DNA of 33,119 nucleotides from Alistipes sp. (lineage in GTDB: Bacteria; Bacteroidota; Bacteroidia; Bacteroidales; Rikenellaceae). The stretch spans positions 1-33,119 of the forward strand of contig JAFXFM010000014.1 in the NCBI GenBank assembly GCA_017520545.1, read 5' to 3'. The notes below the pieces were generated by a model. It saw only the letters and a program-made list of their open reading frames with translations, had not been told where the DNA came from and ran no database searches. How positions within the stretch are numbered: the stretch's first letter is position 1; each line of letters begins with the position of its first letter. Both the position numbers and the translations under genes were made by a program. Below, one piece after another: positions 1 through 33,119 of this stretch.

Positions 1-258
1 CGCCAACTGACGCACGAAGTAAGGGCAGAAGCAAAGTTTACTTTGATTATGCCTTGCAAGAAGGAAGAAAATGGAACATTAAGCCTAGCGCAGAGGCTGC
101 TTGCAGACTTTGCCTTGGCGCGAAGGAGGAAAAGCCTGCAACGCAGGATTAAAGCGGAAAACGGAAAACTTTTGTTTTTCGTTTGGAGCGGCGAAGAGCT
201 GTTATAGTGCGGGTTAAAGACAATAGAGTTGCAAAAATAGTTCAATCATCTATAAATT

Positions 259-290
259 TTTGGCATTGTTCCGAAAAAACGCTAACTTTG
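259..290 (+). promoter_or_regulatory. Bacteroidota-type promoter of asnS
   Basis: TTTG at 259-262, a 20-bp spacer and TAACTTTG at 283-290 match the Bacteroidota housekeeping consensus TTTG-N19..21-TAnnTTTG. Transcription should begin near 297, giving a leader of about 60 nt before the asnS ATG. Confidence 0.65.
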
Positions 291-301
291 CAAGTTAGAA
301 G

Positions 302-325
302 TAGCCAATTGCCAATGGCTGATAG
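302..325 (+). repeat. Short GCCAATG/GCTGATAG heptamer-type repeat in asnS leader
   Basis: GCCAATT, GCCAATG and GCTGAT follow each other with a 7-bp period. The same kind of repeat (CCAATGG or TTAGCCA units) recurs at 15681-15705 and 29603-29628. Confidence 0.5.
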
Positions 326-357
326 CAAAGAAAATAATTAAAAAAAACTATACAGAT

Positions 358-1737
358 ATGAGAATTGCTCAATTACTAAAATCTACCGACTACGGTACAA
401 AGGTTACCGTAAAGGGTTGGGTACGTACAAAGCGTGGAAACAAGAACGTCGCCTTCATTGCATTGAACGATGGCTCGTGTGTTGCCAATATCCAGATTGT
501 TGCCGACCTCTCAAAAATTTCGGAGGAGGAGTTGAAGCCTGTAACTACAGGTGCGTGTGTGGCTGTCGAGGGTACTCTCGTAGAGTCGCTTGGCGCAGGT
601 CAGGGCGTTGAGGTGCAGGCAGACTCAATCGAGGTCTATGGCATCGCCGACCCTGCAACTTACCCGTTGCAGAAGAAGGGCCACTCGTTGGAGTTCCTCC
701 GCGAGATTGCCTACCTTCGTCCTCGTACCAACACCTTTGGTGCTATTTTGCGTATTCGCCACGCTATGGCGTACGCTATCCATAAGTACTTCAACGATAA
801 GGGCTTCTACTATCTCCATACCCCACTTATTACCGCTTCGGATTGCGAGGGTGCGGGCGAGATGTTTCAGGTTACAACACTCGATTTGAACAATATGCCT
901 CGAACCGAGGAGGGTGCAATCGATTTTTCGCAGGACTTCTTCGGCAAGCCTTGCAGCCTTACCGTATCGGGTCAGTTGGAGGGCGAGTTGGGAGCTTTGT
1001 CTATGGGACAAATCTACACCTTCGGTCCTACTTTCCGTGCCGAACACTCGAATACTCCGCGCCACTTGGCAGAGTTCTGGATGATCGAGCCGGAGGTTGC
1101 TTTCTTCGACCTCCAGGACAATATGGATATGGCGGAGGAGTTTTTGAAATACCTTATTCGCTACGCTCTCGATAACTGCAAGGAGGATCTCGAATTTATG
1201 AACAAAATGTGGGACAACGAGTTGCTCGACCGCCTCAACTTTGTGTTGGAGAATGACTTTGTGCGCCTCGACTACACCGAGGGTATCAATATCCTGAAGG
1301 CTTCGGGCAAGAAGTTTGAGTTCCCTTGCGAGTGGGGTAGCGACTTGCAGAGCGAGCACGAGCGCTATCTCGTAGAGGAGCACTTCAAGAAGCCTGTAAT
1401 TCTCATCAACTATCCAAAGGATATCAAAGCCTTCTATATGAAGCAGAATGAGGACGGCAAAACCGTTCGTGCTATGGATGTTCTCTTCCCGAAAATCGGC
1501 GAGATTATAGGCGGTTCGGAGCGAGAGGCAGACTATGGCAAACTATCTGCACGTATCAAGGAGCTCAACATTCCTGAGAAGGATATGTGGTGGTATCTCG
1601 ACACACGCCGTTGGGGTTCAGCACCTCACTCCGGCTTCGGACTCGGCTTCGAGCGACTTTTGCTCTTCGTTACAGGTATGAGCAATATACGTGATGTGAT
1701 ACCGTTCCCTCGTACCTTAAAGAATGCTGAGTTCTAG
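358..1737 (+). CDS. asnS: Asparaginyl-tRNA synthetase
   Basis: Cytoplasmic class IIb aminoacyl-tRNA synthetase that charges tRNA-Asn with asparagine using ATP. The 459-residue length is normal for bacterial AsnRS. The N-terminal OB-fold anticodon-binding domain spans about residues 12-95 ([12 protein letters not shown] and following). The class II catalytic core shows motif 2 at about 223-246 ([20 protein letters not shown]; the R-A-E-H-S-N-T form favours AsnRS over AspRS) and motif 3 at about 426-437 ([12 protein letters not shown]). The start is the ATG at 358, following an A-rich leader and a good Bacteroidota promoter. The gene seems monocistronic: two copies of a long palindromic repeat begin one base after its TAG stop. 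Confidence 0.97.
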
Positions 1738-1738
1738 G

Positions 1739-1862
1739 AAAATCGTTCTGACAAGTTCTTTTTGCACGAGCGCGTCGGACGCCAAATTCCTCACATAGGC
1801 CGACTATGCTGCGGATTTGTCGCCTAGCATCGCACAAAAATAATCTCGTCATCGACGATTTT
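1739..1862 (+). repeat. Long palindromic interspersed repeat, copy A
   Basis: About 124 bp, starting AAAATCGTTCTGACAAG one base after the asnS stop and ending TCGACGATTTT. The two ends are imperfect inverted repeats (AAAATCGT against ACGATTTT; TTTTTGCACGA against TCGCACAAAAA), and the middle folds again around CACATAGG and CTATGCTGCG, so a transcript would form one long hairpin. It is the first member of a family of five full copies between 1739 and 5049. Confidence 0.85.
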
Positions 1863-1870
1863 CGAGGAGG

Positions 1871-1992
1871 TTCGTTCTGACAAGTTTTTTTGCACGAGTG
1901 CGTCGGACGCCAAATTCCTCACATACACCTGAGTATGCTGCGGACTCACTACCTTGTTTAGTACAAAATTTCCTCGCTCATAAGCAATTTTC
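1871..1992 (+). repeat. Long palindromic interspersed repeat, copy B (diverged right half)
   Basis: It starts TTCGTTCTGACAAG and shares TTTTTTTGCACGAGTGCG and the GTCGGACGCCAAATTCCTC block with copy A. The right half has drifted (ACCTTGTTTAGTACAAAAT in place of GCCTAGCATCGCACAAAAA) but still ends GCAATTTTCG. It is tandem to copy A with 8 bp between them. Copies A and B fill most of the asnS-rpoN gap. Confidence 0.75.
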
Positions 1993-2007
1993 GGAACAGG
2001 GAAAAGA

Positions 2008-2037
2008 TTTCCGTTTTCCGCTCTCCGTTTTCCGTTT
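2008..2037 (+). repeat. TTTTCCG heptamer array upstream of rpoN
   Basis: About four units of the 7-bp repeat (ATTTCCG, TTTTCCG, CTCTCCG, TTTTCCG). With copies A and B it accounts for the 348 bp between asnS and rpoN. No clear TAnnTTTG box follows it. Confidence 0.8.
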
Positions 2038-2085
2038 ATAAATGAAGAGGCGATAAAAAGGTTGCAGTTGAACTTTTTGACCGCT

Positions 2086-3504
2086 ATGAAATTAGGAAAC
2101 GCACAACTGCTTTTACAGCAGCAGAAACTCTCTCCGCAGCAGATTCAGATGATTAAACTTCTGGAACTGCCTACCGTTATGCTCGAACAGCGCATAAAGG
2201 AGGAGATGGAGGAGAATGTTGTTCTCGAAGAGGAACACTCTGCCGAGAGTGAGGAGGAGCCTCAGCAAATTTCGGTCGAGGAGTATCTGCGCGAGGACGA
2301 TACCCCTGCCTATAAGAGCCGTCTGAATCACTACTCCAAAGATGACCAACCTCGGAATGTCCAAATTTCGGGTGGTCGCTCGTTGCAGGAGTCGCTTATC
2401 GAGCAGTTGGGCTATAAGAATCTCTCTGATTACGAAAGACAACTCGCTATATTTCTCGTCGGCAGTATCGACGGCGATGGCTACTTGCGACGCGACCTCG
2501 AATCGTTGTCGGACGATATAGCCTTCTCGCTTGGCGTTGAGGCGTCGGTGGAGGAGTTGGAGGAGTTACTATCGGTGATTCAGCACTTGGAGCCTGTGGG
2601 TGTTGGGGCGCGAGATTTGCGCGAGTCGTTGCTTTTGCAGATCGAGGCACAACCTCTCGACACCCCCGAGCGCATCTTGGCGCATAAAATTTTGGAAAAC
2701 TACTTCGAGGAGTTCGTTAAGAAGCACTACGAGCGACTTATGTCGCGCCTTTCGGTTACGGAGGAGGAGTTTCGCGGTGCGGTGCAGGAGATTCAGCACC
2801 TCTCGCCAAAGCCCGGAAATCTTTTCTCGGAGGAGGGTACTGACACTGCACCATATATTATCCCCGATTTTCTACTTGACTACCACGATGGTCAGTTCGA
2901 CCTCTCGCTAAACTCCTACAACATCCCCGAATTGCGCATCAATCGCCACTATGCCGATATGATTCGCGAGATGGCGACATCGAAGGGCGAAAAGAGTGAG
3001 AGCGACAAGGAGGCGATACAGTTTATAAAGAGTAAAATCGACTCGGCAAAGTGGTTTATGTCGGCGATAAAACAGCGCCACGATACGCTTATGCGCACTA
3101 TGCAGACCATACTCGACTATCAGCGCGAATACTTCCGCGATGGAGATAGGAGTAAGTTGCGCCCGATGATTTTGAAGGATATTGCCGACCGCACGGGGCT
3201 CGACGTTTCGACAATTTCGCGAGTGGTGAACAGCAAATATGTTCAGACGCAATTCGGCATAATCCTATTAAAATCGCTCTTTTCGGAGGCTATGCAGACG
3301 CAGAGCGGCGAGGAGGTGTCGAGTTACGAGGTGAAAAATATCTTGCAGGAGGCTATCACATCGGAGAATAAGCGCAAGCCGCTTACCGACGAGCAGTTGA
3401 TGAATATCCTCAACGACAAGGGTTACTGCATCGCCCGCCGAACAGTCGCCAAATATCGCGAAATGTTGGATATACCCGTAGCCCGCCTTCGCAAGCAGAT
3501 ATAA
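2086..3504 (+). CDS. rpoN: RNA polymerase sigma-54 factor
   Basis: Alternative sigma factor that binds -24/-12 promoters and needs an AAA+ activator to open DNA. Region I is the glutamine/leucine-rich N-terminus (LLLQQQKLSPQQIQMIKLL), followed by an acidic linker (EEEHSAESEEEPQ), the core-binding domain, a helix-turn-helix (DIADRTGLDVSTISRVVNSK) and, near residue 450, the diagnostic RpoN box ARRTVAKYRE. An in-frame TTG at 2062 would add eight residues; I prefer the ATG at 2086 (472 aa) because family members begin close to the QxQxLSPQQ helix. No activator gene is visible in the window. The last base of the stop codon is also the first base of palindromic repeat copy C. Confidence 0.96.
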   Translation: MKLGNAQLLLQQQKLSPQQIQMIKLLELPTVMLEQRIKEEMEENVVLEEEHSAESEEEPQQISVEEYLREDDTPAYKSRLNHYSKDDQPRNVQISGGRSLQESLIEQLGYKNLSDYERQLAIFLVGSIDGDGYLRRDLESLSDDIAFSLGVEASVEELEELLSVIQHLEPVGVGARDLRESLLLQIEAQPLDTPERILAHKILENYFEEFVKKHYERLMSRLSVTEEEFRGAVQEIQHLSPKPGNLFSEEGTDTAPYIIPDFLLDYHDGQFDLSLNSYNIPELRINRHYADMIREMATSKGEKSESDKEAIQFIKSKIDSAKWFMSAIKQRHDTLMRTMQTILDYQREYFRDGDRSKLRPMILKDIADRTGLDVSTISRVVNSKYVQTQFGIILLKSLFSEAMQTQSGEEVSSYEVKNILQEAITSENKRKPLTDEQLMNILNDKGYCIARRTVAKYREMLDIPVARLRKQI

Positions 3505-3627
3505 AAATCGTTCTGATGAGTTCTTTTTGCACGAGTGTGTCGGACGCTGAAATGCTCACATAGGTTTACTATGCTGCGCTTTCATCGCCTAACATCGCAC
3601 AAAAATAATCTCATCATTTACGATTTT
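3504..3627 (+). repeat. Long palindromic interspersed repeat, copy C
   Basis: It begins AAAATCGTTCTGATGAG at the last base of the rpoN TAA stop and ends TTTACGATTTT. The middle (GCTCACATAGG, CTATGCTGCGC, TCGCACAAAAATAATCTCAT) is close to copy D. A T run follows the right arm, so the RNA hairpin would resemble an intrinsic terminator for rpoN. Confidence 0.85.
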
Positions 3628-3670
3628 TAACATTTTGTATCGTAGTTCTTTTTTAGTGGCGAAAAATTGC

Positions 3671-3678
3671 TAAATTTG
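3671..3678 (+). promoter_or_regulatory. -7 box (TAAATTTG) upstream of glf
   Basis: A perfect TAnnTTTG match 38 bp before the assigned glf start. A TTTTTT run near 3650 could serve as a poor -33 element. It supports glf having its own promoter after repeat copy C. Confidence 0.5.
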
Positions 3679-3697
3679 CATTGGTGTAGAAACTCTT

Positions 3698-3730
3698 AAT
3701 TTTGAATTTTGCATTTTGAATTCTGCATTC
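3698..3730 (+). repeat. AATTTTGAATTTTGCATTTTGAATTCTGCATT simple repeat overlapping glf start
   Basis: Short units (TTTTGAA, TTTTGCA, TTTTGAA, TTCTGCA) again repeat with a 7-bp period. The array covers the first codons of glf, so the start codon lies inside repeat DNA. Confidence 0.6.
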
Positions 3731-4810
3731 AAATATGACCTTCTCGTTGTCGGTGCCGGATTGTACGGTGCCGTTGCGGCATATCGCGCCCACAAGGCGG
3801 GCAAGCGAGTGCTTGTTGTGGATCGTCGTGGGCATATCGGCGGCAACACCTACTGCGAGGAGCAGGATGGAATCTTCGTCCACAAGTACGGAGCGCATAT
3901 CTTCCACACATCGAACAAGGAAGTTTGGGACTTCGTAAATCAATTTGTAGAGTTCAAACCATTCGTCCACTCGCCACTCGCCAACTACAAGGGCGAACTT
4001 TACCCACTACCTTTCAATTTAAACACCTTCGAGGCGTTGTGGGGCGTTGAGAGTGCCGAAGAGGCAAAGGCGAAAATCGAGGAGCAGCGCCTGCACCTCG
4101 ACCGTGAGCCTGCAAACTTGGAGGAGCAAGCATTGTCGTTAGTAGGCAAAGATATCTTCGAGAAGTTGATTAAGGGATATACCGAGAAGCAGTGGGGGCG
4201 CAGTTGTGAGGAGTTGCCGGCGTGGATAATTCGACGCTTACCGCTTCGTTTCGAGCGCAATAATAACTATTTCAACGACACCTATCAAGGTATTCCTGTC
4301 GGTGGCTATAATCCGCTGATTGAGGGGCTGTTGGAGGGTATAGAGGTGCATCTCGAAACTGACTATATCGCAGCTCGCGATGAGTTCGACGCTATGGCTG
4401 AAAATGTGCTCTATACTGGCGAATTGGATCGCTTCTACAACTACCGCTTCGGCAAGTTGGAGTACCGCACTCTCCGCTTTGAGGAGGAGCGTCTGTCGCA
4501 ATCCGACTTTCAGGGCGTGGCGGTTGAAAATTATACCGATAGCGAAACTCCGTTCACTCGTATTATCGAACATAAATACTTCGAGGATAGGGGAGTGGAC
4601 CACACCGTAATCACGCGAGAGTACCCTATGGAGTGGCACGAGGGAGCCGAGCCATACTACCCAATAAATGATGAGCGTAATACAGCTCTCTACGCAAAAT
4701 ATCGTGCACTTGCCGATGCAGAAACGAAGTATATTTTTGGTGGAAGGTTGGCAGACTACAAGTATTATGATATGCATCAAGTAGTGGCATTGGCGTTAAA
4801 ATCGTTCTGA
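3716..4810 (+). CDS. glf: UDP-galactopyranose mutase
   Basis: FAD enzyme that interconverts UDP-galactopyranose and UDP-galactofuranose, giving Galf for surface glycans. The N-terminal Rossmann motif (VVGAGLYGAVAA, about residues 11-22), the GHIGGN motif (about 39-44), the central KYGAHIFHT block, the YTEKQWG segment and the FGGRLADYKYYDM motif are all typical. The 364-residue length is normal. No ATG lies near the expected N-terminus; TTG at 3716 (or ATT at 3713) must be used, and both lie in a simple repeat. The stop TGA and the last three codons (K-S-F) are part of palindromic repeat copy D (AAATCGTTCTGA), so both ends of the gene are made of repeat sequence. The glycosyltransferase genes at 24-26 kb may share a glycan pathway, but that is only a guess. 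Confidence 0.95.
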   Translation: MNSAFKYDLLVVGAGLYGAVAAYRAHKAGKRVLVVDRRGHIGGNTYCEEQDGIFVHKYGAHIFHTSNKEVWDFVNQFVEFKPFVHSPLANYKGELYPLPFNLNTFEALWGVESAEEAKAKIEEQRLHLDREPANLEEQALSLVGKDIFEKLIKGYTEKQWGRSCEELPAWIIRRLPLRFERNNNYFNDTYQGIPVGGYNPLIEGLLEGIEVHLETDYIAARDEFDAMAENVLYTGELDRFYNYRFGKLEYRTLRFEEERLSQSDFQGVAVENYTDSETPFTRIIEHKYFEDRGVDHTVITREYPMEWHEGAEPYYPINDERNTALYAKYRALADAETKYIFGGRLADYKYYDMHQVVALALKSF

Positions 4811-4921
4811 CGAGTTCTTTTTGCACGAATGTGTCGGACGCCAAAATGCTCACATAGGCTTACTATGCTGCGCTTTTGTCGCCTAACATCGCACAAAAAT
4901 AATCTCATCATTTACGATTTT
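4798..4921 (+). repeat. Long palindromic interspersed repeat, copy D (supplies glf stop)
   Basis: AAAATCGTTCTGACGAG starts inside the glf coding region and its TGA is the glf stop codon. The right end is TTTACGATTTTTTT, with a seven-T run beginning inside the right arm. The long hairpin plus T run has the form of a terminator. It is very similar to copy C. Confidence 0.85.
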
Positions 4922-4928
4922 TTTGTGG

Positions 4929-5049
4929 TAGGATTCTGCCGAGTTCTTTTTGCACGAGTCGTTGGACTCCAAAATACTTACATAGGTTTACTATGCTGCG
5001 CTTTTGTCGCCTTGCCTCGCACAAAAATAATCTCATCATCGACGATTTT
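4929..5049 (+). repeat. Long palindromic interspersed repeat, copy E
   Basis: Starts GGATTCTGCCGAGTTC (the AAAATCG end is altered), keeps TTTTTGCACGAG, ACATAGGTTTACTATGCTGC and GCACAAAAATAATCTCATCA, and ends CGACGATTTT. It is tandem to copy D with a 7-bp gap. Confidence 0.8.
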
Positions 5050-5057
5050 CGTGTTGG

Positions 5058-5095
5058 CAGAGTTCTGATGAGTTCTTTTTGCACAAATGTCGTTA
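5058..5095 (+). repeat. Truncated palindromic repeat, copy F (left arm only)
   Basis: GCAGAGTTCTGATGAG and TTCTTTTTGCACAAATG match the left arm of copies C-E, then the similarity ends near 5095. Copies D, E and F plus the heptamer array at 5137 make up almost all of the 376-bp glf-rsmA gap; no gene is seen there. Confidence 0.65.
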
Positions 5096-5136
5096 GAGGT
5101 GCGCATTAAGTTTTTAACTACTCACTAAACTAAAAG

Positions 5137-5166
5137 TTTTCCGTTTTCCGTTTTCCGTTTTCCGTT
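5137..5166 (+). repeat. TTTTCCG heptamer array upstream of rsmA
   Basis: Four exact TTTTCCG units in register, ending 8 bp before the TATCTTTG -7 box of rsmA, so the array covers the place of the -33 element. Confidence 0.85.
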
Positions 5167-5174
5167 ATAGTTAT

Positions 5175-5182
5175 TATCTTTG
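5175..5182 (+). promoter_or_regulatory. -7 box (TATCTTTG) of rsmA, near-leaderless
   Basis: A perfect TAnnTTTG box ends only 4 bp before the rsmA ATG. With the usual box-to-start distance, transcription would begin at or next to the A of the ATG, so the mRNA may be leaderless. The -33 region is occupied by TTTTCCG repeats. Confidence 0.55.
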
Positions 5183-5186
5183 CGGT

Positions 5187-5972
5187 ATGGAACAAGTTAG
5201 AGCAAAAAAGGCGTTGGGTCAGCACTTTCTGACCGATTTGAATATAGCGCAGAAAATCTGCAATTCGCTCTCGGGTGGAACTGCCGAAAATCCCGATAAG
5301 GTGTTGGAGGTAGGATGTGGTATGGGCGTACTCACGCAGTACCTGCTTCGTCGCGACGATATTGTTACTTATGGCGTTGATATTGACACCGAAAGCATTG
5401 AGTATCTGCACGTTCATTATCCCGACTTTGCTCCACGTTTGCGCGAGGACGACTTCCTGAAAATGCCTCTTGCGGAGTACTTTCCCGAGGGTGTGAAGGT
5501 TATCGGAAACTTCCCGTACAACATCTCCTCACAGATATTTTTTAAAATCATCGAGCATCGCAACCTCGTCCCCGAGTGCGTTGGAATGATTCAGAAGGAG
5601 GTTGCCGAGCGCATCGCCGAGAAGGAGGGGTCGAAGACGTACGGCATATTGAGCGTACTGCTCCAAGCGTGGTACGATATCGAATATCTCTTCACCGTTT
5701 CGGAGAAGGTCTTTAATCCGCCACCAAAGGTTAAGAGTGCCGTTATCCGCCTGCGTCGCAATGCCACCACTTCGCTCGACTGCGATGAGCAACTCTTTGT
5801 GAAGGTTGTAAAGGCCTCATTCGGTCAGCGCAGAAAGATGTTGCGCAACTCGCTACGTTCAGCCTTTGGCGACTTTGGTGGCGTCGAGCACCCATTCTTT
5901 ACAAAACGTGCCGAGCAGTTGTCGGTAGCCGATTTTGTGGAACTCACAAAGTGGGTGGCAGCAAATAAGTAA
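5187..5972 (+). CDS. rsmA: 16S rRNA (adenine1518/1519-N6)-dimethyltransferase
   Basis: KsgA/RsmA dimethylates two adjacent adenines in the 3' terminal helix of 16S rRNA during small-subunit maturation. The 261-residue protein has the family N-terminus KALGQHFL (residues 8-15), SAM motif I EVGCGMG (41-47), the acidic VDID at the end of beta 2 and motif IV NFPYN (108-112; usually NLPYN), then the C-terminal helical domain with FGQRRKMLRN. The start at the ATG 5187 fits the conserved N-terminus and the -7 box just upstream. The gene is alone between repeats and a hairpin terminator. Confidence 0.96.
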   Translation: MEQVRAKKALGQHFLTDLNIAQKICNSLSGGTAENPDKVLEVGCGMGVLTQYLLRRDDIVTYGVDIDTESIEYLHVHYPDFAPRLREDDFLKMPLAEYFPEGVKVIGNFPYNISSQIFFKIIEHRNLVPECVGMIQKEVAERIAEKEGSKTYGILSVLLQAWYDIEYLFTVSEKVFNPPPKVKSAVIRLRRNATTSLDCDEQLFVKVVKASFGQRRKMLRNSLRSAFGDFGGVEHPFFTKRAEQLSVADFVELTKWVAANK

Positions 5973-5997
5973 CGAAAAACGAAAATATCATATCGGG

Positions 5998-6040
5998 CAG
6001 AGGGAGGGCAAAAGTCCTCCCTCTGTTAGTAAACTAACAG
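5998..6040 (+). terminator. Overlapping hairpins after rsmA
   Basis: CAGAGGGAGG (5998-6007) pairs perfectly with CCTCCCTCTG (6016-6025) around an 8-nt loop. CTGTTAGT (6023-6030) pairs with ACTAACAG (6033-6040). The two hairpins share 6023-6025. There is no long T run, so termination efficiency is uncertain. Confidence 0.55.
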
Positions 6041-6049
6041 CCAAAAATC

Positions 6050-6080
6050 TTGTTTTGTTCGTTTGGAATATGTAAATTTG
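6050..6080 (+). promoter_or_regulatory. Promoter of nifJ
   Basis: TTG at 6050-6052, a 20-bp spacer, then TAAATTTG at 6073-6080. This gives an mRNA leader of about 105 nt before the nifJ ATG; I see no riboswitch in it. Confidence 0.6.
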
Positions 6081-6189
6081 TATGCGCAAAATGGGTTTTT
6101 GCTCGATTTGGGGGCTGAAATGTTCTTTTTTGCGTGTTATTTGCAGGCAGTGAAATTTCAAAAACAAATAAATACAAATACATAAAATT

Positions 6190-9100
6190 ATGGCAGAAAA
6201 GAAATTTATCACGTGTGATGGTAACTATGCCGCAGCGCATATTGCGTATATGTTCTCGGAGGTTGCCGCCATCTATCCTATCACGCCATCTTCGACTATG
6301 GCAGAGTATGTCGATGAGTGGGCAGCGCAGGGCCGCAAGAATATCTTCGGCGAGATTGTAAAGGTTGTGGAGATGCAGTCGGAGGCTGGTGCTGCAGGTG
6401 CGGTACACGGCTCGTTGCAGGGCGGTGCTTTGACATCGACCTTCACAGCGTCGCAGGGCTTGTTGCTGATGATCCCGAATATGTACAAGATAGCCGGCGA
6501 GTTGCTTCCGGGCGTATTCCACGTCTCGGCTCGCGCTTTGGCTGCGCAGTCGCTCTCGATTTTTGGCGACCATCAGGATGTTATGGCCGCTCGCCAGACA
6601 GGTTTTGCACAGTTGGCAACCTCGTCTGTTCAGGAGGTTATGGACTTGGCGGGTGTTGCTCACATCGTAGCACTCCGTTCGCGCGTTCCTTTCCTCCACT
6701 TCTTCGATGGTTTCCGCACTTCGCACGAGATTCAGAAGGTGGAGTTGATGGACGAGGCTTCGCTCACAAAGTTGTTCGACCGTGAGGCATTGAAGCAGTT
6801 CCGCGAGCGTGCTCTCAACCCGGAGAAGCCTGTAACTCGTGGTACAGCTCAGAACCCTGATATCTACTTCCAGACTCGTGAGGCTGCAAACAAGTTCTAC
6901 GATGCAGTGCCTGATATGGTGGCAGAGACTATGGCGGAGATTTCGAAGATTACGGGTCGTGAGTACAAGCCATTCGTATATTACGGAGCCGAGGATGCCG
7001 ACCGTGTAGTTGTGGCTATGGGTTCGGTAACCGAGACATTGAAGGAGTGTGTAGACTTCTTGAACGCACGTGGCGAGAAGGTGGGTGTCGTAACCGTACA
7101 CCTCTATCGTCCATTCTCGGCAAAATACCTCTTCAACGTATTGCCAAAGACAGTTAAGACTCTCTGCGTTTTGGACCGCACGAAGGAGCCGGGAGCAAAT
7201 GGCGAGCCTTTGTACCTCGATATCGTAGATGCATTCTATGGACACGAGTTGCAGCCACAAATTATTGGTGGTCGCTATGGTCTTTCGTCGAAGGATACTA
7301 CGCCTGCGCAGATGTTGGCAGTATATGCTAATATGGCACTTTCAACACCAAAGAACCACTTCACCGTAGGTATCGTCGATGATGTAACAAACCTCTCGTT
7401 GCCTGTTGGTGAGGAGATTTCGATGGCGAAGGAGGGCACTTTCGAGGCGCTGTTCTTCGGTTTGGGTGCCGATGGTACTGTTGGTGCCAACAAGAACTCG
7501 ATTAAAATTATAGGCGGCTCGACCGACAAGTATTGTCAGGCATACTTCTCGTACGACTCGAAGAAGTCGGGTGGTTACACCTCGTCGCACCTTCGTTTCG
7601 GCGATAAACCAATCACTTCGCCATATTTGGTAACTACACCTGACTTCATCGCTTGCCACGTACCATCGTATGTTGATAAGTACGACGTGTTGAAGGGTTT
7701 GAAGCGTGGAGGTTCGTTCCTCCTCAACTCGGTACTCGATGCCGAAGCTACTTGTGCATCGTTGCCAACCCATATGAAGGTGTTCCTTGCAAAGAACAAT
7801 ATCAACTTCTATATTATTAACGCTACAAAAATTGCTGCCGAATTGGGCTTGGGTAGCCGTACAAATACCATTATGCAGTCGGCATTCTTCAAGATTGCGA
7901 ATGTTATTCCGTTCGAGAAGGCTGTCGAGGAGATGAAGAAGGCTATCTACAAATCTTACGGCAAGAAGGGCGAGGATATCGTCAATATGAACTATGCCGC
8001 TGTTGATGCAGGTGCTACCGCCGTAGAGAAGGTGGCGGTTCCTGCAGAGTGGGCTTCGCTTGTTGTTGAGGAGGAGGCTGCAACGGTTGATTTGTCGCGT
8101 CCGGAGTTCGTTCGTAACGTTGTTGATCCAATCAACGCATTGAAGGGCGATATGCTCCCTGTGTCGGCATTCAACGGCCGTGAGGACGGTACTTGGGATA
8201 ACGGTACTGCCGCTTGGGAGAAGCGAGGTATCGCGGTGAATGTTCCGCAGTGGAATCCTGATACCTGTATTCAGTGTAACCAGTGTGCTTATGTTTGTCC
8301 TCACGCAGCAATTCGTCCATTCCTCGCAACCGAGGAGCAGGCGGCCGCTGCACCGGAGGGTACAGAGTTTAAGCAGGGTATTGGTAACACCAAGGAGTAC
8401 AAGTTCCGTATTCAGGTTTCGCCACTCGACTGTACAGGTTGCGGCAACTGCGTTGATGTTTGTCCTGCACCTAAGGGCAAGGCTCTCGTAATGCAGCCTC
8501 TCGCATCGCAGATGGGCGAGGTGGAGAAGTGGAACTATATGCACCACACTGTTGGTTACAAGAATATCGACCGCGAAAAGACCGTCAAAAATTCGCAGTT
8601 TATGCAGCCATTGTTCGAGTTCTCGGGAGCTTGTGCAGGTTGTGGCGAAACTCCATACATCAAGACCATTACGCAGCTCTTCGGAGAGCGAATGATGGTG
8701 GCAAATGCTACGGGTTGTACCTCGATTTATTCGGCATCGGCACCTTCGACTCCGTACTGTACCAACGCAAAGGGTCAGGGTCCTGCTTGGGCTAACTCGT
8801 TGTTTGAGGATAATGCCGAGTTCGGTCTTGGTATGCACATCGGTAATGAGAAGATTCGCGAGAATTTGGCTTCGCTCGTTGAGGCGGCTCTCACTTGTGA
8901 GAAGTGCTCGGACGAGTTGAAGGCTGTATTGAAGGAGTGGTTAGAGGTTCGTCATCTTGCGGCCAAGTCGGCAGAGGTCGCTCCTCGCGTAGTCGAGTTG
9001 TGCGAGGCTTGCGGTTGCGACAAGTGCAAGGCTATCCTCGAACACAAGGACTTCCTCGTTAAGAAGTCGCAGTGGATTATCGGTGGCGACGGCTGGGGCT

Positions 9101-9720
9101 ACGATATCGGCTTCGGTGGTGTCGATCACGTCTTGGCTACGGGCGAGGATGTGAATATCCTTGTAATTGATACCGAGGTCTACTCGAATACCGGCGGACA
9201 GTCGTCAAAGGCTACTCCGGTGGGTGCTGTTGCCAAGTTTGCTTCGATGGGTAAGCGTATCCGCAAGAAGGATTTGGGTGCTATCGCAATGACCTATGGC
9301 TATGTATATGTTGCACAGGTTTCGATTGGTGCATCGCAGACACAACTCTTCAACGTGTTGAAGGAGGCGGAGGCTTATCCTGGACCATCACTCATCATCG
9401 CCTATGCTCCTTGTATCAACCACGGTATCAAGGGCGGTATGGCTCGCACTCAAACTATCGGCAAGCAGGCTGTTGAGTGTGGTTATTGGCACTTGTGGCA
9501 CTACAATCCACTTCTCGAAGAGGAGGGCAAGAATCCGTTCGTGCTCGACTCGAAAGAGCCGGATTGGAGCAAGTTCCGCGACTTCCTTTTGAAGGAGGTG
9601 CGCTACACCTCGCTCCAGAAGACCTTCCCACAGGAGGCCGAGGAGTTGTATAAGGCAGCCGAGGAGAATGCAAAGTGGCGTTATGATGGTTATGTTCGCA
9701 GAGCAAAACTTGAATTCTAA
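6190..9720 (+). CDS. nifJ: Pyruvate:ferredoxin (flavodoxin) oxidoreductase
   Basis: Single-chain homodimeric PFOR that converts pyruvate and CoA to acetyl-CoA and CO2, passing electrons to ferredoxin or flavodoxin; central to anaerobic energy metabolism and oxygen-sensitive. At 1176 residues it has the usual length and domain order: the N-terminal thiamine pyrimidine-binding domain (YPITPSSTMAEYVDEW), the gamma domain, two [4Fe-4S] ferredoxin clusters near residue 693 (CIQCNQCAYVCP) and 748 (CTGCGNCVDVCP), the proximal cluster cysteines near 815 (CAGCGETPY), and the TPP/Mg site near 967 (GDGWGYDIGFGG ... NTGGQSSKATP). All cluster cysteines look present. The ATG at 6190 follows an A-rich leader. 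It is flanked by hairpins on both sides, so it is probably transcribed alone. Confidence 0.97.
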   Translation: MAEKKFITCDGNYAAAHIAYMFSEVAAIYPITPSSTMAEYVDEWAAQGRKNIFGEIVKVVEMQSEAGAAGAVHGSLQGGALTSTFTASQGLLLMIPNMYKIAGELLPGVFHVSARALAAQSLSIFGDHQDVMAARQTGFAQLATSSVQEVMDLAGVAHIVALRSRVPFLHFFDGFRTSHEIQKVELMDEASLTKLFDREALKQFRERALNPEKPVTRGTAQNPDIYFQTREAANKFYDAVPDMVAETMAEISKITGREYKPFVYYGAEDADRVVVAMGSVTETLKECVDFLNARGEKVGVVTVHLYRPFSAKYLFNVLPKTVKTLCVLDRTKEPGANGEPLYLDIVDAFYGHELQPQIIGGRYGLSSKDTTPAQMLAVYANMALSTPKNHFTVGIVDDVTNLSLPVGEEISMAKEGTFEALFFGLGADGTVGANKNSIKIIGGSTDKYCQAYFSYDSKKSGGYTSSHLRFGDKPITSPYLVTTPDFIACHVPSYVDKYDVLKGLKRGGSFLLNSVLDAEATCASLPTHMKVFLAKNNINFYIINATKIAAELGLGSRTNTIMQSAFFKIANVIPFEKAVEEMKKAIYKSYGKKGEDIVNMNYAAVDAGATAVEKVAVPAEWASLVVEEEAATVDLSRPEFVRNVVDPINALKGDMLPVSAFNGREDGTWDNGTAAWEKRGIAVNVPQWNPDTCIQCNQCAYVCPHAAIRPFLATEEQAAAAPEGTEFKQGIGNTKEYKFRIQVSPLDCTGCGNCVDVCPAPKGKALVMQPLASQMGEVEKWNYMHHTVGYKNIDREKTVKNSQFMQPLFEFSGACAGCGETPYIKTITQLFGERMMVANATGCTSIYSASAPSTPYCTNAKGQGPAWANSLFEDNAEFGLGMHIGNEKIRENLASLVEAALTCEKCSDELKAVLKEWLEVRHLAAKSAEVAPRVVELCEACGCDKCKAILEHKDFLVKKSQWIIGGDGWGYDIGFGGVDHVLATGEDVNILVIDTEVYSNTGGQSSKATPVGAVAKFASMGKRIRKKDLGAIAMTYGYVYVAQVSIGASQTQLFNVLKEAEAYPGPSLIIAYAPCINHGIKGGMARTQTIGKQAVECGYWHLWHYNPLLEEEGKNPFVLDSKEPDWSKFRDFLLKEVRYTSLQKTFPQEAEELYKAAEENAKWRYDGYVRRAKLEF

Positions 9721-9730
9721 ATAATCTTGA

Positions 9731-9760
9731 CCACCCCCGATTTTTTTTGGGGGGGGGTGG
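9731..9760 (+). terminator. C5/G9 hairpin after nifJ
   Basis: CCACCCCC (9731-9738) can pair with GGGGGTGG (9753-9760). Between them are eight T and the rest of a nine-G run (9749-9757). No T run follows, so this could be a pause or processing hairpin instead. The homopolymers may be prone to length variation. Confidence 0.5.
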
Positions 9761-9786
9761 GACAAAGAGAGCTAAATGCAATAAAT

Positions 9787-9817
9787 TGAAGGGTGGTAGT
9801 AAAAATGCTACCCTTCA
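9787..9817 (+). other. Hairpin 12 nt before mnmE
   Basis: TGAAGGG (9787-9793) pairs with CCCTTCA (9811-9817), and TAG pairs with CTA in the inner stem. It could end the nifJ transcript or affect mnmE translation; the sequence does not decide. Confidence 0.45.
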
Positions 9818-9829
9818 TATTTGGAATTT

Positions 9830-11155
9830 ATGACAAACGATATTATAGTTGCGCCGGCGACGGCGTTGGGCGGAGCGATTGCCGTAATTCGCGCAAGTGG
9901 CGAGGGTTCGGTGGTGTTGTGCGACCATATTTTTAGGGGGCGTACACCGCTTGTTGAGGCATCGTCGCACACCATACACTACGGCACTATCTGCGACGGA
10001 GAACGCGTAGTAGATGATGTTGTAGTGGCGGTATTTCGTGCGCCACACTCCTATACGGGCGAGGAGTCGGTCGAGATTTCGATTCACGGCTCACGCTATA
10101 TCGCCTCGGAGGTTATCCGTCTACTGTGTGAGGGCGGAGCGCGTATGGCAGAGGCTGGCGAGTTTTCGCAACGGGCTTTGGCATCGGGACGTATCGACCT
10201 CTCGCAAGCGGAAGCAGTGGCAGATTTGATTGCAGCGGAGTCGCGAGCTGCACATATGGTTGCGGCTACGCAGATGCGTGGCGGCTACTCAGAGATGCTC
10301 GAACAATTGCGCTCGGAGTTGCTCAATGTTACGACTCTGCTCGAACTCGAACTCGACTTTTCGGAGGAGGATGTGGAGTTTGCCGACCGCGCACGACTGC
10401 AACAGATGCTCGAACAGACCGATAGGGTGGTACTGCGCCTTATGGAGTCGTTTCGTGTGGGAAATGCTATCCGCGAGGGCGTCTCTGTGGCTATTGTCGG
10501 CCGCCCGAATGTGGGCAAGAGTACGCTGTTGAATCGCCTTGTGGGCGACGATAGGGCTATGGTGTCGGATATTGCAGGCACTACGCGTGATACCATTGAG
10601 GAGAGCGTAGTGATTGATGATATTCGCTTCCGCTTTGTCGATACGGCGGGCTTGCACGATACCGAGGATAGACTCGAAAAGATGGGTATTGAACGTACTG
10701 AACGAGCAATCCGTCAGGCGCAGATAGTGCTCTATATGGTTGAACCTTTGCAGCGCGAATTGGAACTGCCGACGCTCTCGGACGAACAGACTATGTTGGT
10801 GGTAGTCAATAAGATGGATACTACGTCGGAGCGAAGTGTTGAGGGTGCATTGTATATCTCGGCACGCGATGGCGAGGGGGTGGAAGCACTGCGCCGCGCA
10901 CTGCGCTCGACGGTAGATACCGAAGGCTTGTATAGGGGAGAGGTTGTGGTGTCGAATATGCGCCACTTCGAGGCTTTGACCCGCGCCCACACATCGTTGC
11001 AGGGGGCAGTGTCGGCACTCGCTATGGGGGTGTCGGAGGAGCTTTTGGCAGAGGATATCCGCAGTGCTATCAACGCTTTGGCGGAGATCACCGGCCGCAT
11101 CACCAGCGACGATATCCTAAAAAATGTCTTCGCCAACTTCTGCATCGGCAAGTAA
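9830..11155 (+). CDS. mnmE: tRNA uridine-5-carboxymethylaminomethyl modification GTPase MnmE
   Basis: MnmE works with MnmG to modify U34 in the wobble position of several tRNAs. The N-terminal formyl-THF-binding domain begins NDIIVAPATALGGAIAVIRASG, the helical domain carries the inserted G domain with P-loop GRPNVGKS (about residues 224-231), switch region AGTTRDT, DTAGL (about 271) and NKMD, and the protein ends with the catalytic CIGK motif (last four residues). I chose the ATG at 9830; an upstream in-frame TTG at 9821 would add only M-E-F. The partner mnmG is not in this window. It converges on a kinase gene across a strong hairpin. Confidence 0.97.
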   Translation: MTNDIIVAPATALGGAIAVIRASGEGSVVLCDHIFRGRTPLVEASSHTIHYGTICDGERVVDDVVVAVFRAPHSYTGEESVEISIHGSRYIASEVIRLLCEGGARMAEAGEFSQRALASGRIDLSQAEAVADLIAAESRAAHMVAATQMRGGYSEMLEQLRSELLNVTTLLELELDFSEEDVEFADRARLQQMLEQTDRVVLRLMESFRVGNAIREGVSVAIVGRPNVGKSTLLNRLVGDDRAMVSDIAGTTRDTIEESVVIDDIRFRFVDTAGLHDTEDRLEKMGIERTERAIRQAQIVLYMVEPLQRELELPTLSDEQTMLVVVNKMDTTSERSVEGALYISARDGEGVEALRRALRSTVDTEGLYRGEVVVSNMRHFEALTRAHTSLQGAVSALAMGVSEELLAEDIRSAINALAEITGRITSDDILKNVFANFCIGK

Positions 11156-11160
11156 AAACA

Positions 11161-11198
11161 CATAACCAAGGCGAGTCATTTGGCTCGCCTTGGTTATG
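11161..11198. terminator. Bidirectional terminator between mnmE and the kinase gene
   Basis: CATAACCAAGGCGAG (11161-11175) pairs perfectly with CTCGCCTTGGTTATG (11184-11198); two further inner pairs leave an ATTT loop. On the minus strand it is followed by TGTTTTTACTT, fitting termination of the kinase transcript; mnmE likely ends here as well. Confidence 0.8.
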
Positions 11199-11215
11199 TC
11201 TATCTGTAAACGCCA

Positions 11216-12886
11216 TCAGTATTTGAAGGCGCTGCCACCAATGAATTCGCGCAAAACCGAGGTAGGTGGAATCTCGTCGGTGCCGATAGTGTGGAAGTTG
11301 TCGAGGAATTTCAACATTCCCTGCGCGGTGGCGTACTCGGGGCGAGTGTTCGGAATCGCTCGCAATAGCGGCTCGGCAAACGGTTTCAGCACCGCAATCT
11401 CGTAGAATAGCGACGAGTTAAACATCACATCCGCCTCCTCCTGATATGGGAATATGTTGCGCTCTTCGCCACGGCGCACACTCGGCCAACGAGCAATCGT
11501 GTCGGCTGCACTTATGCCTCGTGTAGCATTGTCGCGTATCATTCGGCGCAACAAACGGTTATCCGTAGTGTGTATGCGCGAGGTGTTATCCATAGCTACC
11601 GAAGTGAAGCACGAAGCGTAAAGGCGGAACTTTGCGCTGTCGGGAATACTCGGCGTAAGGCGAGGGTTGAGCGAGTGGATACCCTCCATAATAAGTATTG
11701 AGCGGTCATCGAGTTGCAGTGGGTTATCGTGCCATTTACGAGTACCACTGATAAAGTCAAAGCGCGGAATTTCGACACTCTCACCAGCCATCAGTCGTCC
11801 AAGGTCCTCGTTTAGTCGTTTTAGGTCTATCGCCTCCAACGCCTCGAAGTCGTACTCGCCGTTTTCGTCGCGCGGAGTATCTTCGCGATTTACAAAGTAG
11901 TCGTCGGTCGATACCAATACGGGGTGCAGGCCGAGCACTCGCAACTGTACGCCAAGTCGCTTCGACGTGGTGGTCTTGCCACTCGACGAAGGTCCCGAAA
12001 TGAGTACCAATCGCAAGCCGTGTTCACGATTTGCCTTGGCTATGGTGTCGGCAATGCGCGAGAGTCGCTTCTCGTGCAACGCCTCGGCAATCTGTATCAA
12101 TTCGCTGGCGTCGCCCTGCTCGATGCGCTTATTCAACTTTCCTACCGTTGGCACGCCCATAATCTCCACCCACTCGCTATATCCATCGAAAATGGAGAAC
12201 ATCTTCTGCAAATTTGGCGCAGGAGCTATCTTATCGGGTGCGGTGCGCGATGGCATCGAGATATAAAAGCCCTTGAAATATGGGTGTATCTCGAAGCGGT
12301 TTATGTAACCCGTAGATGGAGCTAAAGCCCCGAAAAAGTAGCCCACTTCGTCGCCCAATCGTTCGATTGTGCTATAAAGTCGTTGGCGAGTTTGGAGAAG
12401 GTCGATTTTGTCGTCGAGGCCTCGACGTGCAAACTCCTCGACAACCTCCTCGGTTGGTAATTTCTCGCGTGTTATAGGAATATCTGCAGCGACAATCTCG
12501 TGTGCGGTGTCGTAGAGTGCTTGGCACTCTTTGGTCGAAAATTCGGTTTTACCCTCCACCTCGCAGTATATGCTGTCGCCAATTGCGTGGCGCGCGTGAA
12601 ACTTTTGAGAAGGGTACAATTTCGACACAACAGCTTGCATAATGAATATCAACGAACGCTGATAAACACGAAATCCGGCAAGGTTCGTGATGTCGAAGAA
12701 CTCCACCTTTGCAGGGGTGTAAATCTTATAGTTCAGCTCCTTCAACTTGTGATTTACAAAGGCGGCAAGGAGGGGATAATCACCCTTTAAACCGAGTTTG
12801 TGCGGCAACTCTACCAGCGAAGTGCCCATCTCGACCTCGATGCTCGAGCCGTTATTTACGCAATGAATTTTCACAAGATTTTTCAT
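11216..12886 (-). CDS. TGS-domain nucleoside (uridine) kinase-like protein
   Basis: The 556-residue protein starts with a TGS-like segment (MKNLVKIHCVNNGSSIEVEM ... LLAAFVNHKLKELN), continues with a region resembling the threonyl-tRNA synthetase N2 domain (RSLIFIMQAV ... HAIGDSIYCEV), and ends in a P-loop kinase of the uridine kinase/phosphoribulokinase family with Walker A GPSSSGKTT (about 298-306) and a DDYFVNRE motif. Proteins of this layout are widespread in Bacteroidales and usually called nucleoside or uridine kinase; the true substrate is not certain from sequence. I use the ATG at 12886: a longer frame to 12973 would run through the promoter and a terminator hairpin. It is monocistronic, with its own promoter. 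Confidence 0.85.
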   Translation of the reverse strand: MKNLVKIHCVNNGSSIEVEMGTSLVELPHKLGLKGDYPLLAAFVNHKLKELNYKIYTPAKVEFFDITNLAGFRVYQRSLIFIMQAVVSKLYPSQKFHARHAIGDSIYCEVEGKTEFSTKECQALYDTAHEIVAADIPITREKLPTEEVVEEFARRGLDDKIDLLQTRQRLYSTIERLGDEVGYFFGALAPSTGYINRFEIHPYFKGFYISMPSRTAPDKIAPAPNLQKMFSIFDGYSEWVEIMGVPTVGKLNKRIEQGDASELIQIAEALHEKRLSRIADTIAKANREHGLRLVLISGPSSSGKTTTSKRLGVQLRVLGLHPVLVSTDDYFVNREDTPRDENGEYDFEALEAIDLKRLNEDLGRLMAGESVEIPRFDFISGTRKWHDNPLQLDDRSILIMEGIHSLNPRLTPSIPDSAKFRLYASCFTSVAMDNTSRIHTTDNRLLRRMIRDNATRGISAADTIARWPSVRRGEERNIFPYQEEADVMFNSSLFYEIAVLKPFAEPLLRAIPNTRPEYATAQGMLKFLDNFHTIGTDEIPPTSVLREFIGGSAFKY

Positions 12887-12907
12887 ACTTCTCAAAAATG
12901 TTTCACT

Positions 12908-12938
12908 CAAAGATAGTAATATATTTGTAATTATCCAA
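12908..12938 (-). promoter_or_regulatory. Promoter of the TGS-kinase gene
   Basis: On the minus strand TTG (12936-12938), a 20-bp spacer and TATCTTTG (12908-12915) match the Bacteroidota consensus. The start of transcription would lie about 15-20 nt before the chosen ATG, which supports the ATG at 12886 over the longer frame. Confidence 0.65.
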
Positions 12939-12944
12939 TAAAAA

Positions 12945-12973
12945 GTGGAGTGCCCGTTTATCGGACGCTCCAC
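12945..12973 (-). terminator. Intrinsic terminator of the DUF4465 lipoprotein gene
   Basis: On the minus strand GTGGAGCGTCCG pairs with CGGGCACTCCAC around ATAAA with one mismatch, and TTTTTATT follows immediately. The T run adjoins the -33 element of the next gene. Confidence 0.8.
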
Positions 12974-13025
12974 CGAGGGATTTACCCCCTTTTACCTAAA
13001 CTAAATTTAAACTATTCGGCAGTCG

Positions 13026-13811
13026 TTACTCCTTTACTACCGTGATGTCGTCGAGTGCGAAGTATGCAGGGTGCATAAACTTGTCGGCTCCACCCTCGCC
13101 ATTCCATTGCACATCGAACTTGACCTTTTGCACCCTGCCGAGCGATGAGAGGTCCCACTTCTTCCAACCCGAAAATGATGCCTTACCATTCTCGTAGAGG
13201 TTGAATATTGCGGAATTGCCCTCCATCTCGTTGCCTTCGGCGTCGAGCGTGTATCCCGTAGCGACAATCCAAATTGACTGCTCGGAGGTCAATGGCTCTG
13301 CCATATCATTTCCCTGCACCGATGAGGAGTAGGAATAAGCGGTATGTGCCACCCACGCACTCTCGATAATGCCCTCCGACGATTTGAATTGTAATACCGA
13401 GCGAGCATCACCCATCATATCGCACTTGTAGCCGTTATGGACAATGCAGTTATTGCCCGAATGAGCTCCTTCGGTAAATACGGTGAGTTGCTCCATAAAT
13501 GTTGTCGCGGTAGTGTAATCGGTTGTGTAGTAGTTCGATACGGCAAGGCCTCCGTTCCAGTAGGCTGCGGTGTACCACAACTCATTTACGGTGCTGTAAA
13601 GGTCGGTCGTTTCGTCGTGCCACGAGTAGCCCTCCTGCTTGTAGAGGAGTTCGCCATTGTACTGCGGAGAGTCGATAAGCGAAGTCCAATAGTCGCCCTC
13701 GAAGTCGAGTGTGAGGCGATTTCTTCCGTCGTCAAGACAGCCACCATTGTTCTCTGGCGTACAAGCCGCCATCATTGCGCCAAGCGCAAGCGTCAAAAAG
13801 ATTTTTTTCAT
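13026..13811 (-). CDS. DUF4465 (BtuH-like) surface lipoprotein, cobalamin-riboswitch controlled
   Basis: The 261-residue protein begins with a lipoprotein signal peptide (MKKIFLTLALGAMMAAC; lipid-modified Cys at residue 17). The mature part fits a DUF4465-type beta-sandwich: LTLDFEGDYWTSLIDSPQYN near the start, GLAVSNYYTTDY in the middle, and KKWDLSSLGRVQKVKFDV and YFALDDITVVKE at the end. From memory, DUF4465 lipoproteins of Bacteroidota lie behind cobalamin riboswitches and some (called BtuH) bind vitamin B12 at the cell surface; the riboswitch upstream here supports that role. No btuB, btuG, btuF or other B12 gene is near, so it would act with a transporter encoded elsewhere. The family call is by eye. 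Confidence 0.75.
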   Translation of the reverse strand: MKKIFLTLALGAMMAACTPENNGGCLDDGRNRLTLDFEGDYWTSLIDSPQYNGELLYKQEGYSWHDETTDLYSTVNELWYTAAYWNGGLAVSNYYTTDYTTATTFMEQLTVFTEGAHSGNNCIVHNGYKCDMMGDARSVLQFKSSEGIIESAWVAHTAYSYSSSVQGNDMAEPLTSEQSIWIVATGYTLDAEGNEMEGNSAIFNLYENGKASFSGWKKWDLSSLGRVQKVKFDVQWNGEGGADKFMHPAYFALDDITVVKE

Positions 13812-13864
13812 AGCGTTTTTGTTTTTTTTGGTTAAACTTAAAAAAAAGTGTTAAAAGTGTCCCA

Positions 13865-13890
13865 TCGCACAGTGGAAAATACCTGTGCGA
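13865..13890 (-). other. Hairpin in the riboswitch-to-gene leader
   Basis: TCGCACAG and CTGTGCGA form a perfect 8-bp stem with a 10-nt loop, 54 nt before the lipoprotein ATG. On the minus strand a T-rich stretch with T8 follows, but only after a gap of more than 20 nt, so it is not a classical terminator. Confidence 0.45.
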
Positions 13891-13931
13891 AACCAAAAAC
13901 AAGAGGCTGCAAAATGCCAAATGCAATGAAG

Positions 13932-13987
13932 AAAAATCGTTCAGACGACTACCTAATATAACATAAGGATAAGTCCTGATGATTTTT
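13932..13987 (-). terminator. Candidate riboswitch terminator (AAAAATC ... GATTTTT)
   Basis: On the minus strand AAAAATCATCAGGAC and GTCGTCTGAACGATTTTT form an imperfect stem ending in T5 followed by CTTC, about 40 nt after the B12 box. Its left arm includes GACTTATCC (13967-13975), the exact complement of GGATAAGTC at 14038-14046 in the aptamer, so terminator and aptamer-overlapping pairing exclude each other. The arms look like a short relative of the 124-bp palindromic repeats (AAAATCGTTCTGACGAG ... ACGATTTT). Confidence 0.5.
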
Positions 13988-14023
13988 AACCCGTCCGCCG
14001 CAGGTAAAAATTCCTAAAACGCA

Positions 14024-14206
14024 GAGGCAGGTCTTCTGACTTATCCATTGCCGATGCCTTCCCAACTCGTATATCGGAGTCAGTGGCAAAGATTTTCGGC
14101 TCTAATAGTAACCACACCCGATGGTGTGGCGGACTTACAGCAGCGAGGACTGTCCGGGATTTTCACCCGATTCCCTTTTCATCGAAACTCCCGACGAGCG
14201 AGTCGT
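14024..14206 (-). promoter_or_regulatory. Cobalamin (adenosylcobalamin-class) riboswitch
   Basis: On the minus strand the conserved landmarks appear in order: AAAGGGAATCGGGTGAAAAT, then CCCGGACAGTCC, GCTGCTGTAAGTCCG, TTGCCACTGACTCC, GTTGGGAAGGC, and the B12 box AAGTCAGAAGACCTGCC (ends at 14026). This is the cobalamin aptamer; the ligand normally lowers expression of the gene behind it. It lies between its own -7 box and the DUF4465 lipoprotein, in a 461-bp gap that holds no gene. A leader of about 210 nt separates aptamer and ATG. Confidence 0.92.
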
Positions 14207-14224
14207 TCCGAACCTTTGCTGCTG

Positions 14225-14232
14225 CAAATGTA
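14225..14232 (-). promoter_or_regulatory. -7 box (TACATTTG) before the cobalamin riboswitch
   Basis: A perfect TAnnTTTG on the minus strand. The -33 region is only a T-rich run (TTTTTCTTTTT). Transcription would start near 14219, just before the aptamer. Confidence 0.55.
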
Positions 14233-14255
14233 GAGATTTTTAGTGAAATAAAAAA

Positions 14256-14285
14256 GAAAAAGCGATAAAATTTTATCGCTTTTTC
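14256..14285. terminator. Perfect 30-bp palindrome overlapping the cca stop codon
   Basis: GAAAAAGCGATAAAA followed by TTTTATCGCTTTTTC is perfectly self-complementary over 30 bp. The left half read on the minus strand encodes the last cca codons and TAA stop. A-rich and T-rich flanks on each side make it a plausible terminator for cca (minus). Confidence 0.75.
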
Positions 14286-15673
14286 AGACCTCGCTCCTCT
14301 GCCAATCGCTCCATTAGGGCGTGTGCAGCGTCGTAGTCGTTTGGTATCTCGCCATCGAGAATGGCATTCTTGATTATCTCCTTTATCTCGCCGAGAATGG
14401 CGCACGGAGCAATATCGTACTCCTTCATTATTATATCGCCCGTAATGGGTGGTTGGAAGTTGCGAATACGGTCGCGCTCCTCCAAGTCGCGCATCTTCTC
14501 ACGCACCAACTCGAAATTTGCCAAGAAACGCTTCACCTTGCTCTCTATGCCCGAGGTGATATCCGCCTCACAGAGCATCATCAACTTCTCGACATCGTCC
14601 CCCGCTTCGAACAACAAGCGGCGCACTGCCGAGTCGGTAACCACATCTTCCGCCAAAATTATTGGTCGCAGATGGAGAAATACCATCTTCTGCACAAACT
14701 TCATCGTCTCGCCCAACGGCAATTTCAGACGGCGGAAAATAGGCTGCACCATCTTCGAGCCAAGCACCTCGTGGCCGTGGAACGAAAATCCGATGCGTGG
14801 GTCGTACGATTTGCATCGTGGCTTGGCAATATCGTGCATTACGGCAGCCCAGCGCAGCCACAAATCATCGCTTTTGCGAGCCACATTATCAAGTACTTTC
14901 AGCGTATGCTTAAAGTTGTCTTTGTGGGCGTGGTTGCCACGTCGTTCCACACCGCAGAGGGCGTGCATTTCGGGAAATATAATCTCCAATAAGCCGGTCA
15001 ATTCGAGCAATTCAAAACCAATTGACGGCACGGGCGAAGCGACAATTTTATTCAACTCGGTGATGATGCGCTCCTGCGACACAATTTTTATGCGTTCGCG
15101 GTTGCGTTTCATCGCCTCGAAGGTTTCGTCCTCCAACTCGAAACCGAGTTGCGCTGCAAAACGAATGCCTCGCATCATTCGCAGAGGGTCGTCAGAAAAT
15201 GTTATATCGGGGTCGCACGGGGTGCAGATTATGCAATCTTCGAGGTCGTACATTCCGTCGAACGGATCGACCAGCTCTCCAAATGTCTTGCCATTGAGCG
15301 ACCACGCCATAGCGTTTATCGTGAAGTCGCGACGACGCTGGTCGTCTTCGATAGTGCCATCCTCGACGTGAGGCTTGCGCGAGTCGGGCGAGTATGACTC
15401 TTTGCGTGCCCCTACAAACTCTACCTCGTAGCCATCGGCACGTAGCATAGCTGTTCCGAAGGTTTTAAATACCGAAACCTTTGTACGAAGCTCCTTGCCG
15501 AGCGCCTCGGCAATCTCGATGCCGCTACCCACAACCACCACATCTATATCGGTGCAAGGACGGTGCAGATAGTAGTCGCGAACATATCCGCCCACAACAT
15601 ACGCCTCCACACCTCGTTCATCAACAAGGCGTGAAATTCGCTCGAAAATTGGCAGGTTTAGTGGGTTCTTCAT
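14273..15673 (-). CDS. cca: CCA-adding tRNA nucleotidyltransferase with HD domain
   Basis: Class II nucleotidyltransferase that builds or repairs the CCA end of tRNAs. The head domain has VVGGYVRD (26-33), the metal-binding DID (42-44) and RRDFTINAMAW (114-124); the neck/body region follows with DPLRMMRGIRFAAQLGF. The C-terminal third carries an HD phosphohydrolase-type domain (NFKHTLKV and VMHDIAKP, His280-Asp281), as in many Bacteroidales members. At 466 residues the length fits. The only tRNA gene in the window lacks an encoded CCA and so would need this enzyme. The ATG at 15673 was chosen. No promoter was seen directly upstream, so it may be read through from pdxJ across the repeat arrays. 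Confidence 0.92.
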   Translation of the reverse strand: MKNPLNLPIFERISRLVDERGVEAYVVGGYVRDYYLHRPCTDIDVVVVGSGIEIAEALGKELRTKVSVFKTFGTAMLRADGYEVEFVGARKESYSPDSRKPHVEDGTIEDDQRRRDFTINAMAWSLNGKTFGELVDPFDGMYDLEDCIICTPCDPDITFSDDPLRMMRGIRFAAQLGFELEDETFEAMKRNRERIKIVSQERIITELNKIVASPVPSIGFELLELTGLLEIIFPEMHALCGVERRGNHAHKDNFKHTLKVLDNVARKSDDLWLRWAAVMHDIAKPRCKSYDPRIGFSFHGHEVLGSKMVQPIFRRLKLPLGETMKFVQKMVFLHLRPIILAEDVVTDSAVRRLLFEAGDDVEKLMMLCEADITSGIESKVKRFLANFELVREKMRDLEERDRIRNFQPPITGDIIMKEYDIAPCAILGEIKEIIKNAILDGEIPNDYDAAHALMERLAEERGLKKR

Positions 15674-15680
15674 ATTTTTT

Positions 15681-15705
15681 AGCTATTAGCCGTTAGCCAT
15701 TAGCT
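15681..15705 (+). repeat. TTAGCCR heptamer repeat upstream of cca
   Basis: ATTAGCC, GTTAGCC and ATTAGCT follow one another with a 7-bp period, directly next to the larger TTTTCCG array. Confidence 0.6.
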
Positions 15706-15712
15706 TTTTTAA

Positions 15713-15782
15713 TTCTCCGTTTTCAGTTTTCCGCTTTCCGTTTTCCGTTTTCCGCTTTCCGCTTTCCGCTTTCAGTTTTCCG
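15713..15782 (+). repeat. Ten-unit TTTTCCG heptamer array between pdxJ and cca
   Basis: Ten units in perfect 7-bp register: TTCTCCG, TTTTCAG, TTTTCCG, CTTTCCG, two TTTTCCG, two CTTTCCG, CTTTCAG and TTTTCCG. It is the longest array in the window and ends two bases from the pdxJ stop codon. Variation is limited to units' first, third and fifth to sixth positions. Confidence 0.9.
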
Positions 15783-15783
15783 T

Positions 15784-16497
15784 TTATTTAAGGCATCTGC
15801 GATATAGTTGCACCGTATTTTCCAATCCGAGGTAGAGTGCATCGCTGATGAGGGCGTGGCCTATCGAAACCTCATCGCACCACGGAATCTGCTCGGCAAA
15901 GTATTGCAGGTTTTCGAGCGATAGGTCGTGTCCGGCATTCAGACCAAGACCGCACTTGCGTGCCTCCTCGGCAGTAGCGATGTATGGAGCAATGGCTTTT
16001 TCTCTATCAGTTTTATAATTAGTGGCATACGCCTCGGTGTAGAGTTCAACGCGGTCGGCGCCGCAGGCGGCTGCTCCGGCAACCATTTCGGGCTTCGGAT
16101 CGACGAAAATCGATACGCGTATTCCCTTCTCGTGGAAACGCTTGGTGATGTCGGTCAAAAACGCCTTGTTGGCTATGGTGTCCCAGCCGGCATTTGAGGT
16201 GATGGCATCAACCGCATCGGGCACGAGTGTAACTTGGGCAGGTACAACCTCCAAAACCAAATCAACAAACGAGTCTATCGGGTTACCCTCGATATTCAAC
16301 TCGGTTTTTGTAACCTTTTTCAACTCGCGCACATCGGAGTAGCGGATATGGCGTGCATCGGGGCGTGGGTGAACGGTTATTCCCTCGCCACCAAAACGCT
16401 CTATTGCAAGTGCCGCAGCAACCACATCTGGTGTGTTTCCGCCGCGAGAATTGCGAATTACCGCAATCTTATTTACATTTACGCTCAACTTTGTCAT
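15784..16497 (-). CDS. pdxJ: Pyridoxine 5'-phosphate synthase
   Basis: PdxJ condenses 1-deoxyxylulose 5-phosphate with 3-amino-2-oxopropyl phosphate to pyridoxine 5'-phosphate, the last ring-forming step of the DXP-dependent vitamin B6 route. The TIM-barrel protein starts [20 protein letters not shown], continues with [18 protein letters not shown] and ELNIEGNP, and carries [13 protein letters not shown] and [13 protein letters not shown] near the end, all family signatures. The ATG at 16497 gives 237 residues, normal for PdxJ; a TTG at 16542 would add 15 residues not expected in the family. It is divergent from nadK. Its stop codon abuts the ten-unit heptamer array. Confidence 0.95.
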
Positions 16498-16506
16498 AAA
16501 AATCGC

Positions 16507-16514
16507 TATATTTG
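16507..16514 (+). promoter_or_regulatory. -7 box (TATATTTG) of nadK
   Basis: A perfect TAnnTTTG box in the 83-bp pdxJ-nadK gap, oriented to nadK, giving a leader of about 60 nt. A good -33 match was not found. Confidence 0.5.
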
Positions 16515-16580
16515 CAGATGGATTTTGCACACTTTGCGCCAAAATCGATGTAAAGTTAATGAATTTCGCCGAAATAAGAG

Positions 16581-17447
16581 ATGAAAATTATACTTTTTTC
16601 ACGAAAAAGCATTGCTCTCCGAATTGAGGATATAGAGCAAATCTTCGGAGCCATAGAGCGTTATGGCTTTGATTATGCCATAAACAGAGAGTTCGCCGAG
16701 TGTATTGAGGAGCACACTTCGCGTATTATTGCGCCCGAATTTATCTACGACGAGGTGGTTGGGGTGCAACCCACAGATGCGGTGATGGTGTGCTATGGTG
16801 GCGACGGCACTCTGCTCGAAGGTGTGCATCGCCTCAATGGTGAGGATATCCCTGTGGTGGGTATCAATGGCGGACACCTCGGATTCTTGGCACTCGCCCC
16901 GCGCGAAAATATCGGTGAAGTATTCGATGCAATAGCCTCGGCAAAACTCAACTTCGAGGAGCGAAATATGCTCTGCATCGAGGGACTTGCGGGCGATAAG
17001 CTCTATGCCCTGAACGAAGTGTCGGTGCAACGTCTTGGTGCGACGATGATTTCGATCGAGGCGGCAATCGACGGCAATGCCGTTTCAACCTACAATGGCG
17101 ATGGCGTAATTATCTCAACACCAACGGGTTCAACCGCCTATTCGTTGAGTGCGGGAGGTCCAATTTTGGCTCCTTCGTGCCATACGTTTTTGCTCACTCC
17201 GCTTGCTCCACACAACCTTACGATGCGACCTATCGTAATGCCCGATTCGAGCGTGGTAACACTCCATATCAACACTCGCAAAAACGAGGCTTCAATCTCG
17301 GTGGATAATCGCACTCTCAAAATCTCGGACGATGCCGTTTTGACCATCAAAAAGGCGAAAAGATCGATTCGTTTGGCTGTGCCACACAATATATCTTTCT
17401 TCGATTCGTTACGGAATAAGATGATGTGGGGAGTGGATATCAGGTAA
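16581..17447 (+). CDS. nadK: NAD kinase
   Basis: Phosphorylates NAD to NADP with ATP. The 288-residue protein has the GGDGT motif (residues 73-77), [13 protein letters not shown], the NGDG motif (172-175) and [15 protein letters not shown] (180 onward), then [12 protein letters not shown] in the C-terminal domain. Start ATG 16581. It heads the + block nadK-uppS-bamA-ompH-ompH, a common Bacteroidales order, though uppS has its own -7 box. Confidence 0.97.
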
Positions 17448-17493
17448 GGTTTTTTAGCCATTAACTTTTGCTATTTTCTATTAGAAATAGAAG

Positions 17494-17521
17494 TTTTCCG
17501 CTTTCCGCTTTTCGTTTTCCG
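17494..17521 (+). repeat. TTTTCCG heptamer array upstream of uppS
   Basis: Four units (TTTTCCG, CTTTCCG, CTTTTCG, TTTTCCG) ending 10 bp before the uppS -7 box, the same arrangement as at rsmA and the tRNA gene. Degenerate TTAGCCATTA sequence lies just before it near 17455. Confidence 0.85.
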
Positions 17522-17531
17522 TTTTAATTTG

Positions 17532-17539
17532 TATATTTG
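17532..17539 (+). promoter_or_regulatory. -7 box (TATATTTG) of uppS
   Basis: A perfect TAnnTTTG box 18 bp before the uppS ATG. The -33 position falls in the heptamer array. Confidence 0.55.
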
Positions 17540-17557
17540 CGCCCTATTAGGTATTAG

Positions 17558-18259
17558 ATGGAGAAGATTCCGGCACATATAGCGATAATTATGGACGGCA
17601 ATGGTCGCTGGGCGAAGGCTCAGGGCAAGGAGCGCTACGAGGGACACATCGAAGGTGTCGCCTCGGTTAAGGCGTGTATCAAGGCTGCCCGTAAGCACGG
17701 TGTGCGCTATCTTACTCTCTATGCCTTCTCGACCGAGAATTGGGGTCGCCCGCAGGCGGAGGTGGAGGCGTTGATGCAACTCTTCTGCAAGAGCGTAACG
17801 AAGGAGACTCCCGAACTTATCGAGCAGGGTGTGCAGGTGCGCTTTATTGGTCGTCGCGACCGCTTCTCGGAGGAGGTGCGAGAGCGACTGCTCCATATCG
17901 AAAGCAGCACAGCCGAGGGTGATAAATTGACTTTGGTATTGGCGTTCGACTACTCTTCGCGCGATGAGTTGGTACGAGCAATACGAAAGGTGGCAGAGCG
18001 CGTGCAAAATGGCGAGTTGAAGGCGGAGGAGATTGACGATGCTGTGATTTCGGCACATCTCGATACTGCCGATATGCCCGATCCCGACCTCGTAATTCGT
18101 ACGAGTGGGGAGTGCCGTTTGAGCAACTTTATGTTGTGGCAGGCTTCGTATGCCGAGATGTATTTTCCGCAAACGATGTGGCCCGACTTCCGCGAAGAGG
18201 CGTTTGCGAAGGCGTTGGAGGTCTATGCCGAGCGAGATAGACGCTACGGCCTATTGTAA
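17558..18259 (+). CDS. uppS: Isoprenyl (undecaprenyl) diphosphate synthase
   Basis: Cis-prenyltransferase that makes undecaprenyl diphosphate, the lipid carrier for peptidoglycan and O-glycans. The 233-residue protein has the catalytic MDGNGRWAK (12-20), the LTLYAFSTENWGRP block, and near the end VIRTSGECRLSNFMLWQASYAE and WPDF, the conserved RTSGE(xR)LSNF and WP-DF region. It is 15 bp from bamA, probably co-transcribed. Confidence 0.97.
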   Translation: MEKIPAHIAIIMDGNGRWAKAQGKERYEGHIEGVASVKACIKAARKHGVRYLTLYAFSTENWGRPQAEVEALMQLFCKSVTKETPELIEQGVQVRFIGRRDRFSEEVRERLLHIESSTAEGDKLTLVLAFDYSSRDELVRAIRKVAERVQNGELKAEEIDDAVISAHLDTADMPDPDLVIRTSGECRLSNFMLWQASYAEMYFPQTMWPDFREEAFAKALEVYAERDRRYGLL

Positions 18260-18274
18260 TTGACAAAGTAGAAG

Positions 18275-20821
18275 ATGAGGTTATATTCGAAGATATTGTG
18301 CATATTAACGGCATCGCTGGCGACACTTACAGCGGTGGCGCAGACCGAGCCTGCTATCAAGGCGGATAGTACCGCTGAGAATAGCGAGTTCGTAATGCCG
18401 AAAGATGCCCCATATTTCGATGGCGCAGATGATAAGATGTATCATCTTCGCCGAGTGAATATCCACGGTGTGAAGCATATCAACCACGACGTTATCCGTT
18501 CGTCGTCGGGTTTAGTGCCTGGCGATTCGATATATCTTTCGGGCTCGTTTATCCAGAATGCGATGATGCGCCTTTGGTCGCAGCGTTACTTCGAAGATAT
18601 TCAGATTGGTGCAACCATCGACGGCGATAGTGTAGATTTGGAGGTTATGCTGCGCGAACGTCCTCGTGTGATGAATTGGGCGGTAACAGGTATTCCAAAG
18701 GGCAAGGCAAAGGAGATGGTAGATGAGACGTTGAAACTCAAACGAGGACACGAACTCTCCGACCACATTATCGACCGCAATATCAAACTCATAAAGGAGC
18801 ACTTTGGCGAAAAGGGCTTCCTCGACTGCGAGGTTGATGTGAAGATTGAGCCCGATACGGTTATTAAACAGGCGGTGAATGTAACCTTCGATGTGAAGAA
18901 AAATCAGCGTGTCCGCATCGGCGAGATTAACTTCGAGGGTAACGAAAACTTCGATGATAAGCGATTGGCGCGTACATTCAAAAAGACCCACAAGGTGAGC
19001 GCCTATTTTTGGCAAAAGACCAAGTTTAACGAGAAGGAGTATGCCGAAGATAAGGAGTTGTTGCTCGACTTCTACAACTCGAAGGGTTATCGAAATGCAA
19101 CAATTTTGTCGGACTCGATATATCGAATCAACGAGAAGCGTATCGGCATCACGCTCAACGTTTCGGAGGGAAATAAGTACTATATCCGCAACGTAAATTG
19201 GGTGGGTAATTCGAAGTACGATACCGAGATGTTACAGCGAATGCTTGCTGTGAACAAGGGCGATGTCTACGATAAGAAGTCTATTCACAAGCGTCTTGGT
19301 GTAGGCAAGGAGCAGAATCCTGACGATATGTCCGTATCGTCGCTCTACCAGAACGATGGTTATCTGATGTCGCAGATTGAGCCCGAGGAGATTATTATCG
19401 GCAAGGATTCACTCGACCTTGAAATCAAAATTTTCGAGGGCAACCAGTTTACAATCAACAATGTAGGAATCACAGGTAATAACCGAGTGAATGATGAGGT
19501 TATCCGCCGTGAGTTGTACACCCGTCCGGGTGAGTTGTACAACCGAGCTCTCATTATGCAGACCATTCGTACATTGGCAGGTATGCAGCACTTCAACGAG
19601 GAGACTTTGATGCCGGATATTAAACCTGTGTCGAACGATTTGGTCGATATCAATTGGCCTCTCGAAGAGAAGGCTTCCGACCAATTCAACGTCGCTGCGG
19701 GTTGGGGCTCGGGAACATTTGTGGGCTCGATAGGTATCACGTTGAATAACCTATCCATTCGCAACCTCTTCAAGAAGGGGGCGTGGCGACCTTATCCGCA
19801 GGGTCAGAACCAGCGTCTTTCCATCTCGGGACAGACCAATGGTACCTACTATAAGGCTATTGCTCTTTCGTTCCAAGACCCTTGGCTCGGAGGACGCAAG
19901 CCAAACTCGTTTACCATTTCGGGACACCTCTCCGAGCAGAATAATGCCTACTATATCTGGCAGTCGGCAACATCGTACTTCCGCTCGTATGGACTTTCGG
20001 TCGGTTTTGGTCGCCGACTCTCGTGGCCCGACCCTTACTTCACATTCTATGGTGAATTGGCATACCAGCGATATGGCTTGAAGAACTACAACTCGTTCGT
20101 AATGTCGAATGGAGTTACCAATATGCTCTCGATGCGATTGATTTTAGCTCGAAACTCAACAGACCAACCAATCTATCCACGTCGAGGTTCGGATATTTCG
20201 CTCTCGTTGCAGATTACTCCGCCATTCTCGGCTATGGACGGCAAGGACTACTCCAATCCGAATATGACCGAGCAGGAGCGTTACAAATGGAGCGAGTATC
20301 ACAAGTGGCAATTTAAAGCGCAGTGGTTCCAGGCTCTCACGCCAAACAACAACCTTGTGTTGATGGCAAAGGCGGAGATGGGTTACCTCGGACACTACAA
20401 TAAGTATAAAATTTCGCCATTTGAGCGTTTCCAAGTCGGAGGTGATGGTATGTCGGGCTATACGATGTATGGTGTCGATATTATCTCGCTGCGTGGTTAC
20501 GAGGACGGTGCTTTGGACCCTGCGGGCAGCGACTACTCCATAGCATATAACAAATATACGGTGGAGTTGCGTTACCCTGTAATTCTGAAACCTTCGTCGC
20601 AGATCTACGTTCTCGGCTTCCTCGAAGCGGGTAACGGATTTACCTCGTGGAAGGATTTCGCACCGTGGAAGGTTAAGCGTTCGGCGGGTGTCGGCGTGCG
20701 ACTCTACTTACCTATTGTGGGTATGCTCGGTATCGATTGGGGATGGGGCTTCGACCCACCGGCAGGCTCTACCAAGCGTAGCGGTAGCCAGTTCCACTTC
20801 GTTATCGGACAGAGCTTCTAA
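18275..20821 (+). CDS. bamA: Outer membrane protein assembly factor BamA
   Basis: Central subunit of the machine that inserts beta-barrel proteins in the outer membrane. The 848-residue protein has a signal peptide (about 1-23, ending TAVAQ), a series of POTRA domains over roughly residues 55-450 (for example VRIGEINFEGNENF, YIRNVNWVGNSKY, FTINNVGITGNNRVND), and a C-terminal 16-strand barrel. The lid/loop 6 signature appears as SLRGYEDGALDP, and the chain ends HFVIGQSF with a terminal Phe, as expected for a barrel protein. The short acidic insert before the first POTRA (VMPKDAPYFDGADDK) is usual in Bacteroidota. Start ATG 18275. The two Skp-like genes follow. Confidence 0.96.
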   Translation: MRLYSKILCILTASLATLTAVAQTEPAIKADSTAENSEFVMPKDAPYFDGADDKMYHLRRVNIHGVKHINHDVIRSSSGLVPGDSIYLSGSFIQNAMMRLWSQRYFEDIQIGATIDGDSVDLEVMLRERPRVMNWAVTGIPKGKAKEMVDETLKLKRGHELSDHIIDRNIKLIKEHFGEKGFLDCEVDVKIEPDTVIKQAVNVTFDVKKNQRVRIGEINFEGNENFDDKRLARTFKKTHKVSAYFWQKTKFNEKEYAEDKELLLDFYNSKGYRNATILSDSIYRINEKRIGITLNVSEGNKYYIRNVNWVGNSKYDTEMLQRMLAVNKGDVYDKKSIHKRLGVGKEQNPDDMSVSSLYQNDGYLMSQIEPEEIIIGKDSLDLEIKIFEGNQFTINNVGITGNNRVNDEVIRRELYTRPGELYNRALIMQTIRTLAGMQHFNEETLMPDIKPVSNDLVDINWPLEEKASDQFNVAAGWGSGTFVGSIGITLNNLSIRNLFKKGAWRPYPQGQNQRLSISGQTNGTYYKAIALSFQDPWLGGRKPNSFTISGHLSEQNNAYYIWQSATSYFRSYGLSVGFGRRLSWPDPYFTFYGELAYQRYGLKNYNSFVMSNGVTNMLSMRLILARNSTDQPIYPRRGSDISLSLQITPPFSAMDGKDYSNPNMTEQERYKWSEYHKWQFKAQWFQALTPNNNLVLMAKAEMGYLGHYNKYKISPFERFQVGGDGMSGYTMYGVDIISLRGYEDGALDPAGSDYSIAYNKYTVELRYPVILKPSSQIYVLGFLEAGNGFTSWKDFAPWKVKRSAGVGVRLYLPIVGMLGIDWGWGFDPPAGSTKRSGSQFHFVIGQSF

Positions 20822-20834
20822 CGGCGATTGGCAA

Positions 20835-20842
20835 TATATTTG
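20835..20842 (+). promoter_or_regulatory. -7 box (TATATTTG) before the OmpH pair
   Basis: A perfect TAnnTTTG in the 57-bp bamA-ompH gap would allow extra transcription of the two chaperone genes. No -33 match is seen, so it may be chance. Confidence 0.35.
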
Positions 20843-20878
20843 AGATGTACAACGTTTGAATAATAAACAGAAGTAGTT

Positions 20879-21388
20879 ATGAAACGGGTAATTTTAACAG
20901 TGGTGTTCGCTTTGGCGACTTTGGGATTTGCTTCGGCACAGAAGTATTGCGTGGTTGATAGTGAGAAGATTTTCAAATCGCTCGAAGCCTACAACAAGGT
21001 GATGACTCAACTCGACGAGTTAGGCAAGGCGTATCAGACCGAGGTGGATAATAAATATAAGAGCGTTGAGACTCTCTACAACAACTATATGGCGCAGCGC
21101 GACAACCTCTCAGCATCGACTCGTGCTTCTATCGAGCAGCAGATTTTGAATAAAGAGCAGGAGGCGCAGAAGTATCAGCAGGAGGTGTTTGGCGAGAACG
21201 GTACACTTATGCAGAAGCGTGTGGAGCTTATCAAGCCAATTCAGGAGAAGGTGTTTGCCGCAATCGAAAGGTATGCCAAGACATTTGGCTATGAGTTGAT
21301 ACTCGACAAGGCATCGAACGTTTCGATTCTCTACTCGGGAGAGGGAGTCGATCACACACAGCAGATAATAAACGAACTTAAAAAATAA
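20879..21388 (+). CDS. OmpH/Skp family periplasmic chaperone (first copy)
   Basis: A 169-residue secreted protein with a signal peptide (MKRVILTVVFALATLGFASA, cleavage before QKYCVVD) and the OmpH/Skp pattern: a short strand (YCVVDSEKIFKSLEAY), a long charged coiled-coil (about 45-125) and a closing segment GYELILDKASNVSILYSGEGVD. Skp trimers hold unfolded outer membrane proteins in the periplasm on the way to BamA. It is followed 17 bp later by a paralogue. Confidence 0.92.
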   Translation: MKRVILTVVFALATLGFASAQKYCVVDSEKIFKSLEAYNKVMTQLDELGKAYQTEVDNKYKSVETLYNNYMAQRDNLSASTRASIEQQILNKEQEAQKYQQEVFGENGTLMQKRVELIKPIQEKVFAAIERYAKTFGYELILDKASNVSILYSGEGVDHTQQIINELKK

Positions 21389-21405
21389 AAAAACAGAAAA
21401 ACATT

Positions 21406-21948
21406 ATGAAAAAATTTTTGGGATTAACCCTTATGGCAGTTGCGATGCTCGGCATTAGCACTGTATCGGCACAGAAGATGGCGCGTGTTAATATGCAGGA
21501 GATTGTAGCCGCAATGCCGGAGTATGCAGAGGCGCAGAAGAATCTCGAACTCTTCGGTAAGGATTTGCAGGAGCAGATGGAGCAGATTCAGGTGGAGTTC
21601 AACAACAAGTACGCAGATTTCGAGAAGAATCAGGCTACTATGGCCGCATCGGTAAAGCAGATGAAGCAGCAGGAGTTGCAGCAGTTGCAGCAGCGTTTTG
21701 CCGAGTTCCAGCAGATTGCACAGCAGGACTTCCAGAAGAAGGAGGCAGAGTTGAGCGAGCCTGTATATAAGAAGGCGCAGGACGCTATCAACAAGGTTGC
21801 AAAGGCGGGTGGCTATCTTGCAGTTTTTAACACAGCAGTTCCAAGCCTTATCTACTTCGACGAGGCACAACTCGTGGATATTGCACCACTCGTAAGGAAG
21901 GAGTTGGGTATCGTTGAGACGCCAGCCGCAACACCGGCAAAGAAATAG
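21406..21948 (+). CDS. OmpH/Skp family periplasmic chaperone (second copy)
   Basis: A 180-residue paralogue of the gene before it: signal peptide MKKFLGLTLMAVAMLGISTV with cleavage near SAQ, strand MARVNMQEIVAAMPEY, and a glutamine-rich coiled-coil (QMKQQELQQLQQRFAEFQQI and so on) that would form the tentacle. The end is ETPAATPAKK, a low-complexity tail. The pair directly downstream of bamA is typical for the phylum. A 13-bp perfect hairpin ends the transcript. Confidence 0.92.
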   Translation: MKKFLGLTLMAVAMLGISTVSAQKMARVNMQEIVAAMPEYAEAQKNLELFGKDLQEQMEQIQVEFNNKYADFEKNQATMAASVKQMKQQELQQLQQRFAEFQQIAQQDFQKKEAELSEPVYKKAQDAINKVAKAGGYLAVFNTAVPSLIYFDEAQLVDIAPLVRKELGIVETPAATPAKK

Positions 21949-21983
21949 GGTAGTGCCCATAACAGAGATGGTTGTAACCAACA

Positions 21984-22013
21984 AAAAGTCGCAGTCTTTA
22001 GACTGCGACTTTT
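21984..22013. terminator. Bidirectional terminator between ompH and GH127 genes
   Basis: AAAAGTCGCAGTC (21984-21996) and GACTGCGACTTTT (22001-22013) form a perfect 13-bp stem with a TTTA loop; A and T runs at the ends allow use from both strands. Confidence 0.85.
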
Positions 22014-22039
22014 GTTGTCAAGATATTGCCCTTGCACCA

Positions 22040-23953
22040 CTACTTTGCTTTGAAGCCCTTATACAAAACCGGAAAGACCGTAAGTCGAAGTTGTGTCAGT
22101 CCGTATGGTGTAAGCTCTATGTATTTGCCTTTGCCCGTAGCCTCAGGAGCCACAGGGAGGTCTGGTGTCAGAAGTTCGCCCTTCGGACCATTAGCAAACT
22201 CCCACTCAATAGGATAGACTTTGAGTTTAAGGCGAGGACCATTAGGGGTAGCTATCGCTTTCGCCTCTTCATCGGCTGCTACGGCATAGTTCCAATCCCC
22301 CGCAGGAGTGATGCTCCAACAAGGGAAGGCGTTGTCGTCGGCAGGGTATTTACCATTCATATTTGCGTAGCGTACGGTATCCTTCTCCCACTTCTCAGGT
22401 ATTGCATAAGTATATACAAGCGGGCCACGCTCGAACCATACGCCGCTGCCGTGTGCCGTTTTGCGTACAACCTTCATCGGTAATTCGAGGACTATCTGGT
22501 CGCCATCGGCAAATTTGCGGTTGAGGGTAAAGAATGTACCACTCTTCAACTCCTCCTCTACACTCTTGCCATTTATCGAAAGCGTAGCACCTTCACACCA
22601 TTCTGGTATGCGGAGATGAAGAGCGAACTTCTTCGCCTTCTCTGCCTCTACGCGGAATGTTATGCGCTCGCTATATGGGTATGAGGTCTCTTGAATGATT
22701 GTTAAACCCTTGTCGTACTTGAATTTCGATGGGCCGTAGAGAGCCGCTACCACGCCATCTTTGCTGCGAAGCCACATTCTCGCCACGTAGTTAGGCATAA
22801 GGCGATGAATCTGTCCGGCACAACACTCGGTTTGATGAGTAGGGCGGTATGCCATCCAAGTAGAGCAGAAGTTATCCTTGTTGTGATTTGACGTACCCGT
22901 ACAGAGGAACTGATTTACCGAGGAGTAGTATTGCAACGACTTGAAATCGTTGGCAACAGCACCCATACCTGCGTTGAATACTATCTTTTCGAGTCTATCG
23001 GCATACTTTGCCTCTTTCAGGATTTCGAGGAAGTAGCCCAAAGTCCAACTCATATCCACCGCATCGCAAGTCTCGTGGCTATGCATAATACCACGACCTC
23101 GTGTCCATTCCGACGAGGTGAAGAGTCCGTCAGGAAGTTCGTTCTCGCTGAAAAGTCGCTCCAACGAACTCACTCCGAGGTGCTTGTAGTATGGATTACC
23201 CGTTGCTTCGTAGAGCATAATCGGCAACTTCAAAATCTCACACATCGTAACGCCGTGCATCTCGTATGGCTTTTCGGCAGTTAGAAACTCGATTGTTACA
23301 CGAGAATCTCTGTGTTTTTGGTCGCCACCGACATAATTTTTTCGGTTACGGAAAACATAGTCTGCCTTTTCGACAAGCTTCTTGTTGCCCGTTCTTGCAG
23401 CGGTCCAAAGCAATCCCTCAATCGAGATAATGTTTCTTCGATACGCCAAATGCTCAATGGTGTAGGCCTCGTAATTGCGCTCCAATGCTTGCAACATCTC
23501 CTTCGAAGGGTTGGCGTTGTAGGCAGCCTGCATTGCACGGAAGAATACCGCTGTCGGCCACGAAATATCAACCTTTGGGCTACCAAGTGTACCGTCGGGT
23601 AGGGGGTTGTCCAAAGTGTAACGAATACCTGCCATAGCCTTCTCAATCATCGCTTTGTCGTCGATGAGGTATCCTAAACGAATAAGTCCGTCGGTGTAGT
23701 AGGCGGTTTGCTCATAGCGCCACCAATCTCGACCGTGCGTTCCCATTCGAGGAATTTCACCGTCCCACAAGTTTGTGGTGTAGGGGTAGGAAAGGGCCTC
23801 CGGATGTCCGGTGAGTCCCAATTTTTGGGTTTGCAGGTACTCCATAATCCAGCCTTGCGGCTCAACTTCTTTAAGGCTGACGTCTTCCCATTGTTGCGCA
23901 CTAACTGTGGCGAAGAACGCAAGAGAAAGAGCGGTAAAAATAAATTTCTTCAT
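22040..23953 (-). CDS. GH127-family glycoside hydrolase (beta-L-arabinofuranosidase type, DUF1680)
   Basis: A 637-residue secreted enzyme with a signal peptide (MKKFIFTALSLAFFATVSAQ). The (alpha/alpha)6 barrel carries the GH127 zinc-thiolate site: Glu294 and Cys296 (HETCDAVDMSW) and Cys377-Cys378 (ECCAGQIHRLMP), matching the Glu-Cys and Cys-Cys pairs known from the Bifidobacterium enzyme, where the first Cys of the pair is the nucleophile. The C-terminal part holds beta-sandwich domains (FALHLRIPEWCEGATLSING, WFERGPLVYTYAIPEKW). The exact glycan target is not decided by sequence; the related GH146 family uses the same residues. It stands alone with its own promoter, without SusC/SusD or other CAZyme genes around. 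Confidence 0.88.
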   Translation of the reverse strand: MKKFIFTALSLAFFATVSAQQWEDVSLKEVEPQGWIMEYLQTQKLGLTGHPEALSYPYTTNLWDGEIPRMGTHGRDWWRYEQTAYYTDGLIRLGYLIDDKAMIEKAMAGIRYTLDNPLPDGTLGSPKVDISWPTAVFFRAMQAAYNANPSKEMLQALERNYEAYTIEHLAYRRNIISIEGLLWTAARTGNKKLVEKADYVFRNRKNYVGGDQKHRDSRVTIEFLTAEKPYEMHGVTMCEILKLPIMLYEATGNPYYKHLGVSSLERLFSENELPDGLFTSSEWTRGRGIMHSHETCDAVDMSWTLGYFLEILKEAKYADRLEKIVFNAGMGAVANDFKSLQYYSSVNQFLCTGTSNHNKDNFCSTWMAYRPTHQTECCAGQIHRLMPNYVARMWLRSKDGVVAALYGPSKFKYDKGLTIIQETSYPYSERITFRVEAEKAKKFALHLRIPEWCEGATLSINGKSVEEELKSGTFFTLNRKFADGDQIVLELPMKVVRKTAHGSGVWFERGPLVYTYAIPEKWEKDTVRYANMNGKYPADDNAFPCWSITPAGDWNYAVAADEEAKAIATPNGPRLKLKVYPIEWEFANGPKGELLTPDLPVAPEATGKGKYIELTPYGLTQLRLTVFPVLYKGFKAK

Positions 23954-23985
23954 AAATATAAGTTGTTAGGTTGTAGTATGATTGG

Positions 23986-24016
23986 CAAATATACAATATA
24001 TATTTATTTTTGCAAA
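23986..24016 (-). promoter_or_regulatory. Promoter of the GH127 gene
   Basis: On the minus strand TTTG (24013-24016), a 19-bp spacer and TATATTTG (23986-23993) match the consensus exactly. Transcription would start near 23980, 27 nt before the ATG. Confidence 0.75.
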
Positions 24017-24023
24017 ATATATG

Positions 24024-24063
24024 CAAGAAGCATCTGCGGTAATTTTATCGCAGATGCTTCTTG
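24024..24063 (-). terminator. Hairpin terminator downstream of the CAU tRNA
   Basis: CAAGAAGCATCTGCG (24024-24038) pairs perfectly with CGCAGATGCTTCTTG (24049-24063) around a 10-nt loop. On the minus strand GCATATATTTTTGC follows, a modest T-rich tract. It separates tRNA and GH127 transcription. Confidence 0.7.
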
Positions 24064-24073
24064 TTAAAAAATG

Positions 24074-24147
<74 letters not shown>

Positions 24148-24166
24148 TAAAAACCTAATGCGAGTG

Positions 24167-24174
24167 CAAAGATA
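24167..24174 (-). promoter_or_regulatory. -7 box (TATCTTTG) of the CAU tRNA
   Basis: A perfect TAnnTTTG on the minus strand, about 20 nt before the tRNA 5' end. The heptamer array begins 6 bp upstream of the box. Confidence 0.6.
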
Positions 24175-24180
24175 GAAATA

Positions 24181-24213
24181 AAAACGGAAAACGGAAAACG
24201 GAAAACGGAAAAC
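24181..24213 (-). repeat. TTTTCCG heptamer array upstream of the tRNA promoter
   Basis: More than four exact CGGAAAA units on the + strand, i.e. TTTTCCG when read in the direction of tRNA transcription. It occupies the -33 region. Confidence 0.88.
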
Positions 24214-24233
24214 TGCTAAAAAAATATAAAATT

Positions 24234-25166
24234 TTAGAGTTTTTCGCCATTTCTCCACGCCAAATATCCTATCCACAAACGCAACAATCGGCAACGCAGA
24301 CTGAAATGGAGCTTGGCTGTGAGGATATCGTGCAGATTTATGAGGTCTATTCTATCGAGGTTGTCCATTAAGGCACGATATGTTCTCTTGCAGCCGAAAT
24401 GCTTTATGAGCATACCCACACGATAGCAACGTGAACGCTTCAACTCCTCCTTGTAGCCCTTGCCCACCATCTCACGCAATTTGCGCACCACAACCAACGA
24501 TTGAATGAATTTCTCGATATTGAGGGTGTTCGAGCAACTCGCCTCGTTCGCGCGGTTGTAGATATAGCCGTACAACTCGTTCAATGTCTTCACACTACGG
24601 CTTTTGTGCATTACAGTTGCCAACAGTAGCCAATCTTCACCATATATTATGTTGGTGTCGAGGCGAATGTTGTTCTCCTCGATTAGGCGACGACGATATA
24701 GCGTGCCGGCAATGCCAATCATTGTGCGATGTCCCATCACCTGACGGAATGCCTCGTCCCAATTTTTGGCATAGCGTACGGGGCGTTTATGGGTGCGTTC
24801 GTTGCCGAAAACATCGAGTGTGGAGAAGCGGATAATGTCGTACTCCTCCATATAGGGCAGACACTTGGCAAGCGTTCCTTCGGCGAGCCAATCGTCGGCA
24901 TCGACAAAGGTTACCCACTCGCCTGTGGCGTTGTCCAAACCGCAATTGCGTGCAGAACTTACACCGCCGTTCTCCTTTGATATTACCTTTATGCGGCTCT
25001 CCTTCGAGGCGTATTCGTTGCATATTTCGAGGCTGTTGTCTTTGCTGCCATCGTTCACCAACAACAATTCGTAGTCGTCCACGCCCTGCTCGGCGATACT
25101 CTCGATGCACTTGGCGAGGTATTGCTCTACATTATAGACCGGCACAATTATACTAATCAACGGCAT
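24234..25166 (-). CDS. Family 2 glycosyltransferase
   Basis: GT-A fold enzyme that moves a sugar from a nucleotide donor to a growing surface glycan. The 310-residue protein starts MPLISIIVPVYNVEQYL, has LLLVNDGSKDNS (35-46), ENGGVSSARNCGLDNATGEW and the metal-binding DADD (89-92), then YGEDWLL in the acceptor region. Its C-terminal 80 residues are basic and helical, with no clear membrane segment. I chose the ATG at 25166, which overlaps the 3' end of the pyruvyltransferase gene by 10 bp, a sign of translational coupling; the longer frame from a TTG at 25205 is less likely. The acceptor is unknown. Confidence 0.9.
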   Translation of the reverse strand: MPLISIIVPVYNVEQYLAKCIESIAEQGVDDYELLLVNDGSKDNSLEICNEYASKESRIKVISKENGGVSSARNCGLDNATGEWVTFVDADDWLAEGTLAKCLPYMEEYDIIRFSTLDVFGNERTHKRPVRYAKNWDEAFRQVMGHRTMIGIAGTLYRRRLIEENNIRLDTNIIYGEDWLLLATVMHKSRSVKTLNELYGYIYNRANEASCSNTLNIEKFIQSLVVVRKLREMVGKGYKEELKRSRCYRVGMLIKHFGCKRTYRALMDNLDRIDLINLHDILTAKLHFSLRCRLLRLWIGYLAWRNGEKL

Positions 25167-26242
25167 AGGGCTTGTTTTAAGAAGTTCAGACTTCGTTCCT
25201 GCCAACTTTGCAGACCCTGTTCAACGTTTTGCCACTTTATCGGGTCGGTCGGAACCTTGGCTCGCTCCACGTCGATTATTGTGCGGTCGAGCAGATTGAA
25301 CTTTCCGAGTAACGAAACAAAACGACTTGCACCACGATTACGGTTTATCATAACGGCAAACTCTCGACGAAAAATTGTCGAGAAGACGCACCCGTGGAAC
25401 GAATCGGTAAGTACGTACTCCGCATCGCGGAACATTGCCAGCCACTCTTCAACCGATAGGTCTGCCTCTTTGTCGGCTCCAAAAATTTGCGCTACAACAC
25501 CTCTTTGCTTTGCTTCTCGCTCTATGAGCGCAATTTTTTCGGGCGTAGGGTCCAAAATATAAGCAGCGAGATATCGCTCCTTGCTCTTTGCTATTGAAGC
25601 GCATACGGTGCGGTAGTCGTCAGCCGTGAGTAGCAGGGTAGGGTCGAGCACCTCCGTGGCATCAACACCAAGATAACTGCGACATAGTGTTACGCCCGAC
25701 TCCTCGCGTACCGAAATATGCTCTATTCGCTTGGCGAGTTTGCTGCATAGCTTGGCTTTACGAGGCTTGTACTCCCAGTGATCCACTCCAAACGAGGCGG
25801 CGTAGGCAATCTTCTTGATATCGCCTCTATTCTCCACAAAGTCGAGGAACATATTTGTCAAAACTCCACGATTGTAGCGAGGACGCCACACTTGGTCGCT
25901 ACCTACAATAACCGCCTCCAACCCATACTCCGAGATGAGTTTTGCCGAGTAACCATCGACAGCTTGTGTTGTGGCGATATTCTTCTCCACGAAGTTCGCA
26001 AAGTGTGGCTTTCTGGACTTTACAATCCTACTGTTTGGCAGTGGTCGCTTCGTTGAGTGAAAGAGATTGTAAAGGAGATTTCGTAACCACACCTTTACCA
26101 GTCTGCCCCTCGACATTGTAATTGTGTAGTCGATAGTAATGGGCTCGTGTCCCAATCTACGCAAAACGGTCTGCATTGCAAAGTTTTGCAATACACCGCC
26201 ATAGTTGTTTAACAATGGTTGAGTTACGATACCTACCTTCAT
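25157..26242 (-). CDS. Polysaccharide pyruvyl transferase family protein
   Basis: The 361-residue protein belongs to the WcaK/CsaB-type family that adds ketal pyruvate to sugars of surface polysaccharides. It begins MKVGIVTQPLLNNYGGVLQN, has AVIVGSDQVWRP near residue 110, KKIAYAASFG, ISVREESGV, VLDPTLLL, and the conserved YVLTDSFHGCVFSTIF near residue 280. It overlaps the next gene (GT2), and gcvT ends 33 bp before it, so the three could share a transcript. The sugar acceptor is unknown. Confidence 0.88.
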   Translation of the reverse strand: MKVGIVTQPLLNNYGGVLQNFAMQTVLRRLGHEPITIDYTITMSRGRLVKVWLRNLLYNLFHSTKRPLPNSRIVKSRKPHFANFVEKNIATTQAVDGYSAKLISEYGLEAVIVGSDQVWRPRYNRGVLTNMFLDFVENRGDIKKIAYAASFGVDHWEYKPRKAKLCSKLAKRIEHISVREESGVTLCRSYLGVDATEVLDPTLLLTADDYRTVCASIAKSKERYLAAYILDPTPEKIALIEREAKQRGVVAQIFGADKEADLSVEEWLAMFRDAEYVLTDSFHGCVFSTIFRREFAVMINRNRGASRFVSLLGKFNLLDRTIIDVERAKVPTDPIKWQNVEQGLQSWQERSLNFLKQALCR

Positions 26243-26275
26243 ATCCGTTTGGGCGGTTTGCGATCTCTTTATCCT

Positions 26276-27370
26276 CTACACAAACGGCAACTTCACCACC
26301 TCGGCTTTGAGCAATCTGTCGCGGATAACCACGCAAACTACCGTACCAACCTTCGCAAACTCGCTCTTGACGTATGCCATACCGATACCAACCTTCAAAC
26401 AAGGCGACATCGTTCCCGAAGTGATGTGTCCAATCTCGTTGCCCTCGGCGTCCGCTACCTTATATTCGTGGCGTGGAATACCACGATCAATCATTTTAAG
26501 ACCTACCAACTTGCGCTCTACGCCGTTAGCCTTCTGCTCGGCGAGGAGGTCGCGGTCGATAAACTCTTTGCCATCGACAAACTTGGTAATCCAACCCAAG
26601 CCCGCCTCGATAGGCGAAGTTGTGTCGTCAATCTCGTCGCCATACAAGCAGAAACCCTTCTCCAAACGGAGTGTGTCGCGTGCGCCCAAGCCGATATTTT
26701 TCAGACCATACTCCTCACCTGCCTTCCACAACTCCTCCCAGATGTGATCGGCGTCCTCGTTGTGCATATATATCTCGCAACCGCCCGAGCCTGTGTAGCC
26801 TGTCATCGAGAGTATCACCTCGCAACCTGCCAACTGCAACTGACGGAAGGTGTAGTACTCCATATTCTCAACCTCCTCCTCGCACATCTTCTGCACGATT
26901 TTCATTGCGAGAGGTCCCTGAATTGCCAACTGCGAGATGCGGTCCGAAGCGTTCTCCAACTCCACGCCTTCGCGCATTCCGAACGCCTTACCCTGCTCCA
27001 AAATATGCGCCCAATCCTTGTCGATATTGGCAGCATTCACGCAGATAAGGTACTTCTGCTCCGAGTAGCGGTAGATGATAATGTCATCGACAATACCGCC
27101 CTTGCCGTTAGGCATACACGAGTATTGCGCCTTGCCATCGTAGAGCTTTGTTACATCGTTTGTGCCTATGCGCTGCAAGAGGGCAGTGGCATTCTCGCCC
27201 TTAACCCAGATTTCGCCCATATGGCTCACGTCGAACACGCCTGCACCGTTACGTACGGTCATATGCTCGTCGTTGATGCCCGAAAACTCGATAGGCATAT
27301 TGTAGCCCGCAAACTCCGCCATCTTGGCACCATTTGCAATGTGATACTTTGTAAATACGGTTGTTTTCAT
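26276..27370 (-). CDS. gcvT: Glycine cleavage system T protein (aminomethyltransferase)
   Basis: Takes the aminomethyl group from lipoyl-GcvH to tetrahydrofolate, giving 5,10-methylene-THF and ammonia. The 364-residue protein has the N-terminal [28 protein letters not shown], the folate-site [31 protein letters not shown] and [17 protein letters not shown] motifs, all standard. Other gcv genes are not nearby. Start ATG 27370, with a promoter and a leader of about 60 nt containing a short TTAGCCATTGGC repeat (near 27411). Confidence 0.97.
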
Positions 27371-27434
27371 AGTGTTATGTAGTTTTAAGGTTTTTCGGTT
27401 TGTGGGCTTTTAGCCATTGGCTTTTTCTCCACTA

Positions 27435-27464
27435 CAAAATTAAAAAATTTTGCTCACAAAACAA
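27435..27464 (-). promoter_or_regulatory. Promoter of gcvT
   Basis: On the minus strand TTG (27462-27464), a 19-bp spacer and TAATTTTG (27435-27442), a perfect TAnnTTTG. Confidence 0.55.
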
Positions 27465-27484
27465 TAACTCTCGAAAATTATTTC

Positions 27485-27492
27485 TAAATTTG
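27485..27492 (+). promoter_or_regulatory. -7 box (TAAATTTG) of the island operon
   Basis: A perfect TAnnTTTG on +, placing the transcript start near 27497, at the foot of the first leader hairpin. No -33 match was found in the AT-rich DNA upstream. Confidence 0.5.
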
Positions 27493-27494
27493 TA

Positions 27495-27733
27495 GTGCAG
27501 TCTTCGGATTGCAGACATATTATTAGTGAAAGTGTTTCGCTAATCCTTGACAGTAAAATTTGGCGATTTTAGAACACAAGGATAGGCAATAAAGCACTCA
27601 TCACCGTGTACGGATATATCACTTCTTGATATACCTACGGTGTGGGGTATTGTTTATTTGTGTTCAGGCCACGCCAAATGCCTACTGTCAGATAAACGAA
27701 CAACCTCACACTTTCTTTTTATACTAACTGCAC
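27495..27733 (+). ncRNA. Structured leader RNA: UUCG hairpin, short hairpin and ~143-nt nested hairpin
   Basis: Three hairpins follow each other. H1: TGCAGTC (27496-27502), loop TTCG, GATTGCA (27507-27513), a 7-bp stem with the stable C(UUCG)G loop. H2: ATTAGTGAAA (27522-27531), loop GTG, TTTCGCTAAT, 10 bp. H3: 27548-27690, with nested helices TGACAGTA/TACTGTCA (8 bp), ATTTGGCG/CGCCAAAT (8 bp), GAACACAA/TTGTGTTC (8 bp), CAATA/TATTG, CACCGT/ACGGTG and TATATC/GATATA, separated by internal loops. GTGCAGT (27495-27501) can also pair with ACTGCAC (27727-27733), enclosing everything and competing with H1. No T run follows, so it is not a simple terminator. It fills the 400-bp gap before the TerB-like gene. 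It may be a cis-acting leader or a separate small RNA; 6S-like RNA is an alternative. Confidence 0.65.
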
Positions 27734-27771
27734 ATTCGAGGTCGGTGGGCAAACCTAAAACTTAATTTATT

Positions 27772-28149
27772 ATGGCAAAATATGCTTATACTGAAGAGGG
27801 TAAAGCCGCAATTGTTGTTTTAGCAACAATGATGATTAAAGCAGATGGAAGAACAGATCCAAAAGAAATTGATTTGAGCCTCATATTTTTTAATAAGCTT
27901 AATGTGGGGTCGAAAGCTTTAAATTTATCAAAAACAATGACTCCAAGCGAAGCTTTGCTTATTGTCAACAAAATGACACTAGAAGAAAAGAAGTTAGTAA
28001 GAGTTATTTTGTCTACAATTTTGGCTGCAGATGGGGAAATGGACGATAGAGAATTAGCAATACTCACTACAGTTTCTTTGGTTGCTAATATTCCTCAAGT
28101 ACTCCCTGATGAGGGACGAAAAATCTTAGAAGAGCTATATATGGTATAG
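27772..28149 (+). CDS. TerB-like protein
   Basis: A 125-residue all-helical protein with two TerB-type acidic motifs of the same spacing: D25-G26..D29..E32 (ADGRTDPKE) and D87-G88..D91..E94 (ADGEMDDRE). TerB domains occur in tellurite-resistance and phage-defence-associated proteins and, as a partner of a J-domain, in DjlA-like co-chaperones; the acidic motifs probably bind metal. It lacks a signal peptide or membrane helix and should be cytoplasmic. It is the first gene after the structured leader. No other ter genes are present. The function in this operon is unknown. Confidence 0.7.
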   Translation: MAKYAYTEEGKAAIVVLATMMIKADGRTDPKEIDLSLIFFNKLNVGSKALNLSKTMTPSEALLIVNKMTLEEKKLVRVILSTILAADGEMDDRELAILTTVSLVANIPQVLPDEGRKILEELYMV

Positions 28150-28193
28150 CGATTTAAGAAGAATATATAAAAATTAAAGGTTAGTAATTAGTT

Positions 28194-28901
28194 ATGCAAA
28201 AATTTAAAACGATCTCGATTGATGAGGTAAATGCGATTTGGCAAAAAGGGGATTATATTACAAAAAGTGATAGATTAAAGCTCCAGTCCTATACTGTTAC
28301 AACTCTTTGCGAAATGTGCGAAGGATTAACAAATGAAGAATTAGCAGAAGTCTATTTTCTAGAATCAAAGAATCTTTGGCGAGTTATCAACATTGCGTGT
28401 TGTATAACAGGAGTATATCCCGAAGGACTACAAATGCTAAAAAATACTCATATATATTATCAATTGCAAAATGAAGCCCAAGAACTAGACGGAAGCGACA
28501 TTTTCAAAAAGAGAGTATTCATTCAAGTTTTATTCGAGCAATCCCTAAAAGAATTTAAACAAAATGGTAATATAGAATTTCAAGGTAGAATGCCTCAAAA
28601 GTTGTTCCAATTTAGACAACAAACTGCAGATAATTGGTTTGATAGTTACTCAACAACAGCTGCTAAGTTATTTGCTATGATATATGCGGCCCTAGGTAAA
28701 GATGAAGCCATGGCTTTCATTTTTGGTTTTACAGCTTATTACCTTAATAAGTCTCAAACTTTTAAGTATTATGCAAAATCAACCGATTCTAATATGAATG
28801 ATACTATATTTAGAATATTAGGAGAATTTACAAATGTTGTAGGCGGAGATAAATCTTTGATACAGAATACGGGTCGTGTGGTTTTATATAAAGATTTGTA
28901 A
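28194..28901 (+). CDS. Hypothetical protein, mostly helical (island gene 2)
   Basis: I do not recognise this 235-residue protein. It is AT-rich in codon use, predicted cytoplasmic and largely helical. Visible segments are an acidic N-terminal half (LCEMCEGLTNEELAEVYF), a central KKRVFIQVLFEQSLKEFKQN, and a hydrophobic patch AAKLFAMIYAALGKDEAMAF followed by IFGFTAYYLNKSQTF. That patch is interrupted by charged residues, so a membrane helix is doubtful. It lies 44 bp after the TerB-like gene and 2 bp before the next gene, so the genes should be co-transcribed. Confidence 0.75.
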   Translation: MQKFKTISIDEVNAIWQKGDYITKSDRLKLQSYTVTTLCEMCEGLTNEELAEVYFLESKNLWRVINIACCITGVYPEGLQMLKNTHIYYQLQNEAQELDGSDIFKKRVFIQVLFEQSLKEFKQNGNIEFQGRMPQKLFQFRQQTADNWFDSYSTTAAKLFAMIYAALGKDEAMAFIFGFTAYYLNKSQTFKYYAKSTDSNMNDTIFRILGEFTNVVGGDKSLIQNTGRVVLYKDL

Positions 28902-28903
28902 TT

Positions 28904-29314
28904 ATGAGACTTTGGGAATTTATAAAAAACATCATCAATACAATAATGGATGGCTCTTTGGAAAGGGTTAGAATTATTCGGGCGATGAATGAAAATTTTC
29001 AAGAATCTTATTATTCGGGTGGTATAGATAGATTATGCAGAGTGAGCATTGGTGCTGGCGACCCAGAATTTGCGCATGAAATGAGCTCAATGTGGGTAAG
29101 AAGCGGTTTTAGGATAACTATAGAAAACGATTTAGGGCTAGCGGATTCAGAAGTATTTGAGATTTCGGATTATATATTGCAAAATAAGTCATTTATTAGA
29201 CAACTAATGGCCTTAGGTTTTGATACTCTAATTGTGCAAGGAAAGGTTACAAGAAGAGGGAAATTATTTTGTTTAAAATCTTATTCAAACTTAAATGAAT
29301 ACATGTTGCACTAA
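28904..29314 (+). CDS. Hypothetical protein (island gene 3)
   Basis: A 136-residue protein of unknown family. It has an amphipathic N-terminal helix (MRLWEFIKNIINTIMDG), then a mixed alpha/beta stretch with SIGAGDPEFAHEMSSMWVRS, FRITIENDLG and FDTLIVQGKVTRRGKLFCLK. No known motif is seen. Its 3' end overlaps the next start by 20 bp in another frame, pointing to translational coupling. Codon use is AT-rich like its neighbours. Confidence 0.75.
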   Translation: MRLWEFIKNIINTIMDGSLERVRIIRAMNENFQESYYSGGIDRLCRVSIGAGDPEFAHEMSSMWVRSGFRITIENDLGLADSEVFEISDYILQNKSFIRQLMALGFDTLIVQGKVTRRGKLFCLKSYSNLNEYMLH

Positions 29315-29579
29315 TTTCATAAAACGAATTACTGCGTATTTTGAGGCTAAGTTTACAAAGGATAAAGATTGCACAAAAGATGCAGTTAATGTTGTTGAAA
29401 GTTTCTCGAAAGCGAAAGTATTATACAAAACACTGTGTAAAAAGTGCCATCCAGACCGCTTTGTTGAGGAAGAGAAGAAGTTGATTGCCGAAAATTTATT
29501 TATGAGAGTTCAGCATAATCGTTATGATTACGAAGCTCTTAAATGTATATCTGATGAGGTTGATCAAAGTTTGGATTAA
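29295..29579 (+). CDS. Short J-domain-like protein with HPD motif (island gene 4)
   Basis: A 94-residue protein whose C-terminal half resembles helices II and III of a J-domain: AKVLYKTLCKKCHPDRF (HPD at residues 52-54) then KKLIAENLFMRVQHNRYDYE. J-domains use HPD to stimulate the ATPase of DnaK/Hsp70. The N-terminal half (MNTCCTNFIKRITAYFEAKF, then a short acidic-basic stretch) is not a usual helix I, so the domain may be reduced or atypical. With a TerB-like protein in the same operon it recalls the TerB-J pairing of DjlA. It could guide Hsp70 to the products of genes 2 and 3; that is inference. Confidence 0.65.
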   Translation: MNTCCTNFIKRITAYFEAKFTKDKDCTKDAVNVVESFSKAKVLYKTLCKKCHPDRFVEEEKKLIAENLFMRVQHNRYDYEALKCISDEVDQSLD

Positions 29580-29602
29580 AATTCATTTTAAATTTACTAA
29601 AC

Positions 29603-29628
29603 AGCCAATGGCCAATGGCTAATGGCCA
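29603..29628 (+). repeat. CCAATGG heptamer repeat after the island
   Basis: CCAATGG, CCAATGG, CTAATGG in 7-bp register, directly before the shared terminator. It marks the return to host-type intergenic DNA. Confidence 0.65.
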
Positions 29629-29631
29629 TAA

Positions 29632-29667
29632 AAAGCTAACCGAACGATTTTTCGTTCGGTTAGCTTT
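29632..29667. terminator. Bidirectional terminator between the island and the GNAT gene
   Basis: AAAGCTAACCGAACGA (29632-29647) and TCGTTCGGTTAGCTTT (29652-29667) form a perfect 16-bp stem around TTTT. The stop codon of the GNAT gene overlaps its right edge by two bases. Confidence 0.88.
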
Positions 29668-30889
29668 AGTTTTCCGTTTTCCGTTTTCCGCTTTCCGTTC
29701 GGCGCAGGCCGAGTCGTGGGCAGCGGTGGAACTCGCGAGTGCGGTCGAATAGGTAGCGATATGTGGTGTGCATCTTGTGCTTTGTAGCGCAGACATAACG
29801 CTCTATCATTCTATTCATTACGGGATTAAAGTCGCCAATCCACGCAAACTCGAACGACTTGTAAGGGCTGCGACCCGTTTGGATGTAATTTTCGAGAATA
29901 TAGGTCATAATGGCACTCTCGATGCCCTTGCCCTGAAATTCGGGCGTGATGCCGAAGATAATGCCAAAGACTCTGTCGCACGAACGTCGCACCTTCAGAT
30001 CCCACATCAGGCGCAACTTCTCCACCAGACCGAATTTGCCGTTGAATTTACCAATTACACGATTCAAGTCGGGTACCATAACGAAGAAACCTATCGGCTC
30101 GTCGTTGTGGTAGGCGAAGTAGATGAGCTCCCTATCAATAATAGGTCGCAACGTGCTCATCAACGTTTGCGCCTCCTCCTCACTCATTGGCTTAACGCCC
30201 GTAAAGAGCGACCACGCCTTGTTATAGATTGTTCGCAGATTCTCCGCAGCCTCTTTGAGGTTTACACCTCGTATATCTCGGATTTGGTACTCGGGGTTGG
30301 CGAGTACGCGATGCGCTTTTTCGAGTGCGATTTCGCTCAACACGCCACTCTCGGCACGCCAAATGTATGAATTTTGATTGAAATAGTTTTCGAAGCCGTA
30401 GTTCTCGAATAGGGCCTTGTAGTATGGCAGATGATATGGATTTCCATAGAGCGGCTGGTACTCGAAACCCTCGACCAACAAGCCCCACCACGAATCGCGT
30501 GAGCCAAAGTTTACCGGTCCGTCCATACCCTCCAAACCACGCTCCGAGAGCCACCCTCTCGCAGCGTCGAAGAGCAGATTGGCAACCTCTTGCGAATCAA
30601 TCGACTCGAAGAAGCCGCAGCAACCCATATTCTCTGTAACCTTCGCCTGTTCACGATTGTAGAATGCAGCGATACGACCTACCGCCTCACTCTTCTCATC
30701 GTAGGCTATCCAGCGAATAGCTTCGCCACTCTCGAACAGGTGGTTGCTTTGCGGGTCGAAAACCCTCTCTATATCGTTGTCGAGTGGGCATACCCACGCC
30801 TCTGCATCTCGGTAGATTTTGCGGTCGAGATGCAACCACACCTTTGCTTCGTGTGGTGTTGTAACCTCTTTAAGATGATATTGTGCCAT
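29666..30889 (-). CDS. GNAT-fold protein with repeat-encoded C-terminus
   Basis: A 407-residue protein conserved in Bacteroidales as far as I can tell, with one clear GNAT signature: GIIFGITPEFQGKGIESAIM, where QGKGIESA is the acetyl-CoA pyrophosphate loop (Q-x-x-G-x-A type). The N-terminal half carries GPVNFGSRDSWWGLLVEGF and YGNPYHLPYYKALFENYGF. The substrate is unknown. Its last residues (TESGKRKTEN) are encoded by the TTTTCCG array at 29670-29697 read on the minus strand, and the stop TAA lies at the terminator, so the ancestral stop seems lost. It starts at ATG 30889, 3 bp after rimO, in the operon ftsY-rimO-this gene. Confidence 0.8.
   Translation of the reverse strand: MAQYHLKEVTTPHEAKVWLHLDRKIYRDAEAWVCPLDNDIERVFDPQSNHLFESGEAIRWIAYDEKSEAVGRIAAFYNREQAKVTENMGCCGFFESIDSQEVANLLFDAARGWLSERGLEGMDGPVNFGSRDSWWGLLVEGFEYQPLYGNPYHLPYYKALFENYGFENYFNQNSYIWRAESGVLSEIALEKAHRVLANPEYQIRDIRGVNLKEAAENLRTIYNKAWSLFTGVKPMSEEEAQTLMSTLRPIIDRELIYFAYHNDEPIGFFVMVPDLNRVIGKFNGKFGLVEKLRLMWDLKVRRSCDRVFGIIFGITPEFQGKGIESAIMTYILENYIQTGRSPYKSFEFAWIGDFNPVMNRMIERYVCATKHKMHTTYRYLFDRTREFHRCPRLGLRRTESGKRKTEN
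29670..29697 (+). repeat. TTTTCCG heptamer array coding for a protein C-terminus
   Basis: Three TTTTCCG and one CTTTCCG in register. Because 7 is not a multiple of 3, all three frames of the unit are used, giving ESGKRKTEN on the minus strand. Confidence 0.88.
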
Positions 30890-30892
30890 AGT

Positions 30893-32182
30893 CTAAACTA
30901 TCTCTGCATAGAGATCGAAATCGTCAGCATCAGTGATGCGGACATTGTAGAAATGTCCCTTCATTAGACGTTTGTGGCTGGTAATCAAAAGCTCCTCGTC
31001 CACTTCGGGCGAGTCGTACTGCGAGCGACCGATGTAGTATTCGCCCGACTTGCCATCGATAATAACACGCTCTATATTGCCCACACGCTCCTCGTTCTTC
31101 GAGTGCGAAATCTCTGCCTGAATAGCCATCAGATGCTCTGCGCGATAGTTCTTCACCCGCTCCGGAACATTATCCTTCAACTTTGTTGCCGAGAATGTTC
31201 CCTCCTCCTCCGAGTATGGGAATACACCGAGTCGGTCGAAACGAAGTCGCTTAACCTCCTCGCACAACTCCTCGTAATCCTCGGCACTCTCGTTCGGGTA
31301 GCCCACCAACATAGTGGTACGAATTGCGATATCGGGTATTGCGGTGCGCAGTCGCTCAATCAATTCGAGAGCCTCCGCCTTTGTGTGGCGACGGTGCATC
31401 AACTCCAACTGATTGTCGGCGAGGTGTTGCAACGGAATATCCAAGTATTTACAAATTTTAGGCTCTCGGGCCATCACCTCAATTACCTCTTGCGGAAAGT
31501 CGGTAGGGTAGGCGTAGTGCAGTCGTATCCACTCGATGCCCTCCACCTTGCACAACTTTTCGAGCAACTCCGCCAAACAGCGCTTGCCGTAAAGGTCCAT
31601 ACCGTAGTAGGTGGTATCTTGTGCCACCACCATCAACTCCTTAACGCCCTTTGCTGCGAGATTTTGCGCCTCCTCCAACACCTGCTCCATAGGTACCGAA
31701 CGATGCTTGCCACGAATCAGCGGAATAGCGCAATAGCCACATCGCCAATTGCAACCCTCGCCAATTTTGAGGTAGGCGTAGTGCTTCGGTGTGGAGAGTT
31801 CGCGCTGTGTTTCGACCTCCTTGTTATAGTTGCCCGTCAAGGCTCTAACTACGCTGTCGAAGGTGCGTGCGCCAAAGTAGTCGTCCACCTCGGGAATCTC
31901 CTCGCGCAACTCCTCGGCATAACGCTCCGAAAGGCAGCCTATAACGAACAGTTGCTCAATCAACCCTGCACGCTTTGCCTCGACGCAGTTGAGTATGGTG
32001 TCGATGCTCTCCTCCTTTGCATCGCCAATAAAGCCGCAGGTATTCACTACCACGACCTTGGCATCTGTGCGGTCGCTATCGAAACGAATTTCGTAACCTG
32101 CCTTTGCCAACTGCGCAGCGATATGCTCCGAATCGACACGATTCTTGGCGCAACCGAGCGTTATGATGTTTACAATCTTCAT
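30893..32182 (-). CDS. rimO: Ribosomal protein S12 methylthiotransferase
   Basis: Radical-SAM enzyme that adds a methylthio group to an Asp of ribosomal protein S12. The 429-residue protein has the N-terminal MTTase domain with auxiliary-cluster cysteines Cys11 (ITLGCAKNRVDSE), Cys49 (NTCGFIGDAKEES) and Cys83 (VIGCLSERY), the radical-SAM CxxxCxxC at 144-151 (GCNWRCGYC), and a C-terminal TRAM domain (IERVIIDGKSGEYYIGRSQY). The D-S and G-F-I-GDAKEES pattern favours RimO over MiaB. Its ATG is 6 bp after the ftsY stop, and the GNAT gene follows 3 bp after it. Confidence 0.96.
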   Translation of the reverse strand: MKIVNIITLGCAKNRVDSEHIAAQLAKAGYEIRFDSDRTDAKVVVVNTCGFIGDAKEESIDTILNCVEAKRAGLIEQLFVIGCLSERYAEELREEIPEVDDYFGARTFDSVVRALTGNYNKEVETQRELSTPKHYAYLKIGEGCNWRCGYCAIPLIRGKHRSVPMEQVLEEAQNLAAKGVKELMVVAQDTTYYGMDLYGKRCLAELLEKLCKVEGIEWIRLHYAYPTDFPQEVIEVMAREPKICKYLDIPLQHLADNQLELMHRRHTKAEALELIERLRTAIPDIAIRTTMLVGYPNESAEDYEELCEEVKRLRFDRLGVFPYSEEEGTFSATKLKDNVPERVKNYRAEHLMAIQAEISHSKNEERVGNIERVIIDGKSGEYYIGRSQYDSPEVDEELLITSHKRLMKGHFYNVRITDADDFDLYAEIV

Positions 32183-32188
32183 TGCGGA

Positions 32189-33119
32189 CTATTTTTTGCC
32201 GAACAATGCCTTCACGAATTGATGACGGTCGAAGATGCGGAGTTGGTCAATGCCCTCGCCAATGCCGATATAGCGCACCGGTACTTTGAATGTGTCGCTG
32301 ATACCGATCACTACACCACCCTTGGCTGTTCCGTCCAACTTTGTGATAGCCAACGAGGTAACTTGCGTCGCTTGTGTGAATTGACGAGCCTGCTCAAAGG
32401 CGTTTTGTCCGGTAGAGCCGTCCAAAACGAGCATCACTTCGTGCGGAGCATTAGGAATAACCTTCGCCATAACGTTGCGAATTTTTGTCAATTCGTTCAT
32501 CAATCCCACCTTATTATGCAAACGACCTGCCGTATCAATCAACACAACATCGGCATTGTTTGCCACAGCCGAACGCAAGGTGTCGTAAGCCACCGATGCG
32601 GGGTCGGAGCCCATATCCTGACGAATCATAGTCGCGTCGGCACGCTCTGCCCAAACGCCGAGCTGGTCGATGGCCGCTGCACGGAAGGTATCCGCAGCAC
32701 CGATATAGACCCTCTTGCCGGCACGTGTGAGTTGTGCCGCCAACTTACCGATTGTGGTGGTCTTACCGGCACCATTTACGCCTACAACCATAACCACGTA
32801 AGGCTCGCCCTCCTTTGCATCGAGTCCGAAATTCTCGGCAGAGCCCTCCGCCTGCTCCATCAAAAGAGCAATCTCGTCGTAGAGCATCGAGTAGAGCTCG
32901 TCGGTGTTGATATACTTGTCGCGAGCTACGCGCTCCTCGATTTTCTTAATGATTTTCACGGTGGTATCCACGCCCACATCCGAGGTTATTAGCGCCTCTT
33001 CCAGATCGTCGAGCACCTCTTCATCTACGGTCGAACGACCCGCTACTGCACGATGCAACTTCGAGAAGAAACCCTCCTTTGTCTTTTCGAGTCCGGTGTT
33101 TAACTCCTGCTGCTCCTGC
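32189..33119 (-). CDS. ftsY: Signal recognition particle receptor FtsY (5' end outside window)
   Basis: GTPase that docks the SRP-ribosome complex at the inner membrane. The reading frame is open to the window edge (QEQQELNTGLEKTKEGFFSK), so the gene start is missing; the TTG at 33058 is inside the gene and not the start. The N domain (DDLEEALITSDVGVDTTVKI) is followed by the G domain: G1 VVGVNGAGKTTTIGKLA, the insertion box AADTFRAAAIDQL, DTAGRLHNK and TKLDGTAKGG, ending GEGIDQLRIFDRHQFVKALF. A typical NG core. It heads the minus-strand operon with rimO and the GNAT gene. Confidence 0.96.
   Translation of the reverse strand, partial: QEQQELNTGLEKTKEGFFSKLHRAVAGRSTVDEEVLDDLEEALITSDVGVDTTVKIIKKIEERVARDKYINTDELYSMLYDEIALLMEQAEGSAENFGLDAKEGEPYVVMVVGVNGAGKTTTIGKLAAQLTRAGKRVYIGAADTFRAAAIDQLGVWAERADATMIRQDMGSDPASVAYDTLRSAVANNADVVLIDTAGRLHNKVGLMNELTKIRNVMAKVIPNAPHEVMLVLDGSTGQNAFEQARQFTQATQVTSLAITKLDGTAKGGVVIGISDTFKVPVRYIGIGEGIDQLRIFDRHQFVKALFGKK

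Follow-up and report, generated by a model that had tools for sequence, protein, structure and literature searches.

A conserved leader RNA with mutually exclusive helices, a candidate transcription attenuator, precedes an inserted operon in Alistipes and diverse accessory genes in Bacteroidota

The analyzed window comprises 33,119 nucleotides of an Alistipes sp. genome (contig JAFXFM010000014.1) and contains four co-oriented genes (genes 1–4) behind a structured leader (Table 1). The original prediction had described the quartet correctly: the four reading frames are real and all lie on the forward strand, with intergenic spacings of 44, 2 and −20 nt, and they are indeed poor in G+C (GC 0.32–0.35, GC3 0.25–0.31). 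The four neighboring genes (25157–26242, gcvT, the GNAT gene and 30893–32182) exhibit GC values of 0.49–0.52 and GC3 values of 0.53–0.67.

In a blastn comparison with the closest empty locus (L217), window positions 26277–27409 correspond to L217 373–1509 and 29692–31500 to 1518–3332, with only 8 bases between the gcvT-side and the GNAT-side alignments of L217. Presence or absence at this spot was compared across the genus, and the cassette is missing from 23 of the 23 other gcvT–GNAT loci, one of which has a gcvT gene that is 97% identical; this count omits a second GNAT copy in genome G005 (C64, one internal stop) and a fragment in G016. The comparison supports the horizontal acquisition that had been proposed. 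By this alignment the 2.3 kb segment is an insertion in the gcvT–GNAT locus, and leader and operon appear to have entered the gcvT–GNAT operon as one unit. A further empty-site test concerned the SppA–Mrp site of another copy in the same genome (L081). In 5 of 17 same-genus loci, SppA and Mrp adjoin with no cassette between them; in the other 12, closest relative included, Mrp lies outside the stretch compared. This comparison lends weak support to an insertion of the L081 cassette. Repeats with a 7-bp period (AGCCATT and TTTTCCG types) were considered as cassette ends; they flank several cassettes of this genome, but also occur elsewhere nearby, and this reading was dropped.

Table 1 Features of the inserted cassette and its leader RNA (window positions).
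Feature	Position	Strand	Basis
Inserted cassette: leader and four genes, between gcvT and GNAT gene	27410..29691	+	blastn against empty locus L217
Promoter −7-like box TAAATTTG of the leader	27485..27492	+	TAnnTTTG match
5′ hairpin P0 (GCAGUC-UUCG-GAUUGC), sequence variable among copies	27497..27512	+	alignment; formed in the shorter of two folds
Strand S1 GAAAGUGU, pairs with S3 (ACACUUUC)	27528..27535	+	alignment fold; swap test
P6 5′ strand AUCCUUG, partner CAAGGAU 27577–27583	27543..27549	+	swap test
RNA core matched by covariance models R1/R2	27545..27698	+	R1 138.4, R2 127.1 bits (window copy is in both training sets)
P2 5′ strand GACAGU, partner ACUGUC 27684–27689	27549..27554	+	swap test
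Hairpin-like HP1, loop UUGGCG (27560–27565) complementary to CGCCAA 27672–27677 (interaction K)	27555..27570	+	swap test of K
P3 5′ strand GAACACAA, partner UUGUGUUC 27658–27665	27572..27579	+	covariation
P4 5′ strand CACUCAUCACC, pairs with S2, candidate antiterminator	27595..27605	+	alignment fold, covariation
Strand S2 GGUGUGGGG, partner P4 5′ strand or S3	27639..27647	+	swap test
Terminator-like hairpin S2:S3 with P5 (27650–27657 with 27692–27699) and HP2, then UUUCUUUUU	27639..27720	+	folding
Hairpin-like HP2 with CGCCAA partner of K	27666..27683	+	alignment, swap test
Strand S3 CCUCACACUUUC and U-run 27716–27720	27704..27720	+	U-run enrichment
Last hairpin; loop strand S4 GAGGUC (27738–27743) complementary to S3	27729..27751	+	swap test
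Gene 1, TerB-like protein, 125 aa	27772..28149	+	PF05099 E 1.9e-4
Gene 2, orphan protein, 235 aa	28194..28901	+	found in 1 of 151 genus genomes
Gene 3, undescribed family, partner of gene 4, 136 aa	28904..29314	+	paired relatives
Gene 4, HPD-bearing J-like protein, 94 aa	29295..29579	+	DnaJ E 0.011; HPD
Perfect 16-bp inverted repeat with T-rich tail, candidate terminator at right end of cassette	29632..29667		sequence

Gene 1 had been called TerB-like, and it does match the TerB family PF05099 (E 1.9e-4), but its 22.1 bits fall below the Pfam gathering cut-off of 24.4. In DjlA, TerB and a J domain are united in one protein, and genes 1 and 4 had been taken as parts of a comparable TerB–J unit. 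Here, in contrast, tblastn at E values of 0.01 or better detected no relatives of gene 1 or gene 2 in the 19 loci that surround gene 3–4 relatives, whereas genes 3 and 4 were detected in 18 of the same loci, which speaks against such a unit. A gene 1 relative is found in another leader-borne cassette (L169), followed by a GTPase gene. Homologues occurring singly in unrelated contexts, which had been named as evidence against a module, thus exist in the case of gene 1, whereas genes 3 and 4 are paired in 10 of 10 cases; the TerB gene looks like an independent passenger. PADLOC matched none of the four proteins, and a defence role is not supported. Gene 2 is present in a single one of 151 genus genomes, its own, and gave no match in viral contigs, plasmids or phages; its predicted structure (pLDDT 38) is uninformative. 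The two middle proteins had been said to match no family; gene 2 has only a chance-level Pfam match (E 0.11) and gene 3 has none.

Matches to gene 3 were found in 11 of 393 Bacteroidales genomes (its own, nine strong and one weak), and a further relative lies on a Parabacteroides distasonis plasmid. None of nine aligned members of the family matches Pfam at E 0.1, and the family profile matched no PDB sequence at E 1. Relatives of gene 4 lie directly 3′ of gene 3 in 10 of 10 cases, three of them behind the leader RNA, and by gene order the two genes form a conserved pair. Longest-ORF gene calling misses some overlapping genes, and the pairs of L258 and L259 were found by reading frames. The HPD motif (CHPDRF in the window) is retained in 9 of 10 gene 4 relatives, and 9 of 10 have an N-terminal hydrophobic segment as judged by eye. 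Against DnaJ (PF00226), gene 4 scores 16.3 bits compared to a cut-off of 27.8 (E 0.011), over profile positions 18–48 of 63 only, and four of nine family members match DnaJ weakly (best E 0.011). A low-confidence model of gene 4 folded alone (pLDDT 63) contains a helix at residues 26–51, a loop and a helix at 57–74; a structure search with this poor model named no J protein among the 50 matches listed, which does not weigh against a J fold. Gene 4 and 9 of 10 relatives share with J-domain proteins the HPD(R)F motif between two predicted or apparent helices, but only the helix II–HPD–helix III half is recognizable. Hence, of the predicted J-like character, this half and the HPD motif stand and are kept in relatives, whereas the DnaJ match itself is partial and below cut-off. 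Gene 4 may recruit DnaK, and the pair would add to several Bacteroidales families a J-like protein with a so far undescribed partner.

The quartet had been ranked as the best candidate for an undescribed system; the most unusual part of the cassette is instead the leader RNA. The 240-nt structured leader that had been proposed is real and folded, but longer, the folded RNA extending from ~27497 to 27751. Its minimum free energy is −89.9 kcal/mol (z = −6.4), and none of 200 shuffled sequences folds as well. It lies behind a match to TAnnTTTG, which we take to be the Bacteroidetes-type promoter −7 consensus, and the end of S4 is 28 nt from the start codon of gene 1. Beyond what the original prediction had seen, the leader belongs to a repeated and widespread RNA family, which we consider the main discovery.

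The leader is apparently one copy of a widely shared, undescribed structured RNA family of ~250 nt. Its own genome carries about ten copies (10 covariance-model matches, one weak), and the RNA was found in 53 of 61 genus genomes. Among 295 Bacteroidales genomes, model R1 detected it in 40 and model R2 in 89, which means that 49 matching genomes gave no sequence to R2; L247 and L258 were part of R2 training and their R2 scores are not independent. In a sample of the phylum Bacteroidota, 31 of 375 carry the RNA. An exact 21-base pattern search yielded at least 118 stretches; among the matches listed, L137 (Burkholderiaceae) is a chance match.

Rfam gave no family match for the window at gathering score or for the leader up to E 10, nor for 21 family loci (8 at gathering score, 13 up to E 1); the matches returned were limited to tRNA, cobalamin at another place and miRNA models at chance level. 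The titles and abstract openings searched do not describe the leader RNA; the literature covered also included passages of PMC8040213, PMC2864571, PMC7366714 and PMC10994844. Thousands of RNA candidates are reported in PMC8040213, and one of these may overlap with the leader, as supplements lay outside the search. The Bacteroidetes RNAs named in the passages of Weinberg et al. 2010 (PMC2864571), i.e., 6S-flavo, Bacteroidales-1, Bacteroides-1, Flavo-1 and Bacteroid-trp, are likewise structured and from the same phylum, but bear Rfam numbers and should be in the library, and none matched the window or the 21 loci. DonS-type antisense RNAs of Bacteroides, as described in the passages of PMC7366714, are likewise regulatory and associated with Sus-like loci. 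They are 78–128 nt long and divergent or antisense to susC genes, whereas the leader RNA is ~250 nt long and co-directional.

Comparison of the copies shows a conserved RNA with strongly covarying helices behind a promoter motif. Across 64 copies, 87.3% of cells are paired compared to 69.2% after shuffling, and two-sided changes occur in 419 cells, counted in alignments fitted to the model, compared to 121.9 ± 11.3 in shuffled alignments and 58–87 with slid partners. This is strong evidence for covariation above chance, as expected of a structured RNA family. All five modelled pairs of P2 show two-sided changes, and P3 is paired in 98% of cells with two-sided changes in 7 of 7 pairs. In a swap test on 62 copies, whose permutations ignore phylogeny, P2, K, P3, P6, P5, P4a:S2, S2:S3 and S1:S3 each scored 0/2000, whereas the negative controls scored 593 (S1:S2), 347 (S2:S4), 1328 (P2a:P3b) and 392 (S1:S4) of 2000. 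The stems of HP1 and HP2 lack significant covariation (226/2000 and 118/2000). Two antisense matches (L066:1382 and L057:1454) were excluded from the swap tests and from the U-run, promoter and G-U/A-C counts. P2, P6 and K remained at 0/2000 within both the GUGUG and the other sub-group. Interaction K may be either a kissing loop or an internal helix; its halves are mismatched in one copy (L019). S3:S4 scored 2/2000 overall, 1/2000 in the GUGUG sub-group and 318/2000 in the other.

S2 covaries with both the 5′ strand of P4 and S3, i.e., it shows the mutually exclusive conserved pairings expected of a riboswitch. By sub-group, P4a:S2 scored 188/2000 (GUGUG) and 0/2000 (other), and S2:S3 45/2000 and 7/2000. 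Both competing pairings therefore hold in the non-GUGUG sub-group and only S2:S3 in the GUGUG sub-group, without correction for phylogeny. S1:S3 was also considered as a terminator and rejected: it is AU-rich and its covariation is gone inside both sub-groups (700 and 1168 of 2000), whereas S2:S3 with P5 forms a GC-rich stable hairpin.

When the upstream strand is omitted and the S2–P5–S3 hairpin is folded alone, S2:S3 is populated in 60 of 62 copies, and the window copy reaches −29.3 kcal/mol. In equilibrium folding of the longer leader, with the entire 45-nt stretch preceding the core taken as S1, S2:S3 is populated in only 1 of 62 copies and S2 goes to P4 in 52 of 62; in the full leader, 22 of 62 copies have S3 paired with downstream sequence. 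Since S2:S3 is barely populated in the longer leader, termination would have to be decided during transcription or by a partner. A run of at least four U residues follows 10–45 nt past the core in 51 of 62 copies, compared to 56 of 124 control windows, and is missing in 11 of 62. The stable GC-rich hairpin and U-run before a gene that characterize an attenuator are thus present, with the hairpin formed alone but rarely in the longer leader. A terminator scan restricted to loops of 3–8 nt did not list the S2:S3 hairpin. Of 62 copies, 57 have a TAnnTTTG match 20–140 nt ahead of the core, compared to 5 of 179 stretches further upstream.

The leader stays, whereas the first genes that follow it are highly varied and AT-rich, and most have the appearance of exported proteins. 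Among the matches listed, the first gene is lower in GC in 76 of 77 cases. This survey covered 119 listed places, a viral contig included, of which 21 lack CACACTTTC in the expected stretch, about 8 lie too near a contig end and 8 have no called ORF; 82 were counted. First genes look exported in 75 of 103 cases compared to 38 of 184 controls, by a simple home-made signal-peptide rule applied to first genes of at least 45 aa and control ORFs of at least 100 aa. The 103 first genes contain 73 Pfam families, and they appear to share no pathway or function that would name a ligand. The start codon lies close behind S3 in the Alistipes-type set (quartiles 50/54/62 nt, n = 82), whereas before outgroup SusC-like genes it lies much farther, 229–397 nt past the core. 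Strict co-inheritance of leader and passenger was dismissed as a general rule, as the mean leader identity for 58 homologous first-gene pairs is 0.662 compared to a background of 0.620. Of four passenger pairs with more than 74% identity, three have leaders that are 93–97% identical and one has leaders that are 80% identical.

Attenuating riboswitches and other 5′-UTR switch leaders are a class with mutually exclusive pairings that include a hairpin next to a U-run. The leader shares with them a promoter-led covarying multi-helix core, exclusive pairings, one copy per operon and several copies per genome. It differs in lacking an Rfam family and in the hypervariable sequences of P2, P3 and K, and the genes behind it share no pathway, being mostly AT-rich surface or accessory genes. 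We consider it probable (roughly 0.6) that the leader represents a new family of bistable cis-acting RNAs in Bacteroidota, which would gate acquired accessory operons by transcription attenuation. The alignments indicate two covarying helix sets that are incompatible in one nested fold. The set of S2:S3 with P5, a stable hairpin directly before the U-rich tract, and P6 would act as the terminator, and the set of P2, K, P3 and P4 as the antiterminator. P4 would remove S2 from S3, and S1 or S4 could then hold S3. A signal, i.e., a ligand, a protein, or the translation or envelope state, would decide between the two sets. In the window, the output would comprise the TerB-like protein, the orphan and the conserved gene 3–4 pair, expressed as one operon. 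That the leader is transcribed, terminates and switches is what we infer from these patterns.

The leader could instead act post-transcriptionally as a translational or mRNA-stability element, e.g., a ribosome-access switch or a 5′ stabilizer of mRNAs for exported proteins, the U-run then being incidental. The short distance from S4 to the window start codon, the 5′ hairpin after the promoter and the enrichment of exported proteins would suit such a role, as would the downstream pairing of S3 (22/62) and the formation of the terminator hairpin in just 1/62 longer leaders. We regard this as unlikely, since the U-run enrichment (51/62 compared to 56/124) and the stable GC-rich S2:S3 hairpin with P5 fit attenuation better. 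The terminator-like hairpin and U-run on the 3′ side would equally serve a stand-alone regulatory RNA with its own terminator, trans-acting or processed off, with the gene read by read-through only. The hypervariable P2, K and P3 could pair in trans, and the 229–397 nt gap before the outgroup SusC-like genes leaves room for a separate RNA. In the Alistipes-type set, however, a co-directional gene follows at near-constant distance (quartiles 50–62 nt past S3), and S4, which lies past the U-run and would be excluded from a terminated RNA, covaries with S3 overall and in one sub-group; a stand-alone RNA is thus quite unlikely.

Integron gene cassettes, in which a constant folded element stands beside interchangeable acquired genes, bring to mind a recombination or capture site at the DNA level, attC-like or an integration hot spot, that exchanges cassettes, with RNA structure being secondary. 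The leader likewise is a constant folded element adjoining interchangeable acquired genes, it was inserted together with its passenger, and passengers are diverse. In seven copies seen, the RNA meets a foreign element at CACRC^TT, and 7-bp-period repeats flank several cassettes of this genome. An alternative 3′ module was considered as a second RNA form in L141, L199, L201, L154 and L214, which leave the RNA at CACACTT and continue with TTGAACCG..GATACC..GTTCCC. The same CACRC^TT end occurs outside any recognizable RNA (L249, L251) and is therefore assigned to a separate mobile element as its terminus; the 7-bp-period repeats, too, are found at places without a cassette. The attC site is folded, lies 3′ of its gene and is selected as DNA, whereas the leader is found on the 5′ side of its gene, after a promoter box, at a fixed distance from the start codon, and in single cassettes between housekeeping genes. 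In the alignments fitted to the model, G-U pairs outnumber A-C cells by 240 to 79, an asymmetry that points to the transcribed strand. A DNA site is hence very improbable.

A wider role can be put forward only tentatively: a phylum-wide RNA switch of a new class, which surface genes and horizontally acquired genes of Bacteroidota would use as an interchangeable gate, the leader being kept and the genes exchanged, with dozens of unrelated accessory operons answering one signal. If true, in gut and environmental Bacteroidota alike many of the variable genes for surface and accessory functions would be under one RNA architecture that is invisible to Rfam-based annotation, which would suggest how newly acquired genes are held in check. 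It would also provide a portable regulatory part for Bacteroides-type bacteria and raise the question of what the RNA senses.

A reduced form of the leader was seen at L086, where, apart from the promoter, about 40 nt of RNA are all that is left before a gene.

Of the parts of this locus, it is the leader RNA that recurs and not the protein quartet. The original prediction had named the operon the best candidate in the window for an undescribed system, which was right as to the place but not as to the four proteins. The leader is much more stably folded than its dinucleotide shuffles (z = -6.4). Used as a query, its DNA retrieved more copies in the own genome and matched 29 of the 61 genomes searched, own included. 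A covariance model built from 31 copies (R1) detected 10 own-genome copies, of which one is weak (E 8.5e-5). Among the 61 genomes of the genus it matched 53, including 25 of the 26 of high quality, and positive genomes have between 1 and 23 copies. Within the order, R1 matched 40 of 295 genomes and a broader model of 64 copies (R2) 89 of 295, or 60 of 184 genera; the 49 genomes gained with R2 contributed no sequence to that model. In a sample of the phylum, 31 of 375 genomes match, 4 from the own order, 21 from the same class and 6 from other classes. Rfam holds no counterpart of the RNA. One viral contig bears a copy, and R1 located a diverged one on a plasmid of Parabacteroides distasonis (E 2e-9); plasmid and phage collections gave no DNA match to the leader.

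At L271 two leaders with closely similar flanks stand some 180 nt apart, resembling tandem riboswitch arrangements. L007/L086 is a natural core-less leader of which the promoter plus some 40 nt are left, directly 5' of an AT-rich gene. Copy L019 joins a 5' half of UUGGCG type to a 3' half of CCAG type, so that the loop complementarity K (UUGGCG:CGCCAA) is mismatched; this chimera suggests recombination between leader copies.

The four open reading frames, with spacings of 44, 2 and -20 nt and low G+C, were as predicted. Gene 1 matches TerB below the Pfam threshold and the DnaJ match of gene 4 is weak and partial. For genes 2 and 3 Pfam gave no useful match, and NCBIfam, PADLOC and PHROGs searches of the operon proteins added nothing firm. 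Of 151 genus genomes, only its own carries gene 2. For gene 3, a set of 393 Bacteroidales genomes yielded nine strong relatives, own genome excluded, and one further match (E 8e-4) that looks spurious; a tenth relative lies on the Parabacteroides distasonis plasmid NZ_OY725790.1. The next gene after a gene 3 relative is a gene 4 relative in 10/10 cases, of which nine retain HPD (YPD in L260) and nine, by eye, carry an N-terminal hydrophobic segment. Genes 3 and 4 are a small conserved, undescribed pair in their own right. Leader RNA precedes three of these ten pairs, at L247 (R1 E 2e-9) and at two loci from a single genus, L258 and L259 (R1 E 5.4e-7). At the other seven, scanned over more upstream sequence, R1 gave no match at E < 0.5 and R2 sub-threshold matches in two (E 0.056 and 0.072). 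No gene 1 or gene 2 relatives were found near gene 3-4 pairs. At L169, a gene 1 relative (phmmer E 1.4e-7) is the first gene behind the leader, followed by a GTPase that shows MMR_HSR1 and dynamin-like matches.

Acquisition of the segment was supported, as it is an insertion absent from 23/23 other same-genus loci. The adjoining GNAT gene was looked for in 41 genomes, and gcvT directly follows it at all these loci (L217-L239); neither the other GNAT copy of G005 nor the G016 fragment enters this count. Alignment-end gaps are at most 153 nt in 22 loci and 502 nt in L225, where the gap holds an apparent small unrelated ORF. Compared with its closest relative, whose gcvT is 97% identical, the window aligns as far as 27409 and again from 29692; the insert thus comprises the leader plus the genes, about 2.28 kb. 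Inverted seven-base-period repeats lie at both cassette ends, and also at other cassettes and elsewhere in the same genome.

Coordinates of features in the window and at selected loci
Sequence	Position	Strand	Feature
Window	14009-14232	-	Cobalamin riboswitch, 95.6 bits, ordinary
Window	24073-24147	-	tRNA-Met, ordinary
Window	about 27410-27425		Seven-base-period repeats
Window	about 27497-27751		Leader RNA
Window	27772-29579	+	Genes 1-4
Window	about 29607-29690		Seven-base-period repeats
G000:C16 (L007, L086)	18907-18943		Core-less leader
G005:C64 (L271)	6231-6398	-	Tandem leader
G005:C64 (L271)	6582-6744	-	Tandem leader
L169	5348-6968		Leader, gene 1 relative, GTPase

In the 64-copy alignment, 87.3% of cells are paired compared with 69.2% when shuffled, and two-sided changes number 419 cells compared with 121.9±11.3 shuffled and 58-87 slid; helix P3 is paired in 98% of cells, with two-sided change in 7/7 pairs. 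Because this alignment is fitted to the model, a swap test with 2000 permutations over 62 copies was added, comparing how well each strand binds its own partner and those of other copies. Across all 62 copies the count was 0/2000 for P2, K, P3, P5, P6, P4a:S2 (P4a being the 5' strand of P4), S2:S3 and S1:S3, 2/2000 for S3:S4, and 347 to 1328 for four negative controls. Within the two sub-groups (GUGUG, then other), P2, K, P3 and P6 stay at 0, P5 gives 3 and 0, and S2:S3 45 and 7. S3:S4 (1 and 318) and P4a:S2 (188 and 0) are upheld in one sub-group only, S1:S3 (700 and 1168) in neither, and the HP1 and HP2 stems show no covariation support. The model-fitted alignment holds 240 G-U and 79 A-C cells, an excess that would be expected under selection on the transcribed strand.

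In 57/62 copies the core is preceded at 20-140 nt by a TAnnTTTG promoter box, compared with 5/179 stretches further upstream, and a U4 run follows strand S3 in 51/62 copies compared with 56/124 control windows. For 82 copies selected by pattern whose gene could be read, among the matches listed, the distance from S3 to the start codon has a median of 54 nt (quartiles 50 and 62, 90th percentile 108). Against a median 5' UTR in Bacteroides thetaiotaomicron that is stated as 32 nt (PMC7366714), about 275 nt would be an unusual leader length. Folded alone, computed like the folds with the core without pseudoknots, kinetics or proteins, the S2-to-S3 stretch forms S2:S3 and P5 as a hairpin directly 5' of UUUCUUUUU (-29.3 kcal/mol in the window), with S2:S3 populated in 60/62 copies. 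When the upstream core is included, S2 pairs with P4 in 52/62, S2:S3 drops to 1/62, and S3 is paired to the 45 nt upstream of the core in 37/62; in the full leader, S3 pairs with downstream sequence in 22/62. S2:S3 with P5 would act as a terminator hairpin, for whose 5' strand, S2, the upstream core would compete. Judged from sequence, this layout is that of an attenuator, and both the putative terminator hairpin and the competing core are conserved by covariation. Within the attenuator model, we infer the termination, release, signal and polarity.

First genes behind the RNA have lower GC than other genes of their locus in 76/77 cases among the matches listed (mean 0.416 vs 0.517). By a simple rule, 75/103 look exported, compared with 38/184 ORFs upstream of the RNA. 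The 103 first genes cover 73 Pfam families, including BspA-type LRR_5 (15), DUF4988 (5), BACON (5), fimbrillin-like (2) and HSDR_N (2) as well as outer-membrane barrels. First genes are mostly exported-looking, and no signal peptide is apparent in the first protein of the window's TerB operon, which is thus an atypical passenger. Of the 17 outgroup loci L291-L307, nine have, by eye, a SusC-like gene (955-1044 aa) behind the RNA, starting 229-397 nt past the core; Pfam confirms SusC and SusD pairs in L291 and L293.

Very short first genes of about 37-43 aa (L112, L122, L171, L184 and, by eye, L034 and L035) form a small-protein family that recurs behind the leader, acidic-rich and in most cases with W at the end; in L034 and L035 the next gene seems to be lipoprotein-like. 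Upstream of the outgroup RNA, a divergent small HTH (Cro/C1)-like gene is seen at L280, L282-L286, L289, L290 and L304, and Pfam confirms the domain for two (larger loci L291 and L293); its product is a candidate regulator.

A mobile-element end, TTGAACCG-N~60-GATACCnnnAAGTTCCC, is joined to CACRC or a near variant. It lies at S3 of the leader RNA seven times (L141, L199, L201, L154, L214, L059, L248), with slight sequence variation in L154 and L214, and outside the RNA at L249 and L251. Behind it stand type I restriction genes (HsdR in L141, Pfam-confirmed) or a DUF6088 protein (L214). L141 and L199 have the insert in common, but not the RNA.
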